Origin: a virus
DNA: 64,000 bases
Direction: 5' to 3' (one strand)
IMG/VR virus record: IMGVR_UViG_3300031707_000010
Coordinates: 1 to 64,000 of that record
The notes under the pieces are model-generated. The model did no database searches, was not told where the DNA came from, and was given only the letters and a program-made list of their open reading frames with translations. A program made the position numbers and the translations under genes. Shown in pieces: positions 1 through 64,000 of this stretch. How positions within the stretch are numbered: position 1 is the first letter of the stretch; each line of letters starts with the position of its first letter.

Positions 1-174
1 ATTATAAAAATTCCAATCAATTACTTTCTTAATTGGGTATGGTACAGTTCTCCTTCTAACTTCGTCAAATCTAGTATAATAGAAAGATTTGCAACAAAGC
101 ACTTTCTCTATTACCTCTTGAGGAAGATCTTGGTCACAGTAGGTTGTTATAGGAGTATATTTGAAAGAGTACAT
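1..174 (-). CDS. Partial hypothetical protein (N-terminal 58 residues)
   Basis: An open frame reads leftward from an ATG at 174 and runs off the left edge of the window without a stop, so only the first 58 residues are visible. The start follows a GAGG ribosome binding site eight bases or so upstream. The protein begins MYSFKYTPIT, has a Cys pair in the middle and a basic stretch (RRR) near residue 46. No family is recognised. It lies 18 bases downstream of the tRNA gene and so probably belongs to the same leftward transcript as the primase-helicase. A TATAAT-like string at about 75 lies inside this frame and is best read as coding. Confidence 0.6.
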   Translation of the reverse strand, partial: MYSFKYTPITTYCDQDLPQEVIEKVLCCKSFYYTRFDEVRRRTVPYPIKKVIDWNFYN

Positions 175-192
175 TTTTACCTCATTAAATTG

Positions 193-266
193 TGGGCCCT
201 GCTGGGTTCGAACCAGCGACCCGCAGATTATGAGTCTGCTGCTCTAACCGACTGAGCTAAGGGCCC
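193..266 (-). tRNA. tRNA-Met (anticodon CAT)
   Basis: The reverse strand folds into a complete 74-nt cloverleaf: 7-bp acceptor GGGCCCT/AGGGCCC, D stem GCTC/GAGC, anticodon stem GCAGA/TCTGC with loop CTCATAA, and T stem GCTGG/CCAGC with loop TTCGAAC. The CCA end is not encoded. The G1-C72 pair argues against an initiator tRNA. An elongator Met tRNA is most likely, but a lysidine-modified Ile2 tRNA also has a CAT anticodon and cannot be excluded by eye. Its first base is the last base of the TAG stop codon of the primase-helicase gene, so the tRNA must be cut out of that mRNA by host RNase P. Confidence 0.95.
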
Positions 267-2752
267 TAAGTATCTGGTGGTAATTCTTCTATTGATTCGA
301 ATGTTTCATAGTCTTGTATCCTTATGAACTCTCCACCAAAGAGTTTCTTAAATTCTCCTGGTGGTCCACCGCGCTGCTTCTTGAGAGAGACCTCAAGTAC
401 GTCTGTCCCAATCGTACTGTCATAATACTTTTCCCTAAATAAAAGGAAAATCAAGTCTGCATCTTCTTCCCAATTACCACTGCCTTTTAAATCGTGTAAT
501 TCTGGTCTACGTTTTGAAATATTCTTATCATGCTCTGCACCTCTACCAATCTGCACAACTGCTACAAAACAAAATCCTAATGTTGTTGAAAGTATCTTCA
601 TTTTTCTATTTGCTATACCCACTGAACGCCACAAGTCTCTACCAGAATCATACTCAGCAATCTTATTTGCTAAGTCAGCTATCACTACCCACTTTTCAAC
701 ATCAGGTCTTTCCTTTTTAGCTTGCCTTACCTTTCTACCAATATACCCCAAATTAAACTTCTCTAATTCTTCAAACTGCCACAAAGGCCATCTCTGTTCA
801 ACCATCTTTTTATGTATTTCTTTACAATAAATATCTGTAGCATCTCCATTAACACGCTTCCAAATCTTATTGAAACTCAACTTTGTCAAATACGCATCAT
901 TTCTAGCTTGCTCAGTTTTAACTCCATTCTCTGGTGAAAAATCTAATACACCAATATTCTGTGAACACCAATACATCTTAAGATTAGTTTTGAAAACTGA
1001 TTTACCCATACCAGGGCGCCCAGCAATCACAACATTCTTTCCATGGTCAAACCCTATAACTAACGAAACATTTATATCTGAATAAGGAGTTCCTACTATT
1101 TTAAACGATATGGGGTTTGCTAGTTTTAAGTCCAATATATTAGATGTATTGATTTCTAAAGACTTTGAATCAAGTGTCTTATATAAATTGAAAAATCTAT
1201 TTGAAATATCTTCTTCAATCTCTTCAACGGGTTTAGCACTGTTTGTAATTTCATGCTGTACATCTACTCCAAATTTTAAAAATATTCTACGTCTATATTT
1301 CTTTTCTAATATATCTAATGATGAATCTATATCAGATTCAAATTCAAAATCTAATATCTCTTTTAATTCTGCTTCACTACCAACCCCTTTATCTTTTAAA
1401 GTTGTCAAGACAACCAACTCATTTACTGTCTTATCTATTTCATACAACTCTTTTAACTCTTTAAAAATCTTACCATACAAAGATTTATAAAACCAATCTA
1501 CTGTCATTCTACCAAAAACTGTTTCTAACTCTATGCCTTTAATGATGCTCTTAAGAATAAACTTCTCTTGTTCTAAAGAGTGTGGTACTTTCTCTTCATC
1601 CGTAGCAACTGTCTTATTTACTTTTGAAGCAGTTGGTAATTCTTTTACTGCATAAATCTTAGGGTCATCAACAACATTCTCTAATAAACTCTTCATCAAC
1701 TCTGCAGGATTTTCAGATTGACACAACAAATCATCTATATCTTTTCCTTCTGGTATGCCTTTATCTGATACAGCTATATCAAATATTGCCCCACCCACCT
1801 GTTTAATTACTGTATTTCTATATTTCTTACCTTGCTCATCTCCATCAAACGCCATTACAAGAGACCAACCAGCTTTACTTAAATCTTGTAATGCTTTAAT
1901 TTGCTCTTCACTTATGTTACCAATCATTCCAATTGTAGGTAATACACCACCTTTCCAAACTGTAGAAATTAAATCATTTTCCCCTTCAACTAAAAATGCT
2001 GTCTTTTCCTCTGAATCTAATAAGACATCTTGGTTATAAAATCTCCAATGATTAGACCTGAACCTACTTTCAGATTGAAATGGTTTATATTTCTTTGTTG
2101 GATCTTTACAGGTGAAATGACTAACACGCCCTCCAACCAATTGAGGATACATTATCATTCCATCTGGAAATTGGTCTCTCTCCTCTTTCATCAATCCACT
2201 AGCACGTACCTCTTTCATTTTAAATCTTGTTTGTAGATATTCACTGACCATACCATCTGACAATCCTAAACGAAATGCTTTAATACAATTAGCTTCATGT
2301 TTTCTTAATGCAGTTAAAAAATCCCAAGTTGACCCTGATAAATTTTCTCCCTTAAATGGAAACACTCTATTATCTTTTGTTCCTTTAGTTTCTAATATAT
2401 ACTCGTAATATTTGGTGGCTTCTTCTTTAATTTCTACAACAACTGATTCTAATTCATCTGCATGAAACTCTAAACCAAGTGTACTAGATAAACTCTTTAA
2501 TGCAGATGAAAACGACTCTGCACCTAAAAAGTAATACTCTAAATCTACTACATCTTTTGCTACTTTTCTATCTGGACATTGAAAGCAACTCCACCGAGTC
2601 GCTTGTTCGTATATTCTAAAACAATCATGGCCGTCACAAAATGGACACTTCTCAAGTGTGAGAGTACTCCCAACAGACTTGATACTATATCCTTTTGACT
2701 TTAATAAATCTACAACTGATATTGATTTTCTTACTTGCTCAAATACACTCAT
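266..2752 (-). CDS. DNA primase-helicase fusion (DnaG-like plus DnaB-like)
   Basis: An 828-residue bifunctional replication protein that would synthesise primers and unwind the fork. A CHC2-type zinc finger sits at the N terminus (C36-x2-C39, C56-x2-C59), followed by a TOPRIM region at roughly residues 250-330 (VEGEND with its Glu, AFDGDEQG with its acidic pair). A DnaB-N-like helical segment (about 390-520) and a RecA-like helicase core with Walker A GRPGMGKS near residue 580 complete it. The late KGSGNWEEDADLI motif is typical of the DnaB family. The architecture recalls T7 gp4, but the C-terminal half is closer to DnaB. It overlaps the loader gene by four bases (ATGA), consistent with co-translation. 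The stop codon overlaps the tRNA gene. Confidence 0.93.
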   Translation of the reverse strand: MSVFEQVRKSISVVDLLKSKGYSIKSVGSTLTLEKCPFCDGHDCFRIYEQATRWSCFQCPDRKVAKDVVDLEYYFLGAESFSSALKSLSSTLGLEFHADELESVVVEIKEEATKYYEYILETKGTKDNRVFPFKGENLSGSTWDFLTALRKHEANCIKAFRLGLSDGMVSEYLQTRFKMKEVRASGLMKEERDQFPDGMIMYPQLVGGRVSHFTCKDPTKKYKPFQSESRFRSNHWRFYNQDVLLDSEEKTAFLVEGENDLISTVWKGGVLPTIGMIGNISEEQIKALQDLSKAGWSLVMAFDGDEQGKKYRNTVIKQVGGAIFDIAVSDKGIPEGKDIDDLLCQSENPAELMKSLLENVVDDPKIYAVKELPTASKVNKTVATDEEKVPHSLEQEKFILKSIIKGIELETVFGRMTVDWFYKSLYGKIFKELKELYEIDKTVNELVVLTTLKDKGVGSEAELKEILDFEFESDIDSSLDILEKKYRRRIFLKFGVDVQHEITNSAKPVEEIEEDISNRFFNLYKTLDSKSLEINTSNILDLKLANPISFKIVGTPYSDINVSLVIGFDHGKNVVIAGRPGMGKSVFKTNLKMYWCSQNIGVLDFSPENGVKTEQARNDAYLTKLSFNKIWKRVNGDATDIYCKEIHKKMVEQRWPLWQFEELEKFNLGYIGRKVRQAKKERPDVEKWVVIADLANKIAEYDSGRDLWRSVGIANRKMKILSTTLGFCFVAVVQIGRGAEHDKNISKRRPELHDLKGSGNWEEDADLIFLLFREKYYDSTIGTDVLEVSLKKQRGGPPGEFKKLFGGEFIRIQDYETFESIEELPPDT

Positions 2753-3438
2753 CTTTTTCCCGTAAGATTAAACTTTGGTTGCGCCTTAACTTGCAGTTGA
2801 AGTCCTTTGAGTCTAAAATCATCTTTTGATAGCAAGTGAATTTCTTTACATACTTGAATCATTCTAGAAAATACATGCTGTTCGAGCTGGTCATCTGATT
2901 GCATCTCTTGAATAGATTTATTAGCTGTAATAATAACCGGCTTCAAATTTGTATATCGTCCATCCATAATCATTGTGAATCTTTTCTTTTCATATTCTGT
3001 TGGCTTACCAATTTTATCTAAATCATCTATAAAAAGAACATCACACTCTAACATATCATCCAATACATCTGATTCTCTTATTCCTCCACGAGGGTCAAAG
3101 CTCTTCTTTAATTCATAAAAGATTTGTAAGCCAGTTAAGTACCTCATTTTTCTTATTTTATACTCAGATAAAACCAATCCTTTCGCTAGCATATGCACTA
3201 ACGAAGTCTTACCAGTTCCATTTTGGTTTGAATAAAGAAACAATCCAGGAGGATTTCCTGCCCTAAAACAATCGTAGAGTATTTGAGGATTTAAACTAAA
3301 CCCTTCTACATATCTAATAATCTGTTCCTTTATATCTGCAGGAACATCAGTTAAATCTTCCCACTCTATCATTAGATGGAGAAAAGAAAATCCCCACCCC
3401 TCTTTCATTCTAGTAAACTGTTCTGAGTTTAATCGCAT
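2749..3438 (-). CDS. DnaC/IstB-like AAA+ helicase loader
   Basis: A 229-residue ATPase that most likely loads the DnaB-like helicase encoded just downstream. The Walker A motif is NQNGTGKTS at residues 71-79 and the Walker B is DVLFIDDL at 133-140. A sensor-like ITANKS motif follows, as in DnaC and phage loaders. The size is normal for the family. Its stop and the primase-helicase start share ATGA, and its start overlaps the upstream unknown gene by 10 bases, so the three form a tightly coupled replication operon. IstB-type transposition ATPases share the fold, but the context favours a loader. Confidence 0.85.
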   Translation of the reverse strand: MRLNSEQFTRMKEGWGFSFLHLMIEWEDLTDVPADIKEQIIRYVEGFSLNPQILYDCFRAGNPPGLFLYSNQNGTGKTSLVHMLAKGLVLSEYKIRKMRYLTGLQIFYELKKSFDPRGGIRESDVLDDMLECDVLFIDDLDKIGKPTEYEKKRFTMIMDGRYTNLKPVIITANKSIQEMQSDDQLEQHVFSRMIQVCKEIHLLSKDDFRLKGLQLQVKAQPKFNLTGKR

Positions 3439-4262
3439 TTGAAGTCTATAACGAAAGTTGTTATTGCGTCATATAGAATATCATCTACAGGACGATTAGT
3501 TATTTCAGGTGACAACAGCACTCCACGTGTCTCACACAACTTACTAAACTCGTAATAATTAAAGTAATCATCTATATTCAAATCCCACTTTGTCATCCAC
3601 TCACTAAACCCTACAGAAAACTGAAGAAATAAACCCCTAAGCACTTGACTGTTCTCTAATACTACATTATGAATCTTTGGAATCCCGTCTTCAGTTTTAA
3701 GAAACTTCACATAAACATAATACTTCTGATTGTATTTCTGTGAAGTGTCTTGCTTTAAAGCAAAATACAGTTTGACCAGATACAAATAAAATACTGCAAT
3801 AGCATCTTGTTTAGTCCATTTTCTAACAGTCGCTTGTAATATTTTCTCCTCAGCATCTAGAGTTCTTGAATCTATAGATGCTTTCATTCTAATATAATGC
3901 TTAAAATAAAATGCGAATACTCCACGAACTGTTTGAGAATAAAATCTTAATGTATCTATATCAGCATAACTAAACATAAAATCTATAACTTCTTTCCAAA
4001 ACTCTACAGAACTTAATTGACTGTAATATTTCTCTTCATCTATTTCCTCTGTAAATTCTAATTCAAGTCTTCTATTTACCAAATCTTTATAAAAGATTTT
4101 AGCTAAATTGCTATTCTTATATTTCTCAACCCCGTTAATAACGAAACTCTTTTCTCGTTTTGCTTTAGCCTTTAAGAAATACAGGGCTAAAGGCCACGCA
4201 AAGTCTCTTGCCATTCTATCTTGTTGGTCTATTACTTTTAATCCAATTTTTGATTCTTGCAT
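3429..4262 (-). CDS. Unknown protein of the replication operon
   Basis: A 277-residue protein with no family I recognise. It is rich in aromatic and charged residues, predicted mostly helical, and has no signal peptide or membrane segment. It is the first gene of the leftward operon loader - primase-helicase - tRNA, overlapping the loader by 10 bases. That position makes a role in replication initiation (origin binding or loader partner) a reasonable guess, but nothing in the sequence proves it. The start at 4262 lies just downstream of a motif (TTTGTTGTGAAT on the top strand, about 4271) that resembles elements in two other intergenic regions. Confidence 0.7.
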   Translation of the reverse strand: MQESKIGLKVIDQQDRMARDFAWPLALYFLKAKAKREKSFVINGVEKYKNSNLAKIFYKDLVNRRLELEFTEEIDEEKYYSQLSSVEFWKEVIDFMFSYADIDTLRFYSQTVRGVFAFYFKHYIRMKASIDSRTLDAEEKILQATVRKWTKQDAIAVFYLYLVKLYFALKQDTSQKYNQKYYVYVKFLKTEDGIPKIHNVVLENSQVLRGLFLQFSVGFSEWMTKWDLNIDDYFNYYEFSKLCETRGVLLSPEITNRPVDDILYDAITTFVIDFKCD

Positions 4263-4352
4263 TTTGACTCTTTGTTGTGAATCTTAAATATAACACAAAA
4301 ACTGTTTGGATGAAAATTGAAGTATCTAATAAAAGATGACTTGACTTCTTGA

Positions 4353-4370
4353 AAAAACTTAGAAGTTTTT
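4353..4370. repeat. Short AT-rich hairpin AAAAACTT-AG-AAGTTTTT
   Basis: Two 8-base arms separated by two bases form a palindrome. On the bottom strand it is followed by a run of T, so it could act as a weak terminator for the helicase transcript before the replication operon begins. AT-only stems like this are weak, so confidence in termination is low. Confidence 0.4.
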
Positions 4371-4421
4371 ATTGCCTGAGTGGGTTGTAATTTCTAACTC
4401 CCTCTTTACTATCTAATATTC

Positions 4422-4452
4422 TATATAGAAAAACAAATAATCTTTCTATATA
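4422..4452. repeat. 10-bp inverted repeat TATATAGAAA / TTTCTATATA
   Basis: Perfect 10-bp arms at 4422-4431 and 4443-4452 are separated by 11 bases. The arrangement fits either a regulatory dyad or an RNA hairpin. No protein partner can be named. Confidence 0.5.
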
Positions 4453-4545
4453 AAATATAATATAAGGTTAGATTTTGTTGTTGTATTATTAAAGGTAAAG
4501 ATGTTGTTTTTAATAAAAGAAAAAGATATACAAGGCATTAGTAAT

Positions 4546-6633
4546 CTACCCAATTTGCTTTATAATCTTATCATAGAGAGCAACTGTTATTGCTGCACGA
4601 GCTTGTGCAGGTTTCTCAATGAAGTCTTTACGGGTACGTACGCCTGCCTTATAAAGTTTATCTGCTCTCTTAGCTCCAATTCCAGGAAGACTAACCAAAT
4701 CTATAAGATGCTTTCCAACCCCATATCTTACTTGCATCTCTAATACCTTCCAAAGATTATCAAAATGGAACATACCATAGAATTTATCAATCATCTTAAG
4801 AGCAGACATTGCTCTTCCAAGGTCAGACTGTAATTGCCTTTTTATTGGAAGAGCTGCATATGGAAGTTCTTCTTCTCCATTTAATAACATATTATATACA
4901 GCACAATAAGGAGCTTGAAAAGATACACTGAGATTCATATCAAATGCTTTTTCTATCCACCGTTCTGATATTATTTGCTGATGTTTAGGAATATATCCTA
5001 AATCTAAACTATCAATATTTCCTAAAGCCCAAGCTAAAGCCGTATTATCATCTTCAAGATTTTCTCTTTGAATGTATGAAAAATTTCTATACCAAGCATA
5101 AATATCAAAAGGAGAATAATATAAATATGCTGATACTCTACCTAAGCCTGTAATAGAATACAGCCCAGTTTCTTCTTTCTTAATGGTCTTTATTTTCTCA
5201 AGCGTATTGAGAATCTCTTGAGACTTCTCAAGGTCAATATCATCTCCTTGAAACTTTGCAAGTGTTCTATCATACCAAGTTATAAGAGTTTGTGCATCGT
5301 TGATAGTTCCAATTAATACTTCTGCTAAAATATGGAAGCATAATGTAGCCACTCCATCATCAAGAGCACTATTCATTCTACTTTTAATATCGTTTACTTT
5401 CTCACACCATTCTATAAATTTATCTGAATTAATATTTGGTACAAGAATATAAGCGTGTCCTTCTGACTTAGCCGTTTTACCTACACGACCTGCACGTCCA
5501 CACATCTGATGAACATCTTGATTACTAATAAGATTAGTTAATCCTCTGTGGAGTCCTACCAACACTACTCTATCTGCTGGTGTGTTTACACCCCATGCAA
5601 GAGTAGAAGTTGATACCAATACTCTAAGAGTGTTTCTATCTTTACTATTAAAATCTGCTTGAATTTTAAGGCGTGTCTCTTTATCTAAATCAGCACTATG
5701 AAATTCTGATTTAATGTTAGCTTCTTCAAGAGATCTTAAAACTTGAGCGCCCGTATTTTTAGAATGAACAAAGATTATAAACTTATCATCAGGGAAATCT
5801 CCAGCGATTTTAACAGATCTTTCTATTTTAATTCTTTCAGTTTCTCCATAATCTCTAGTTTGCATATAAGTTTCGTAATGCCTATGAAGAGTAACTGGTC
5901 TATAGTTAGAAAGTATCGTAGTAGTTTGCTTACCATTTAACTTTGTAAGCCAATCCGCTAACTGACCTACATTAGGCATTGTTGCAGACAAACAAATCAA
6001 TCTACAATTTGGATTTTGAGCAGTAAAACGGATGATTGCTGATTCTAATTTATCACCACGACCCTCATAAGACAACAGATGAAACTCATCTATTACTAGT
6101 GTTTTAATATCTAATAGCCAATCATTTCTTTCACTTGCCATATTACGAGAACGACTATCGAGCATTTCAGATGTCATTACAATAACATCTGCTCGTCTCA
6201 TTTCTTCAACTCTATCAGGAGTGAGTTGATAGTCCCCAGTTGAAATTGATATATTTAATGAATGCCACGAGTGTTCAGGGCTTGACCAATCTTCCCACTT
6301 CTCTTGAGAGATAGCCTTTAAAGGTGAGAGGTACAACAGCTTACCATTCCTTGACAACTCTGCCATTACAGTTTTGCCAGCTGAAGTTGCTGCAGAAATA
6401 ATGAAGTTGCTATCTAGAAATCTATTTACATAAAATTCAGATTGAGGAGGATTTAACTGAGCAAAAGGATATTTAATATCTGGAATATCTTTTGTATTAA
6501 TTAACTCCCCATTCCAAGTTTTAACTTCGGTAGTAACTACACTTTTGCTAGGAACTCTATTTTCCCTTAGTTTAAGAACTAAAGGAGCTTTCATAGAGTC
6601 ATTTGACTTCAACCCAATCTGACTAAGTTTCAT
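4546..6633 (-). CDS. Hel308/Ski2-like superfamily 2 DNA helicase
   Basis: A 695-residue helicase. I start it at ATG 6633 because AGAGGTGAC lies directly upstream; an upstream in-frame start at 6714 lacks a good site and would add 27 hydrophobic residues. Motif I is ATSAGKT near residue 85, motif II is VIDEFHLL near 180 (a DEFH variant of DExH), motif III is LSATMPN near 215, and motif VI is QMCGRAGRVG near 378. A helix-hairpin-helix LPGIGAKRADKLYKAGV sits close to the C terminus (about 650). This domain order matches Hel308 and related Ski2 helicases, which work on stalled forks in archaea and eukaryotes. It is transcribed alone, leftward, divergently from the sugar-gene block. Confidence 0.85.
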   Translation of the reverse strand: MKLSQIGLKSNDSMKAPLVLKLRENRVPSKSVVTTEVKTWNGELINTKDIPDIKYPFAQLNPPQSEFYVNRFLDSNFIISAATSAGKTVMAELSRNGKLLYLSPLKAISQEKWEDWSSPEHSWHSLNISISTGDYQLTPDRVEEMRRADVIVMTSEMLDSRSRNMASERNDWLLDIKTLVIDEFHLLSYEGRGDKLESAIIRFTAQNPNCRLICLSATMPNVGQLADWLTKLNGKQTTTILSNYRPVTLHRHYETYMQTRDYGETERIKIERSVKIAGDFPDDKFIIFVHSKNTGAQVLRSLEEANIKSEFHSADLDKETRLKIQADFNSKDRNTLRVLVSTSTLAWGVNTPADRVVLVGLHRGLTNLISNQDVHQMCGRAGRVGKTAKSEGHAYILVPNINSDKFIEWCEKVNDIKSRMNSALDDGVATLCFHILAEVLIGTINDAQTLITWYDRTLAKFQGDDIDLEKSQEILNTLEKIKTIKKEETGLYSITGLGRVSAYLYYSPFDIYAWYRNFSYIQRENLEDDNTALAWALGNIDSLDLGYIPKHQQIISERWIEKAFDMNLSVSFQAPYCAVYNMLLNGEEELPYAALPIKRQLQSDLGRAMSALKMIDKFYGMFHFDNLWKVLEMQVRYGVGKHLIDLVSLPGIGAKRADKLYKAGVRTRKDFIEKPAQARAAITVALYDKIIKQIG

Positions 6634-6764
6634 GTCACCTCTAATGTTTATTACACCTATAATATAACCATAAATTTTTGTAGATGCAAGCAACCACTCT
6701 TTTATCCACGTCACTTTTTGGTATATTCAATTTACAACAAAACATGAAAGGATGCAACAATTCA
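6634..6764. promoter_or_regulatory. Divergent intergenic region between helicase and sugar-gene block
   Basis: About 130 bases lie between two divergent start codons. TATATT boxes are present for both directions (top strand 6722-6727; bottom strand 6661-6666), but neither has a clear TTGACA-like -35. The 19-bp element at 6729-6747 lies within it, just before the first rightward gene. Divergent promoters here are expected from gene orientation; their exact positions are inference. Confidence 0.45.
6729..6747 (+). repeat. Left copy of 19-bp inverted repeat bracketing the sugar block
   Basis: AATTTACAACAAAACATGA on the top strand is matched exactly, in inverted orientation, at 12007-12025. The two copies enclose the glycosyltransferase/methyltransferase genes. 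Possible meanings are a shared regulator site, a promoter element, or the ends of a once-mobile cassette. Confidence 0.8.
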
Positions 6765-7319
6765 ATGGAACTAATAGAAACTGATAAACAAGGTTCCGGA
6801 TTATTGTACTACTACGAAAAGAAATTACAGCAATATAAAGGTGTTGAAGATCTTAAGGTAGCTGAATTTGGAATTTGGTACGGCGGATTTTTACAATGGA
6901 TGGATATATACTTTGAAGGTAAAGCTAAAATTTATGGCATGGACGGTAAACTAGAACACTGTAAATTTAATAAGAGTGAACTTTTCTTGGTCAGTCAAGA
7001 TGATAAACCCAGTTTAAATACAATAGCAAATCAAATAGGAATGTTAGATGTTTTTGTAGAAGATGGTGCTCATGAATTTTCTGCTGCATGGAATACCTTT
7101 CATGCTTTTTGGCCTTTCATAAAACCCGGAGGTGTTTACTTTATTGAAGATTGGGGAGCACATTACTACGCTAATTTCCAACAAGTATGGCAAGATAGAT
7201 TTAAATCTATGACTAAATTGACCCAGTATATTGTTGAACACATTCCAGAAATTGCACCAGCTGAATTAGAAATTTATTATAGGAGTTCTGGATGCTCAGT
7301 AATAATGCTAAGAAAATAG
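6765..7319 (+). CDS. Class I SAM-dependent methyltransferase, CmcI/macrocin type
   Basis: A 184-residue protein if started at ATG 6765; ATG 6744 is an alternative that lies inside the 19-bp repeat and has no ribosome site. AAAGGA 12 bases before 6765 gives weak support for the shorter form. It has the VAEFGIWYGG SAM-binding loop near residue 33, the DVFVEDGAH acidic motif, and KPGGVYFIED, all typical of the cephalosporin-hydroxylase/macrocin O-methyltransferase group that modifies sugars. It is the first gene of the rightward sugar block and overlaps the next gene by 28 bases. Confidence 0.75.
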   Translation: MELIETDKQGSGLLYYYEKKLQQYKGVEDLKVAEFGIWYGGFLQWMDIYFEGKAKIYGMDGKLEHCKFNKSELFLVSQDDKPSLNTIANQIGMLDVFVEDGAHEFSAAWNTFHAFWPFIKPGGVYFIEDWGAHYYANFQQVWQDRFKSMTKLTQYIVEHIPEIAPAELEIYYRSSGCSVIMLRK

Positions 7320-7936
7320 TTGTCATACATACCCTAGCAGGTAGAGAAGCTTGGCTTAGAAATAGTCTTGAAAGATTAAAGGGCTATGATAATCGTTATC
7401 CTCTTGTAATCTATTTTAGTGATCCTAACCCACCTGATATATCTTTCCAATCATACCTAGGTACTCTTCCTTATCCTGTTTACTATTTTCCAGAAAGATA
7501 TGAAACAGGCTGTATCTCTTATGTTAATAGAATAATACAACCCGATGAATTTATTTATTTACACGATAGTATTGAAATAAAAGATACTTCTATATTTGAT
7601 ATGAGCTTTAACTTAAAATGGTCTGTTCATTACTTTGAAAGATTTATGTGCTATGCAGGAAAATTTAGAAGAGAAGCTTTAGATAAAATTGTAATTCCAG
7701 TAAGTAAGACCAAGACAGATGCCTGCATAAATGAAGACAAAGGTGCAAAACCAGAATGTAATTCTTTTATGTGGAAATACTTTAAAATTGAAGACTGCAT
7801 TTGGTTGTTTCCAGGCTTCAAAGATGGAAAAACCTTTCAAGACAAATTTGAAAGAAGAAACTTGGTAGTAGAAAATAAATTCATAAAGAAATATAAAGGA
7901 ACTTGGAAATGGAGCATGATAAAAGATGACGAATGA
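7292..7936 (+). CDS. Putative glycosyltransferase-like protein
   Basis: A 214-residue soluble protein that starts with KKIVVIHTLAGRE, followed by a YFSDPNPP stretch and EFIYLHDSIEIKD. This is similar in layout to small GT-A-like phage proteins in which a DxD-like motif binds the nucleotide sugar; here the motif is HDS, not a clean DxD. An AGGAG site seven bases upstream supports the start. It overlaps both neighbours (28 and 11 bases). Assignment rests mainly on context and the overall pattern, so catalytic activity is uncertain. Confidence 0.5.
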   Translation: MLSNNAKKIVVIHTLAGREAWLRNSLERLKGYDNRYPLVIYFSDPNPPDISFQSYLGTLPYPVYYFPERYETGCISYVNRIIQPDEFIYLHDSIEIKDTSIFDMSFNLKWSVHYFERFMCYAGKFRREALDKIVIPVSKTKTDACINEDKGAKPECNSFMWKYFKIEDCIWLFPGFKDGKTFQDKFERRNLVVENKFIKKYKGTWKWSMIKDDE

Positions 7937-8513
7937 CCCATTCGGTTCACACATTGGAGTACTGATGGGTATTCCAAAGTTTGTAACTACACCTATAGAA
8001 ACTGTTGTAGAATTCGGATGTGGTTTTTATAGTACCATGACATTCCTAAGTTCATATCCTAATCTAAAAACTCTTTTTTCTTTAGAAAGTAATCCAGTTT
8101 GGTTAGCTCAAATGCAACAAACGGCTTGGGATACTAGAGTTCAGTTTAAACAAGATACTGAAGCTGACCTTGCTAGATTCGCTACCGGGCTTTACTGTGA
8201 CTTAGCTTTTATAGATGGTGCTACTGCAGAGTATCGCATTATATCTTTCTTAGCAATAGCAAAAACTGCTAAGCTTATTGTAGTTCACGATGCAGAACAA
8301 AACTATTATGATAGAGTAAAAGATAGTCCAGATTTTAAAGTTATTACATTCAAACAACTACTTCCTTGGACTGCTCTTTATATTCCTAAAACAAATACTC
8401 AAGCACTGAAAGACTTTGAAGATGATTATTTCTTTAGTGATGGGTTACTACAACCGAAAAAAAGTTCTATTTCCAACATTGAAGAGCGTCATGAAGACAG
8501 CAGTTCCTCATGA
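7926..8513 (+). CDS. Methyltransferase-like protein (class I SAM fold)
   Basis: A 195-residue protein with VVEFGCGFYST at about residues 27-37, a glycine-rich SAM-binding loop after a beta strand, then FSLESNP (the acidic residue expected to bind the ribose) and LAFIDGATAEY further on. This order fits small class I methyltransferases found next to glycosyltransferases in phage genomes. The last 30 residues are serine-rich and are encoded within the start of the next gene, a 92-base overlap that is long for this genome. The C-terminal tail may therefore be of little functional importance. Confidence 0.6.
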   Translation: MTNDPFGSHIGVLMGIPKFVTTPIETVVEFGCGFYSTMTFLSSYPNLKTLFSLESNPVWLAQMQQTAWDTRVQFKQDTEADLARFATGLYCDLAFIDGATAEYRIISFLAIAKTAKLIVVHDAEQNYYDRVKDSPDFKVITFKQLLPWTALYIPKTNTQALKDFEDDYFFSDGLLQPKKSSISNIEERHEDSSSS

Positions 8514-9213
8514 TGAAATAGAAGTTATTATAGTAGATGATGGCAGTGATGATGAACACATCTTAACAGAAGATATGTTTAAAGATTTTGATTTTAATCT
8601 TAAACTTATTTCAATTTCTAAATCAGAAAAAACTTGGGTTAATAGTTGTATTGCTTACAATCTTGGCATACGCGCCGCTACTGGAGACATTTTAATTCTA
8701 CAAAATCCAGAATGTCTTCATGTAGGAGATGTCATAAAATATACAATACGCCATATTCAAGATATGCAATATTTTTCTTATCATTGTTGGAATACAACCC
8801 CTAAAAGTGCTAAATTAATTGTAGATTTAGATACATATTCATACGAAAATATAATGAAGATAGTAAACGATGGAGATGGTGGATGGTATAATCATAACCT
8901 TTTTGCTCCTTATGCTTATCATTTCTTAAGTGCTATCCATACTCACCATGTAAAAGAGATGCGAGGATTCGATGAACGCTATGCTCCTGGAGTTGCCTTT
9001 GAAGATAATGATTTCTTATTTAGAGTTTTATTAAAAGGCTTAACAATTAAATACATTGGAGCTCCACTCTGTGTTCATCTTGACCATCCAAAATTTTCTG
9101 AACTCTATCCTTTGAGCCAACAATACATTCAAAGAAATAAAGACTTCTATAACAAAGTAACTCTTAAAGAAAGGAAGTGGTTGACCAATGAGAATTCTAG
9201 TAACTGGCAGTAA
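8422..9213 (+). CDS. Family 2 glycosyltransferase (GT-A fold)
   Basis: A 263-residue enzyme beginning MIISLVMGYYNRKKVL, the usual N terminus of GT2 enzymes, with VIIVDDGSDD (nucleotide-sugar binding, D39-D40) and NLGIRAATGDILILQN later. GFDERYAPGVAFEDNDF matches the ED motif that holds the catalytic base. It should transfer a sugar from a nucleotide donor to a glycan or protein. I start it at ATG 8422, since an in-frame TTG two codons earlier is less likely. It overlaps the previous gene by 92 bases and the epimerase by 26. Confidence 0.85.
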   Translation: MIISLVMGYYNRKKVLFPTLKSVMKTAVPHDEIEVIIVDDGSDDEHILTEDMFKDFDFNLKLISISKSEKTWVNSCIAYNLGIRAATGDILILQNPECLHVGDVIKYTIRHIQDMQYFSYHCWNTTPKSAKLIVDLDTYSYENIMKIVNDGDGGWYNHNLFAPYAYHFLSAIHTHHVKEMRGFDERYAPGVAFEDNDFLFRVLLKGLTIKYIGAPLCVHLDHPKFSELYPLSQQYIQRNKDFYNKVTLKERKWLTNENSSNWQ

Positions 9214-10156
9214 AGGCATTGTTGGTACTGCTCTTGTAAACGAGTTGAAGAAAAAAGGTCATTGGGTTTTTGGTATAGATCTTATGCACTCTTTAGGAGA
9301 AGTTGGTTATGTTCAAGAGATGAGTCACGAAGTAAATACTTATGAGCGCTGTGATATTAGAGAAATTCGTCAACTAGAAAGAGTAATTTCAAAAGGCTTT
9401 GATTTAGTCTATAATTGTGCCGCTGAATTCGGAAGATGGAATGGTGAAGATTATTATGAAAAAGTTTGGGAAACAAACTGCATAGGTCTTAAACACCTTT
9501 TAACTCTTCAAGTACCTTATAGATTTAAGTTAGTTCACTTTTCTTCTGCAGAAGTATATGGTGATTATCCTAATATAATCTTTGAAGATACGATGAAAGA
9601 AGCACACATGGAAGATGTAAGACAGATGAATGATTATGCAATATCTAAATGGGCTAATGAATTACAGATTATGAATTGGCAAGAGCTTCATCCTGAAAGT
9701 GAAATCGTTAGAGTTCGTTTATTTGATATTCAAGGCCCTGGAGAAGTGTACCACGCTTATCGTTCTGTATGTGCTAAGTTTGTCTATCATGCTTTACATG
9801 GATTACCAATCACGGTTTTTAAAGGGCATATACGATGTGGTGTATATATTAATGACACAATCAAAGCACTTGCTAATATTCCAGATAACTTTAAAAATAA
9901 AGAAGTTTATAACCTTGGAGGAGATGTACCTTATACAATAGAAGAACTTACAAATCTTATTTGGGATTATACCGGTGCAGATAGAAATTTAATTACTTGG
10001 ATAGATGAACACGAAAAAGCTACAACAAAGATTAAAGTAGCAGACTCTTCAAAAGCAAAGAAAGATTTAATGTTTGACCCATGGACTCCACTTCCCGAAG
10101 TTGTAAAAAGAACCGTTGACTGGATGAAAGAATATTATGCTAAACCCTTGGGTTAG
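9188..10156 (+). CDS. NAD-dependent epimerase/dehydratase (extended SDR)
   Basis: A 322-residue nucleotide-sugar enzyme. The Rossmann loop TGSKGIVG is at residues 6-13, the catalytic S119/S120 lies in VHFSSAEVYG, and the Y150-x3-K154 pair is in NDYAISK. The late DVPYTIEEL region resembles UDP-glucose epimerase and dTDP-glucose dehydratase relatives. It probably prepares a modified sugar donor for the glycosyltransferases around it. The exact substrate cannot be read from the sequence. AAAGGAAG lies upstream of the start. It overlaps neighbours by 26 and 20 bases. Confidence 0.88.
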   Translation: MRILVTGSKGIVGTALVNELKKKGHWVFGIDLMHSLGEVGYVQEMSHEVNTYERCDIREIRQLERVISKGFDLVYNCAAEFGRWNGEDYYEKVWETNCIGLKHLLTLQVPYRFKLVHFSSAEVYGDYPNIIFEDTMKEAHMEDVRQMNDYAISKWANELQIMNWQELHPESEIVRVRLFDIQGPGEVYHAYRSVCAKFVYHALHGLPITVFKGHIRCGVYINDTIKALANIPDNFKNKEVYNLGGDVPYTIEELTNLIWDYTGADRNLITWIDEHEKATTKIKVADSSKAKKDLMFDPWTPLPEVVKRTVDWMKEYYAKPLG

Positions 10157-10688
10157 AACTGATAAAGAATTTTACGAAGTATTTAAATTCTTTCTTAATA
10201 GAAACCCCAGTAGAGTATTAGAATGGGGGTCTGGCGGTTCAACCACTATCTATCCATATTTTATTCCAAATCTTAGTATATGGATATCCATTGAAGCCGA
10301 TTTATCTTGGGCAAAAACTGTTAGGCAACATTTACCAGCAGATAGACTTGTAGATTTAAGAGAAGCCCCTCCATTAATAGGGACTCCAACCAAGTTTATA
10401 CCTGGAGAACCGCTTGATATCTGGTTATCTCATCCTAACTTTTTTTCTTATGTAAGATATCCTGATAGATTTGAGATGACTTTTGATGTTATTATAATTG
10501 ATGGCCACGTAAGATATGACACATTACTCCAAAGTAGAAAATACTCTCATAAAGAAACTTTAATTCTCCATCACGATTCTTATGATGGTGTACATGCTGC
10601 TAATATTTCAAAGGTTCCAAATCTCATTGAAGTAGATTCTTTTGAAACTTATAGGGTATTTAAGCATGAAAATCTCAACAGTAATTAG
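10137..10688 (+). CDS. Small class I methyltransferase-like protein
   Basis: A 183-residue protein with VLEWGSGGSTTIYPY (residues 27-41) as a SAM-binding loop, ISIEADLSWA as the second acidic strand, and DVIIIDGHVRYD as the fourth strand. LILHHDSYDG follows. The pattern is that of small phage and bacterial methyltransferases found in glycan loci. It overlaps the epimerase by 20 bases and the next glycosyltransferase by 23. Its target, a sugar hydroxyl or a carboxyl group, is unknown. Confidence 0.7.
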   Translation: MLNPWVRTDKEFYEVFKFFLNRNPSRVLEWGSGGSTTIYPYFIPNLSIWISIEADLSWAKTVRQHLPADRLVDLREAPPLIGTPTKFIPGEPLDIWLSHPNFFSYVRYPDRFEMTFDVIIIDGHVRYDTLLQSRKYSHKETLILHHDSYDGVHAANISKVPNLIEVDSFETYRVFKHENLNSN

Positions 10689-11424
10689 CTATTGTTCAAA
10701 CGATAAAGATTTTATTAATGACTGTATATCTCATGCACGTCCGTTCTCTACTCAAGTTGCTGTAGCTACTTGTACGCATTTCTTTGATGGACAACCTGAA
10801 GATACTGCGGGTATCTTAGAAACAATTAAACAAAACTACCCTGTCCAATATACAATGTTTCCTTTTACTGGAGACAGACCAACGTATGGACATTGGCATA
10901 ATCGTATGCGGGCATACGCTTGGCAAGCATTAACAATACCAACTGATTGGGTATTATTTTTAGATGCAGATGAAATTGTAGATACTGCTAGATTTATTGA
11001 ATGGATACATACTTTCAATCTTAATAATTTCTCAGCATATAGAATTTTAGGCTATTGGTATTTTAGAGATACTTGTTGGCAGGCTAATCAAATTGAAGAA
11101 GTAGCAGTATTAACTCGATGGAATAAATGTAATTTTGAATATCTTGATAACTGCCCAGGAGAACGCTTTGGTTTATTAGATGCACAATCTCAACGTAATG
11201 TAGCAGATACTTTTAATCAACCTATGTTTCATCATTACTCTTGGGCGCGTACAAAAGAAGGCATGCTCCGTAAAGTAAAGTCTTGGGGGCACTCTGGTAA
11301 TATGCCTTGGGCTGATTTGATTGAAAAAGAATTCAAAAGAGAATTTAACGAAACCTGCAAAGACTTTGTTCACAACTATTCTTTTAAGAAAGTGGAGCCA
11401 TTCATAAATGTTAGAATTGCCTAA
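10666..11424 (+). CDS. Glycosyltransferase family 2-like protein
   Basis: A 252-residue enzyme started at ATG 10666, where MKISTVISYCSND gives the usual beta-strand opening; a possible ATG eight codons earlier would be less standard. WVLFLDADEIVD contains the DxD metal and nucleotide-sugar motif (D100, D102). HHYSWARTKEGM near the C terminus is a common feature of phage GT2-like proteins. It is expected to transfer a sugar to an unknown acceptor. It overlaps both neighbours by 17-23 bases. Confidence 0.78.
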   Translation: MKISTVISYCSNDKDFINDCISHARPFSTQVAVATCTHFFDGQPEDTAGILETIKQNYPVQYTMFPFTGDRPTYGHWHNRMRAYAWQALTIPTDWVLFLDADEIVDTARFIEWIHTFNLNNFSAYRILGYWYFRDTCWQANQIEEVAVLTRWNKCNFEYLDNCPGERFGLLDAQSQRNVADTFNQPMFHHYSWARTKEGMLRKVKSWGHSGNMPWADLIEKEFKREFNETCKDFVHNYSFKKVEPFINVRIA

Positions 11425-11995
11425 CGTAACAGTTGTCTGTATTGATTGTCTTGGAAAAGCTAGAGCAGTTAAAGCTCTAGTAGAAAGCACCAATGGCATA
11501 AATTTCTTTGCTGCTAAATGGATTACATCTTTAGCTATGCTAACTCCACATCCTATAATACTTTCCCCTATTCCTCATATAGGAACTAAAGAAGATTATT
11601 CCAAATTTGTTGTCAAAGAACTGTATAAATACTTTGAAACTGATTATGTTCTAATAGTTCAATGGGATGGCTACGTACTTAATCCTAAAGCTTGGACAGA
11701 TGAGTTTCTACAGTATGATTATATTGGAGCTCCTTGGCATTTTAGAACAGATATTAAAGTAGGCAATGGTGGCTTTTCCTTACGTAGCAAAAAGCTAATG
11801 ACATTACTCGCTACCAGTCCTGAGATAACTCGTCTTCATCCTGAAGATGATACTACAACAATCATCTATCGTCAGTTCTTAATAGACAAAGGAATTAAAT
11901 TTGCACCAGTAGAACTTGCTTATAAATTTAGCGTTGAGCATGAACCTTATGTTGGCTCATTTGGATATCATGGAGGAAATGACCCTAGAAAATAG
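11408..11995 (+). CDS. DUF5672-type putative glycosyltransferase
   Basis: A 195-residue protein carrying the hallmarks of DUF5672: VVCIDCLGKARAVKAL at the start, VLIVQWDGYVLNP in the middle, then YDYIGAPWHF and GNGGFSLRSKKL. Members of this family resemble GT-A enzymes and occur in glycan loci. It is the last gene of the sugar block, 12 bases before the right copy of the 19-bp inverted repeat. Donor and acceptor are unknown. Confidence 0.8.
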   Translation: MLELPNVTVVCIDCLGKARAVKALVESTNGINFFAAKWITSLAMLTPHPIILSPIPHIGTKEDYSKFVVKELYKYFETDYVLIVQWDGYVLNPKAWTDEFLQYDYIGAPWHFRTDIKVGNGGFSLRSKKLMTLLATSPEITRLHPEDDTTTIIYRQFLIDKGIKFAPVELAYKFSVEHEPYVGSFGYHGGNDPRK

Positions 11996-12006
11996 TTTGT
12001 GTCCAG

Positions 12007-12025
12007 TCATGTTTTGTTGTAAATT
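12007..12025 (-). repeat. Right copy of 19-bp inverted repeat
   Basis: TCATGTTTTGTTGTAAATT on the top strand is the exact reverse complement of 6729-6747. It lies right after the last sugar gene and just upstream of a TATAAT box (12033-12038) that probably serves the Rad50-like gene. Confidence 0.8.
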
Positions 12026-12038
12026 AGTGTAGTATAAT
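12010..12038 (+). promoter_or_regulatory. Candidate promoter upstream of the Rad50-like gene
   Basis: A perfect TATAAT at 12033-12038 lies 15 bases before the AT-rich ATG 12054, with AAAGGA as ribosome site. The -35 region is poor (TGTTTT at 17-bp spacing) and overlaps the 19-bp repeat, which might instead bind an activator. Confidence 0.45.
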
Positions 12039-12053
12039 AAAAAGGATTAGTTA

Positions 12054-14105
12054 ATGAATTTAGAGTTAGCTTCAATAAAAGTTTGGAACCTCTTTCGGTT
12101 TCCAAAAGAACCTCAATACATAGAGTTCTCTAAAGGAGAAACTTTAATTGTAGGTTCTAATGGAGACTCTATTGGTTCTGATAGTAACGGTTCAGGTAAA
12201 TCATCTATTCTTGATGCAATCTGCTGGGCCATTACTGGAAAAGTATTAAGAGATATATCAGTAGACGGGGTTGTTCGTAGAGGACAAACTGAAGGTGGTG
12301 TTCATTTATGTTTAAGAGATACAGACAATAAAGACTGTGAACTAATCTATAGTATATACAGAACCAGAGGAATCAAAGAAGTTCTTCAATTTATAACCGT
12401 AGTTGATGGAGAACCTGTAAATGATCTTGGTAGAAGAACAACATCTCAAACTCAAGAAGAAATACTTCGTCATCTTAATTTAGACTTAAAGAAATCTCTT
12501 TCAGACTATATTAACACCGTTTATTTCTCCTCTTCTACAGTTAGAGGATTTGCTAGTAAAGAAACTAGCAATGTAGAGCGTATGCAATTGTTGACTCGTT
12601 TTCTTAATGTTGAAGCCTTTGACTTTGCTACTGAGAGAGCTAAAGAACTTCATAAGATGGAAGTTCAATCTTTATCTTTAGCTCAAAATTCTATTCAAGA
12701 AGCACGTAGTATCTTACCATCTGATTTTAATTCTTTTGATGCTTATGAAGCTACTGTTGATGAAAATTTAGCCGACAGTAACAAAAATAAAGCAGATTGG
12801 ATGACATACAAAACTTCTCTTATGGAGAAGCTAACTGAAGCAAATAAGAACCAAACTACTCTTGCTAAGATTGAAACCCTGAGATTAAAGACTAAACAAG
12901 CTGAACAGGTATCTAAACAATACTTTGATTTAACAGAAAAGATTAGTGAAATTACTGAGCAAATTGGAGAACTCAAAAAGAAAGAAATAAACACAACTGA
13001 ACTAGAAACTAAGTTAGCTGAATTAAGAGCAGATGAAAAAGAGATAAGAGAAAAACATTCTCTCTTAAGAAAAGAAGCTCTTGATATAAGTAACCAACTT
13101 AAGAAACCTTTGAAGTGTCCTCAGTGTTCTACTATGCTTCACTTACAAGAAGGACATCTTCATATCTTAGATGTCAATACTTTAAAGGTTAATGAGGAAG
13201 TTATAGCTGAAAAAACTTTAGCAGCATCAGCTGAATTAGGAACAGTTGAATCTATTATTAAAAATACAGAAGAAATTAAAAAGAAAGATGCTACTTTAAA
13301 ACAAACAATTGCTTTAGCAGAAGGTAAAGTACGTGCTTCAGCAGAACAACTTGCTAGATTACCAGAAGTAGATACAACAGATTATGGTGAAGAAATAAAA
13401 CAACTTGAAGCCAGTTTATCTGATGTTGATATTGATTCTCTTAAGAAAGAGATGAAAGAAGCAGAAGAGCAAATTGAACTTCTCGCTACAGAGCTTGGAC
13501 AATTAAAAGAAATCAAGCGTCAAATAATGACGGCTAAAGAAAAGATTATTAAAGTAGAAGCTGATATTAAAGATATAGAACAAAAGGTTAGAAACTTTGA
13601 GTTTTGGAAACAGAACTTTCCAATGATTAAGCAACTGCTCATTGAAACTTATCTACCCTTCTTTGAGAACTCTATTAATTATTACTTGAAATTCTTAAAT
13701 ACAGGACTTTCAGTTGCTCTTGATTTAGAAAAAGAACTTAAGAGTGGTAAGACTAAACAAGAGTTTAGAATCATTGTAAAAGATGAACACGGCAGTGAAG
13801 CTGAGTATGAAGCCTTCTCTGAGGGAGAACGCAAACGTATTGCTACTTGTGTTGGTTTTGCTATACGTAGAATTGCACTCTCAAGAAATAGTTTACCACT
13901 TGGATTTATGAAGTTCGATGAAATCATAGATGGACTTGATGATACAGGTATTGGAGAATTTTTCAATCTATTAAGATCATTACCTGGACAAAAACTAATC
14001 GTATCTCATGACGATGGACTCAAGCAGATGTTTAGCAACATTATTGAAGCAGTTAGAAAAGATGGTATAACCAAACTGAGAACTAACTATGCCAACGTGG
14101 CTTGA
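12054..14105 (+). CDS. Rad50/SbcC/gp46-like recombination ATPase
   Basis: A 683-residue SMC-like ATPase. Walker A SDSNGSGKSS is at residues 42-51, a zinc-hook CPQC lies at about 355-358 between two long coiled-coil arms, the ABC signature FSEGERKRIA is near 590 and Walker B MKFDEIIDGLD near 620. T4 gp46 and SbcC have the same order and work with an Mre11-type nuclease on broken DNA ends. No Mre11-type partner is visible in this window; instead the next gene, overlapping by 17 bases, encodes a PD-(D/E)XK nuclease. Confidence 0.9.
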   Translation: MNLELASIKVWNLFRFPKEPQYIEFSKGETLIVGSNGDSIGSDSNGSGKSSILDAICWAITGKVLRDISVDGVVRRGQTEGGVHLCLRDTDNKDCELIYSIYRTRGIKEVLQFITVVDGEPVNDLGRRTTSQTQEEILRHLNLDLKKSLSDYINTVYFSSSTVRGFASKETSNVERMQLLTRFLNVEAFDFATERAKELHKMEVQSLSLAQNSIQEARSILPSDFNSFDAYEATVDENLADSNKNKADWMTYKTSLMEKLTEANKNQTTLAKIETLRLKTKQAEQVSKQYFDLTEKISEITEQIGELKKKEINTTELETKLAELRADEKEIREKHSLLRKEALDISNQLKKPLKCPQCSTMLHLQEGHLHILDVNTLKVNEEVIAEKTLAASAELGTVESIIKNTEEIKKKDATLKQTIALAEGKVRASAEQLARLPEVDTTDYGEEIKQLEASLSDVDIDSLKKEMKEAEEQIELLATELGQLKEIKRQIMTAKEKIIKVEADIKDIEQKVRNFEFWKQNFPMIKQLLIETYLPFFENSINYYLKFLNTGLSVALDLEKELKSGKTKQEFRIIVKDEHGSEAEYEAFSEGERKRIATCVGFAIRRIALSRNSLPLGFMKFDEIIDGLDDTGIGEFFNLLRSLPGQKLIVSHDDGLKQMFSNIIEAVRKDGITKLRTNYANVA

Positions 14106-14682
14106 TCTTACAATAAAACCAGAATCTTTGGAAAAAAGAGATAAAAAGAAACGCATTGCTAGAAGCTCTAGAGCTAAAGGCAATCGTGGTGAAAGTGTAG
14201 TCTCTGATATTTTTGATAATTGGATAGAGGTGCCACAAGCCTTTAGTCCATCTAGCTCTTCTGGTGCTAATAGACTTATTGGTCAAGCTGGAGATTTAGT
14301 TGGCCCTAATGGTTTTATCTTCTGTGTAGAAATTAAGAATGATGAAGGCTGGAGATTAACTGATTTCTTAATACCTGGCATCATTAGAAAACACCCTGCT
14401 AGAATTTGGATATTCTGGGCACAGGCAGTAGCAGCTTGTAACAAATATAACTCTAAAAGAAAAGAACATCAAGTCAATAAAATCCCTGTACTTATCTTTA
14501 CAAAGAATTATGAAGATGTTCTAATCATGATAGATGAAGTAGACTACAAAAACCATAACTTACGAGTTCCAGAAAATTTTATTAGACTTATAAATATGGA
14601 CTTTGGAGTTTTCTTTATCTGCAAACTACAAGACTTCTTAAAAGGCCATACTCCACTTCAATTAGGAATAGAAAGAGCATAA
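14089..14682 (+). CDS. PD-(D/E)XK-type endonuclease, resolvase-like
   Basis: A 197-residue nuclease candidate. The core residues appear as E35 (KGNRGES), D69 (GQAGDLVG) and E81-x-K83 (CVEIKN), the classic order for PD-(D/E)XK enzymes such as phage Holliday-junction resolvases and Cas4/lambda-exo relatives. The first 30 residues are very basic. It is translated with the Rad50-like ATPase through a 17-base overlap, so the two may act together on recombination intermediates. A resolvase role is the best guess. Confidence 0.75.
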   Translation: MPTWLDLTIKPESLEKRDKKKRIARSSRAKGNRGESVVSDIFDNWIEVPQAFSPSSSSGANRLIGQAGDLVGPNGFIFCVEIKNDEGWRLTDFLIPGIIRKHPARIWIFWAQAVAACNKYNSKRKEHQVNKIPVLIFTKNYEDVLIMIDEVDYKNHNLRVPENFIRLINMDFGVFFICKLQDFLKGHTPLQLGIERA

Positions 14683-14683
14683 C

Positions 14684-14971
14684 ATGGTATTAGACCTTAA
14701 GCCAAAACCAGAAAACAGATTTGTTAAAGAGGTTAGATTTGAAGAGATCAAACGTGGAACCTTTAAACATAACCTCGATAGGCTTTATCATCTAATGTCT
14801 ACCGAACCTGAGAAGTATGTTGGTTATGTTCTTAGGAAGAAAGATGAACTGCTTGCTACACTATGGCGTGGTGGCACTAAGGTAATTACTCTTTCTAATC
14901 ATGACATCTATTACCACGAAGCTGGACAAATCATAGATGAAATTAAAAAATTCCTAGAGGAGCATAAATGA
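14684..14971 (+). CDS. Small unknown protein
   Basis: A 95-residue charged, soluble protein with no recognised family. It has no signal or membrane segment. It starts one base after the nuclease stop and its stop overlaps the next start (ATGA), so it is part of the same rightward operon. Confidence 0.6.
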   Translation: MVLDLKPKPENRFVKEVRFEEIKRGTFKHNLDRLYHLMSTEPEKYVGYVLRKKDELLATLWRGGTKVITLSNHDIYYHEAGQIIDEIKKFLEEHK

Positions 14972-15243
14972 AAACTTCAATTGCTATTGCTGCACTTATT
15001 ATTCTTTGTGCTATTTGCGTTGTTACTTGTTATCCTCAAGCTACTGCTAAAGATTCTCTAATGATTAAACAGGTAACAATTAGAATAGCTGAACTTCAAT
15101 CAGACCTTCAGAAAGTTACTGAACAAAAGAAACAATTAGAAGAATCAGTATTGAGAATAGAAGGAGCTTTATTCATTCTTAATGAACAAAAAATTGGAGA
15201 GACAAAAAGACTTGATTCCCTCAATGTCAAAAAGAAGCCTTAA
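14968..15243 (+). CDS. Small membrane-anchored coiled-coil protein
   Basis: A 91-residue protein with an N-terminal hydrophobic segment (residues 4-20) ending in VVTCYPQ, then a Glu/Lys/Gln-rich helix likely to form a coiled coil. The hydrophobic stretch could be a membrane anchor or an imperfect lipoprotein signal with C21 as the modified residue. AGGAG ten bases upstream supports the start. It ends the rightward block, and its TAA stop is interlocked with the stop of the convergent tail-hub gene (TTAA at 15240-15243). Confidence 0.65.
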   Translation: MKTSIAIAALIILCAICVVTCYPQATAKDSLMIKQVTIRIAELQSDLQKVTEQKKQLEESVLRIEGALFILNEQKIGETKRLDSLNVKKKP

Positions 15244-18200
15244 CTCTCACCTATAGCTTTTATCCCCTTAACACCAAACTCGGTAGTCCTTTTGCGTAAA
15301 TTGTGTTTGATGGAGGTGACGTAAAAATCTACCGAGTTTCCTTGTATAAGTGGAAACAACTTACTATTTTGAACTCTCACCACAAACAACCTTCCATCAG
15401 GAGAATCGGGATTATCTTTTACAACTGCCGATAACTGCGGCAACAGTATTGATTGAACCATCCCTTTAAATCTTGGTTTGGCATTCTCAGTTACTCTTAA
15501 CTTTGCTAAATTTCTAGCTAAAGGTCTTGTAAGAAATTTCTTATCTGTTATTTCTTCAGATACCAATCCATATAAAGCCACTGAAACAGAATCAATATAA
15601 ATCTGTCTTGAAGCCTCATCTGCTTCAAGCTTTAATCCTGGACAATCTACTTCTATATAATCCCCCGTATAAAATCTTCTTGTATCTGCTGTAGTTCGAG
15701 TAGTTCTTACTTGTGTTGTATCTACTGTATCGCTTGTTTCTTTTAATGTTAGCTTTATAAATACTGAATTTCCACCTACTTCATATAGTGTATTAGATAA
15801 TAATGGAGACCAATACGCTTTTAATGCTGCATTTGTTAAAGCAAATTCTGCTTCAGTTTTATCAATCTTAATATAAGGAGTTCCAAAAGAACCTGTAGCC
15901 CAATAATCAACAGACGCTTCTATTCCTTTATGAGTAACAATTGCTCTAACCCCTGCAACATTTTCTACAATGTTTCCTATGCCTAAATTATCTAAAGAAT
16001 TTACATAAATTCTATCAACATCCCAATCTCCCGTAGCTACATAATCATTGCTATAATAATAATTCTTATCTCTTAAAATAATGGCCACAGTATCTTTTGT
16101 AACTGCAAACCCTAAACTACTTTCGATTCCAATTGTATTATTTGGAACACTTACAGCATTTATTCTTTTAAAAACATATTCATCTGTAGCAGGATTCTGA
16201 ATCTTAAACCAATCATTAATTCTAATTCCAGCACTTGTTGCACTGCCACCAAATACGCTGGCAAGTTGAACCGTTGTATCTGAACCACCCAAGTCTTTTA
16301 TAATTCTAACTTCTGTTTCTACTTCAACAACCTTCCATTTAAATAATGGACACGTATCTATATTTGCTGAAGCTAAAGATATTTCACCATCCCTGACGCA
16401 AATCAAGTTTATCTTTTTCTGATAGATGTCTCTTTGTTCAGCATCAAATGTCATATCTGGAAATACTCTATCATCTAATCTTTTTCTATAGATAATGTTA
16501 AATTTAATGTCTTGTCTATTTGCTCTAAATGGAGTAACAGAACATTGATTAATAATCTCATCTACAGTATTTTCCATTTCAGTTATATCTATATACTTTG
16601 TATCATATCCTTCCAATAAGGTAAGGTCTGGGGTATCTGAATAGTCTGGATTCCTTCTTACCATAAAGAAGTTTCCATTTTCATCGAACCCTTTTGTCCA
16701 ATTTATGATTGAACAAAATTCTTGCAATACATCTTCACAAGACATTCCAGAGAAATCTGCAAATTCTATTATTGGAATATACCGAGTTCCTAACTGCCAC
16801 AAATAATACTTTCCTTCTAATAATTTATAAGAGTATCTTTCTCCTCCATTGGGAGAACTCACGGCATAAACATTTGGATTAGTAGCATTACTTACAACAG
16901 CAGTCTGTCCATTTGTGTACATCTCATCAAAAACTCCAGGATTGATAGCATCATATTCTCTATATGCGTCTGAATCATCTGTATCTATTGATGCAAATAT
17001 TCCTAATCCTTCTAAAGAAAAGAATATTTTTAAACCAGATACTATAAGATTTTTAGGCTGATTAAATAAAGTCTTTACACATACTCTACTAGGCCAAGAA
17101 TAACTTGATAATTTCCATATTGCATATTGGTTTGGAGAATCTGTATATACTGTATCTACTCCATAATCAGTTATATTATTAAGCATCAATACAGCTACAT
17201 AATAATATCCATCAACATATACTCCTTCTAATACTGCAACATCCATAAAGGAGCTAAGAATTTTTGCCATTTTTCTAATATAAGTATTTCTAAAATTACC
17301 TGCAGGTAATACATTATTTTCTGGATTTACAGAATCTATTGAATTATCTAATCTTTGTTGATATCCAGAATAATTTATATCTTGAACAACAGCTCCTAAA
17401 GTTTCTATAACAACATTAGAAATCATTACTCGAGAATTAGTTTCTGAGCTTGATCTAAAAAAGTCTAATTCTATTTTTATAGTAGTTCCAGATGCAATTG
17501 TAGTATTTACTTCAATGAGCGTATTTGTCCAAGTCGTACTAGTACAATCAAATACTGAAGCATGTGCAATTTCTGTACTAGTGCCTACATTTATTAATTT
17601 CCAATCAAATTCAAATCCACCATTGTCTGCTTTCCATCTAATGTGAACTTTTAAACCTGTAAGATTTTGCGTTGTACTCTCAAATTGTAAATTAAGATCC
17701 TGTGTACCTTTTTGCCAATCTGTATTAATGTTAGTATTTCCATAATAAATATAATTTGCATCATCCGAAGTTTGCCCATCGTCTATACAATCTAATACAT
17801 CTAATAAGCTTGTTGAATCTGTAGGAGATGCTTTCCAATAATCGATAGGAGTTCCTTCTATAGCATACGTAGCTCTATATTCTAAAGTTGTTGTTGGAGG
17901 AAGAGATGTTGGAGCAGTAGGCTGAAAACAATACTTATGTCCAGAACTATTAGTAACCTTTATTAAATAATTATGAGTGCCACCAGGAAATGCTGAACTA
18001 CTATCTCCACTTATTGTGAATCCCCCAGATTCAACCCCGTGGTAAGAGCCACCTACAGTTTTATCATTATAAGCAATATCTGTTATTAAAACTACTGTAT
18101 TTACATCACTCCTTGGATTTATTTCATACACTACACACTCTGCATATTTGTCTGTACCAAATTTTCTATCCTCACTATTAGCGTTGTTACCAATAAAGCG

Positions 18201-20438
18201 TAAACCATCTAGCGTTTGGAAAGTAATACCAAATAATAAGAATGTTTCATTTGGGCCTTTAACAAGGCACAGAGGCTGCACCTCTCTTCCATACTTAACA
18301 AACATTCTAAGATTATAAATTTCACTTAAAGCAGTTACTTGCCCTTGTCCACCTAATGTCATTTCTCTAACTGTTAAACCTGCATATCTATAAGTATAAG
18401 AAGTATCAAAATTACTTTTTGCTCCTACATACCAAACTGTATTATCTTTTATTCCTTCCTTTACATAATTCTGAACATACATCAATCCTATTTTTACTGG
18501 ACTCGGAATAGCATAAATCTCTAATCTTTTTCCATCACTAGAATCTATACAACAATTAACTCCTTTTTGTCCTAAAGAAAATTTAATATCTCTTATATGC
18601 CTATATTTATTAGCACTTGAAGCAAAATAAACATTTTCTAAACCTCCATTCATATTATATCTATCATTATAATCTATTGTGTGCATTTGTCCATATAAAG
18701 CGTAGTACCCTCTACCCATAGAAAAATCTGGTTTCTTAGTATTGTTTGTTCCAGAAGAAATGAAATCATCGGTTGTTCCAATCTCACCTTTAAAAGTTGG
18801 GGAACGCATCATAGCCACTGTATGACTTAATTTGCTATGATAAGTATTAACTAACCCGGGATATGAAAACCAAATTGTTTGTGGAAACGGTATTGGAATA
18901 TTAAGGGTCTTAAATGTTGGGGGTTGTATCGTCGATTCAAAGCTTGGTAGACTTATTGGATCTATATTAGCATCATAATCTGCTGTTTGATGCAATCCAG
19001 ATTCATCTCTAATGCGAACTAAATGCCAAGGAAATATAATCTCTGCAGTTCCCCACCCACCTGGCCATATCATTTTCTTAAACTCTAAATTTTCTAAACT
19101 TAAAAATGCGTATTGATCTGTATCTCTAGCAGTAGACCATTGAGTATGAACTGGATCCGCCTGCAAAATTGGAAGTAATGGACCTGATTGAAATGGACAC
19201 ATACCAGCCATATAAGCAAAACTTACTGCATCTTTATAATAGTTTCCATTAGAAACTTCCATAGTATAATTTAAAACACCCGTTATAGGAAAGAAATTAA
19301 ACTCTGAATCATAGACGTAATCTCGTTGATCAAAATCTGAAATCCAATCAGCTCTATCTATATAGCTAATATAAATCAAATGCTCTTTTAATACGTCATC
19401 TGCAAATGGAGAATATTCTAATGCTAAGACTTCATGAACATAGTATCTTGCTTGTACTCGTATATAATTATACGATCCTATTGTTTCTAATGATAATCTT
19501 TCTATAAACAGTTTATCAGAAAATTCATTTGTAGTAATTGTTTTCTTAAGAGTAAATAAAAATGTATCTAAATCTAATTGCCATATCTCATCATCAATAC
19601 CAAGAAACAAATAATTATTAACAACATCGTAACACATAGCCCGGCATAACTTAGATGTCATTGGAAAAGAATCAGGTTCTCCATCTGCATTAGTATCTAA
19701 TTGAACTGGCGGTCTGCCAAACATGCCATTCACAGAAGGAGAAAAATCTAAAAGTGTATCTATAAATTTTGGCACAACAAATCCAGGAGGAAGATTAACA
19801 GTTAATCCATCTGCCGCAACAACTCCATATGCTTTTTTAAGAATCTCTGTAATTAGAAATGAAATTGGTCTTTGAATATACCAGCGTTTTAATCCATCTA
19901 CAACATTTTCTGCTGATGTATCCATAGCTATTCTAATTAAGCCATCTGTTTTAATTAAAGCAACTTCTTTTGTATCTGTAACAACCTTAGTTAATACCAA
20001 TGTAGCAAACTTAACAGAAAACTGTTTACCATTTAATTCTAAATCAGCGCCAATTTCAACAAGCGTGTATCTACTATTTGAATAAGTGCCACTATTATAA
20101 CCTGGCTTCTTAAATACATTTATAATTCCATGAGGATCTTGTAAAAACTCTGCAGCAGTTCCTACATTATCTTTAAGAGTATTTGGGAAAGGTAAATTAA
20201 AAAATCTATCATTGTTTCTAACTTGTATATCACCTGACTTATTGTAGAAGTGATTGAAGTCTCCTTCTATAACAGTCTCTATTGTTCCATAATCTATTAA
20301 TCTATTAGTACCGTTTATTTGTAGCTGTTCTGAAAAATCTACTTTTCTTCCAGCTTTATCAAAGATAAATAATTTCTTAATTATCCCAAGAGGGAGTTTC
20401 TGCATTATTAACGCATTGAGAAATTCTAATTGCGTCAC
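15240..20438 (-). CDS. Tail hub / tail-associated protein (Tal-like)
   Basis: A 1732-residue structural protein that follows the tape measure and distal-tail genes, the place of tail hub or Tal proteins in siphophages. The start is GTG with GGAGG seven bases upstream. The N-terminal 200 residues include NGTNRLIDYGTIE and describe a hub-like domain. At about residues 880-1010 lies a jelly-roll-like segment (IDDGQTSDDANYIYY to VMISNVVIE) that resembles the C-terminal domain of the 1597-residue repeat protein. The last 150 residues (ITDKKFLTRPLARNLAKLR) look like the gp27/gpJ-type closing region. No peptidase motif is recognised. It probably forms the tail tip and binds the host. Confidence 0.75.
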   Translation of the reverse strand: MTQLEFLNALIMQKLPLGIIKKLFIFDKAGRKVDFSEQLQINGTNRLIDYGTIETVIEGDFNHFYNKSGDIQVRNNDRFFNLPFPNTLKDNVGTAAEFLQDPHGIINVFKKPGYNSGTYSNSRYTLVEIGADLELNGKQFSVKFATLVLTKVVTDTKEVALIKTDGLIRIAMDTSAENVVDGLKRWYIQRPISFLITEILKKAYGVVAADGLTVNLPPGFVVPKFIDTLLDFSPSVNGMFGRPPVQLDTNADGEPDSFPMTSKLCRAMCYDVVNNYLFLGIDDEIWQLDLDTFLFTLKKTITTNEFSDKLFIERLSLETIGSYNYIRVQARYYVHEVLALEYSPFADDVLKEHLIYISYIDRADWISDFDQRDYVYDSEFNFFPITGVLNYTMEVSNGNYYKDAVSFAYMAGMCPFQSGPLLPILQADPVHTQWSTARDTDQYAFLSLENLEFKKMIWPGGWGTAEIIFPWHLVRIRDESGLHQTADYDANIDPISLPSFESTIQPPTFKTLNIPIPFPQTIWFSYPGLVNTYHSKLSHTVAMMRSPTFKGEIGTTDDFISSGTNNTKKPDFSMGRGYYALYGQMHTIDYNDRYNMNGGLENVYFASSANKYRHIRDIKFSLGQKGVNCCIDSSDGKRLEIYAIPSPVKIGLMYVQNYVKEGIKDNTVWYVGAKSNFDTSYTYRYAGLTVREMTLGGQGQVTALSEIYNLRMFVKYGREVQPLCLVKGPNETFLLFGITFQTLDGLRFIGNNANSEDRKFGTDKYAECVVYEINPRSDVNTVVLITDIAYNDKTVGGSYHGVESGGFTISGDSSSAFPGGTHNYLIKVTNSSGHKYCFQPTAPTSLPPTTTLEYRATYAIEGTPIDYWKASPTDSTSLLDVLDCIDDGQTSDDANYIYYGNTNINTDWQKGTQDLNLQFESTTQNLTGLKVHIRWKADNGGFEFDWKLINVGTSTEIAHASVFDCTSTTWTNTLIEVNTTIASGTTIKIELDFFRSSSETNSRVMISNVVIETLGAVVQDINYSGYQQRLDNSIDSVNPENNVLPAGNFRNTYIRKMAKILSSFMDVAVLEGVYVDGYYYVAVLMLNNITDYGVDTVYTDSPNQYAIWKLSSYSWPSRVCVKTLFNQPKNLIVSGLKIFFSLEGLGIFASIDTDDSDAYREYDAINPGVFDEMYTNGQTAVVSNATNPNVYAVSSPNGGERYSYKLLEGKYYLWQLGTRYIPIIEFADFSGMSCEDVLQEFCSIINWTKGFDENGNFFMVRRNPDYSDTPDLTLLEGYDTKYIDITEMENTVDEIINQCSVTPFRANRQDIKFNIIYRKRLDDRVFPDMTFDAEQRDIYQKKINLICVRDGEISLASANIDTCPLFKWKVVEVETEVRIIKDLGGSDTTVQLASVFGGSATSAGIRINDWFKIQNPATDEYVFKRINAVSVPNNTIGIESSLGFAVTKDTVAIILRDKNYYYSNDYVATGDWDVDRIYVNSLDNLGIGNIVENVAGVRAIVTHKGIEASVDYWATGSFGTPYIKIDKTEAEFALTNAALKAYWSPLLSNTLYEVGGNSVFIKLTLKETSDTVDTTQVRTTRTTADTRRFYTGDYIEVDCPGLKLEADEASRQIYIDSVSVALYGLVSEEITDKKFLTRPLARNLAKLRVTENAKPRFKGMVQSILLPQLSAVVKDNPDSPDGRLFVVRVQNSKLFPLIQGNSVDFYVTSIKHNLRKRTTEFGVKGIKAIGES

Positions 20439-21779
20439 TTAAACCTCCGTGAATTCAAAGTCAAATGATACTCTTGTGAAAGCCCAAACATTCTTTCTAA
20501 GATTACCAAGTTTCATTCTACCAGTAAGAACCTCTGGTAGCTCAGGCATGTGCGTATGAAGATTTAAATTAAAACCGTTGTCTTGCCACGTTTGAAGAAT
20601 CTGTAGTTTTCTATAAGTATCCATATTTGAATCTTCAAACGTACAACCTATAGAATACTTCTTTGACTTATTAGGATTACCTAATGGAAAGAATGGATAC
20701 TTATCTGCATTAGAAACTTGTACTACTTCTTCTAGTGAGTCCGCATTCATAGATAAAGACTCTCGATTAGGAGCATACGTCATTAAGAGAGTCCCTAATT
20801 TATCTTGAGTTGTTTCAAATCCCGCAGAGTGTTCTAAATAAATATCGTCAATGCCAAAATTTATTTCTAAATTACTAAGAGGAGCTGTACCTCCAACGAA
20901 TGCAATATAAAGTCTATTATAAGTTGTTGAATCTAAAAGTGTGTTATATGTTTTCCAATCTGAAAAAGCTGGATAAGAATGAAAGATAAAATATTTATTA
21001 TCTTCTGCACCTGTTATATAATTTAATATTATTTTTTCGGGAGTGTCACATCCAAGAATTTTTACAGATATATAACCAGCGTCAGCACTACCAATAGATG
21101 CAGGCAATGGATAATATTTAATATGATATCTTGCACCTACTCTATAATAAAGTCCATTCCCTTGTTTAGCATATTCTTGTATATTAGGAATATTTGTAGT
21201 AAACTCTTTTTGTGTTCCTGTAAAATTACCTGACCCTATATACAGTTGCTGACCTTGTAATTTACCATCTACATCTTCAAGATCTACTGGATATGATTTA
21301 GCTAAACCCCTTGGAACTAATAAAGAATCATTAACATCCCAACCACTTGCTATTCTATCAGAGAAAAATTCTATAGTATAATTAGGAGCAGTATAAGTAT
21401 GTTCTAATGCTCTATCAAATACAATTCTAGCAGTAGTAGAATTTTCATTTGACCAAGTATTGATTCTAACAATCTCCCCGATCTTAGTAGCATTGTTTGA
21501 TATAACTCCATATCCTTGGACTGTAAGAAGATTTTTAAATCTGTCCCTTAGTTCTGTACTCCCCAAATTAAGAATAATGTGGGAAGCTCCAGAATTTTGA
21601 GTATTTGTTCCAATCATCGTTACTTTCTTTTCCCAAGTAAAGTGAGGGTTGGGAATTGGAACATTGACTCCTAGTTGCCAAGAACGCCAATAACGAGAAT
21701 CCTCTATTCGAGCTGGTGTTGCATGAGCATAATCAAAAGTGCTTACGTACCAAGCAACATAGGCCGCATTAGTCGCCAT
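20439..21779 (-). CDS. Distal tail protein (Dit-like)
   Basis: A 446-residue protein between the tape measure and tail hub, the canonical place for Dit, which joins tail tube to tip. The N-terminal third is aromatic-rich; residues about 130-310 contain a carbohydrate-binding-like insertion; the C terminus (TGRMKLGNLRKNVWAFT) is the conserved-looking part. GAGGGTTGAA precedes the ATG. It is longer than minimal Dits, as expected for an evolved Dit with an inserted binding domain. The call rests mainly on gene order. Confidence 0.65.
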   Translation of the reverse strand: MATNAAYVAWYVSTFDYAHATPARIEDSRYWRSWQLGVNVPIPNPHFTWEKKVTMIGTNTQNSGASHIILNLGSTELRDRFKNLLTVQGYGVISNNATKIGEIVRINTWSNENSTTARIVFDRALEHTYTAPNYTIEFFSDRIASGWDVNDSLLVPRGLAKSYPVDLEDVDGKLQGQQLYIGSGNFTGTQKEFTTNIPNIQEYAKQGNGLYYRVGARYHIKYYPLPASIGSADAGYISVKILGCDTPEKIILNYITGAEDNKYFIFHSYPAFSDWKTYNTLLDSTTYNRLYIAFVGGTAPLSNLEINFGIDDIYLEHSAGFETTQDKLGTLLMTYAPNRESLSMNADSLEEVVQVSNADKYPFFPLGNPNKSKKYSIGCTFEDSNMDTYRKLQILQTWQDNGFNLNLHTHMPELPEVLTGRMKLGNLRKNVWAFTRVSFDFEFTEV

Positions 21780-21892
21780 TTCAACCCTCAGTCAAATTTT
21801 TCAGTTGATACGTTGATACCACTTTAAAGACTTGACCATAACCCCACGTGAGGCAGGTACTTAAAAACTTAACTTCTATTGTATGGTTCAAG
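21780..21892. other. Intergenic gap with an imperfect inverted repeat
   Basis: This 113-base gap separates the tape measure from the distal tail gene. It holds an 11-bp inverted repeat with one bulge (ACTTGACCATA at 21830-21840; TATGGTTCAAGT at 21882-21893). No ORF or clear promoter is seen. Confidence 0.5.
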
Positions 21893-24800
21893 TCATTTGA
21901 TTGCATTTTGAAGTTGAAGTTCTCTATTGTCAATCGCTTCTTGTATCCGTTCTACTGTTGCATCCGATATAATCTGACTTGCTTCTTCGATGCCTATATT
22001 AGACATTATAACTGTATCTGCATTTATAGTAGTCGTTGGTGAAATGTAGATATGAAGTTCTTGAGCAGATATTGTGCCACCTATACTCTTACCCCCAGCA
22101 TCTGCTGCAGTTGAACTTCCAGACGCACGCTGTGCTTCTCTTTCTGCTAGAGTTGATTCTAATCTAGCCTGAGCTTCTATTTGAGCTTTATCAGCTATTC
22201 CAGATTTCATTAAACTAATACCAACCCCACCTGCCAATACTGCTGCTGACGCATACGCTGCAGCAGCTTTAAACCCATTTGGAAATCCTAAAAATCCTAG
22301 AGCGGTTGCAGCTAACGCCCTAACTCCAAATTCTAAAGCTAAAGATTTTAACACATTACCCATAGCTATCTTTTCTTCTGCCGCTTGTAAAGCTGCATTT
22401 TTTCTTGTTTCAATTGATGCTTTCTTATTTAACATTATACGAGTAGCTTCATACTCTTGTACTGTTATTTCTCTATTCCTAAATTGATCATCCAATAATA
22501 ATTGATCAACTCTTAATTCTTGTTCTATTTTTTGATTAGCTTCATATGCTTTCAATCCAAAGATATCAAATGTATTTTCTGCAAAATTAGCTATATTTCC
22601 AAACAGATTTTCAAAAGAAGCCATTATATTTTCATTTGCTGCAAGCATAGAATTTTGATATTCTATTGAGAACTCCCACCATTTATCTGAAAACATATCA
22701 ACTGTTCCAGATAACGCATACCATTTTTCATTAGCAATATCTATAGCAGTTGAAAATCCAGCAATATCTTTAAATATGCCAGTTCCTCCACCTCCAATAT
22801 CTAACATAGCTCCAGACATTGTACCTTTACTATATTTCTTAGCAACATCTGAAGTTTTAACTTGCTCGCTCATCTTTAATTCTCGTTGAATATTAGCTAT
22901 CATAAGATTATATTGAAATATCTTCTCTAAAATAGGTTCCATCTTTTTAAGTTCATCTGCTTGATTTTCATAAGCAATAGCTAATGTAACAGCATGATCT
23001 AATTCTGCTAATCTTTTATTATCTAAAGCTTTTATTCTTCTATCTTCAAGATCAAATAACTCATTTCTGTATTCAGCATAAACATTTTCTATATTTTGTT
23101 GTTCCGCTGTTTTACTTAAAGCATAATATCTATCCCAAGACTGTGATACTGCTGTATTTGTTTCTTTATTAATCTGTCTTAAAGTTTCTGCTTCTTGAAT
23201 TTGAGTTTTAACAATTGCTCTTTCTGATTCTAAATCAATTGCTGAAGAAACTTTAGCCTTTATTGCAGCTACAGAAGCTTGAGTTTTTTGAATTCCTTTT
23301 ATATATTGTTCTATTCCAGCAATTTGTTCTTCCACAAATTGGATATTTGTTCCCATTATTGGCTGATTAAGAGATTCTAACTTAGCCCGTAAAACTGTAA
23401 GCGCACTACTTAAAGTATCTTCTATAGTTTTAAATTTATCCATTTCTGAAATTTTTCTCATTTCTACTTCTAATTTAGCAACTTCTTCTGGACTTCCTTT
23501 AAGTTTCTTCATCATCATATCTGCTTCTGTTCCAAATTTCCTTAATCCATCAGTACCTTCTAATAAAATCTTTCCTACTTCATTTTTACTCCATTCAGTT
23601 ATTAATCTTTTAGCTTCTGTATTAGCTCCAGGTACTTGTGTACCATATCGAGTTTCAAGAACTTTTTGTTCTTGTCTTAATCGTTGAAATTTTCCTAACG
23701 CCTCAATTAACTTATCTCCTAAATTACCAACGACCTGCGATCTCATAACGCCAGTTCTAAGCATATCTAAAAACTTCAAATATGCTTCAGCTCCTACTCC
23801 CTTTCCAAATTTTTTCTCCATCTCATCTAAAGTTTTATTTAAAGCATCAATTTGAGAATTAAAATCTTCAGAGGCGTATCCTGCTTTTAATAATGCGGCT
23901 TGAATATTTATTAAAGCATTTTCTTGAGCTTTTAATTTATCTATATTTTCTTGTTGAGTAGAAGAAAGCTTTTTATGTGCATTAATTGTAGGTTCTAAAG
24001 TTTTAGCATAAGCTTCTTGTTCTTTCCTTACCTCTGCCAACTTCTTTTTAGTAGAATCCCATGCTCCCATTAGTTGTCTACCTGCTTCCATCTGATCTAC
24101 ACCTAAAACTATTTCATTCGCAGTTGTAAATTTTCCACGAAGAGCCCCACCAAGCATATTTCCAATACCTTTCCAAGTAACAGAAGAACTAAGTAATCCT
24201 TCAAATTGTGCAGCTAAATCTACAATTCCACCTTCTTTAGCATATTTAAGAGCTTCTATTACTCCAGTTACATCATCTTTAGCTTTTTGCCCAATGTCCA
24301 TAGCCATCATTGTTTGTTTATCTTTTATAGTATTTTTCATTCTTTCTACTTCTATTTTTCTTAATTCATCTGTTTTCTCTATAACTGTATCTAAAACACT
24401 AGCATAATTTTTATTTAAATCTATTGATTGAGAAATTAAACCAATTCCATTTTTAGTTTCTACACCTTCTTTTATTTTAAGCAAATTATATTTTGCAAAA
24501 ACTCCAGTAAGCTTTGTTTGAATTTCAGACATCCTACTATAAGTCTGAGTAGTTTTTTCTCCCTGTTCATTCAACCCTTTATACTCTTCTAATAAATCTT
24601 TTAAATTATCTATCTCTGATAATCTGCTATCAAATGCCTCTTTTTCTTTTACCAACATTTCATTTCTTGCAGACATTCTTTTTTCTTCAGTAGCTTTTAT
24701 AGCTTGTTGAGTTTTATTATATTGATCCCAAGCATATATTACAAACATAATAGCAGCTTGAAAACCTAACATAACTGCATTAGCTTTTATAAATGCTCCT

Positions 24801-26437
24801 ACATTACCCATTATTACACTTGTGGCATTCTTAATATTATCAACCATTCCTTTCCAAGCACCTTTAAAATTAATTGAGCTATGGGCAGTTAAATTTGTAA
24901 TATTTCTTAATTTTGTCATCTCTTTAAAAGTTTCGCCATAAATTTGATTCATCTTAGCTCTTGATATTCCATAAGCTTCTCCAATAGAATAAAATTCTTT
25001 TTTAAATTGAGATAAATTACCTTTTGTTAATCCTTTAAATCCTTGTTCCATATAAGTCATTGTAGATGCAAACTGTCTTCTAAATTCATCTAAAGGTAAT
25101 TTTAAATTTCCAATAGAAGTTTTCATTGTTGTAGCAAAAACTCTTCCTTTATCATGCGCAGCTTTAATCATGTTATCTAAAGCTTTTAAACCACTTCTAC
25201 TTTCTGAGGCACCTAACTCTTTTGTTCTTTCCATTGTTAAAGCATAAGGAGACATCATTTTTCCCATAGATGCAGCTTGAAAAGTTTGCTGTAAACTCTT
25301 AAGAATGCTACCACCTTGTCCTAATCTAAGAATAGCACTGCTAAAATCTGCTATTTTTAAAGTTAATTTACTTAAAACTAATCCCCAAATTATAAAATTC
25401 GTTATAAATGTATTAGAAAATACATCAGCTATCATTCCAAAAATACCAAGAATAGGTTTTAAAATTGTCCATAATCCATCTAATACACTCATTACTCTAT
25501 TTATATAAGTATCTAATTTAACAGAAATAATATCTTTATTAGCTACAATAATTAATTCAAGCCAAGTTAAAAGTTCTCCAACTCTTTTATATAAACTAGC
25601 AAACGCACTTCCAGTTCCCGTTGTTCCTGTAATAACATCTCCAAAAGCTGCTCGAGTTTTAAGTAATTGAGCTTCTAACTGAGCTTGAGTTCCTGCAAAA
25701 GTTTGTGTTAATTTTGCTGCATCTCCTAAGAAATACCTACCTTCGTTGACTAATCCAGAATACAATGCTTGAACTGCTCCAGCTTTTTTAGTTTCATCTG
25801 TTAAATCTTCAAGTTCGTATCCTTGTTTCTTCATCATCTGAGCAATACGAGTACGAATACCTACGTCATCTATTAATCGTATATTTTGCATCTTAACACC
25901 CGCAGTTGCTCTAACTATAGCTTCTTCATATTCTAATATACCTTGTCTATTAAAAGCCGCTGCATCTTTAAATACTCTCATTAAATCTGTCGCTTGTTTA
26001 AGATTTAATCCAGTAGATAACAAATTTTTCAATCCTTGCGCTGCGCCTGATAAAGATAATAAACCATCTTTTGTTAATCCTAAAGCTGCATCTTTTACTT
26101 CTGAAATATCGTTTCCAGTAGCTAAAGCTACTGATTTAACACCTGCTAAAGCAACTTGAAATTTAACAGAAGCATCTATAGATTTTTGAAATTCTCTAGC
26201 TACTCCTGCTAAAGAGAACACCATTAATAAAATATCGTTACGAAAAGCTGAGATATCTCTTTTAAGTCCAGTTGTTTTATTTCTTAAATTATCAAAAGCG
26301 GTTTCAACTTTTTTTCCACTTAAACTAGTTTTATCTAAAGCACCATTAAGTCCAAATATGATATTCTTGGCTTCATTAACGCCAATAACTTTCATATCGA
26401 GTCTTACAATTCCAGTAGCTTGTACTGTTCCACCCAT
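21893..26437 (-). CDS. Tape measure protein
   Basis: A 1514-residue, helix-rich protein that sets tail length. Long coiled-coil stretches alternate with hydrophobic segments at about residues 545-570 and 1370-1410, as usual for tape measures that also cross the host membrane. The N-terminal region with many Ala/Gly and the GTQAQLEAQ motif (about residue 240) is typical. At about 0.15 nm per residue the tail would be near 225 nm, an estimate. GAGGGATAACA precedes the ATG. It lies directly after the two chaperone genes, as in most siphophages. Confidence 0.92.
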   Translation of the reverse strand: MGGTVQATGIVRLDMKVIGVNEAKNIIFGLNGALDKTSLSGKKVETAFDNLRNKTTGLKRDISAFRNDILLMVFSLAGVAREFQKSIDASVKFQVALAGVKSVALATGNDISEVKDAALGLTKDGLLSLSGAAQGLKNLLSTGLNLKQATDLMRVFKDAAAFNRQGILEYEEAIVRATAGVKMQNIRLIDDVGIRTRIAQMMKKQGYELEDLTDETKKAGAVQALYSGLVNEGRYFLGDAAKLTQTFAGTQAQLEAQLLKTRAAFGDVITGTTGTGSAFASLYKRVGELLTWLELIIVANKDIISVKLDTYINRVMSVLDGLWTILKPILGIFGMIADVFSNTFITNFIIWGLVLSKLTLKIADFSSAILRLGQGGSILKSLQQTFQAASMGKMMSPYALTMERTKELGASESRSGLKALDNMIKAAHDKGRVFATTMKTSIGNLKLPLDEFRRQFASTMTYMEQGFKGLTKGNLSQFKKEFYSIGEAYGISRAKMNQIYGETFKEMTKLRNITNLTAHSSINFKGAWKGMVDNIKNATSVIMGNVGAFIKANAVMLGFQAAIMFVIYAWDQYNKTQQAIKATEEKRMSARNEMLVKEKEAFDSRLSEIDNLKDLLEEYKGLNEQGEKTTQTYSRMSEIQTKLTGVFAKYNLLKIKEGVETKNGIGLISQSIDLNKNYASVLDTVIEKTDELRKIEVERMKNTIKDKQTMMAMDIGQKAKDDVTGVIEALKYAKEGGIVDLAAQFEGLLSSSVTWKGIGNMLGGALRGKFTTANEIVLGVDQMEAGRQLMGAWDSTKKKLAEVRKEQEAYAKTLEPTINAHKKLSSTQQENIDKLKAQENALINIQAALLKAGYASEDFNSQIDALNKTLDEMEKKFGKGVGAEAYLKFLDMLRTGVMRSQVVGNLGDKLIEALGKFQRLRQEQKVLETRYGTQVPGANTEAKRLITEWSKNEVGKILLEGTDGLRKFGTEADMMMKKLKGSPEEVAKLEVEMRKISEMDKFKTIEDTLSSALTVLRAKLESLNQPIMGTNIQFVEEQIAGIEQYIKGIQKTQASVAAIKAKVSSAIDLESERAIVKTQIQEAETLRQINKETNTAVSQSWDRYYALSKTAEQQNIENVYAEYRNELFDLEDRRIKALDNKRLAELDHAVTLAIAYENQADELKKMEPILEKIFQYNLMIANIQRELKMSEQVKTSDVAKKYSKGTMSGAMLDIGGGGTGIFKDIAGFSTAIDIANEKWYALSGTVDMFSDKWWEFSIEYQNSMLAANENIMASFENLFGNIANFAENTFDIFGLKAYEANQKIEQELRVDQLLLDDQFRNREITVQEYEATRIMLNKKASIETRKNAALQAAEEKIAMGNVLKSLALEFGVRALAATALGFLGFPNGFKAAAAYASAAVLAGGVGISLMKSGIADKAQIEAQARLESTLAEREAQRASGSSTAADAGGKSIGGTISAQELHIYISPTTTINADTVIMSNIGIEEASQIISDATVERIQEAIDNRELQLQNAIK

Positions 26438-26439
26438 TG

Positions 26440-27366
26440 TTATCCCTCTTTCTCTGCTCTTTTACCTTTATGAGAGACCTTCAACTTTACTCTTTCATAT
26501 TCGGAGATGGTAGTATTAACAGCCTTAAAGCCTTCTATCAATTGATTTGGCTGTTTAAAATACTCTCCTGGATATGGAAGAGCTGACATATTTTTACAGT
26601 CTGAAGCCCAGTCTAAAAGCTGTATAAGGTCTCTGTCAATTAAGCCTGTAACACAAACTTCTTTAGGCCAATTCAAATACCCTTGTAACCTTATTAGAGA
26701 TAAATATGCTGGAACTGTAGGGTAAAGTTTCTTAGCAATTTCAAAAAATTCTGTCAAAAACTCTTCAGCAATAAATGCTGTCTTTTTCGTATCAGGAAAT
26801 ACATCATACTCCATAGTAAAATCATCTTGCTCTCCAAGAACTGGCATCTCAATTACGTTCATTGGATTCAAAACAAAACAGTAGCGCTCTTCATGCTTCT
26901 TTGCAACTTGGCAGTTTTCACAATCATAAGATAATCTATCTTGCAAACTCATATCTTCATTCTTAGTTAAAGCAAAGTAGGTCATTAACTCTATAGCTTG
27001 ACGATGTGCAGCGGATAATACAGAAGATATGGTGCAATAGTCTAATACTTCTCTTATAAGATTTGGATCTGTTTGATTGAATACTTTAACTAATCCTTCT
27101 ATACTTGTAACTTCTTCTGTTATCTTTTCTTCTTTATCAAATTGAAAGTTCTCCACTTTAACACAAACTGCTAAAAACTCTGCAAGTTTCTGATTGGTTG
27201 CGTACAAATGAAAGTTAGGGATATCCTTAAAATCCATCGTACGGATATCCTTTTGAATAAGCTCGACGGTCTTAGGCTTGAGCCAAAAGACCGTCGCATT
27301 ATCTTCCTCCAACTGGCACTGTGGAATATATGGAATTGGGTCTAAGCCCAACCCTAATAGTCTCAC
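26440..27366 (-). CDS. Putative tail assembly chaperone, long form
   Basis: A 308-residue protein just before the tape measure. It starts with GTG, and the GTGA overlap couples it to the shorter gene upstream. Its N-terminal third resembles that shorter protein: DPIPYIP near residue 9, VFWLKPK, and a VKVENFQF-like segment. The middle holds a Cys pair (CENC, about residue 150) and another Cys further on. In lambda-like phages, G and GT chaperones arise by frameshift; here two separate paralogous genes occupy the same place. Function is inferred from position and size. Confidence 0.65.
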   Translation of the reverse strand: MRLLGLGLDPIPYIPQCQLEEDNATVFWLKPKTVELIQKDIRTMDFKDIPNFHLYATNQKLAEFLAVCVKVENFQFDKEEKITEEVTSIEGLVKVFNQTDPNLIREVLDYCTISSVLSAAHRQAIELMTYFALTKNEDMSLQDRLSYDCENCQVAKKHEERYCFVLNPMNVIEMPVLGEQDDFTMEYDVFPDTKKTAFIAEEFLTEFFEIAKKLYPTVPAYLSLIRLQGYLNWPKEVCVTGLIDRDLIQLLDWASDCKNMSALPYPGEYFKQPNQLIEGFKAVNTTISEYERVKLKVSHKGKRAEKEG

Positions 27367-27815
27367 TTCTTTCGTCCTTTAATAAACTCTTTATGAAGCT
27401 TATATGCTTCCTCTCCCTGTCCTAACATCTCCCAATTTGCTGAAGCATTCTGAATCTCTTGAAAAATTGTAGGATCTAAATCTACATACATCAACCTTAA
27501 AGTATTTTCATCTTCTATTAAAGAGATGATTCCTTTATTCTCTAAGTCTGAAAAATCTGGACCAAATGAATAGTTCTCTACCTTTTTGCAGAATGTTAAA
27601 AAGTCCTCAACATCTGCTTGAGCCATCTTTTCTGGATTGATAGTACGCTGACCCTTACCAGACATATTAGCTCCCTTAGAAAACCGTTCTAAGGACTGAT
27701 ATGTTCCCTTCATATTCTTAGGAACAATCCAAAAAATTGTTGGCTGGTCACTTGACCGTTCTGCTTCCGGGATATAAGGAATAGGATCATGTGTTGATTT
27801 ACCTTTGAGTGCCAT
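27363..27815 (-). CDS. Putative tail assembly chaperone, short form
   Basis: A 150-residue protein that shares DPIPYIPE, IFWIVPK and CKKVENYSF with the N-terminal part of the next gene, so the two are tandem paralogs. It lacks the C-terminal two-thirds. AAAGGAGG upstream gives a strong start. A terminator-like hairpin lies just upstream, so expression may be lower than that of the major tail protein, as expected for a chaperone. Confidence 0.65.
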   Translation of the reverse strand: MALKGKSTHDPIPYIPEAERSSDQPTIFWIVPKNMKGTYQSLERFSKGANMSGKGQRTINPEKMAQADVEDFLTFCKKVENYSFGPDFSDLENKGIISLIEDENTLRLMYVDLDPTIFQEIQNASANWEMLGQGEEAYKLHKEFIKGRKK

Positions 27816-27830
27816 AAAAACGCCTCCTTT

Positions 27831-27857
27831 AAAGAAGGGGAGGTGATTAGCCTCCCC
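27831..27857 (-). terminator. Hairpin terminator after the major tail protein gene
   Basis: A 7-bp GC stem GGGGAGG/CCTCCCC (27837-27843 and 27851-27857) with a 7-base loop is followed on the bottom strand by TTCTTT. It lies 15 bases after the major tail protein stop and overlaps the region of the chaperone ribosome site, so it would partly stop transcription between an abundant product and the chaperones. Confidence 0.75.
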
Positions 27858-27871
27858 TGGCTGTTAGTTGA

Positions 27872-29029
27872 TTATGTTAAACCACGATTCAAATCTGTCT
27901 TGGTATGCCCACACTTAATCGTAACTGAAGGCGTACCGGCTGTTGGCTGAACACAAGTGAAGGCCATATTAGAACCAAGTACATCGTCACCTTCCAACGT
28001 ACCTGTGTTATACTTGATATACATATCTATCACAAGCGAGTTATCCGATGTAGCATCAGCATTACCCCAGAAAATCTTAAGATGTTTTGTGATACCATCT
28101 CGGAAATTCTGAATGTGTGACCAATAGTATCTCGTTTCAAGTCCAGGACCTGGAACAACCCACGGGATAACAAAAGTACCTGAAGCTTTATACTTTCCAA
28201 GTACATAAGACTGAATAGTTTCTGAATTATAAAACTTTGCTAATAAACCATTCGTGAGAGTTAATTCAAATCCCTGTAAAGCAAAGCGCGTAAGCGTAGT
28301 GCTATCTGTTAAAGTCTTGAGTCCAGAATCCGGATCGCCTGCTGTAACATAAGCATCGTCAATTAAGATGATTGCATTCTGCCATTTCAAAAATGCTTTC
28401 TTTGAAATAGAATCAGCAACAGCCGGAATACCTGTACCGTTAAAAGCTTTTGACCAAGACGCACCCATCACTTCAGCAGATAATTTAAGCGTTTCACCTT
28501 CTGCAGCACTCAACTTAACACTAGAAGGAACACATCCACGCATAAGAGCACATTCAGTAACAACTCCACCGATTTGCTGCACCTTGCCCATAAAAGCGGC
28601 AAAATAAATCATATCTATCTTTGTATAAGGAACAAAAGTAGATGTTAAAGTAGCAACACCAGATTGCGTTGAACCAGTCTGAGCAAGAAGCTGCATAAAC
28701 AAACTAACCGTATAAGCGTTTGCTTCCATCTCGGGAGCAAATTTGGCAGGTTCTGCAATCAACGCCACAAAATCTTCTTCAGTATTATCTGCAAACCCTG
28801 TAGCTTTTTCAGATTCCTTAACAGCTGAACTTGAAACTAAATCCGGTTTGTTTGTCAATAACAGCTTGAACTTACCACGAGCAGTTCCATCTCCAGCAAC
28901 ACCAATTTTAGATGGAGCAAATGTAATTGCTGAAGCATCTGTGGTCTGAAACAATGTTGGAAGACCAACATCGTTTGCGATTGTCTCGACCTGAACAGCA
29001 TATTCTCTTACCCAGCCACCTGCACCCAT
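27872..29029 (-). CDS. Major tail (tube) protein
   Basis: A 385-residue protein, Ala/Gly/Thr-rich, with alternating beta-type segments and no membrane parts. It lies between the head-tail completion genes and the chaperone pair and is followed by a terminator; both fit the main tail tube protein. The region is slightly GC-richer than its neighbours, as often in highly expressed virion genes. GGAGAATACT precedes the ATG. It is larger than simple tube proteins (150-250 residues), suggesting an extra surface domain. Confidence 0.75.
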   Translation of the reverse strand: MGAGGWVREYAVQVETIANDVGLPTLFQTTDASAITFAPSKIGVAGDGTARGKFKLLLTNKPDLVSSSAVKESEKATGFADNTEEDFVALIAEPAKFAPEMEANAYTVSLFMQLLAQTGSTQSGVATLTSTFVPYTKIDMIYFAAFMGKVQQIGGVVTECALMRGCVPSSVKLSAAEGETLKLSAEVMGASWSKAFNGTGIPAVADSISKKAFLKWQNAIILIDDAYVTAGDPDSGLKTLTDSTTLTRFALQGFELTLTNGLLAKFYNSETIQSYVLGKYKASGTFVIPWVVPGPGLETRYYWSHIQNFRDGITKHLKIFWGNADATSDNSLVIDMYIKYNTGTLEGDDVLGSNMAFTCVQPTAGTPSVTIKCGHTKTDLNRGLT

Positions 29030-29041
29030 AGTATTCTCCGT

Positions 29042-29290
29042 TTAAAATGTTTGTGTATCGTCTTTTAGTTTAACGGGAGGTACAAAACTTTTTGGTTGAG
29101 GTTTTACTTCTGTAGTAGTTTTTATGACTTCCACATATCTCTTTACTTTAGAATATTGTCCTTCTGTTAATTCTACCGCCTCTCCAGAAGATAACTTTTC
29201 CCATAAATAAGAGTGTGTTCTTAAAAATTCGATTGCATCTCTTGGAACCCAATGATTTGGGTGTTTTACTACAAGATATGTATTAGCCAT
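29042..29290 (-). CDS. Small unknown protein in the tail region
   Basis: An 82-residue soluble protein of unknown family. The first half (HPNHWVPRDAIEFLR) is helical-looking; the last 25 residues are rich in Pro and Lys. It overlaps the end of the tail-terminator-like gene by eight bases and precedes the major tail protein, so it may be a minor head-tail joining or tail-tube factor. Confidence 0.6.
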   Translation of the reverse strand: MANTYLVVKHPNHWVPRDAIEFLRTHSYLWEKLSSGEAVELTEGQYSKVKRYVEVIKTTTEVKPQPKSFVPPVKLKDDTQTF

Positions 29291-30227
29291 GTTTAAAGTC
29301 CATTAAGGATAGTTGAACAGTTGTATCACTTCTGAATACAGGAATCTCTGCCATTTCTCCTTGATACGCTCTTTCATGTAACTCAATTCCATAATCTACA
29401 CTTGATAGCATGAAGTTTTTTGCTCTTCCATCTAAAGATGGATTTTTAAAAATCCAAGTCTTTAATGTCTCTACATTCTTTAAATGGTTAAGAAAAGCAA
29501 CTTCTCGTGTAGCTAAACTTGAATATATTCTAAATATAATAGTTACATCTTCTAAATTTAAACTAGTTATTCTACTTTTATCTTCATCTGGTTCTTGAAT
29601 GAACACGCCAATAGCAGGAAAATTATCCATACTTACTGGCTTTGATTGATCTTTCCAAACTGTCTCATAATGACTAAAGGACTTACATTGAATATAAAGA
29701 AAATCTAATAAGTCTACGATATCACACTCTGCCATCTCTGCTGGAATTGTAGGATTCTCTATTGTAGTATAGCTACTAAGAGTTACAGGGAGCGAGCAAT
29801 ATTGCGTGTATTGACTTTCAACTGCGGTAGGTTCACTGAGAGTTTCTATACCAAGACTGAAATCGTAAACTTGGATTTCATCAAATGAAGTTTTTAAATT
29901 CCATCTTAAGTGTTCTATTGAAAATAAATCTGTTACTGCTAACATCCTTTTCTTAAGATTTGCTTTAACCTCTTCAACTGAATATGCTTTATCTACTATA
30001 TCAATTCTAAATAATCTATCTACTGCGAATAAGCCATTATTATACATCCTTGTTACAACTTCTGATACAGGAAGAACCATACACATTGGAAGTTCATCTC
30101 TTGTATCTACAAGGCCGGTCTTTACGGTACTAACGAGTCGTTGGGAAGTTTGAAGATTTACTTTAAGGTAATTCTTCAAAGATGCCAAGAGGTCTTCAGT
30201 TGTAACATTTTGTGCTAACTTCGGCAT
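29283..30227 (-). CDS. Tail terminator-like protein with a duplicated domain
   Basis: A 314-residue protein in the place of tail completion or terminator proteins (gpU/gp9 type), which are usually half this size. Two halves (about residues 40-155 and 195-312) follow the same plan: ELPMCMVLPV.. versus NFPAIGVFIQ.., then FRIDIV.. versus FRIYSS.., a helix, SFDEIQVYDFSLG.. versus LSSVDYGIELHE.., and a closing strand PVTLS versus VQLSL. It therefore looks like a fused tandem duplicate. GGAG precedes the ATG. A candidate promoter and a dyad lie upstream. Confidence 0.6.
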   Translation of the reverse strand: MPKLAQNVTTEDLLASLKNYLKVNLQTSQRLVSTVKTGLVDTRDELPMCMVLPVSEVVTRMYNNGLFAVDRLFRIDIVDKAYSVEEVKANLKKRMLAVTDLFSIEHLRWNLKTSFDEIQVYDFSLGIETLSEPTAVESQYTQYCSLPVTLSSYTTIENPTIPAEMAECDIVDLLDFLYIQCKSFSHYETVWKDQSKPVSMDNFPAIGVFIQEPDEDKSRITSLNLEDVTIIFRIYSSLATREVAFLNHLKNVETLKTWIFKNPSLDGRAKNFMLSSVDYGIELHERAYQGEMAEIPVFRSDTTVQLSLMDFKHG

Positions 30228-30264
30228 TACAGAACTCCACTGGTTCTGCTTGTAGTATCAAGAG

Positions 30265-30285
30265 GGATAGTTCCAACGACTATCC
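30265..30285. repeat. 7-bp dyad GGATAGT / ACTATCC in the tail-gene leader
   Basis: Perfect 7-bp arms with a 7-base loop lie directly downstream of the candidate TTGACA promoter. It could be an operator or an RNA hairpin in the leader. No T-run follows on the bottom strand, so a terminator is less likely. Confidence 0.5.
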
Positions 30286-30292
30286 TAATTAG

Positions 30293-30320
30293 AAGGTAAC
30301 AAAAGATTTTTAAATGTCAA
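30293..30320 (-). promoter_or_regulatory. Candidate promoter upstream of tail genes
   Basis: On the bottom strand TTGACA (30315-30320) is followed after 16 bases by TACCTT (30293-30298). The -35 is perfect, the -10 only partial. It lies in a 110-base gap before the tail-terminator-like gene and would drive the tail module. Confidence 0.45.
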
Positions 30321-30337
30321 GAGACAAAAGAATTTAA

Positions 30338-31012
30338 CTAACCTCTACGCATTATATAAACTCTTCGTCCACCAGGGGACAACAACTTCTGAGTGGTAGG
30401 ATTAAGAAGAATTGTTTTATTTCTTCTACTGTTAGTTACTATATAATCTGCCATACCTTTTGTAATAGCATTATAAGCCAATACAGCCACATGGTCAAAT
30501 GGTCTTGCTGGTACTTTAATAGCTTTCTTTAAATCTTTATAATAGCTAATATGAATTGTTCCCCCATCTCCTATTTTTTTATTAGAATAAGTTCTATCAT
30601 GTTCAACATGAATCCGTTTTACTGTTCCACCTTTCATAACATCCATAGCATGTGGAGCAGTAGTCCCATAAGTAAGAGTTGAATCTGTAACTCTAAAAAT
30701 AGTTCCTAACGTACCAAACAACCATCCAGCTCTAACATTTATCTTGCCAAATGGAGTAGGGTATCTACCTAATTCAGCGGGCTGTACGTTTGCTTTTGGT
30801 GCAATCTTACTTCCTGCTTTTATCTTAGCATATATAGGAGATAAAGGTTGCCACTTAGGACGACGCCCACTTACTTGAAAATTGTAAGCAACTTCTGAAT
30901 GTATAATTGGACCCGCTATATGTCTAATCATATAGCGACAATGAGCTGGTGAGGCTTTACTCGCCAGCTCTTTAAAGTATTCTTTTATATCTCCAGTTAG
31001 CGTAACTTTCAT
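30338..31012 (-). CDS. Phage virion morphogenesis / tail completion protein (Mu gpG-like)
   Basis: A 224-residue basic protein. FQVSGRRPKWQPLSPIYAKIK (about residues 45-65) matches the W-x-PLS...K core of the phage virion morphogenesis family (Mu gpG, P2 gpS), and GWLFGTLGTIFRVTD with TYGTTAPHA follow in the expected order. These proteins complete the head-tail joint. GAGGAATAA overlaps the previous stop and sets the start. It lies between the connector-like gene and the tail terminator-like gene, as expected. Confidence 0.75.
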   Translation of the reverse strand: MKVTLTGDIKEYFKELASKASPAHCRYMIRHIAGPIIHSEVAYNFQVSGRRPKWQPLSPIYAKIKAGSKIAPKANVQPAELGRYPTPFGKINVRAGWLFGTLGTIFRVTDSTLTYGTTAPHAMDVMKGGTVKRIHVEHDRTYSNKKIGDGGTIHISYYKDLKKAIKVPARPFDHVAVLAYNAITKGMADYIVTNSRRNKTILLNPTTQKLLSPGGRRVYIMRRG

Positions 31013-31783
31013 TTATTCCTCAATCACATCTCGCTCAACCCCAGTAGGTGGCGGTTGTTCATAGCCATACTCATCTATATTATAACCATGCCAAGACTCT
31101 CTTGAATCAGGAGGTCCACCTTCATCAGAATCTGCACATTCTAACTTAATATCTCCTGTAATATAAATGCGTTGGAGTAATGTATCAGCTTTACCCCCAT
31201 ACGTCTGTCTTACGGGTTGCATTGTATTTGCTTGTTCAGAAACATATCTAGCAGATAACAAGGCTTGAGCAGTTTTATACGCAGTAATTAATCTTAAAAC
31301 CTCTTCATAACATTCTATAGCAAACGTAAATTTATCCCCACTTGAAAAACTTCCTGACCAATCGGTTGTCTTAATAACCAAGAATCCATCTGCAGATGTA
31401 GTATCTGAATCTATTTTACCAGAAGTTACAGTTCCCGATTTCAAACAAGACAATTGATAATTTGTTCCATCGGTAAATAGAATTGTATATGTATCAGGAG
31501 TAATTGTAGCTAATAAACTTGTGCTATCTGTTATTGTAGGCTTTCTTAACATACAATCATTATCGGCATTACCTCTCCTAGCAATAGGATTAGTAATATA
31601 AGGACTGATGTCTAAATCTAAACCAAAATAAGGCTGTAAAGTTCTAGCTACTTCAGCCGAAAATATCTGAATGTTCTCTAACATTAACCCCAACGGTTCA
31701 CTGTACTTATCATTTTCTCTAGAATATAACTCAGGGACATTAATCTCAATATCATAAATAGTACACATCGGTGTCTGTGGCAT
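31013..31783 (-). CDS. Putative head-tail connector protein
   Basis: A 256-residue soluble protein next to the morphogenesis gene. The C-terminal tail is acidic and proline-rich (EYGYEQPPPTGVE), the middle is beta-rich, and residues about 160-190 form a helical stretch (YEEVLRLITAYKTAQALLSA). Location before tail completion genes suggests a gp6-like adaptor, but no specific family is certain. It ends directly before the next ATG. Confidence 0.5.
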   Translation of the reverse strand: MPQTPMCTIYDIEINVPELYSRENDKYSEPLGLMLENIQIFSAEVARTLQPYFGLDLDISPYITNPIARRGNADNDCMLRKPTITDSTSLLATITPDTYTILFTDGTNYQLSCLKSGTVTSGKIDSDTTSADGFLVIKTTDWSGSFSSGDKFTFAIECYEEVLRLITAYKTAQALLSARYVSEQANTMQPVRQTYGGKADTLLQRIYITGDIKLECADSDEGGPPDSRESWHGYNIDEYGYEQPPPTGVERDVIEE

Positions 31784-31786
31784 GGT

Positions 31787-32071
31787 TTAATCCTTCTTTA
31801 TATGGACATTAAATGAAATAGTTCCTACATCTCCACCGAGTGTTGTTGCATGGACTTTAATAAGATAAACATTCCCAACAGTTCCACCAGTCGTATCTAC
31901 TCTAACTTGAACAGTCTGTCCACTAATAATACGTAGAGACTGATACTCCGCTATAGGAGCTGGAGCTTCAAAGCTCACACTATTTATAGGATCTCCCTCA
32001 ACAAAACTAGGAGAAAAATTACAATCTATAGGTAGCTTATCAGATTTTGTCTGTCGATGTTCTGGTAGCAT
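31787..32071 (-). CDS. Small immunoglobulin-like virion protein, fibre-tail adaptor type
   Basis: A 94-residue beta-rich protein: SDKLPIDCNFSPSFVEGDPI, then VSFEAPAPI, TVQVRVDTTGG and a closing strand VGTISFNVHIKK. This order recalls small phage fibre-tail adaptor proteins with an Ig-like fold that often flank repeat or fibre genes. It follows the 849-residue repeat protein, with AAGGAG before its ATG. The assignment is by fold pattern and is moderate. Confidence 0.45.
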   Translation of the reverse strand: MLPEHRQTKSDKLPIDCNFSPSFVEGDPINSVSFEAPAPIAEYQSLRIISGQTVQVRVDTTGGTVGNVYLIKVHATTLGGDVGTISFNVHIKKD

Positions 32072-32080
32072 TTTGACTCC

Positions 32081-34630
32081 TTAATAAGGCACTTTAGTTC
32101 TAGATTTAAGCCGTAAAGTTGACCTAGATTCTATATCATTTACTTTACGTTTACTGCTATATAGTCTTGTTCTTTCTTGACCGTGTATTGCTAACTGTTT
32201 ACTTCCAAAAATTATAACATCTGATGGATCATAACTTGACTGTGTTCTACAGATGTCGAGCCACTCACTCATTATAACAAGATCATCTGTGGATACCGGA
32301 ACAATGAACGATGGCATAAACATCTGTATTGCTTCATTCACCAACTGAAGATCAGTGGTTTCAGCTAGCAATCCAGATATCGCTGCTTCAACTAAATCTT
32401 CTATAACCGATGAATCTTCTGTATAAGACTTAACTTTAGATATTAAAGTTTGAACAAATTCTTGAGAAGCTACAGTATCGAAAGTATCTATCTTAAGGCT
32501 TGAGATTCTAGTGCTAACTGTATCATCGACAGTATTTGTATCAAATACACTTGCTAATAACTTAGAGATTACAATCTGAAGAGTCTCAGAAACAATTTCA
32601 TTTTCTGAGGTTGTTGCTTTTATTCCAGTTATGAGTCCAGATAAAGTTTCTGCTACATTGACGGTGTCAGAAACTAAAACTGGTAAGTCTGATATATCAC
32701 CAAGTAAAGTCTCTGTTACAGTCTGTGTATCAGCAACTTGTGCATTTTGTACAGCTCCAGATGCAACAGCTTCAATGATATTTTCAGTATCAGAAGTAGA
32801 AGCTAATAATTTAGATATTATAGCTTGAACAGTTTCTTGTATTGTAATAGAATCTTCTATTAAACCTAATGAGGATGCGAAACTTGAAATTGTTTCTAAT
32901 ATTGTAATTGTTTCTGAAGTAGAAACTTTTAATCCAGAAATTAATCCAGTTAAAGTTTCTGTAATAGACTCTGTATCTTCAGTATTTACTCTAGTTTCAG
33001 ATACTCTAGTTTGAATAGTTTCTGTAACTACTTCAACCTCTTCAATAGAAATCTTAATTTGAGATACTAAACCATTTACCGTTTCTGTAATAGTCTCAGT
33101 ATCAAATATAGAAACTATTAAATTAGAAACTTTACTTATTAAGGTTTCAGATATGCTTTCATCATCATAAATAGAAGCTAATAATCCAGAAATCTTACTA
33201 TTTAAAGTCTCTGTAATTGATTCTGTATCAAAGATACTTATAACAACTGCTGATACTAATTCTAAAAGTGTTTCTGTAGCAGTTTCAGTTTCAAATATAG
33301 AAACTTTTAATGCTGAAATTATTGGAGTTAAAGTCTCTGTTATATTTTCAGTATCAGAGGTTGAACCAATGACTTTAGATATTAATATAGAAACTATCTC
33401 AGAAACATTTATAGTATCTTCAATTACAACTTCATTAGGTGGTAAATAACTAAGTAATTTATTTACTTCTTCTTGAACTGCAATAGAATCAAATATAAAT
33501 ATATCTAAAGCATTAATATCTATTTCTAACATCGCCCAAGATACTTGCATCCAAAGGGCGGTTGGAATATTAGCAGTAAGTGTTTCTGTTACTGTTATAG
33601 AATCAAATATAGAAGTAGCACAATCTCCAACATCTCCAACAAGTGTTTCAGAAATTAAATTTGTATCTGATGTCGAGGCTAATATGCCACTTATTTTTCC
33701 AGTTAAAGTTTCTGTAATTGTGTTTGTATCTTCACTACTAACTTTTATTCCACTAACTAAGCTCGTAAGCGTTTCTGTAATAGAATTTGTATCTGATGTT
33801 GAAGATAATATAACACTAACTTTACCTATTATTGTTTCGGTTACAATTGTTTCATCACTTGCTAAACAAAGTAAAGCAGTTATTTTTACTGCTAAAGCTT
33901 CCTGTACTGTAGAACCATCTTCAATACTGATTCTTAAATTTATTCTAGCATCTAAAGTTTCTGTGATACTTTCTATATCATCTATAGAAGGTTCAATTGC
34001 AGCAGCACCTGCTACAACTCTATCTAGTTGCTCAGTAATAGATGCAATATCTTCTATATTAACTTTAATTAATGATATCTTAGCATCTAATGTTTCTGTA
34101 ATACTGTTAGAATCTTCAATAGAAACTTTTAATGCTGATACTAATCCTATTAAGGTTTCTATAGCTGTACTAGAATCTTCAATAGAGACTTTTAAAGCTG
34201 ATATTAATCCTGTTAAAGTCTCAGTTATCGTAGTTGTATCTTCAACAGAGGCGTGGTGATCTCCTACAACTAAGTTTGTAAGAGTTTCTGTAATATTCTC
34301 GGTATCTGATATAGAAGGTTTGTGAGCACCAACAACTTGAGATGTTAAAGTCTCTGTAGCCGTATTAGAATCTTCTATAGCTATTTTAACTGCGGATATT
34401 CTACTATCTACAGTTTCTGTAGCTGTATTAGAATCTTCAATTGAAACTTTTAAAGCTGAAATCTTAGAAGTTAAAGTTTCTGTAATAGTACAAGTATCTG
34501 ATATAGAAACTAAATTATTTCCATTAACAGAACAAGTAAGAGCTTCTGTTACTGTACTCGATTCAAAGAGATTCGGTCCAGTATTTAAACTAGCAATAGG
34601 AGCTGACGCTATGGGATAAAACCCATTCAT
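32081..34630 (-). CDS. Giant repeat fibre protein A (about 35 repeats of 21 residues)
   Basis: An 849-residue protein. After a short N terminus (FYPIASAPIASL) about 35 degenerate repeats of 20-22 residues run to about residue 768, with consensus [FES]DT-x-[ST]-ITETLT-x-x-ISGLKVSI. The last 81 residues differ, end very basic (RSTLRLKSRTKVPY), and may anchor the protein. The regular spacing of Asp, Thr and Leu suggests a beta-solenoid rod, one turn per repeat. The start overlaps the GT gene stop (ATGA). A second, longer protein with the same repeat is at 36477-41270. A fibre, whisker or surface coat role is likely but unproven. Confidence 0.8.
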   Translation of the reverse strand: MNGFYPIASAPIASLNTGPNLFESSTVTEALTCSVNGNNLVSISDTCTITETLTSKISALKVSIEDSNTATETVDSRISAVKIAIEDSNTATETLTSQVVGAHKPSISDTENITETLTNLVVGDHHASVEDTTTITETLTGLISALKVSIEDSSTAIETLIGLVSALKVSIEDSNSITETLDAKISLIKVNIEDIASITEQLDRVVAGAAAIEPSIDDIESITETLDARINLRISIEDGSTVQEALAVKITALLCLASDETIVTETIIGKVSVILSSTSDTNSITETLTSLVSGIKVSSEDTNTITETLTGKISGILASTSDTNLISETLVGDVGDCATSIFDSITVTETLTANIPTALWMQVSWAMLEIDINALDIFIFDSIAVQEEVNKLLSYLPPNEVVIEDTINVSEIVSILISKVIGSTSDTENITETLTPIISALKVSIFETETATETLLELVSAVVISIFDTESITETLNSKISGLLASIYDDESISETLISKVSNLIVSIFDTETITETVNGLVSQIKISIEEVEVVTETIQTRVSETRVNTEDTESITETLTGLISGLKVSTSETITILETISSFASSLGLIEDSITIQETVQAIISKLLASTSDTENIIEAVASGAVQNAQVADTQTVTETLLGDISDLPVLVSDTVNVAETLSGLITGIKATTSENEIVSETLQIVISKLLASVFDTNTVDDTVSTRISSLKIDTFDTVASQEFVQTLISKVKSYTEDSSVIEDLVEAAISGLLAETTDLQLVNEAIQMFMPSFIVPVSTDDLVIMSEWLDICRTQSSYDPSDVIIFGSKQLAIHGQERTRLYSSKRKVNDIESRSTLRLKSRTKVPY
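32327..34564 (-). repeat. Coding repeat array, about 35 copies of a roughly 63-bp unit
   Basis: DNA encoding the ~21-residue repeats of protein A. Copies have diverged, so this is an old array under coding selection. Most have 63 bases, with 60- and 66-base variants. One repeat (about residues 340-380) carries an extra 17-residue insert. Confidence 0.85.
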
Positions 34631-35352
34631 GCAAGTCTCTTCATTTCTTCATGCACTTGTTGTGCGCGTTCCAAGAAATGTCTGAAAGCAGATGGAAGCA
34701 ACGCCATCGTCTTGTAGTGAGTCACTTCCGCAAGAGGATCGACAAGCAATTTGTATCCTGCCATTCGCGCTTTGCGACAAAATGAAATGTCTTCGTTCAT
34801 CACCTGCGGTTTTGTTTTGCCCGTTGGGATGATGTAGTCCAGCGTGAACCACGGAAACTCGATTCGTTCAAACACGCTGATGTGTGTCAGCATGCACCCG
34901 CTGCCTGCGGCATCCACATAGAACGGGCGTGAATCTGAGGGCGGCGTGACATTCATATACTCGCCGTTTTCCACTTCACGAAACAACATGTCCACATGGT
35001 AGTACGCACCTTCAGCCTGTTGCGGAGCTTGAGCGATATTGGAGTATACACCAAATACAATCGGTGCATTGTTTCTGTCCGCATGAACCATCAACTGCCG
35101 AAGTAAATTTGGCTGGAATGATTCATCTGTGTCCACCATCAATAGCCAATCGGCCTTGTCTCTCTGTGCAAGCTCAACGATCACGTTGCGATTTTCTTCC
35201 ACATACAAACTCGCGCTGTACTCTATCGGCAACAGGTCGTATGTCGGAGATGGTTCCGTAAGCTCGAATCTTTGCAGATCGAGCAGGGCTTTGGCAAATG
35301 CGGGATGACATGACCCGCCCACCGGAAATGCAACAAGTATTTTGGCTTTCAT
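34627..35352 (-). CDS. Glycosyltransferase-like protein between the repeat fibre genes
   Basis: A 241-residue protein started at ATG 35352, which shares ATGA with the preceding stop; an upstream in-frame start adds a cysteine-rich segment unlike the family. MKAKILVAFPVGG opens a GT-A-like fold, DWLLMVDTDESF holds DxD (D74, D76) and AAGSGCMLTHISVF plus NEDISFCRKARMAGY match the acceptor and ED regions of GT2-like phage enzymes. The gene is clearly GC-richer than its surroundings. It overlaps the start of repeat protein A, so co-expression with a Ser/Thr-rich virion protein is built in. Confidence 0.8.
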   Translation of the reverse strand: MKAKILVAFPVGGSCHPAFAKALLDLQRFELTEPSPTYDLLPIEYSASLYVEENRNVIVELAQRDKADWLLMVDTDESFQPNLLRQLMVHADRNNAPIVFGVYSNIAQAPQQAEGAYYHVDMLFREVENGEYMNVTPPSDSRPFYVDAAGSGCMLTHISVFERIEFPWFTLDYIIPTGKTKPQVMNEDISFCRKARMAGYKLLVDPLAEVTHYKTMALLPSAFRHFLERAQQVHEEMKRLA

Positions 35353-36467
35353 ATATCCATTTCCATGTATAGTTTTCCAAGAAAAATTGCAACAGCAGAT
35401 CCTGCTCCACCAGCTTGATTTTGACATTCCGCATGAGGATAGAGAATAGTTGTGCCTGTCGGCAAATTCGTTGACTTCTCTACGTTGTCCACGATTGTTG
35501 CCGGTGTTGCAACATCCACCATGCGATACGTAATCTTTGAATCTCCCGGCTTACAGAACATCATAAAATCAAACACTTCAGCAGCACCCCCAGCAGCCGT
35601 TGTTCTCCCTGTATCCGTATAGTTTGGTGTAACAGTATCCTTGTTTCCATATTGCCACACGGTCTTTCCTGTATCCTTGCAAAATCCGCAAGAATCGTTT
35701 ACTGCCGATGCGTCACCATTCATAGCGCCACTGGCACCATTCAAACCGATGAATATGCGCATGGTGCTTGTGTACGTCAAAATTCCTGCGCGTGCTGCAA
35801 AAAAGAATCCCGCATTTCGTGTTGTGGCTGCGGCGGTTGTTCTCGCACCGGACTGATTGGCTGCTGTTGTTGTCGTAGTGTATGTTGCTCTGCGCATCTT
35901 TGTCATCACATTCGTATCAGCAATCGCAGGGTGTGCTTGTGTAGCCGATACCGTCCACGAACATCCAAATGAAATAGCAGCAGTTGTACCTGCTCCCGGC
36001 AACCACAGCAATACAGAATTTCCCCACAAAGACGGTTGCGTTGCGCTATCCAATCCTGAAGGCCCAATCCAACGCGGAATTATTCTTCCCGCCAAGGACT
36101 TGGAATACATATACACGGCAGCCCCCGCAGGAGCCGCAGGGTCAGCCGTTACATGCGGCAACACCATGCGTTCTGATGTAGCCGTGATGAACACATCCTT
36201 CGTTCCTGCGGAAAGTGTTACCACATTATTGCTGTTGCTCGATGCAAGAATTGTTGTCCGCGCAAGAGCAGGCGTAGCAGAAACAAACGTGCCTATCCCC
36301 ACTTCCCATTCCGCACCGCCCTGAATGCAATAGAGGCACGTATCATTGTTCGCCATGACGGAAGCAAACGTGCGAAACCCCGTTGCGGCACCTGCAAGGG
36401 TCACATTCCCTGAGCCTTCAGTTGTCGTTGTCTCTTTTATGCGGTCTTCATTTATGAGTGATGCCAT
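35349..36467 (-). CDS. Fibre-like virion protein with an N-terminal attachment domain
   Basis: A 372-residue protein. The first 105 residues (DRIKETTTTEGSG, TGFRTFASV, AEWEVGIGTF, SAGTKDVFIT) match an N-terminal domain common at the start of phage fibre or appendage proteins. The rest is Thr/Ala-rich beta sequence with a jelly-roll-like C-terminal half. G+C is about one half by eye against one third nearby, so this gene and the next are probably recently acquired together. AGAGGATCGT precedes the ATG. Confidence 0.7.
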   Translation of the reverse strand: MASLINEDRIKETTTTEGSGNVTLAGAATGFRTFASVMANNDTCLYCIQGGAEWEVGIGTFVSATPALARTTILASSNSNNVVTLSAGTKDVFITATSERMVLPHVTADPAAPAGAAVYMYSKSLAGRIIPRWIGPSGLDSATQPSLWGNSVLLWLPGAGTTAAISFGCSWTVSATQAHPAIADTNVMTKMRRATYTTTTTAANQSGARTTAAATTRNAGFFFAARAGILTYTSTMRIFIGLNGASGAMNGDASAVNDSCGFCKDTGKTVWQYGNKDTVTPNYTDTGRTTAAGGAAEVFDFMMFCKPGDSKITYRMVDVATPATIVDNVEKSTNLPTGTTILYPHAECQNQAGGAGSAVAIFLGKLYMEMDI

Positions 36468-36476
36468 ACGATCCTC

Positions 36477-39400
36477 TTATGATGATGTTGCTGAAAATCT
36501 TAATCTCAAGTCTGAATAATCTGTTATTGAATCTGCCTGTAAAGGAGTGAGGGTAAAGCTATCATCTGTCCAAGTGTTTGCTACATTATTTATAGTCTTC
36601 TCTGCAATTACATTTACACCTTGTCTTAACTGAACCGTAAAATCCATTACTCCTTGATTTGTACTCTTTTGAAATCTAAATTTTACTTGATGTCCACTAG
36701 CAACTTGTGGATCTATCACTCCATTGAGCTTCACTTCACACCAGCTGTTACTTGGATTTTCTGGTGAATGAATATAATCTGAATCGTTTGGAGGTTCTAA
36801 TTCATCAATACAAGCATATAAATCAACTCCTATACTAGGTACCCAAGTCTGTGGATCTACATCTGAACCTGCAAAGATTTGAAGTGGATTAATATTTTCA
36901 TCAAAACTCTCTTCAACTGTAATAGTATCTGATGCAATTGCAGAAAGGTTAGATACTTTACTTGCAACAGTCTCTGTAATACTCTGAGAATCTTCAACTG
37001 CTACTTTTAACGCTGATATCTTATTATCTAATATCTCTGTAATATTAACAGTATCAAATATAGATGCAACATTATTTCCTTCAACTTTAGAACTAAGTGT
37101 TTCTGTAATTACTTTAACATCTTCAATAGATACTTTTAATCCACCTATAAGAAGAGCTACAGTCTCTATAATACTTTGTTCATCATCTATAGAAACTAAA
37201 TTGTTTCCACTTACTTTACTCGTTATAGTTTCTGTAATGCTTATAACATCATCTATAGAAACTATGAGATTGCTTATTTTGCTAGTTAAAGTCTCAGTTA
37301 TTGATTCTGTTTCAAAGATACTTATAAGTGAATTTCCAACAACCTGTACATTTAATGTTTCAGTTATCGTTGTTGTATCGAATATAACAATGCCAGCTAA
37401 AGGCATTGCTATAATAATTGTCTCATTTACAGATACAACATCTTCAATAGAAACTTTATTAGCGCCAGTAACTCGTGTTATTACTTCTTCAATTGCTGTC
37501 TCTGTATCAAAAATCGAGGGCTTGTGAGCACCAACAACTTGCGTTAAAAGAGTTTCTACAACATTCTCTGTATCAAATATAGATATTAAATTAGAACCTA
37601 CAACTCTTACTACGAGTGTCTCAGTAATTGATATTGAATCTTCTATAGGTATTGATAAATCTGCAATATCTCCAGCTAAAGTTTCTGTAATTGACTCTGT
37701 ATCAAATATGGATACTTTTAATCCACTTATTAATTCTATTAAAGTTTCTGTTATAGTTTGAGAATCTTCTGTTATTGCACCAAGAACACTACTAAGAATA
37801 ACAGTTGTTTCTGTAACTGATTGTGTGTCTTCAGTTATTGCTAAATTTGCACTTAGCTTACCTAATAATGTTTCTATAATAGATTCAGTATCAGATACAG
37901 ACGCTAAGTTTGCACCTGATACAAAACCTATTAAAGTTTCTGTAATTGATTCTGTATCACTTGTAGATGCTAATACACCGCTTATCTTGCCTATTAAAGT
38001 CTCTGTGATACTTTGAGAATCTTCAATAAGAATTGGTATATCTGCCACATCACCAAATAACGATTCTGTAATAGATTCAGTATCAGACGCTATTGCACTT
38101 ATAGATAACTTAAGCTGTAAAGTCTCTGTAACTGATACAGTATCATCTATAATTACACTACAATCTCCAACATCTCCATAAAGATTTTCTGTAATTGATT
38201 CTGTATCAGAAGCTACTCCACTAATAGATAACTTTAACGCTAAGGTTTCTGTTATAGACTGTGTGTCTTCTGCTACTTGGTATATTCCAGAAGTGCCTGC
38301 ATTTAAAGTTTCTGTTGTTGACTGTATATCTTCAACACCAACTTTAATAGCCGAAATTACAATACTTAAAGTTTCTGTTACATTCTGTGTATCTTCAGCA
38401 TTAGCTTTAACTAAGGATACAATACCTAATACAGTTTCTGTAATTGTCTCAGTATCAAATATCGATATTGGAAGATCTGATATGTCACCAACTAAGGTTT
38501 CTGTTATAGACTGTGTATCAAAAATACTTGGAAGAATAGATAACTTAGTAACTATCGTTTCAGTAGCTGTATTACTATCTTCAATTGCTATCTTTAAAGC
38601 TGAAATTAATACAGTAAGAGTTTCTGAAATATTTTCTGTTTCACTTGTACTAGCATTAATTAAAATTCCAGCAAACAAAGTTTCTGTAATAGACTCTGTA
38701 TCAAATGTAGTAGCTGGTAAATCTGATATATCTCCTAATAAAGTCTCCGTTATACTCTGAGAATCAAATAAGCTTAGATTAACAGATAACTTTATGCTAA
38801 TTGTCTCAGTTATAGATTGTATATCTTCTATTACTACTGAGCAGTCTCCAACATCTCCATAAAGATTTTCTGTTATATTAATAGTATCTTGAGCAACTGC
38901 TGGTAAATCAGAGACATCGCCTAATAAAGTTTCTGTAATTGATTCTGTATCAAATATAGAAACTAAATTAGTTCCAAAAACTCCAGCTGTTATAGTTTCT
39001 GTAATTGATTCTGTATCAAAGATAGAAGGCTTATGAGCACCAACAACTAAACTGCTTAAAGTCTCAGTTACAGATTGTATATCTTCAGCATTTGCTTTAT
39101 TAGCACCAACGACTAAGCAAGTTAAAATCTCAGTTATTGTCTCTGTATCAAATACGATAACAGTAACATTTGAAGCTGTTTGTATTTCATCTATAGCATT
39201 TTCAGTATCTGATGTTAAAGCTAATATACCACTTACTTTTCCAGTTAAAGTTTCTATTATTGAATCTGTATCAAATAACGAAGCTGGTAAAGATTCTCCT
39301 AAAGTGAGGGTTTCAGATGCTGATTCTGTATCGAATATAGATGTTAATACTGTTCCTATCTTAATATCAAATTGTTCTGTTGCTGTGTTAGAATCAAATA

Positions 39401-41270
39401 TTGATACTAATAATCCACCTATTTTACTTGTTAAAGTCTCAGTTATAGATTCTGTATCAAAGATGGAGACTACATTAGCACCAATAACCGCTACAGTTAA
39501 AGTCTCAGTTATACTTTGAGAATCTTCTATAGCTAATTTATGAGCACCAACAACTCTTGAATCTAAAGTTTCTGTTATTGACTGAGAATCAAATATACTA
39601 ACAAGTAATCCACCAATTCTAACTGCTAATGTTTCTGTTATTGATTGAGAATCAAATATCAAAAATTCTATTTCTGTTTCGAGATTTAAAGTTTCTGTTA
39701 TTGATTGAGAATCAAATATATTAACAAGTAATCCACTAATTTTGCTTGTTAATGTTTCTGTTATAGATTCAGTATCTTCAGCTAAACTTACTAGAGAAAG
39801 TGTAGCTCCAACAGTTTCTGTAATTGTAGTCGTATCATCTTTTGATGCAAGTACCGTACCAACTTTAAGAGTTAAAGTCTCGGTTATTGATATGGAATCT
39901 TCTACTAAAGAAACCACATTTCCAATTTTAACAGCTAAAGTCTCTGTTGTAGACTGTGTATCAAATATAGATACTAAGCTAGTGCCAAACACTCCGACTA
40001 TTAAAGTTTCTGTTACACTTTGAGTATCGTCTTTAGTAGCATAATTAGTACCAAATATACCAGCAGTTAAAGTTTCTGTTATACTCTGAGTATCATCTTT
40101 TATAGCATAGTTAGTACCAAATACTGCTCCACTTAAAGTCTCTGTAGTAGAACGAGTATCTTCAGCATTAGCTTTTAAAGCGCTTATTAATGCTGTTAAT
40201 GTCTCTGTTACTGATTGAGTATCTTCAGAGTTACATTTTAGACTACTTATTAATCCAGTTAAAGTTTCTGTAGTAGAACGAGTATCTTCAGCATTAGCTT
40301 TTAAAGCGCTTATTAATGCTGTTAATGTCTCTGTTATTGTTTCTGTATCAAAAATTGAGATTAAGCTAGTACCAAATACACCAGCTATTAAAGTTTCTGT
40401 AATTGATTCTGTATCAGATATAGAAACTAGATTAGTACCAAATACTCCACCTGTTAAAGTCTCTGTAATAGAACGAGTATCTTCAGTATTACATTTTAAT
40501 CCACTTATTAATGCTGTTAAGGTTTCTGTAATAGATTGTGTATCTTCAGCATTGCATTTTAATCCACTAACTAAAGCTGTCAAAGTTTCTGTAATTGTAC
40601 AGCTATCTTGAACAGAGGTTATTTTAAGAGCAGATATTAATGTTGTTAAAGTCTCAGTTATCGTACAAGTATCAGAAACTCCAGGAATTCTATTAGCACC
40701 AACAACTAAAGCTGATAAAGTTTCAGTTATAGTAGTCGTACTAGAAGCAGTTGAAGTCTTTAAAGCAGAAATTCTAGCAGTAAGTGTCTCTGTAATAGAG
40801 GTTGTACTCGCTGCAGTTGAAGTCTTTAAAGCTGTAATAACCGCAGTAGTAGTCTCTGTTATGGTACAAGTATCAGATACATTAGCTACTTTAAGAGCAG
40901 TTATAACAGCAGTAAGAGTCTCTGTTGCAGATAATGTATCAGAAACATTTAAAGGAACTAAAGGATTTACTTTAGGTGCTAAAGTTTCTGTTAAAGTACA
41001 AGTATCTGATATAGAAGTTATTTTAAGTTCAGAAATTCTACTTGTTAAAGTCTCTGTTATTGTCGTAGTGCTAGAAGCTGTTGAAGTTTTAAGTCCACTT
41101 ATTGTAGCTGTAAGAGTCTCTGTTATAGTACAAGTATCTTCTGCTGTTACATTTATAGGAACTGGAGCTATATAACCGGCAGCTATGATTGGAACAAACA
41201 ACGGAGCATCGACCGCCGTAAAAACGTCGGATTTGATCTGCGGTGGGTTTCTTACATAGCCAGTTGCCAT
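36477..41270 (-). CDS. Giant repeat fibre protein B (67 repeats of about 21 residues)
   Basis: A 1597-residue protein: 41 N-terminal residues (VRNPPQIKSDVF), 67 repeats that I counted one by one (residues about 42-1466), and a 131-residue C-terminal domain with NPSNSWCEVKLNG and TLTPLQADSITDYSDLRLR. The C-terminal part looks like a jelly-roll carbohydrate-binding domain common in environmental phages and related to a segment in the tail hub. Repeat consensus is [FES]DT[EQ]SITETLT-x-x-ISGL-x-x-SI. About one residue in four to five is Ser or Thr, a good target for O-glycosylation. A 70-bp exact repeat (40141/40267) shows recent unit duplication. Confidence 0.85.
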   Translation of the reverse strand: MATGYVRNPPQIKSDVFTAVDAPLFVPIIAAGYIAPVPINVTAEDTCTITETLTATISGLKTSTASSTTTITETLTSRISELKITSISDTCTLTETLAPKVNPLVPLNVSDTLSATETLTAVITALKVANVSDTCTITETTTAVITALKTSTAASTTSITETLTARISALKTSTASSTTTITETLSALVVGANRIPGVSDTCTITETLTTLISALKITSVQDSCTITETLTALVSGLKCNAEDTQSITETLTALISGLKCNTEDTRSITETLTGGVFGTNLVSISDTESITETLIAGVFGTSLISIFDTETITETLTALISALKANAEDTRSTTETLTGLISSLKCNSEDTQSVTETLTALISALKANAEDTRSTTETLSGAVFGTNYAIKDDTQSITETLTAGIFGTNYATKDDTQSVTETLIVGVFGTSLVSIFDTQSTTETLAVKIGNVVSLVEDSISITETLTLKVGTVLASKDDTTTITETVGATLSLVSLAEDTESITETLTSKISGLLVNIFDSQSITETLNLETEIEFLIFDSQSITETLAVRIGGLLVSIFDSQSITETLDSRVVGAHKLAIEDSQSITETLTVAVIGANVVSIFDTESITETLTSKIGGLLVSIFDSNTATEQFDIKIGTVLTSIFDTESASETLTLGESLPASLFDTDSIIETLTGKVSGILALTSDTENAIDEIQTASNVTVIVFDTETITEILTCLVVGANKANAEDIQSVTETLSSLVVGAHKPSIFDTESITETITAGVFGTNLVSIFDTESITETLLGDVSDLPAVAQDTINITENLYGDVGDCSVVIEDIQSITETISIKLSVNLSLFDSQSITETLLGDISDLPATTFDTESITETLFAGILINASTSETENISETLTVLISALKIAIEDSNTATETIVTKLSILPSIFDTQSITETLVGDISDLPISIFDTETITETVLGIVSLVKANAEDTQNVTETLSIVISAIKVGVEDIQSTTETLNAGTSGIYQVAEDTQSITETLALKLSISGVASDTESITENLYGDVGDCSVIIDDTVSVTETLQLKLSISAIASDTESITESLFGDVADIPILIEDSQSITETLIGKISGVLASTSDTESITETLIGFVSGANLASVSDTESIIETLLGKLSANLAITEDTQSVTETTVILSSVLGAITEDSQTITETLIELISGLKVSIFDTESITETLAGDIADLSIPIEDSISITETLVVRVVGSNLISIFDTENVVETLLTQVVGAHKPSIFDTETAIEEVITRVTGANKVSIEDVVSVNETIIIAMPLAGIVIFDTTTITETLNVQVVGNSLISIFETESITETLTSKISNLIVSIDDVISITETITSKVSGNNLVSIDDEQSIIETVALLIGGLKVSIEDVKVITETLSSKVEGNNVASIFDTVNITEILDNKISALKVAVEDSQSITETVASKVSNLSAIASDTITVEESFDENINPLQIFAGSDVDPQTWVPSIGVDLYACIDELEPPNDSDYIHSPENPSNSWCEVKLNGVIDPQVASGHQVKFRFQKSTNQGVMDFTVQLRQGVNVIAEKTINNVANTWTDDSFTLTPLQADSITDYSDLRLRFSATSS
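36873..41147 (-). repeat. Coding repeat array, 67 copies of a roughly 63-bp unit
   Basis: Tandem coding repeats of protein B. The core ACTGAAACT-like segment (ITETL) recurs every 60-66 bases for over 4.2 kb. The pattern is continuous and in frame, with no spacers, so it is not a CRISPR array. Confidence 0.9.
40141..40336 (-). repeat. 70-bp exact direct repeat, offset 126 bp
   Basis: The 70 bases at 40141-40210 recur without change at 40267-40336. The offset of 126 bases equals two repeat units, so a two-unit block was duplicated recently and in frame inside protein B. Confidence 0.85.
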
Positions 41271-41271
41271 A

Positions 41272-41913
41272 TTACGATGTCGCTACTTTTATAGTACCAC
41301 CAAAACCCCGTTGATTTACAAACTGTGCTCCTGTACCAAAAGCACTGAAATCTAAAGGCAGATTAAATATACACCGTTTCCACTGAACTGGAGTATTGCT
41401 ATACATCTCTGCGCGAATTTCTCCCGGCTGCATTTCCCCTTTGAACGCTTTCACAGCGCAAATGCTTGGTTTAAACCCTGTCGCTGGTGTCCACCAATTT
41501 ATTGCGCCGGAATACATAGCACACAGATTGTTCGATGGAAAAGTGTAACTAAACCAATCATTCCCACTATCCAAAACTTTTGTAGCATTACCATTTAATC
41601 GCCCATAAAAATTATTGCCCATGGCATCATTATACACCTTGCCAGCGTACACTGAAAGATGATACCACACATCGTAAGATACACCATAATACACAAAACC
41701 TGTGGCAAGGTAGTTAACGCCAATTTCTCCACTTTCTATTCCTATTCTGAAAGAAAAATTAGTTGTATCATCAGAATGATTTATCATCCACAAATTTCCT
41801 TCTTCATTTATTGTACGCTTGAACCAAAACATGAACGTAAAATCCCCTGTAAAAAGGGGAAACGGCATGGTGGCTACATGCTTGAGCGAACTTGTATCAC
41901 AATATATGGCCAT
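41272..41913 (-). CDS. LamG/concanavalin A-like virion protein
   Basis: A 213-residue beta-rich protein. FTGDFTFMFWFKRT, WYHLSVYAG and a C-terminal strand pair fit a laminin-G/concanavalin A-like jelly roll, a fold that binds glycans and is common in phage surface proteins. Its ATG shares one base with the stop of the previous gene (TAATG). It is the gene directly before repeat protein B. Decoration or receptor binding is likely. Confidence 0.6.
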   Translation of the reverse strand: MAIYCDTSSLKHVATMPFPLFTGDFTFMFWFKRTINEEGNLWMINHSDDTTNFSFRIGIESGEIGVNYLATGFVYYGVSYDVWYHLSVYAGKVYNDAMGNNFYGRLNGNATKVLDSGNDWFSYTFPSNNLCAMYSGAINWWTPATGFKPSICAVKAFKGEMQPGEIRAEMYSNTPVQWKRCIFNLPLDFSAFGTGAQFVNQRGFGGTIKVATS

Positions 41914-42350
41914 TATGCGCTCTGGTATCTGATCGGAACCATCTTCACGGTATTTCCTGAAGATGCCATTGCCTGCGCAGTATTGTTCTTCACATGAACC
42001 TTGAATTTCAATGGCGGTATCTTCACATGCTCTCTCAGCGTGATTCTTTGCGCCGTGTTCACATCCCGCAGAACAAACGACCCAACAAAATTGCTTTCAC
42101 TAACAACGGAACTCGACCCATCGGCATAATTTGTCGCATCAGGGCAGGACACAAGGTACAGATCGACCGTGGTGCCCAACACCGGAGCAGTACCGAATGT
42201 AACGTAAAGCTCAAACAACCCTTCAATATACAGATTGGTTTGATTGGCGTATTCTGTTCCGAGCGCACACAAACTGCCTGCCCCAAGAGAGTTCATCTCC
42301 GTGGTGAGCATGGAAGCAATTGTTGTCACTTCATACTTGGTTGTCGCCAT
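41913..42350 (-). CDS. Virion-associated beta-rich protein
   Basis: A 145-residue protein in the GC-richer patch at 41.3-42.7 kb. Pattern: an N-terminal helix (YEVTTIASMLTTEMNSL), several beta strands (LYIEGLFELYVTFG, TVDLYLVSC), and a closing VHVKNNTAQAM strand. Similar short proteins accompany fibre genes in environmental phages; a trimeric fibre or head-appendage role is possible. AGGGTGATCC precedes the ATG. Confidence 0.55.
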   Translation of the reverse strand: MATTKYEVTTIASMLTTEMNSLGAGSLCALGTEYANQTNLYIEGLFELYVTFGTAPVLGTTVDLYLVSCPDATNYADGSSSVVSESNFVGSFVLRDVNTAQRITLREHVKIPPLKFKVHVKNNTAQAMASSGNTVKMVPIRYQSA

Positions 42351-42354
42351 AGGA

Positions 42355-42651
42355 TCACCCTATCGCAAAATTGTTGACGGCGGCATCCACAGCCGTTTGA
42401 ATTTCCGCATCCGTTGCCGTGTCGCCTTTCGTGCGCAATGTCGCATCGAGCATGCACGCCCAGAACAACCTGTCGGTCATTCCTTCAGGACCAAGAATAG
42501 CGGTCTTTGCCCATATCACACGGTTGGCATGGTTCGCTGTCCCTGCGCTCTCAGCCATGATGTCCAGCGAAATTTTCGCAATGGCAACAGCCATGCGATT
42601 ACGCACATCAGCATTGGACTTCAGATTGTATATGTCATTGTATACTGTCAT
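42355..42651 (-). CDS. Small helical phage protein
   Basis: A 98-residue helical protein (DVRNRMAVAIAKISLDIM, NRVIWAKTAIL, EIQTAVDAAVNNFA) of a type seen in phage structural modules, with unknown function. AAGGAGG gives a very strong start. It is the first gene after a bidirectional terminator, yet no consensus promoter is seen in the 75-base gap. Confidence 0.6.
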   Translation of the reverse strand: MTVYNDIYNLKSNADVRNRMAVAIAKISLDIMAESAGTANHANRVIWAKTAILGPEGMTDRLFWACMLDATLRTKGDTATDAEIQTAVDAAVNNFAIG

Positions 42652-42672
42652 AGTACCTCCTTTAAATAAACA

Positions 42673-42704
42673 AATGGCGCCCTTTAAATTAAAGGAGCGC
42701 CATT
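42673..42704. terminator. Bidirectional hairpin terminator
   Basis: Outer arms AATGGCGC/GCGCCATT (42673-42680, 42697-42704) enclose a second stem CCTTTA/TAAAGG with a single bulged base. T-rich sequence follows on both strands (TTTGTTTATTT on the bottom). It ends the glycosyltransferase transcript before the small helical gene. Confidence 0.8.
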
Positions 42705-42726
42705 ATTTTCTCCTTTGTAAGGGCAA

Positions 42727-43494
42727 TTAATAAACCCTACCATAATTGTCGATATGCCCACATTTTATTCCTGTATCAACAATAAAAGGGTTCTTACGAT
42801 TGGCTACTTTTTTATACCCAGTCTTATGAAGCCATCCTTCATTCATAACACGAGTACACCACCACAAATCTTCAGTTCCACCTTGAATTTCATAAGTTCC
42901 AGTTTTTTCATTGTAAGTAGCTGACCTAGGAGTATGAAATACCTTACGAACTTTATCATTTCCTACTTGTATCTCTTCACTCTTTTCCCACATGGCTTTC
43001 AAAAGCTTAACTGAAATAAGAGTACAACCCATACCAAGTCCATCACACCAAACAGAGTCTCCTTGTTTCCATTTACGAAAACTTCCATTACCTCTACCTC
43101 TATACACTAATGGATCTGGTGGATTACCTTTAATATGATACAGGCCTCCAACAACCGGATACTCTTCTCTGTGCATCCACTCATTCATACGAATAAAAGT
43201 ATCCGGAGGAAGAATAACATCGTGGTCAATAAATAGCAACCAATCGAAATTATTCTTTACGATGAAATCTACAGCAAGATTTCTAGCATCATCTACTGCA
43301 TAAGATAAAGGCGAAAATGTATCAATCCAACGAATCAATTCTGCATTAGACCAATTCGCTGGTATAACCTGCCCATATCTCGCTAACATCCACTCTGCTC
43401 GAACCAACCCAGTAAGAGGAATAGACACACATACTTTTCTTTGAATGGGCTTTCCAGACGGTTTGAGGACATTATATCTTTTAAGTGTTTTCAT
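42727..43494 (-). CDS. Glycosyltransferase-like protein
   Basis: A 255-residue protein with NFDWLLFIDHDVILP (D90-H91-D92, a DxD metal site), GLGMGCTLISVKLLKAM, and EDLWWCTRVMNEGW as the acceptor and ED region. The order matches GT2-like phage enzymes. It follows a small zinc-type gene and a methyltransferase (ATGA and TAATG overlaps), so these three are co-translated and probably act on the same glycan. Confidence 0.8.
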   Translation of the reverse strand: MKTLKRYNVLKPSGKPIQRKVCVSIPLTGLVRAEWMLARYGQVIPANWSNAELIRWIDTFSPLSYAVDDARNLAVDFIVKNNFDWLLFIDHDVILPPDTFIRMNEWMHREEYPVVGGLYHIKGNPPDPLVYRGRGNGSFRKWKQGDSVWCDGLGMGCTLISVKLLKAMWEKSEEIQVGNDKVRKVFHTPRSATYNEKTGTYEIQGGTEDLWWCTRVMNEGWLHKTGYKKVANRKNPFIVDTGIKCGHIDNYGRVY

Positions 43495-43658
43495 CTCCCC
43501 ATCCCATCTTTTGTCTTTACATCTTCTGAAACTCCTGCATTAAGAATTTTAGGAGGTTCTTTAGATTTTTCAGCTTCTCCATAATGAAACTCACACAATT
43601 TAACGACTATAAAAGTATCGTTATCTACAGTACAACCGCATGGCATTCTTTCTTGCAT
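43491..43658 (-). CDS. Small Cys/His protein, 55 residues
   Basis: A short frame interlocked with both neighbours: its ATG shares one base with the methyltransferase stop (TAATG) and its TGA overlaps the glycosyltransferase start (ATGA). The N-terminal half has CGC...C-x2-H (C7, C9, C22, H25), which could bind zinc. The tight coupling in both directions makes it a real gene despite its size. Function unknown. Confidence 0.65.
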   Translation of the reverse strand: MQERMPCGCTVDNDTFIVVKLCEFHYGEAEKSKEPPKILNAGVSEDVKTKDGMGR

Positions 43659-44224
43659 TAGCGCCTCCGCTTTTCAAGAATTACTTCCAAATTACCATCA
43701 CCCTTCCATGTTACCATCTCAATCTTCCATGGCTGAGGTGCATAATAATCATAGAGTTTATTGTGAACACCGATTTGTTTTACTTCATAGATACCAGTTT
43801 TCTTATTCTTAATTTCTTTCCAACCCATAGCTTCTGGCATTGGATCAAAATAAAAGAATGTTACTTCATTAAAAGGATTGCAATGCGTAGGGTCTTGAAC
43901 ATATTGTTCATTAACCCCATAAGGACAGCCAATTGCGAGCTGTCCTTCTGGCTTCAATATCCTCCAAATTTCGTTAAATACGTCTAAAGTGAGCCACGGC
44001 TTGATATGCTCAAGCACGTGGCTCGCCATGACCGTAGTAACGGAATTGCTTTCAAATGGATAAGGTATATCTTCAATGTCGTGAACAACATCAACGCCAT
44101 CGAGTTTACGTTTATCCATCCCGATCCAATGCGGACCACTTTTACGATCGCCACATCCGATATCGAGAAGAAATGGAGTCAATAATTTGGACTTGGATTT
44201 CTTTATTTTCTTAGTCACAATCAT
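43658..44224 (-). CDS. SAM-dependent methyltransferase
   Basis: A 188-residue class I methyltransferase. LDIGCGDRKSG (about residues 20-30) binds SAM, WIGMDKRK supplies the acidic strand, and VMASHVLEHIKP is the typical post-IV motif. RILKPEGQLAIGCP completes the fold. It could methylate a sugar or the product of the neighbouring glycosyltransferase. GTAAGG lies close to the ATG. Confidence 0.85.
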   Translation of the reverse strand: MIVTKKIKKSKSKLLTPFLLDIGCGDRKSGPHWIGMDKRKLDGVDVVHDIEDIPYPFESNSVTTVMASHVLEHIKPWLTLDVFNEIWRILKPEGQLAIGCPYGVNEQYVQDPTHCNPFNEVTFFYFDPMPEAMGWKEIKNKKTGIYEVKQIGVHNKLYDYYAPQPWKIEMVTWKGDGNLEVILEKRRR

Positions 44225-44226
44225 CC

Positions 44227-44712
44227 TTACGGGAATTTGACTTGATAAGTGGCCGACACATCCTGATTGCTATTCCACTGCGAAGAGTTAAAGGTGTTAC
44301 CAGCGAAAATTGAATTCGAGGACGCATTTCCGTAAAGACCAAGGGAGCTAATCGTTAACGGACACAGTGAACCAAACTGCGCCGAACCAAACGATGCTGT
44401 TGCCTGCATAGTACGGGAAGCAACAACCGATGTAGAAACTGCAATACGGTTGCTCGATCCGCCAATTTCAGCCGGCAAAGTCGTTGCAGCCGCTGCAGGA
44501 GCAGTTCCAGATCCAATAGCCATGTGCGTAACTCTCTTTGAGTTTGCACCAGCCACGAGATTCTCAACCAGATAATACTGAGCACCTAAGTCAGTTATCT
44601 GATTTTTCTGCCAGCCGCTATCTCCAATAACCTTCCCATTCTCAAGAATGTTTATACGAAACATTCCATTCGCATGAGCTACTTCTTTTACTGCACCCTT
44701 TTTGCGAGACAT
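44227..44712 (-). CDS. Putative virion or fibre-tip protein
   Basis: A 161-residue beta-rich protein. NQITDLGAQYYLVE and HMAIGSGTAPAAAATTLPAE resemble a small domain widespread in phages (gp37/fibre-associated, IGTGTTAPA.. pattern). The region is GC-richer. AAGGAAGGAACATCAA precedes the ATG. Likely an appendage component. Confidence 0.6.
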   Translation of the reverse strand: MSRKKGAVKEVAHANGMFRINILENGKVIGDSGWQKNQITDLGAQYYLVENLVAGANSKRVTHMAIGSGTAPAAAATTLPAEIGGSSNRIAVSTSVVASRTMQATASFGSAQFGSLCPLTISSLGLYGNASSNSIFAGNTFNSSQWNSNQDVSATYQVKFP

Positions 44713-44739
44713 TTGATGTTCCTTCCTTTTTGTTGATTG

Positions 44740-45432
44740 TTATTTAAATGCGTTTCCTACTAAAAACGCTACAGTTGCAATTCCAGCACCTATTACTCCA
44801 GGAATAACCCAATTACTTGATTCTTGAGAAGTAGTTGGTTTTAAATTAATAGAAAATTCTGCATTCTTTTCTAATATGTAAGGATTCGAATGAAGAATAA
44901 ATCCACTTAGCACAAGGTCTTTTTGTTCCATTACTCCTATTGTGGTAGAATCTGGAATAGTGATGGAATGAATATACAGCTTTGCTGAGCTACTATCAGT
45001 TCTAGTTGTTCCACTAAAGGAGTAATACCTATGAGTCGTATCAAATTTAGCAAACATATAACCATCTTTAAATGTAATCTTTCCTAAGAGCTCTAGATTT
45101 TCTATCTTTAATTCACCAATTGTCTTAGTTAAGAATAAAATTCTACCATCTTTCTCTTTAATATACTTGCTTAACTCTTTATTTGATTTTATCTGAGCAT
45201 TTAAATCTTCTTCTATTTTAGCATAACGGACTGAGATAACTTGCACTTCACCAATCAAAACTCTACGTAGACTATCCGTTTTTGCTAACTCATTTTGTAG
45301 TGTTACGTTGGTATTACGAAGTGAGTTGTTCTCCAACTTCAGACGTATGGTAAAAACCACTAGTGCTATGACCAGTAGTGACACAACAAACAATGGGATA
45401 TTTTTAGTATTAAAGATATCAGTAAATTTCAT
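44740..45432 (-). CDS. Membrane-anchored coiled-coil protein, possibly spanin-like
   Basis: A 230-residue protein started at ATG 45432 with GAGGA six bases upstream; a TTG four codons earlier is a less likely start. An N-terminal membrane segment (about residues 12-30) is followed by a long coiled coil to about residue 95, a beta-rich middle and a C-terminal hydrophobic segment (VIPGVIGAGIATVAFLVG). The layout and neighbours (holin-like and DUF5675 genes) suggest a role in lysis, such as an Rz-like spanin, but no diagnostic motif is seen. Confidence 0.55.
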   Translation of the reverse strand: MKFTDIFNTKNIPLFVVSLLVIALVVFTIRLKLENNSLRNTNVTLQNELAKTDSLRRVLIGEVQVISVRYAKIEEDLNAQIKSNKELSKYIKEKDGRILFLTKTIGELKIENLELLGKITFKDGYMFAKFDTTHRYYSFSGTTRTDSSSAKLYIHSITIPDSTTIGVMEQKDLVLSGFILHSNPYILEKNAEFSINLKPTTSQESSNWVIPGVIGAGIATVAFLVGNAFK

Positions 45433-45433
45433 G

Positions 45434-45853
45434 TTAATCCTCAACTTTTATATGGACACTTGAGGAATTAACAAAAGGTGCAACTTTATTATAGAAACTA
45501 AAATACGCCACTCTACTATCTTCTAAAGAAAATGAATCTACGTGGGCATGAACTCCCCAACCTACTAAGATACAGCCTGCTGTATCTCTATTGAAATTTC
45601 CAGGATGAAACAAGATATACTCAAATTCTGGTACATCCATTACCCATAACATATGATGCCCAAGTCTAGGAGTAAACTTTGGGCTATATCTTAATCCTAC
45701 TTTATAGTATCCAGCAGGAATTCTTGTTTCACCTGGAATTTTAGGATATGAAGCTTTATCTTCAAGAGTAAAGACATCAAACACAGAATCAATTGACATT
45801 AAGCCAATTGTATCTTTCGGTGCATGAATTACTCTTTTAAGACCAAGTTCCAT
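45434..45853 (-). CDS. DUF5675 family protein
   Basis: A 139-residue protein. FTLEDKASYPKIPGETRIPAGYY, then the FHPGN block and DTAGCILVG match the conserved blocks of DUF5675, a phage family frequently found next to lysis genes. The biochemical activity is not settled; conserved His/Cys placing suggests a hydrolase or transpeptidase-like role, which is inference. TGAGGAAAAT precedes the ATG. Confidence 0.75.
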   Translation of the reverse strand: MELGLKRVIHAPKDTIGLMSIDSVFDVFTLEDKASYPKIPGETRIPAGYYKVGLRYSPKFTPRLGHHMLWVMDVPEFEYILFHPGNFNRDTAGCILVGWGVHAHVDSFSLEDSRVAYFSFYNKVAPFVNSSSVHIKVED

Positions 45854-45869
45854 ATTTTCCTCAATTGTT

Positions 45870-45893
45870 GGGGGCTAGAGAATCCTAGCCCCC
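45870..45893. repeat. 9-bp GC-rich hairpin upstream of the DUF5675 gene
   Basis: Perfect arms GGGGGCTAG/CTAGCCCCC (45870-45878, 45885-45893) with a 6-base loop lie between the holin-like stop and the DUF5675 start. Neither strand has a following T-run, so it may protect RNA ends or reduce read-through rather than terminate. Confidence 0.65.
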
Positions 45894-45919
45894 TCGTCCA
45901 CAGATAGCTCTAGGAGGCG

Positions 45920-46273
45920 TTAGGCTACTGGGGGCGGAGTCGGTGGCGTCTTTGCCATAGGCGGACGCAATTTTAAAAGCTCTAAAAGATATTGGACAAA
46001 TGGAGTTGTAAACGACCAATTCGCCATTAATGCGGCTCCTAGTCCAATAACAGGCCCTGAGATGTAATCTGGTTGTGCGCCAATTACAGTAGGATCAGCA
46101 AACATTCCTAAATCTAAATATGCTCCTAAAGTTCCTACGAGTGCGCCAATAACAAGGGAACGAGCTTGTGATGCAACGCCTTCTAAGTCCCAAAATTTAT
46201 CTACAAATTCGCTAAGAGCCAAAACTGCAGAAATCAAAACTGCGATGTTTACAAAAATTTCGTTCATGTTCAT
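45920..46273 (-). CDS. Holin-like membrane protein
   Basis: A 117-residue protein with three hydrophobic stretches (about residues 7-25, 40-58, 75-95) and a proline-rich C-terminal tail (PPMAKTPPTPPPVA). Size, topology and place next to DUF5675 fit a holin. TTTGGAGGCTAT precedes the ATG. Other small membrane proteins cannot be excluded. Confidence 0.65.
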   Translation of the reverse strand: MNMNEIFVNIAVLISAVLALSEFVDKFWDLEGVASQARSLVIGALVGTLGAYLDLGMFADPTVIGAQPDYISGPVIGLGAALMANWSFTTPFVQYLLELLKLRPPMAKTPPTPPPVA

Positions 46274-46301
46274 ATAGCCTCCAAACGATTTTGGTTTAGT
46301 T

Positions 46302-46397
46302 ATCCCGTTTCTCTTATTAGGAGAAACGGGATTTTTAAAACCTTAAATGAAAAGATGCACCTTTTCATTGTAGACACAAATTTTTCAAAGTATCTAC
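46302..46397. ncRNA. Three tandem hairpins in the gap between holin-like and membrane genes
   Basis: The 138-base gap holds three consecutive stems: 12 bp ATCCCGTTTCTC/GAGAAACGGGAT (46302-46313, 46321-46332); 9 bp AATGAAAAG/CTTTTCATT (46346-46354, 46361-46369); and 8 bp GTAGACAC/GTATCTAC with one mismatch on the top strand or G-U pair on the bottom (46370-46377, 46390-46397). A T-run follows the first stem on the top strand, where no gene needs ending. The bottom strand would give a compact structured leader for the holin mRNA. This could be a terminator set or a regulatory RNA. Confidence 0.5.
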
Positions 46398-46411
46398 AAA
46401 GAATGAACAGA

Positions 46412-46843
46412 TTAAACTACATGCTCAACCCAAACGAATCCAAAGTTTTCAACTGGACGAACTTGTGCAGCATTGTTCACCGTGAATCCAATTTTATTGC
46501 AATTATCCACAGTGCCATTATCGCCAGTTGTGCGAATCCAAGCAGACCCAGATTTTCCAAGCTGAGCATCCGTAAAAGTAACAAAGGTTTCAATTGCAGA
46601 ACTCGGTAAATCTGATCCAACAACTTCTCCTTCACCCACAAACTGATAAACCAGATTGTGTTTTTCTACAAAAGAATCTGGTGAAGGAGTCCATGTAGCT
46701 TTAAATTTTTCCATATTTCCCTCTATGTGATTGAATGTGAAATTGCTAACAGCGTTAACTGGTTTTCTTCGCATTATACAATAGAAAAATAACACAATAA
46801 GTGCGAAGCAAAGTAAGGCGATAATAGAAAAAAGAGTTACCAT
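46412..46843 (-). CDS. Membrane-anchored or soluble fibronectin-like small protein
   Basis: A 143-residue protein with an N-terminal membrane segment (about residues 3-23) and a C-terminal beta domain (MEKFKATWTPSPDSFVE onward) that resembles fibronectin-III. A second in-frame ATG at 46714 has a much stronger site (AGAGGGAAAT), so a 100-residue soluble form without the anchor is likely made too, or is the only form. The upstream start overlaps the next gene by seven bases. Role unknown. Confidence 0.5.
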   Translation of the reverse strand: MVTLFSIIALLCFALIVLFFYCIMRRKPVNAVSNFTFNHIEGNMEKFKATWTPSPDSFVEKHNLVYQFVGEGEVVGSDLPSSAIETFVTFTDAQLGKSGSAWIRTTGDNGTVDNCNKIGFTVNNAAQVRPVENFGFVWVEHVV

Positions 46844-47589
46844 GTGGATACATCTCCTACAACAGCCCTATTAAGTGAATCATTTGGCATTTGATAAAGC
46901 TTCATTTTAAACACAGCTCGTTGGTCCCAACCTCTATTTTTTGTAGGATCTCCAAGAATTTTTTCCATTCTAATGTGAACATACCAATCGTAAGGCTTAC
47001 CTTTAAAACTATCGCTCCACTCCTCTACAGGTGTTGGCCCTGCAGAATAGATATACCACCCATGACCGTTCTGGTCTAATACCTTACGAGCGTAAGTAAG
47101 CCAACGAGAAATTTTTACAGTAGAATCTCGAGTACGCCCAAGAGTGTCGTATAAATTAGGAGCTGACCCTCCTCCTAAGCCTAAGCTATCTGGAACAAAA
47201 ACTCCTCGTTTTTCTACTATCCAAATCCAACTTGAATCATCGCAAGTTTTTCTAGCCCATGAAAATAATGCTTTACGTTGGTCTCCACGTCCAGTAACAG
47301 AATCAAAAGAGAAGTGATAATCTATAGAATAAGTTATCCAAGCAGAATCTTTACCACCGCAGGTTGTTGCACTCCACAATCTTTCATCGGGAGCTTTCCA
47401 CCAAAATCCTTGTTTAATATAACAGAAGATTGTTGTTTCTCGTGCGGCTTCTTCACATAGATTAAAATACATAAACGCAGCTCGTTTTTGACTCCAATAT
47501 AAGGAATCCCCTTTTAAATTTACCCATACTTTTGGTTGAGAAAGAACTGTAGAAGTGAACAACAACAGAAGAAGTCCGGCGCGCTTCAT
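46837..47589 (-). CDS. Secreted protein of unknown function
   Basis: A 250-residue protein. I start it at ATG 47589 (MKRAGLLLLLFTSTVLSQ), which gives a clean Sec signal peptide, with GAGG six bases upstream; ATG 47601 lies four codons earlier. The mature part is rich in Trp and paired Cys (e.g. FCYIKQGFWW, TTCGGK, KTCDDSSW), as usual for disulfide-stabilised exported proteins. No family recognised. It belongs to a run of exported proteins at 46.8-55.4 kb. Confidence 0.6.
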   Translation of the reverse strand: MKRAGLLLLLFTSTVLSQPKVWVNLKGDSLYWSQKRAAFMYFNLCEEAARETTIFCYIKQGFWWKAPDERLWSATTCGGKDSAWITYSIDYHFSFDSVTGRGDQRKALFSWARKTCDDSSWIWIVEKRGVFVPDSLGLGGGSAPNLYDTLGRTRDSTVKISRWLTYARKVLDQNGHGWYIYSAGPTPVEEWSDSFKGKPYDWYVHIRMEKILGDPTKNRGWDQRAVFKMKLYQMPNDSLNRAVVGDVSTW

Positions 47590-47597
47590 TTGACGCC

Positions 47598-48179
47598 TCA
47601 TGGTTTCGGAATTGACCCTGGAAATAAATGTTCAAATCCTTTGCTGACCCAACCCATTGGATCTACTTGTTGTAATCCCAAAGAATGTAATACAGATAAA
47701 AACATAAAACCGCCTACAAGAATTAAAATAAGTTTTCCAGTTTTGCTAGTTATAAATTTACCTGTCTTAGTTTCTTTTTTGTAAGTATTCCAAGCATCTT
47801 CTGCACGTACGGTTGCTCGTACAGAAGTAGTTAATCTTTGAATTTCTATTTGGCCCTCTGATAGTTTAGCTAAACTGCTCATTATAGCAGTATGCTCATT
47901 GGCGTTTTGTTTAGTGAGGGTGTCTACACTATTAATTAGATTCATATGGCCCTCCTTATAATCTTTTTTAAATTTAGCTAAATCTGCAATATCTTCTCTT
48001 AATTCTCTTTCAATCTCTAAAATCTTACCCCCAAATTTTTGCTCACTGAGCATCATCTTTTCATCTACACGACTTAACACTTGATCCGTAAGCTTATGAA
48101 TCTCTGTTAATACTTCTGCTAAGTCTACTAAATGAACGACTTCTACAGGGGTCTTAATTGCGGCCGATTTAGGAGTCAT
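47598..48179 (-). CDS. Coiled-coil protein with a C-terminal membrane anchor
   Basis: A 193-residue protein. Residues about 15-130 are charged and helical (coiled coil), followed by a basic stretch and one hydrophobic segment (LILILVGGFMFLSVL, about 150-165) near the C terminus. Such tail-anchored coiled coils could organise the envelope or interact with the holin. ATGA overlaps join it to both neighbours. Confidence 0.6.
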   Translation of the reverse strand: MTPKSAAIKTPVEVVHLVDLAEVLTEIHKLTDQVLSRVDEKMMLSEQKFGGKILEIERELREDIADLAKFKKDYKEGHMNLINSVDTLTKQNANEHTAIMSSLAKLSEGQIEIQRLTTSVRATVRAEDAWNTYKKETKTGKFITSKTGKLILILVGGFMFLSVLHSLGLQQVDPMGWVSKGFEHLFPGSIPKP

Positions 48180-48559
48180 GTTTTTCTTTCTTTAAATGAG
48201 AACCAAATTAGGAATATTCCTATAACCCAACTACCGATTTCAAGATACCAAAAGTCTGGCCACCAATTATACCCTGGTTTAATATGAATGAAACTATCAA
48301 GGTATAGATGTATTGCATAAGCTGGATGCCAATAAAAAGTATTGACCAGATCTCCAGTGTGCATCCTTGTATAATATTCCCATCTTGTAGCTCCAAAAAA
48401 TGTTGCTGCAACCCAATCAAATATGTCTGGCCAAATGCCGCCAATAAAACCAAAAATAGATGCTATTAAGACTGCCTGTTTTCTCCAAATCTTTGGCATC
48501 CATCTCCAAGGTAATGCACAAAATCCAGCACCTAAAACTCCATGAGCTAGAAATGTCAT
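48176..48559 (-). CDS. Membrane protein resembling metal-dependent hydrolases (DUF457/YdjM type)
   Basis: A 127-residue, Trp-rich membrane protein with AHGVLGAGFCALP (H6), GGIWPDIFDW (P44-D45) and HLYLDSFIH later. That His/Pro-Asp/His-x4-Asp layout resembles the membrane-bound metal-dependent hydrolase family that includes YdjM. Three to four hydrophobic stretches are seen. In an envelope-directed phage module it could act on lipids or lipid-linked sugars, but activity is inferred. Confidence 0.5.
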   Translation of the reverse strand: MTFLAHGVLGAGFCALPWRWMPKIWRKQAVLIASIFGFIGGIWPDIFDWVAATFFGATRWEYYTRMHTGDLVNTFYWHPAYAIHLYLDSFIHIKPGYNWWPDFWYLEIGSWVIGIFLIWFSFKERKT

Positions 48560-48885
48560 GTTCCTGTCTCCACTAATTTTAGCTGCAATTCTTTATGTCG
48601 ATTTTTATAATATCTATTAATTCTTCTTTTCTCTAATACTTCTACCCACCAAGCTGCGTCGCAGACTCTACATTTTCTAAATTTATTTCCTACAATTCTA
48701 TTACACTTAGGACATAATACTGTTATCTTTGGAACTAATACTTCGTTACTATGAAGAGCAGCAAACAATGCTTCATGAAGAATTTGTACTTCTTGTTTTA
48801 ATTGAAGACAATACTTTATTAAGTCTTTTCGAGACATTTCTTCCCAAATTACAAAAGGCTTATCTTCAAATTTAAATTTGTTCAT
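48556..48885 (-). CDS. Zinc-ribbon protein
   Basis: A 109-residue soluble protein with CPKCNRIVGNKFRKCRVCD (two Cys pairs, about residues 58-76), a typical zinc ribbon, flanked by charged helices. ATGA overlaps on both sides. It may bind nucleic acid or a protein partner; the targets are unknown. Confidence 0.7.
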   Translation of the reverse strand: MNKFKFEDKPFVIWEEMSRKDLIKYCLQLKQEVQILHEALFAALHSNEVLVPKITVLCPKCNRIVGNKFRKCRVCDAAWWVEVLEKRRINRYYKNRHKELQLKLVETGT

Positions 48886-49574
48886 GGATTTGGCTTTACG
48901 CTAGCGGTACAAATTGACCAGTCTTCTGAATTCCATTTACTCCAACTCATAGTAACTGAAGACGCCCCAGATTCCTGAGACGAACCAAATGCCAATTCTC
49001 CAGTTCTAGAACTCCAATAGTATCCAGATTGTCCAGATCCTACTGTAAAACCTCCTCCATCGTATGTCGCACAAGCATCAATTACAATTTCTCCTTCAGC
49101 ACTCGTTTGATCTCTAGTTGCAGTTGTTGAAGTTCCTTCAGCTTCTCCACTATAACTAAATGGAGTGCTTTGATCTACTTCATTCCAGCTTGTAGCTAAT
49201 GCTCTAAAATCGCTAGTTGAAGAACTCAAAGTAACGACAATATCATGTGTTCCATCATCTGGGAGTAACAAATACCAAATTGCAGATCTAAATCCACCTT
49301 TATCTCTATCTACAAGTTCTGTTAAAGCATCTCCATTATAAGCTATAGATGTAACAGTTCTATAAGCTACTCCTAAACATACTGTAAGCATTCCATTATC
49401 AGTAGCACAAGTGTGACTCCACGTAGTTGCAGAACTTTGTGTAGTATCGTCAACTCCGAATTCTCCAGATGGCCCTCCCCCTGAACCTTTAAAAGGAAGG
49501 ATGAAAATATCTTGTGCTTTTATGGGTGCAATCCATAATAGCATTAAGGCAATGTACGCGTACCTATTATCCAT
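48882..49574 (-). CDS. Exported beta-sandwich protein
   Basis: A 230-residue protein with an N-terminal signal-like segment (YIALMLLWIAPIKAQ) and a mature domain with SSATTWSHTCATDNGML, VTSIAYNGDALT and DIVVTLSS, the pattern of a beta-sandwich common in phage and bacterial surface proteins. AGGA precedes the ATG, which lies 31 bases inside the end of the beta-helix gene. It was probably exported together with it. Confidence 0.6.
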   Translation of the reverse strand: MDNRYAYIALMLLWIAPIKAQDIFILPFKGSGGGPSGEFGVDDTTQSSATTWSHTCATDNGMLTVCLGVAYRTVTSIAYNGDALTELVDRDKGGFRSAIWYLLLPDDGTHDIVVTLSSSTSDFRALATSWNEVDQSTPFSYSGEAEGTSTTATRDQTSAEGEIVIDACATYDGGGFTVGSGQSGYYWSSRTGELAFGSSQESGASSVTMSWSKWNSEDWSICTASVKPNP

Positions 49575-52465
49575 ACTTTTAATCCTGCTCCAGCTATCGT
49601 TGACCCTATTTGATCTACAAAAATTTTAATTTCTGAATCATCCGCTAATGAAGCATCTGTAATTGTTGCTTGTGTAGAATTTGGATATGAAGATTTAGCT
49701 GATACATCAATTTGACATTTTGTTCCTAAAATAGTCGTTCCAGATTCATGAATATCTACATGAAGAGAAGACCCCGTCGGAGCTGTTGTAACACTTGCTC
49801 TTATGCCAGTAACTGTCATGGCATAAGGCATTCTAAAAGTCATCTTTTCTACAGAAGTTGAAGCAGTTAACGCAGTTGTTTCATCTGAACACGCAATTCC
49901 TATAACAGTAGGATAAGAAGCTTTACTTACAAAATTAGAACTGACCCATCCTTGAGTTGCTCCTCCAGTTGTTCCAACTGCTTGTCTTAATTCAAATCCA
50001 GTAAAAGTCGTTCCATTTCTTATAAATAAAAACGATGAGGATTCTCCATTAGTAGGTTGTGGTGCAGTAGATAATCCAGACCAAGTTATTCCCGTAGGCC
50101 AAGTAACTGTTTTATTATTTGGATTATAAAGAGTTAAAATATTATCTCTTCTTTTTGAATTACTCATTAAAATTCTAGTATTAGCAGTTAAAGTATCCAC
50201 AGTAATTGTATTATTCCAATCTAAATATACTGTATCTGAAGTAACTGCGTATGATAATGTTCCAAAAAGAAAGTCTTGTGAAAAATTGCTGTATCCTGCA
50301 GAATTTCCAGCTGCAATTCCCCATGCTAAATTTAAATTTTCTGGAAGATTAGTAACATTAACAAAAGTATCAGGAAAATCTTCTCTAAGTAAATATGTAG
50401 TTGTCCAATTTATTGTTCCATAATTAAACTTATACTTTGTAGCTCCTGTAACTTTTCTCCATTTAAAAGTATAATCCGGAGGAATTAGCCACGCATTTGC
50501 TGTAGGTTGAACAATTTGTGTAGGTATATCAGGAATTGTTTCTCCAGGACCTCCACCGTCTGTAATTATTCCTATTGGAGCTCCAATATCTCTCCACTGT
50601 TTTCCACCACTGAAAAAATAAATCCTATCATTTGTAGCAGTTGTTATAGATTTATTAAAGGTTACAGTTCCAGCGTGGTGATCTATAGAACTAATTCTAA
50701 CTATATCTACAGTAGAGGCATGAACAATAAGTAAACTATCTCCATATAACGTAAATCCTGCTCCCCATACAGTTCCTACTGTATAATCATCTCTAAATAA
50801 CCAAGTATCTACTCCAAGAGTTTGAGTAGCACTTGTAGTTCCAGTAACAATCTGCGATAGAGCGACTGCTTTTCCTTTAGCAGCGCTTGTAGGTTTAGGT
50901 CTAAAATCATAACTTCCTACCCAAGCAGTTGGATATACTGGAGCATTCTCAAATCCCGGATCTGCCCAAATGCTTGAATCTTCTCCCCCTTTACATATCG
51001 TTCCAGTAACAAAAGAGACATGGTTTGTCATTCCTAAGTTTGTATCTGGAGAATCTCCAATATCTTGAAATTTACCGCCGTAAGCCATAGAGTCTGGATA
51101 ATCCCAATAAAGATTTCCATTTACATGATAAGCAGGAGTTCCAGTTCCAGTACCCCCACTTGTATTATAATTTGGCTTCAATCTCATAAGGGCTCCTGCC
51201 CCACTCCCTGTTCCTCCATTATTAGGCATTCCAACAACTATATTATTTAACACCCATCCACAATACCCTCCAGTTGTTCCTGCATCCATGTTATAAGCAC
51301 CTGAAGATTTTTGAGTAGTGTTCCATCTTCTTCTATTATTCGCAAAAGTATTGTGATAGGCCATAAAACTACCAGAATAATCCATCCCATCTCCATTAGA
51401 ATACAACACATTATTTCGATAAATCATAAAATGTTCCATTCTTGAAGGAGTTCCACGACAAAAAGCAGCTCCAGTTCCATAGTGAGAATCTGAAATTCCA
51501 ACTACTGTTTGATCTCCATCGTCATCATTCTTAGTACCCCAAACAGTACATCCTTCAACCATAGACCGCCAAGCACCCTTAGGATCGAAAGCATTTTCTC
51601 CTGCATTTTTAAGAATACTATTTCTAACAAGAATTTGAGCTGAAGAATCTGCATAATCGCTATTAATTTGGATGTTATCTTCTTCCCAAGATGTATCCAT
51701 ATAACACTGTTCTATTAAATGTCCTGTATAACCTACGCCTGCTCCTCCAGAATAAGTTAATACAAAATTACTTTCTCCTTGATTAGTAATTGTATCTCGA
51801 TAAAGTGTTGAATGATCTGCTGCTCCTCCATCTATAGCTATTCCAATACCTGGAGTTCTAAAAACTTTTGTATTCATAACCGTAGTATGTGAACCGCCTA
51901 TTACAATTCCACGATCTTTATAATAATGGATCCAATAATCGTGAGCTACATCTGTAGATCCAGAACTCACCCAACAACGATCCATAATTCCATAATCTCC
52001 TGCCATCTGTACATAATAGGTAGCAGCTGTTGCTTTTGTATAATCATTACACATAAAACCTAATCTATATAATTTTACATAATCTCCTGTAACAACAGCT
52101 ACATTCCTTTGATTTTGCCAACGCCAATCATCGTCAGTATCATAATATGTTCCATTCAAATATCCTACAATTACTGGATAACTTGTGTCTGTAGCAGCCA
52201 TATAAACAAGCATTGCTCCAGAAGTTCCATTTCTAGATTGATAAAGATCTTCGTTGTAAGTTCCACCGTACATTTTAATAGTATCAATTCCACCTGCCCC
52301 TAATTCTGCATTTGCTTTATGTAAAGTCCACGCATCTGTTTTACTAGTTCCACCATTGCTAGATGAACCATCTGGAGCAACATATTTAATTGTTCCAGAA
52401 TAAATTAAAGTTGGAAATAGAATTAATAAAACTAAATATCTTAATTTTAAGGTAATTGTATCCAT
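49544..52465 (-). CDS. Exported right-handed beta-helix protein
   Basis: A 973-residue protein started at ATG 52465, which gives a signal peptide (LRYLVLLILFPTLIYSG); an ATG 15 codons upstream would hide it. The mature part begins TIKYVAPDGSSSNGG, the usual entry to a pectate-lyase-type beta helix, with many G-x-N/T turns to about residue 500. A fibronectin-like domain (WRKVTGATKYKFNY, about 665) follows, and the last 95 residues (PYAMTVTGIRAS, GSSLHVDI, IGSTIAGAGLKV) match a C-terminal domain frequent in phage fibres. It may be a polysaccharide-degrading or binding enzyme. Catalytic residues are not evident. Confidence 0.7.
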   Translation of the reverse strand: MDTITLKLRYLVLLILFPTLIYSGTIKYVAPDGSSSNGGTSKTDAWTLHKANAELGAGGIDTIKMYGGTYNEDLYQSRNGTSGAMLVYMAATDTSYPVIVGYLNGTYYDTDDDWRWQNQRNVAVVTGDYVKLYRLGFMCNDYTKATAATYYVQMAGDYGIMDRCWVSSGSTDVAHDYWIHYYKDRGIVIGGSHTTVMNTKVFRTPGIGIAIDGGAADHSTLYRDTITNQGESNFVLTYSGGAGVGYTGHLIEQCYMDTSWEEDNIQINSDYADSSAQILVRNSILKNAGENAFDPKGAWRSMVEGCTVWGTKNDDDGDQTVVGISDSHYGTGAAFCRGTPSRMEHFMIYRNNVLYSNGDGMDYSGSFMAYHNTFANNRRRWNTTQKSSGAYNMDAGTTGGYCGWVLNNIVVGMPNNGGTGSGAGALMRLKPNYNTSGGTGTGTPAYHVNGNLYWDYPDSMAYGGKFQDIGDSPDTNLGMTNHVSFVTGTICKGGEDSSIWADPGFENAPVYPTAWVGSYDFRPKPTSAAKGKAVALSQIVTGTTSATQTLGVDTWLFRDDYTVGTVWGAGFTLYGDSLLIVHASTVDIVRISSIDHHAGTVTFNKSITTATNDRIYFFSGGKQWRDIGAPIGIITDGGGPGETIPDIPTQIVQPTANAWLIPPDYTFKWRKVTGATKYKFNYGTINWTTTYLLREDFPDTFVNVTNLPENLNLAWGIAAGNSAGYSNFSQDFLFGTLSYAVTSDTVYLDWNNTITVDTLTANTRILMSNSKRRDNILTLYNPNNKTVTWPTGITWSGLSTAPQPTNGESSSFLFIRNGTTFTGFELRQAVGTTGGATQGWVSSNFVSKASYPTVIGIACSDETTALTASTSVEKMTFRMPYAMTVTGIRASVTTAPTGSSLHVDIHESGTTILGTKCQIDVSAKSSYPNSTQATITDASLADDSEIKIFVDQIGSTIAGAGLKVWIIGTRTLP

Positions 52466-55419
52466 GTGTCCGCCACTCGTTGGTACATGAAGAGTTTTGT
52501 TGAATGCCAATAAAAGTCACCGTTGTTTCCACCTGTTGGATCTGTTGACCCATAAGTATAGCTCGTTTTTCCATTCAATTGCGTTTGAATAGCACTTGTA
52601 ACTCCATCTACAAAATTAAGTTCTGCTCCTGTTGGTAAAACAGATACAGCTCCAAGAGTAAAAGGAGTTGGAATAGTAACAGTCCCCGTAAAAGTGGGGG
52701 AGCTTTTGGGAGCGTATATTAATGTGCTATAATTTCTTATACTAGTGCTATCTGCATTTTTAAGATATAAGATATTGCTATAATTTCTTATACTAGTGCT
52801 ATCTGCATTTTTAAGATATAAGATATTGCTATAATTTCTTATACTAGTGCTATCTGCATTTTTAAGAACTGCTGTTAAAAATGCTTTAGCTGCTAACGAA
52901 GTACCAAGTCCAGCTGTATCGCTAGCTACCCATCCTGGAATAGTACCATTACTTCCTAAGCGTTGACCGATAGTGCCTACTGTCAATCTAGTAAAATATC
53001 CAGATGAGTTTCTATAAAATATATCTCCCGTCGCATCAGATGTTAAAGTAAAAGTTGGAGTGCCTGTAAAAACAGGCGACGTAAACATTGTTGCTTTACT
53101 TTCATTAGTAACATTCTGTAAAGCTAAAGCAGTTTTAACCGCTGAAGCATCTGACGATGCCCAAGCTCCTCCAACAGAAAGAATCATGTTGCCAGTTGTA
53201 GGAGTTAATCCAGCAATTGTTGTTAAGTCTGCGTCTAAAGGTTGTTTTCCTGATAATGATGTACCTAAACCTGCCGTATCGCTAGCTGCCCAAGTTGGAA
53301 TAGTACCATTACTTCTAATATGATAGCCAGTTGTTCCAAGTCCAAGACGAGTAAAATAACCTGAAGAGTTTCTATAAAACATATCTCCTGTAGCATCACT
53401 TGTAAGCGTGAATGTTGGCGATCCTGTAAAAGTGGGGCTCGTGAACATTGTTGATTTAGATTCATTTGTGACATTCTGTAAAGCTAATGCAGTTTTAACA
53501 GTTGCTGGATTAGCAGAACTCCATGCCGAGCTTGCTGCTAAAATCATATTATTATCTGTAGGCGTCAATCCTGCTAGTGTCGTTAAATCTGAATCTAAAG
53601 GCTGTTTACCTGCTAGTCCTAATATTACTCTAGCAATAGTAGCTAATCCAGTTGCTGCCGTTGATGTATCAGCACTTAAAGTAATAGCACCCGATGTTGC
53701 ACCCCCAGTTATCGGCGTATTTGTACTTACAGAAGTTATATCCCCATAATTCATAGCATTAATATCTGCCCACGTAGGCAACCACGTAGTAGTATCTGTA
53801 GCAAGAACATAATTACCTGATGCTTGTTTACCTGCAAGTCCAAGTGTTACTCTTGCTATTGTAGCTAAGCCTGTAGCTGCTGTAGAAGTATCTGCACTTA
53901 ATGTTATTGCTCCAGACATCGCTCCACCTGTTATGGGGGTATTAGTGCTAACTGATGTAATATCCCCATAATTCATGGCATTTATATCAGACCATGTAGG
54001 AAGCCAAGTAGTTGTATCTCCTTTAGCAGGATACAAAAAATTACTATAAGTTCTAATATATCCACTATCAGCTGGAACTAAATATACACCACTGGCTTGT
54101 TTCCCCGCTAATCCTAATGTAACTCTTGCTATTGTTGCAAGTCCAGTTGCTGCTGTGCTTGTATCAGCACCAATGGTTACGCCACCACTCGACCCTCCAC
54201 CTGTTATGGGGGTAGTTACACTCACCCCAGTTATGTCACCATAATTCATTGCGTTGATGTCTGACCAGGTGGGTACCCAAGTTGCTGTATCTGCTTTTGC
54301 TATGTATAAAGCATTACTTTGATTTCTAAGAGATGTTGAATCAGCATTTTTAAGAAATGTATTATTTGACCAATAACGAGTGGCATAAACTGAGGAATCC
54401 GGAGTTGCAATTGTGATAAGATATTTTGTGTAAGCTAAAAAAGTAGCTGAATCTTGTTTTGATATTAAATCTGATAAAAGTTTAGTTCTATAAATATCTC
54501 TAAAAATCATATTACTTGCTGCATCTAAAGTTATCCAAACTGTATCTTGAGCCGTACCTTCCCAAAGTCCAATTTTTCTAAATTGCTGGTCTCCCCATAA
54601 AAATAAATCTTGTGTATGATCGAAAGCTGAACTAGCTAAACTTCTTGCGTATGCGCGAGTAGCAGCTGAATCTGTATTTCCCATTCGTAGTGTACCACTA
54701 ACCTTCAATACTCCATTAACATACATGCTATCTTTAACATAAGTAAATCCTGGATTTACAGAAAAAGTTTCTATTGAATTAATTGTAGCAGTTAAAGGTT
54801 TTCCACTTGTTGTTGAAAAAGCTCCTGCGGTTCCACTAACAGAAGCTGCCCAAATGCCATATCCAGCACCTTGATTAGTACCAACTAACGCCATAGAAGT
54901 AGCAGAAGACGATGCAGAATTTAATGTAGCTGCTACCCCCATAGATAATGCTGCTGTTGATGGATTATATACTTCAATTGACGCCTCTCCACCTGAATTT
55001 GCTACATTAAAAATTTGCTTAGCATACCAAGTTTTTGTAAGATTTTTTTGAGCTACGTTTGTATCAACACCAATTCGTATTTGATTAGAAACTGAACTAT
55101 CTATTAAAATTCCCGTATTTGCTGTAAGAGTTTTAAACCATAATGTAGTATCTGTCTTATTCTTGTAGATTTTAAATCCAGTTCCTACGTTTCCTCCTGT
55201 ACCAACACTTCCACTACCTCCAGTTGGAGCCGCCCATGCTGCACTTCCATTAATCTGCTTTGTTAATACGTAGCCTGTAGAACCTCCAAGCAGAATTAAG
55301 CTCTTATTGAAATAAGTGCTTTCAGCAAATTCTACAGGGGTTCTAAACTTTTGATTTTGAGCAACAAGAAGGGCTGGTATTAAAAGCAGTAAGAAAAGAA
55401 TTAATAGCAGTCTTTTCAT
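52447..55419 (-). CDS. Exported tail fibre-like protein with internal repeats
   Basis: A 990-residue protein with a strong N-terminal signal peptide (MKRLLLILFLLLLIPALLVAQ). The mature part has collar-like segments repeated three times (WADINAMNYGDIT, ATGLATIARVTLGLAGKQ) and twice (DLTTLAGLTP, ALQNVTNESK, FTLTSDATGD), as in fibres made by domain duplication. Near the C terminus a 17-residue unit YLKNADSTSIRNYSNIL is repeated almost three times. The end (GSTDPTGGNNGDFYW) is typical of fibres and chaperone-tip proteins. A signal peptide on a fibre is unusual. It overlaps the next gene by 19 bases. Confidence 0.7.
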   Translation of the reverse strand: MKRLLLILFLLLLIPALLVAQNQKFRTPVEFAESTYFNKSLILLGGSTGYVLTKQINGSAAWAAPTGGSGSVGTGGNVGTGFKIYKNKTDTTLWFKTLTANTGILIDSSVSNQIRIGVDTNVAQKNLTKTWYAKQIFNVANSGGEASIEVYNPSTAALSMGVAATLNSASSSATSMALVGTNQGAGYGIWAASVSGTAGAFSTTSGKPLTATINSIETFSVNPGFTYVKDSMYVNGVLKVSGTLRMGNTDSAATRAYARSLASSAFDHTQDLFLWGDQQFRKIGLWEGTAQDTVWITLDAASNMIFRDIYRTKLLSDLISKQDSATFLAYTKYLITIATPDSSVYATRYWSNNTFLKNADSTSLRNQSNALYIAKADTATWVPTWSDINAMNYGDITGVSVTTPITGGGSSGGVTIGADTSTAATGLATIARVTLGLAGKQASGVYLVPADSGYIRTYSNFLYPAKGDTTTWLPTWSDINAMNYGDITSVSTNTPITGGAMSGAITLSADTSTAATGLATIARVTLGLAGKQASGNYVLATDTTTWLPTWADINAMNYGDITSVSTNTPITGGATSGAITLSADTSTAATGLATIARVILGLAGKQPLDSDLTTLAGLTPTDNNMILAASSAWSSANPATVKTALALQNVTNESKSTMFTSPTFTGSPTFTLTSDATGDMFYRNSSGYFTRLGLGTTGYHIRSNGTIPTWAASDTAGLGTSLSGKQPLDADLTTIAGLTPTTGNMILSVGGAWASSDASAVKTALALQNVTNESKATMFTSPVFTGTPTFTLTSDATGDIFYRNSSGYFTRLTVGTIGQRLGSNGTIPGWVASDTAGLGTSLAAKAFLTAVLKNADSTSIRNYSNILYLKNADSTSIRNYSNILYLKNADSTSIRNYSTLIYAPKSSPTFTGTVTIPTPFTLGAVSVLPTGAELNFVDGVTSAIQTQLNGKTSYTYGSTDPTGGNNGDFYWHSTKLFMYQRVADTWIQLP
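52726..52866 (-). repeat. 51-bp tandem repeat, about 2.8 copies
   Basis: Units start at 52726, 52777 and 52828 on the top strand, each 51 bases and almost identical, encoding 17 residues. Recent slippage duplication within the fibre gene is likely, and copy number may vary between isolates. Confidence 0.9.
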
Positions 55420-56021
55420 ATTAGTACGATCATTATGTCACAATAGTAATGCGACATTTCTGGCCCGTTTGGATCCAATGAAACATTAAATAATAAATTT
55501 CCACCAACAACCTGTATAGATGCTTGTGTAAGTTTTACTGCTCGATAAACATAGATATTATTAATAATAGATGATGGCTCAAAAATAAAAACTGCTGGAA
55601 GATTTGAAGATGAAAATTTTGGCCACGTTTGTCCACCATCTGGAGTTGTCAATTTTCCTGAACCTGTAGTAAGAACTTCAAATTCACCTACTGCAAGTTC
55701 TCCAATATCTACCCCTCTCTTAATGTATATTGACTTACTTGCTGGAACCTCAAATCCTGATGCGCCAGAGAAATCGTCCTGCTTATTCGTATTAATGTAA
55801 AGGTCATATCTTACATTCTGATTTGTAATGTCTGCATACCATTGTCCAGGATTATTAACAGATTGCGTCAATACTACAGAATATGAATCAGCAGTTTTTG
55901 TAGAAGGGTTAGCAGAATTTAAATCTGGTTGAGGTTGCAAGAATGCTGAAGTAATACCACTCTGAGGTTTTAATGTACCATCTAATGCGTGCTCCACTAA
56001 GAATATTGAAAACCTTGGCAT
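55416..56021 (-). CDS. Unknown virion-module protein
   Basis: A 201-residue soluble, beta-rich protein beginning MPRFSIFLVEHALDG with an aromatic-rich C-terminal strand (EMSHYYCDIMIVLI). GGAGGATAA gives a strong start. ATGA overlap couples it to the fibre-like gene. It lies between the capsid gene terminator and the fibre, so an adaptor that holds an appendage is possible. Confidence 0.55.
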   Translation of the reverse strand: MPRFSIFLVEHALDGTLKPQSGITSAFLQPQPDLNSANPSTKTADSYSVVLTQSVNNPGQWYADITNQNVRYDLYINTNKQDDFSGASGFEVPASKSIYIKRGVDIGELAVGEFEVLTTGSGKLTTPDGGQTWPKFSSSNLPAVFIFEPSSIINNIYVYRAVKLTQASIQVVGGNLLFNVSLDPNGPEMSHYYCDIMIVLI

Positions 56022-56037
56022 TTATCCTCCAAATAAA

Positions 56038-56069
56038 AAAGGTGTGGAACTTTGCAGTCCCACACCTTT
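56038..56069. terminator. Bidirectional terminator after the major capsid gene
   Basis: Arms AAAGGTGTGG/CCACACCTTT (56038-56047, 56060-56069) with a 12-base loop lie 17 bases past the capsid stop. On the bottom strand TTTTTTATTT follows; on the top strand TTTGTTTTG. This suits a highly transcribed capsid gene. Confidence 0.85.
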
Positions 56070-56085
56070 GTTTTGACTCCAGCCA

Positions 56086-57249
56086 TTACGCCGTAATCCG
56101 TACGCCGTAACGATAATCCCTATGGCCAACGCCGCCATAGTAATTGAACCGCGCCTTCCACACAATACGACGACGGAAAGCATCATCATCAGACGCTGCA
56201 GCAGTAACTGTGCTAGGACGCTCAACCCAAAGCCACAGTAACGACCGCTTGAAATCTCCCATATACATAACATTGGTCGTATCTGAAACAAAAGGCGACA
56301 CAACCGTAGCCAACGAAACACGACCACGTGGCCCAAACTGGTTGACATCGTTAAAAGCATTGCCAACACTGCGTTCAGTAGCAAACAGTGTAGCAATCGT
56401 CAATTCATCCGAAGAGTGAACAATAACCTGAGTCGGACGAACAACAATCTGCTTTCCACGTTCATCAACCATAGCCGCAAATGCCAACCACGCATTCGTA
56501 AGACCAGTAGCTGTAATCCCACCTGCGACTTCATTCTTATTAACCTGCATATCAAGAATGGTAGCATGTGTACTTGCATAGAACTGAGCCTGCGTATAAG
56601 CTGTGCCATTATAAACAAACGCCCTTGAAGTAGCTTCCTGGAAAGCAGTACGCGGAAGATTTTCAAGGGTTTCCATAATCATCAGTTCCTGATGCTGTCC
56701 AGCATCTTCACCGATTGTACGCGCACGTGCCTGTATATCACCTGTCCGGTCATTGAAAATGTCTTCCATCGTAAGAGAAATGATACGACCAAAGTCACTC
56801 TTACGAATCGACACTTTCTTCTCACCGAAATCCGTTTCGTCGTAGGCTTCAGTTTCTAACCTACGCCGAATACCACCAATTGCTGTCATTCCACGCACTG
56901 TCTCGTCGTCCGTCATTGTAGCATCGCCCTCTGTGCAGAGAGCCATGACTTCATTCATACGGACTTCATAAGGAGCAATAACGATAGAATGTGTAAGCAT
57001 GGTTGTGATAGTAGGAAATGCTGACGAAGAAACTGCTTCAGCAACTTCCATAGCATTGCTAGAATCGATATTATTCATATCGACCAAACCCTCAAAAAGT
57101 GCTTTGTAACTCACATTCTGAGGATCCAATGTCTTTTCAGCAACCATCTTTTTAAACGCCTCTGCCACCAGTCTGTTGGTCTTATTTACATCTCCACCAC
57201 ATTGCTGGGAGCAGGCTTCACGAAGTTCACGAATTGCACCGATTCTCAT
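56086..57249 (-). CDS. Major capsid protein
   Basis: A 387-residue protein in the capsid place, after protease/scaffold and decoration genes and before a strong terminator. The N-terminal 70 residues are helical and charged, as a delta domain that the protease might remove; the core (GRIISLTMEDIFNDRTGDI, HSSDELTIATLFATE, GDFKRSLLWLWVERP) is HK97-like in layout and recalls Mu gpT relatives. G+C is about one half by eye, higher than neighbours. AAAGGAACAAAG precedes the ATG. Confidence 0.85.
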   Translation of the reverse strand: MRIGAIRELREACSQQCGGDVNKTNRLVAEAFKKMVAEKTLDPQNVSYKALFEGLVDMNNIDSSNAMEVAEAVSSSAFPTITTMLTHSIVIAPYEVRMNEVMALCTEGDATMTDDETVRGMTAIGGIRRRLETEAYDETDFGEKKVSIRKSDFGRIISLTMEDIFNDRTGDIQARARTIGEDAGQHQELMIMETLENLPRTAFQEATSRAFVYNGTAYTQAQFYASTHATILDMQVNKNEVAGGITATGLTNAWLAFAAMVDERGKQIVVRPTQVIVHSSDELTIATLFATERSVGNAFNDVNQFGPRGRVSLATVVSPFVSDTTNVMYMGDFKRSLLWLWVERPSTVTAAASDDDAFRRRIVWKARFNYYGGVGHRDYRYGVRITA

Positions 57250-57278
57250 CTTTGTTCCTTTCTAATTTGTTCGCTCAA

Positions 57279-57773
57279 TTAGGATGCTGAAAGAGCATTA
57301 AAATGTGATTCACCATTAATATTAATCTTGCACTTCAAATCGGCATCATCTTCGTTTACCGCACACACAGCAAAATCTCCACTAAGAGACAGATCTGGTT
57401 CATATGCAGAATCATATGCTGAATCTTCCTGGAAAGAATACTTTAAAGTCGTAGTGTTATACAAAGGAACCATTTTGCAACCAACCCACACGGTTCCAGT
57501 AACAGTTGCGAGGATAACTGCTTTCAAAGCAACAATAGCAGTAGTTTCACCAGACTTCTTTCCTGCCTGAGCGATACCAATTAATGAAGCCTGAAGCGCG
57601 CCACCTGCGGTTGTATCAGCAGGAGCGTACTTCTTAACTTCGTTTGCCGTTGTATCCCAGTAAAGCAAATCTCCTTGGCCCCAAGTAGAACCAACGGCGG
57701 CCGGGAGAACTTTGTAAGACAGATTATCGTTCGCCCACTGGAGTACTTCAATGCCATTGAGTATGTGACTCAT
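57279..57773 (-). CDS. Capsid decoration protein (DUF2190-like)
   Basis: A 164-residue beta-rich protein between scaffold and capsid genes. GSTWGQGDLLYWDTTANEV and LIGIAQAGKKSGETTAIVAL match the beta-tulip pattern of small decoration proteins (DUF2190). AAGGAG precedes the ATG. It should stabilise the expanded head. Confidence 0.7.
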   Translation of the reverse strand: MSHILNGIEVLQWANDNLSYKVLPAAVGSTWGQGDLLYWDTTANEVKKYAPADTTAGGALQASLIGIAQAGKKSGETTAIVALKAVILATVTGTVWVGCKMVPLYNTTTLKYSFQEDSAYDSAYEPDLSLSGDFAVCAVNEDDADLKCKININGESHFNALSAS

Positions 57774-57807
57774 CTCTTTTTCTCCTTAAAGATTATTGAG
57801 GTTTTAC

Positions 57808-58266
57808 TTACTTTCTCTTGACCTGTTGCGCGACTTTCTTAAGAATCTCATCCATATCAACCTTCTTACCTTCTTCAACCTGTTCAGTGTGAACTGTCGT
57901 AGAGGGTTTTGCTTCAGCAACTAGCTTCTTCCGATCTTCCAAATATTCCTTAACCTTTACCATATCTTGTTCGGTCTCGAGAACAGTTCTAAAGATAGGA
58001 GTAATGTACTGAGCATCAATCGCACTTTCTTTGATTGCTGTTTCAATCTCTTCTTTGTGCTTTGCCACTTTTTCCTTCACTTCGTACTCGTCCAGCTTTT
58101 TCGCAAGCTCAGCTTTTTCAGCAACAACTTTAGCCGTATCTTCCTTGGCTTCGGTCAGCTGCTTGTCAAAGGACTCCTTAACGGAAGCTTGGGCAAGGGC
58201 CACAGCTTCTTTCTGGAGTTCTGCGTAAGCCTGCGGGTCCTTGGCCATCAATTCCGCAAGTGTCAT
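57808..58266 (-). CDS. Internal in-frame start: scaffold-only product
   Basis: ATG 58266, preceded by AGGAGAGTCAAAAG, opens the last 152 codons of the protease/scaffold gene (MTLAELMAKDPQAY). This makes a free scaffold without protease, as lambda Nu3 does within gene C. The ribosome site is better than chance, but expression is inferred. Confidence 0.5.
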   Translation of the reverse strand: MTLAELMAKDPQAYAELQKEAVALAQASVKESFDKQLTEAKEDTAKVVAEKAELAKKLDEYEVKEKVAKHKEEIETAIKESAIDAQYITPIFRTVLETEQDMVKVKEYLEDRKKLVAEAKPSTTVHTEQVEEGKKVDMDEILKKVAQQVKRK

Positions 58267-59235
58267 CTTTTGACTCTCCTGTGTTGTTTGTGTGGATGGT
58301 TCTTCATACTTAATCGTTGGATCTTTCCATAAAGCTAAAGATTGTATAACTGACAAGCTCTTATCAAAAGCTTCTTTTATAGCTGCTAATCGCATCTCAG
58401 GCGTTATACCTTCTTCCGCATCATAATAAACATTCCACCAGCAATCATTGAGGTAATTCCCAAGAGAATTAACAACCGCTTGTATCTGAGCATATGCTTC
58501 TTGTTCCTTTAAACCAGACGTAAAAGATCTTACAGACTCCATTAGAAGTTCAAATTTATCTTTTTGAGCCTCAATCTGTTCCTTAGTAGATTTCTTGAGA
58601 GGAAGATTAACTTTTTTAGATTCTTTAGCTTTTAAGATTCTTTCTTTTAAATCACTAGCAGCAACCGCCACTCCGCCCGCTGACGGCCAAAGAACGTAAT
58701 CTGCAGAATCAAACCAAGCTATCGAATCTATTTTATTTCCTTTTCCGCCATCTCCCTCCCAATCTTCCGTAATATAAACAGCCATAGACACTGAAACTCC
58801 CACCATTTCAGGGTCTTCTTGAATCATGCTAAAAATCCATCCAGTGTCAACTTTTTCTTTAGGAAACTTAACTATTGCATAAACACCCTGCGTAGCTTCA
58901 TCGTACCAGGTTAATTTTGTATAAGATACTAATTCTTCCCATCCTCTATTCAATGCAGTTTTATCGTCTTCTTCAAGATGATTCGCAAATTGAATAGGTC
59001 CTTGTTTTTCAACAAGAGACACCATCTCTTTTAAAAGATTGGTGTCATAATAGTTCTTATTGATAGACCAACCCGCTTTAATAATGCGGATTGCTGCCAT
59101 ACCTGGTAACGCAAGAAGTTCTTGAGCTTTAGTAGGGAGTACTACGGTTTCAGTACCACCGGACAACTTTCCCTCTTTATCTACCATAACAGCAGATAAA
59201 GGTCCAATATCTTCTCTTATTCTTATTGGATTCAT
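57808..59235 (-). CDS. Prohead protease fused to scaffold
   Basis: A 475-residue protein. The first half (residues about 45-200) has FANHLEEDD (H86), YAIVKFP and VGVSVSM (S148/S150), the His/Ser arrangement of phage prohead serine proteases. The second half (324-475) is a charged helical scaffold with coiled-coil content. Protease and scaffold fused in one chain is well known. A perfect promoter and GGAG lie upstream. An internal start at 58266 probably makes scaffold alone. Confidence 0.8.
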   Translation of the reverse strand: MNPIRIREDIGPLSAVMVDKEGKLSGGTETVVLPTKAQELLALPGMAAIRIIKAGWSINKNYYDTNLLKEMVSLVEKQGPIQFANHLEEDDKTALNRGWEELVSYTKLTWYDEATQGVYAIVKFPKEKVDTGWIFSMIQEDPEMVGVSVSMAVYITEDWEGDGGKGNKIDSIAWFDSADYVLWPSAGGVAVAASDLKERILKAKESKKVNLPLKKSTKEQIEAQKDKFELLMESVRSFTSGLKEQEAYAQIQAVVNSLGNYLNDCWWNVYYDAEEGITPEMRLAAIKEAFDKSLSVIQSLALWKDPTIKYEEPSTQTTQESQKMTLAELMAKDPQAYAELQKEAVALAQASVKESFDKQLTEAKEDTAKVVAEKAELAKKLDEYEVKEKVAKHKEEIETAIKESAIDAQYITPIFRTVLETEQDMVKVKEYLEDRKKLVAEAKPSTTVHTEQVEEGKKVDMDEILKKVAQQVKRK

Positions 59236-59257
59236 CTTTACTCCACGTTGTATTCTA

Positions 59258-59286
59258 AATATAATTGGTTGACTCTATTTTGTCAA
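59258..59286 (-). promoter_or_regulatory. Sigma70-type promoter of the head module
   Basis: On the bottom strand TTGACA (59281-59286), 17-bp spacer, TATATT (59258-59263), 23 bases before the protease/scaffold ATG. It is the best promoter I see in the window and would drive scaffold, decoration and capsid genes at high level, independently of terminase and portal. Confidence 0.75.
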
Positions 59287-59297
59287 GAAACAGATTT

Positions 59298-61199
59298 TTA
59301 GTCCTGATTATTTGTACCACTTCCATCATCTACTGACTTCCCGCTGTCTAGACCATCACCAGCAGAATCCATTCCTGTGGTTGCATTTGAACTACCCTCT
59401 TGACCTTTGTTTTCTGCAGAAGCCCAAATGCCCAAAGAAACTTCTTCAAGCATCCGCATAAGTTCTTGTGCCCAAACATACCCACGTTTTTCCGCCAATG
59501 TTCTACTTGACACCATACCTATTTTACGCTCAATAAATGCAGTTTTGGCGTTTTCAAGTGGATTTGGTTTAACCGCATCTGCAATAATCGTTTCAATTGG
59601 AATATCAATTGTAGGTATTTCTTCTTCCTCTAAAGCATCTTCATACTCACCTCCAAGTTGAGTAAGCATTGCTTCAGTCACTGCCTGCTTAGACTGAAGT
59701 ATTCTATATACTTTTTGCATACTTCTATAGAATTTTTCTTCTTTCTCTTTTGCTACTTTTTTAATAGTAACTTTTTCTGGAAGAACACCAGCTTGAATAT
59801 ATCTTGATAATGCAAACTTCCATGTTTTCCGTAAGAAAGCAATATACTCTGCGGCATACTCTAAAATCATTTGATTGAAAGGAGAATCTGTATTTTTAAT
59901 AGCTGAATAATTCTGTTGATCTGCTCGCATTCCTAAAATATAAATCGGTATATTTAAACCTGCAGACATAGAATATAAGAACAACAAGCCGTCAACATCA
60001 GCATCTGCAGCATTTAATGAAGCAGTAACCATTTCATACTTCTCATTAGGTCCAAGTGTAAGTTGAACCCCACCTTTAGGAGATGCACTTTTCTTTATAT
60101 CAGTAGAAGTAGTTTTTCTATTAATTGCGGTTCTATCATGTTTAATATAAAGAACCTTACTTCTTTCATAATTTAATACTGCCCTGCTAATTTTAAAGTC
60201 TTCATAAAGTCTAAAGTCTCTTAATGCAGGTTCGAGAGGAACTCTACCGCGTAGTTCTCTCTTGTCGCCATGCTGAAACCAGCATATTACTTTCTCTTCC
60301 GTAAGAGATGAGTCATTGACTGCTTTACTGCCATCAAAAGCTATTAAGTTGCCCCTACTGTTAAATTGTTGGAAATATTCGATATCTGCAATCCATTCAT
60401 CGACGATATTAAACTTTGATGTATCTTGAATAATAACCTGACGTAAATAAGCATACTTCTTTCCAGGATCTTCTGAATGAACTTCAAATCCCCTAATTTC
60501 TTCAGAAAATACTTTATGCACACTGAATTGAACTTTAGACTTTAAAGGATCTGTCCAGTTTCGTCTAATTCTAGATTTAACTACAAGTCCACCTTCTCCA
60601 TCCTTAAACGTAGTTCTAACAAAATCATTAAACATCTCACTAATATTTGTTTGACGCATAAAATCTTCTAAAGCATCTTCAACATCCATATTTTGAATCA
60701 TAAGACGAATGCCATTACCACAAATGTATCTAGTATAATTATCTATTGCATTTCTACAATAAGGATCAGTACCCCACCTAGAATTAACAATTAACTGAAT
60801 AATCCTTAATTCACCTTCTGATTGGCGTTTCTTTAATACTGTACCACCTTGCGTTGTTCCATACGTAGTGGCATCATTACCAGAAAAACTTTCATACGTT
60901 CTTTTTAATTCTAAGTTTTCTGTTACTACGCCTTTATTTTTATACCCATAAATATATTTCTGGTCAAAGGTTACGTTTGAAGGAGTGCTTATTCCTTCAT
61001 ACACAGAATAGTGAGGATCTATAAAACGCCCAACAAATTCTGAACCAAACTCTTGTTTAAACTCTTCTTTAGTCATTCTTCGTTCTTCTACTGCTGCAGA
61101 TGCAATAAGATGGTCAACTTCATCCATAATTTCTGGATGAATTTTTACAACTTCTTTTAAAGTCGTTGAACCATTCTTTTTAATCGGTAAATTAATCAT
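59298..61199 (-). CDS. Portal protein
   Basis: A 633-residue protein between terminase nuclease and protease genes, the usual place. Portal-like elements are RWGTDPYCRNAIDNYTRYICG (about 150), a central acidic wing region, and ILGMRADQQNYSAIKNTDSP (about 420), which matches the stem-proximal motif of many portals. The C-terminal 40 residues are Gly/Ser/Asp-rich and flexible. ATGA overlaps the previous gene. Twelve copies should form the DNA gate. Confidence 0.8.
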   Translation of the reverse strand: MINLPIKKNGSTTLKEVVKIHPEIMDEVDHLIASAAVEERRMTKEEFKQEFGSEFVGRFIDPHYSVYEGISTPSNVTFDQKYIYGYKNKGVVTENLELKRTYESFSGNDATTYGTTQGGTVLKKRQSEGELRIIQLIVNSRWGTDPYCRNAIDNYTRYICGNGIRLMIQNMDVEDALEDFMRQTNISEMFNDFVRTTFKDGEGGLVVKSRIRRNWTDPLKSKVQFSVHKVFSEEIRGFEVHSEDPGKKYAYLRQVIIQDTSKFNIVDEWIADIEYFQQFNSRGNLIAFDGSKAVNDSSLTEEKVICWFQHGDKRELRGRVPLEPALRDFRLYEDFKISRAVLNYERSKVLYIKHDRTAINRKTTSTDIKKSASPKGGVQLTLGPNEKYEMVTASLNAADADVDGLLFLYSMSAGLNIPIYILGMRADQQNYSAIKNTDSPFNQMILEYAAEYIAFLRKTWKFALSRYIQAGVLPEKVTIKKVAKEKEEKFYRSMQKVYRILQSKQAVTEAMLTQLGGEYEDALEEEEIPTIDIPIETIIADAVKPNPLENAKTAFIERKIGMVSSRTLAEKRGYVWAQELMRMLEEVSLGIWASAENKGQEGSSNATTGMDSAGDGLDSGKSVDDGSGTNNQD

Positions 61200-62227
61200 G
61201 CTGGCCCCACTGAATAATTAGAAAACTTTGCGAGTGAATCATGGTCGTATGTATATTGACTTCTCCAACCTTCTCTTTCATATTTATCATCTTGTACTTC
61301 TACAGGAAGTTCTTTTTCTTCCATATCAGGCTGTTCATTATTAGCAGCATTGAATGCTGCACCTGCTATTGATTGAGCTAAGTCGTCAGAGGTATGTGGA
61401 GATTTAACAACTTTATCTTTATCTGATAAATATTCCAAACCCCGAGTCTCTTTCTCCCAATCTTCATGAGGACATACTTGTATTCTAGTTTCTTGAACAG
61501 CATACCGTAAACACTCCATTGCCGCATTATATTGCTTATCTGTACTTACTTTTTCATAATTTTCATCTTTCTCGTAATTAACGACCAATTTAAAAGCTGT
61601 TCTATCTATAGACATATGTCCAACATTAAATCCCTTTTCTCTAAGGGTTTGTACTGTCTGCATTGATTCAAATCTATCAAATGTGATAAGATGAATATAA
61701 AAGTTCCTTTGATAGGATAAATCAAATATGATGTCTTGAGCTGTAGAAATTAAGAGTTCCGAGCGATTTTCAGCGAGGATACGACCAACAAAGTCAAATT
61801 TGATAAAGGGCTGTATAACTTCAATTTCTTCGTGTATTCCTTTTTCTTTATTCTCAATTACTCGCTTAACATTAACCCAACGAGGAATGTGGCACATCGA
61901 AATACCAATACCATCTTTCTTAACCGCCAAGTCAACGTGCATATATCTAAAGAAATCATCGTTACAATAAAAATCAGAATCAAATTCTCGAGTTACAGAA
62001 TTAAAAGGATTGTAAGGACCTACCGCAGTATCGAGTTTATCATAGTCCGTAAAGAAAGGCGAAATGGCATTGGTAGGAATACAAGCATAATCACGTAAAG
62101 CACCTAGCGGGTTAACGATGAAGGCATTAATCAACTCAATCGGTATGTTGACTATCTCTTCATCAAAAAGAACCCCAGAAAAGTCCTTCTTTAAAGCTAA
62201 CTTTATCTTAGGCTTTATGTCTAACAT
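61196..62227 (-). CDS. Terminase large subunit, nuclease domain (separate gene)
   Basis: A 343-residue protein carrying only the C-terminal part of TerL. YMHVDLAVKKDG holds D99, the first RNase H-like metal ligand, ITFDRFES supplies D184, and HTSDDLAQSIAGA the last acid (D281/D282). The region before (LRDYACIPTNAISPFF) is the linker found in normal TerL between ATPase and nuclease. The ATPase is on a separate upstream gene in another frame, with a small gene in between. Confidence 0.85.
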   Translation of the reverse strand: MLDIKPKIKLALKKDFSGVLFDEEIVNIPIELINAFIVNPLGALRDYACIPTNAISPFFTDYDKLDTAVGPYNPFNSVTREFDSDFYCNDDFFRYMHVDLAVKKDGIGISMCHIPRWVNVKRVIENKEKGIHEEIEVIQPFIKFDFVGRILAENRSELLISTAQDIIFDLSYQRNFYIHLITFDRFESMQTVQTLREKGFNVGHMSIDRTAFKLVVNYEKDENYEKVSTDKQYNAAMECLRYAVQETRIQVCPHEDWEKETRGLEYLSDKDKVVKSPHTSDDLAQSIAGAAFNAANNEQPDMEEKELPVEVQDDKYEREGWRSQYTYDHDSLAKFSNYSVGPA

Positions 62228-62393
62228 TAACTGCCTGTCCTGTGAATTCCCTTGTTCTCTTTAACTTTTTACCTTTCCCCTTACACGCCTCCTGAGCGTC
62301 AAGAAGAGCAAGAGCCCTAGCTTTTTGAGCAGGGCTCAACTGATTGCTATTTTCAATATCTTCCCTATTCTGAGCTATCATCTCGTCTTTCAT
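62208..62393 (-). CDS. Small protein between terminase ATPase and nuclease genes
   Basis: A 61-residue charged protein in its own frame, overlapping the ATPase gene by 29 bases and the nuclease gene by 20. I start it at ATG 62393, six bases after CAGGAG; the open frame runs on upstream to 62483. It has many Lys/Arg near the end. It could be a linker or bridge between ATPase and nuclease, or an independent packaging factor. Confidence 0.5.
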   Translation of the reverse strand: MKDEMIAQNREDIENSNQLSPAQKARALALLDAQEACKGKGKKLKRTREFTGQAVNVRHKA

Positions 62394-63477
62394 CTTCATC
62401 TCCTGCTGATACAGTTTCCGATTCTTTGAGGATATTTTGGGCGATCGTTCTCTGTCTATCCAGGCGTACTGCCTCGGCCTCATTTTTCAATCTCTGTAAT
62501 GTTTCTTCGTCGGCTTCAATTTTCTTCGTCTTCGTATTAAAAGGTACTGTAATTCCAGAAAAATACCACTTCGGCTTAGCTTCCCACAAAGACCGTCTTC
62601 TGACGAAAATGTGTGATTTCTCACCCAGTTTGAAATGCTCGCGTGCCTTTTTCTCCAGAAAGTCATCAGGATACCTCGAAGATGAAATCATAAACAACAT
62701 ACCATCCAAATGTCCCGTAATAGGATTTAAAAATCGGGACATCATACGTCCATTTATCGCATCGTGCATTTCCTTTGCAGCATCATAAGTCTCTGTCGCA
62801 CTTGCGTTTCTTTTACTGCCTTCAACAGTCTCTAAGAAATTCGCCTCATCTACACCACCTCCGAATATGTTATAGCCTAAAGCAGACGCTGCATTACTAG
62901 TACCAGCAAATATGAGAGTATTATTACGTGGAATCCAAATCTCCTGTCCTCTACGTTTAGATGGAGGGAAGTAGTCCAAGTTAAATGGAGTTCTAAACTT
63001 AGGAAAAACCTTCTGTAGTGTAACTCTTTTTGCCTGTGTTTCTGACCGATTCATGGCGACAAACGCTATGATTTCATCTTTCATCAAACCATAATATTTG
63101 TGTGGATTGTATCTGCATATCAAACGAATCCATTCCAACCATGTCATAACAGAATACAGAGTGGTTTTTCCGCTCCCTATACCTTCTATCAGTATGACAA
63201 GATTAATTGGTCTCCTTTTATTCTCTTCATAGATAGCTAGTATATCTTCCCTATGTGCATCATACAATACGTTCTCCTCAGTCGCCATATCACTCCGAGG
63301 ACGGCGTAAACCAAGAAAATAATCATCGTGAAGTAGTCGTGATAAGTCATTATCAAAGTAGTCACGAAGCTCAGCGGCTACTTCTGGTGTCCAATCTCTT
63401 AATGCTCCTTCACGGTCGTCATTAAGAGTTTCAAGACCCCACTTACTAATCGCTTGGCTTATCTTTGGACTTATCAC
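62365..63477 (-). CDS. Terminase large subunit, ATPase domain (separate gene)
   Basis: A 370-residue packaging ATPase. Walker A EGIGSGKTT lies at residues 98-106, an adenine-binding region before it, Walker B GGGVDEANF with D210-E211, and a coupling motif FMISSSRYPDDF about 260. It starts with GTG and ends after a charged helix, without nuclease residues; those lie on 61196-62227. The start overlaps the previous gene by 32 bases. This ATPase drives DNA into the head. Confidence 0.88.
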   Translation of the reverse strand: MISPKISQAISKWGLETLNDDREGALRDWTPEVAAELRDYFDNDLSRLLHDDYFLGLRRPRSDMATEENVLYDAHREDILAIYEENKRRPINLVILIEGIGSGKTTLYSVMTWLEWIRLICRYNPHKYYGLMKDEIIAFVAMNRSETQAKRVTLQKVFPKFRTPFNLDYFPPSKRRGQEIWIPRNNTLIFAGTSNAASALGYNIFGGGVDEANFLETVEGSKRNASATETYDAAKEMHDAINGRMMSRFLNPITGHLDGMLFMISSSRYPDDFLEKKAREHFKLGEKSHIFVRRRSLWEAKPKWYFSGITVPFNTKTKKIEADEETLQRLKNEAEAVRLDRQRTIAQNILKESETVSAGDEDERRDDSSE

Positions 63478-63979
63478 GAGTTAATAGCCTATGAGTTTTC
63501 TTATAATTAGGGACAGGCTTTTGTACGGTAGCCCTACCCATGATGGGTTTGTCGTACCCAGTTACTTCTGGGATTTCCGACCAGTCAGTACCTTGCTCAA
63601 CATAACTTCCAGCTTTTTGGAGAGCTCTGACAACATCTTCCTGTTTCCTATGTGAAGGTATTTCCTGGTTGCCTGAATCAATCCTAGGTACGAGAATAGA
63701 CCCAATATCTTTAGCTCTTTCAGCAATTCTCCTGCGCACATCGTCGTTCTCATTTTTAGTTACTGCATCCATAACCTGTAAGATAATACCGATAACTTGT
63801 TCAGGTGGAATCCAATTTAAAGCTTCGGTTTTTACTTTTAAAGCCTTAACCTTTGCCATAACCTCACTAATGTAAGCAAGGTCAGCGGTATGTTCCCGTA
63901 AAGGAATACCTCCATTCGCCTCAACCTTCTGCATTATAGCCTGGCGTGCAATCTCAAGATACGTCAAATCACCATCCAT
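63446..63979 (-). CDS. Putative small terminase subunit
   Basis: A 177-residue helical protein directly upstream of TerL. It has charged helices and a basic tail (THRLLTRDKSKDK). No helix-turn-helix is certain, so the role is from gene order. The ATG at 63979 has a weak ribosome site, and the same frame stays open to the window edge at 64000, so the gene may start further out. Confidence 0.5.
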   Translation of the reverse strand: MDGDLTYLEIARQAIMQKVEANGGIPLREHTADLAYISEVMAKVKALKVKTEALNWIPPEQVIGIILQVMDAVTKNENDDVRRRIAERAKDIGSILVPRIDSGNQEIPSHRKQEDVVRALQKAGSYVEQGTDWSEIPEVTGYDKPIMGRATVQKPVPNYKKTHRLLTRDKSKDKPSD

Positions 63980-64000
63980 CGTCTTTACCGATATATCAGA

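Follow-up and report, generated by a model that had tools for sequence, protein, structure and literature searches.

To our knowledge, glycosylation of phage virions has been documented in very few cases. It was reportedly described for the mycobacteriophages Che8 and Rita by Freeman et al. in 2023. In these two phages the glycans are found on proteins of the capsid (PMC11256854), and a second study places glycans at the C-terminal ends of the subunits of capsid and tail tube (PMC12619734). Chloroviruses and Mimivirus have their own glycosyltransferases, methyltransferase domains and glycosylated fibres; the chlorovirus protein A64R combines GT-A and methyltransferase activities, and the glycosylated fibre proteins of Mimivirus consist of collagen-like repeats (PMC4691112).

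We analysed a 64,000-nucleotide stretch of viral DNA (positions 1 to 64,000 of IMG/VR record IMGVR_UViG_3300031707_000010, here called the window), whose source virus infects bacteria or archaea. Like the Che8-type phages, it appears to encode glycosyltransferases of its own, as judged by the profile matches of two genes, GT1 and GT2. The original prediction for this DNA was a phage that glycosylates its own fibres or coat, offered as the main candidate for an undescribed system; as a kind of system, virion glycosylation is already known, and the claim does not stand in that form.

The repeat proteins A and B and their gene neighbourhood

The genes around A and B are transcribed from high to low coordinates. 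They are given here with a separate sugar locus:

6684–11995, plus strand: phage sugar locus with matches to GT2-family enzymes, NAD-epimerase/dehydratase, DUF5672 and methyltransferase-like genes
31787–32071, minus strand: 94-aa protein encoded just downstream of A, with a Pfam match (PF23148, E=1.4e-6, above the cut-off) to gp77, a fibre-tail adaptor of podophages
32081–34630, minus strand: protein A, 849 aa, about 34 units of a 21-residue DxxxITE repeat
34627–35352, minus strand: GT1, predicted GT-A glycosyltransferase, 241 aa from the ATG at 35352, with DTD and NED motifs and 4-base overlaps with both neighbours
35349–36467, minus strand: 372-aa protein with an N-terminal domain common to phage tail-fibre proteins and a C-terminal domain of PHROG 13925
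36477–41270, minus strand: protein B, 1597 aa, about 67 repeat units from residue ~44 to 1447, followed by a non-repeat C-terminal part of ~150 aa
41272–41913, minus strand: 213-aa protein without a family match, lying between GT2 and B in the same orientation
41913–42350, minus strand: 145-aa protein, no family match
42355–42651, minus strand: 98-aa protein, weak match to PHROG 33419 (unknown function)
42727–43494, minus strand: GT2, second predicted GT-A glycosyltransferase, of the same family as GT1 and a member of a conserved block
43658–44224, minus strand: predicted class I SAM methyltransferase, the gene before GT2 (Pfam Methyltransf_11, E=6.6e-9)
44227–44712, minus strand: 161-aa GDSGW...FAGNT protein, encoded first in the conserved block, matching PHROG 5417 and weakly the tail-fibre PHROG 4176

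Proteins A and B are built from a repeat unit of about 21 residues with the core D-T-x-S-I-T-E-T-L, and in both proteins the series of consecutive units begins close to the N-terminus. The two giant proteins of the original prediction were both recovered as open reading frames on the minus strand, and its repeat numbers (about 35 in A, 67 in B) agree with a loose motif chain of 34 and 67 units, mostly spaced by 20–22 residues. A stricter profile retains 27 units in A and 65 in B, compared with about one in shuffled sequences. Moreover, a two-unit DNA pattern with exact 21-codon (63-base) spacing matches the window 20 times, against 0.00 matches expected from shuffles. The TETLT repeat thought to be common to the two proteins is borne out as well, since the core is found in both and their units are related in sequence. 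Serine and threonine together account for 27% of A and 28% of B. On the plus strand opposite the repeats lie long antisense open reading frames (window 33684–34259, 37201–37527 and 38263–38760), which the composition of the repeats most likely explains.

In the direction of transcription the order is 161-aa protein, methyltransferase, GT2, three small proteins, B, 372-aa protein, GT1, A and gp77-like protein. A single GC-rich glycosyltransferase gene had been expected between A and B, overlapping the start of A by four bases. GT1 is indeed found there and its stop overlaps the ATG of A, but it shares the interval with the 372-aa tail-fibre-domain gene, and 4-base overlaps chain that gene, GT1 and A. 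The GC content of GT1 and the 372-aa gene is 49%, as against 31–32% for the two repeat genes; the A/B region is therefore a mosaic. A homologue of the 372-aa protein, 66% identical, is encoded in locus L003. The sugar locus, anticipated at 6.7–12 kb, is confirmed by the matches given above. Elsewhere in the window, a gene for an SMC/RecN-like ATPase adjoins one for a PDDEXK endonuclease (12054–14682, plus strand), and a very large 1732-aa protein (15240–20438, minus strand) has no match in PHROG.

When B, or the long repeat protein of a relative, was searched against phages by tblastn, no match was returned, for which low-complexity filtering is a possible cause. The search with a repeat profile that had been proposed did match 39 stretches, but none of them was confirmed by tblastn. 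For this reason a spaced DNA pattern, consisting of two D-xxx-hydrophobic-T-E motifs at 21-codon spacing, was adopted for the repeat search. The scan matched at least 118 stretches, at least 89 of them distinct, and about 20 with genuine repeat arrays among the matches listed. In the genome collection, a stricter version of the repeat pattern matched two contigs only.

Predicted modification enzymes and a recurrent four-gene block

The full open reading frame of GT1 spans 34627–35427, with translation likely starting at the ATG at 35352 because its homologues begin there. GT1 matches PHROG 1574 (E=5.4e-22) and PHROG 34859 (E=1.8e-16), both annotated as glycosyltransferase; the matches of GT2 to the same two families are weak. 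An HMM of the glycosyltransferase family, made in this analysis from 35 sequences, recognizes both GT1 (E=2.3e-68) and GT2 (E=3.6e-21). The acidic motifs are kept in both proteins, a DxD followed by an (E/T)xD, which read DTD and NED in GT1 and DHD and TED in GT2. By profile similarity over the catalytic domain and by these motifs, the two proteins are members of the phage GT-A family PHROG 1574/34859, whose phage glycosyltransferases are annotated by similarity only. GT1 is thus, as predicted from its motifs, a catalytic-looking GT-A glycosyltransferase.

Searching solved structures with GT1, either as a single sequence or as a profile, gave no match, and the GT2-type subfamily had no match among 50,697 phage records. 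The only PDB sequence match to the GT2-type profile is the STIV protein A197 (PDB 2c0n), at a marginal E=0.029 and with the acidic DxD region aligned. We take A197 to be an archaeal-virus GT-A enzyme, and regard its marginal similarity to the GT2 type as a lead rather than as membership.

The 161-aa protein, the methyltransferase and GT2, all encoded upstream of B, had been missed by the original prediction. It is these genes that recur elsewhere: the arrangement 161-aa protein, methyltransferase, GT2 and DxxxITE repeat gene, on the same strand and in the same order, is found in the window and in L016, L220, L198, L207 and L229. Compared with the window, the proteins of the other blocks are 37–47% identical for GT2, 47–51% for the methyltransferase and 36–48% for the 161-aa type. 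L239 encodes the same enzymes and probably has the same order, and L205 combines methyltransferase, GT2 and repeats. The window itself is a variant, with three small genes between GT2 and B. In L229, GT2 and the repeats are separated by a gene whose product has a tail-fibre-type N-terminus, comparable to the 372-aa gene between B and GT1. Finally, in L016 and L220 the GT2-type gene overlaps the DxxxTE-repeat gene by four bases, as GT1 does with A in the window.

The block is flanked by head or packaging genes of differing families, such as a PHROG 10 capsid in L207, a PHROG 9953 capsid in L220 and a terminase gene in L244. Therefore, the block appears to have been shared, inside the late operon, by phages that are unrelated. 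The most conserved partners of the repeat genes are GT2 and the methyltransferase upstream of B, and not the glycosyltransferase between A and B on which attention had first been focused.

Two side observations concern individual loci. L016 and L244, like the window, encode a second, more distant glycosyltransferase of the wider family in the same locus as the GT2-type gene. In L198 (4900–6537), the methyltransferase gene of the block is split by what looks like an intein, an insert with matches to LAGLIDADG (E=4.4e-6) and, weakly, to Hint.

Association of the glycosyltransferases with the repeat type

A gene of the glycosyltransferase family lies at most 4 kb upstream on the same strand for 7 of 10 repeat ORFs, counted where at least 2 kb are visible upstream, and for 6 of 185 other ORFs (p=1e-7, among the matches listed). 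In tests whose loci are not fully independent and may share ancestry, and whose thresholds were set after a first look at the data, the GT2-type profile was positive at 6 of the 8 testable repeat loci (at least 2 kb visible upstream, among the matches listed) and absent from the other two; in 160 virion-module control loci, fetched through GT1-type or tail-fibre queries, it was found in a single lineage (L015/L016; p=7e-9), and in the other loci of the repeat scan it was found in 2 of 69 (p=3e-6, among the matches listed). On reading, these two loci, L193 and L239, turned out to encode repeats of about 20–21 residues that the strict motif had missed. The converse test, on GT2-type genes fetched without regard to repeats, rests on the one lineage L015/L016. 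The linkage originally proposed between glycosyltransferase and repeats gains support here, in that such genes are far commoner at this repeat type in other phages than in controls.

The linkage does not extend to repeats of this length in general. In 80 loci fetched via the tail-fibre N-domain, repeat proteins with units of ~20–22 residues occur beside that domain in about half, and a glycosyltransferase of the GT1/GT2 family is within reach in five, one of which has a repeat protein. On this count, a general association of ~20-residue repeat proteins with glycosyltransferases was rejected. Repeat-rich phage proteins are mostly found without such an enzyme, and repeats alone therefore do not predict one; for the same reason, long Ser/Thr repeat proteins do not in themselves point to glycosylation.

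The same 80 loci (L093–L172) contain widespread, mostly unannotated phage proteins that start with MFGFxxFAxxPFAxLGG, carry many different ~20–22-residue repeats and often end in a C-terminal xxDSQxxxWTxI tail (for example L116:3505–6216, L095:14439–15602 and L134:8686–9591). They resemble A and B in period, in their Ser/Thr/Ala-rich repeats and in the neighbouring tail-fibre-domain gene, and A and B likewise have ~20–22-residue repeats near such a gene. They differ in repeat sequence and in usually lacking a glycosyltransferase of the GT1/GT2 family, and A scores only weakly with their N-terminal signature (E=8.2 among 2160 N-termini). This common class of proteins, which has repeats without these enzymes, is a natural control. 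A further repeat protein came from the pattern scan (L189:647–4156, also L251 and L271): it has 1170 aa with apparently helical 28-residue ALTEVQRALDVVQDTALK repeats, unlike the beta repeats.

The repeat-only proteins bear on the reading that A and B are adhesion or tail fibres of the usual, unmodified kind, in which the conserved Asp and Glu of each repeat bind Ca2+ or shape a solenoid, Ser and Thr only line the surface and the glycosyltransferases are unlinked accessory genes. That many phages have ~20-residue repeat proteins without the GT1/GT2 family speaks for it, as do Asp and Glu being among the most conserved positions of the repeat. Yet GT2 is linked to the repeat type both by statistics and by position, and 4-base overlaps occur in three genomes, so that we consider unmodified fibres improbable.

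Predicted fold and proposed fibre glycosylation

Seven repeats of B were predicted twice by AlphaFold, once with 13 rows from the window and once with 29 rows including repeats of other phages. The first model is all-beta (pLDDT 55.7), the second has two strands per repeat (pLDDT 58.2, pTM 0.51, a low confidence), and there is no sign of helix in the predicted repeats. Foldseek gave no significant match for either model. VIA-align 2, which re-aligns only Foldseek's own candidates, superposes the low-confidence model (pLDDT 58) on the parallel beta-helix of SufB (Z 12.6, 2.3 A, 147 residues) and, with Z 8–10, on others such as pectate lyases and haemolysin A. Middling Z values are common for repeats, and a beta-solenoid is therefore plausible for A and B rather than demonstrated. 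Of the fold first put forward, the two strands per repeat and the superposition on parallel beta-helices are in favour, and the pLDDT of only 58 and the Foldseek result are not; likewise, the suggested prediction of 5–10 repeats gave an all-beta model, but at pLDDT 55.7–58.2.

The predicted fold also bears on the reading of A and B as tape-measure proteins, which would fit weak matches of A to Pfam TMP_3 and PHROG 167 (E ~1e-3, under Pfam's cut-off). Tape measures are mainly helical, in contrast to the all-beta prediction for the A/B repeats, and the weak matches arise because the composition of the proteins is of low complexity. We rejected this identity as very improbable.

We give a little less than an even chance to the reading that A and B form fibres on the virion and that a dedicated glycosyltransferase/methyltransferase cassette decorates them; the linkage of the genes is observed, and the location on the virion and the glycosylation are what we infer. 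According to this proposal, A and B would be extended, rigid repeat proteins of beta structure, probably solenoids, and would make up fibres or similar appendages of the virion. They would be produced in a late operon along with a modification cassette of two GT-A glycosyltransferases and a SAM methyltransferase, with GT1 coupled to A and GT2 upstream of B. GT1 and GT2 would put a sugar on Ser/Thr side chains that recur at regular intervals along the repeats; we infer the repeat as their substrate, as we do the acceptor residues and the identity of the sugar. The methyltransferase may methylate the repeat-borne glycan, and the sugar donors may derive partly from the phage's own sugar locus. 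The idea of a self-glycosylating phage is partly supported, by the related repeats, the preserved glycosyltransferase motifs and the gene linkage, but the repeat genes have more conserved partners than GT1.

In the main rival reading, the target of the cassette would be a different protein of the virion (major capsid or tail tube) or a glycan of the host surface, and cassette and repeat fibres would simply be neighbours in a variable region of the late operon. Glycosyltransferases that share an operon with capsid genes could equally target the capsid, and where virion glycosylation is known in phages, the modified proteins are subunits of the capsid and the tail tube (PMC12619734, PMC11256854). 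A glycosyltransferase of the wider family is near the major capsid gene in L008 and L010, with the repeat gene 2–3.5 kb off, and members of this wider family are common in viral contigs that lack such repeats. GT2-type genes, however, track the DxxxITE type specifically and in fixed order across differing capsid families, and we regard a capsid or host-glycan target as less likely than decorated fibres.

For decorated fibres, the co-retention of the genes in unrelated viruses suggests that the fibres of these viruses receive a sugar coat from the viruses themselves. The cassette of four genes (GDSGW protein, SAM methyltransferase, GT-A enzyme and DxxxITE repeat, a putative solenoid) might then be a transferable, dedicated protein-glycosylation system, yielding sugar-coated, possibly methyl-capped fibres on the virions of otherwise unrelated tailed phages, a generalization that we put forward tentatively and with less confidence than the reading of A and B themselves. 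If true, a block that pairs an enzyme with its repeat substrate would make glycosylated phages predictable from sequence, and would raise the question whether sugar-coated fibres serve receptor mimicry, shielding or particle aggregation.

With Che8 and Rita the locus shares a tailed phage with its own glycosyltransferases and sugar proposed or shown on structural proteins. It differs in that their glycans are on capsid and tail-tube C-termini, whereas the candidate substrate here would be a giant repeat fibre, and in that a methyltransferase and a fixed gene order are also present. With chloroviruses and Mimivirus it shares a viral GT-A enzyme and methyltransferase, viral sugar-nucleotide genes and, for Mimivirus, glycosylated repeat fibres. 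Those, however, are eukaryotic giant viruses with unrelated repeat sequences, and no homology is claimed. Relative to all of these systems, the different type of substrate and the defined gene block would be new.
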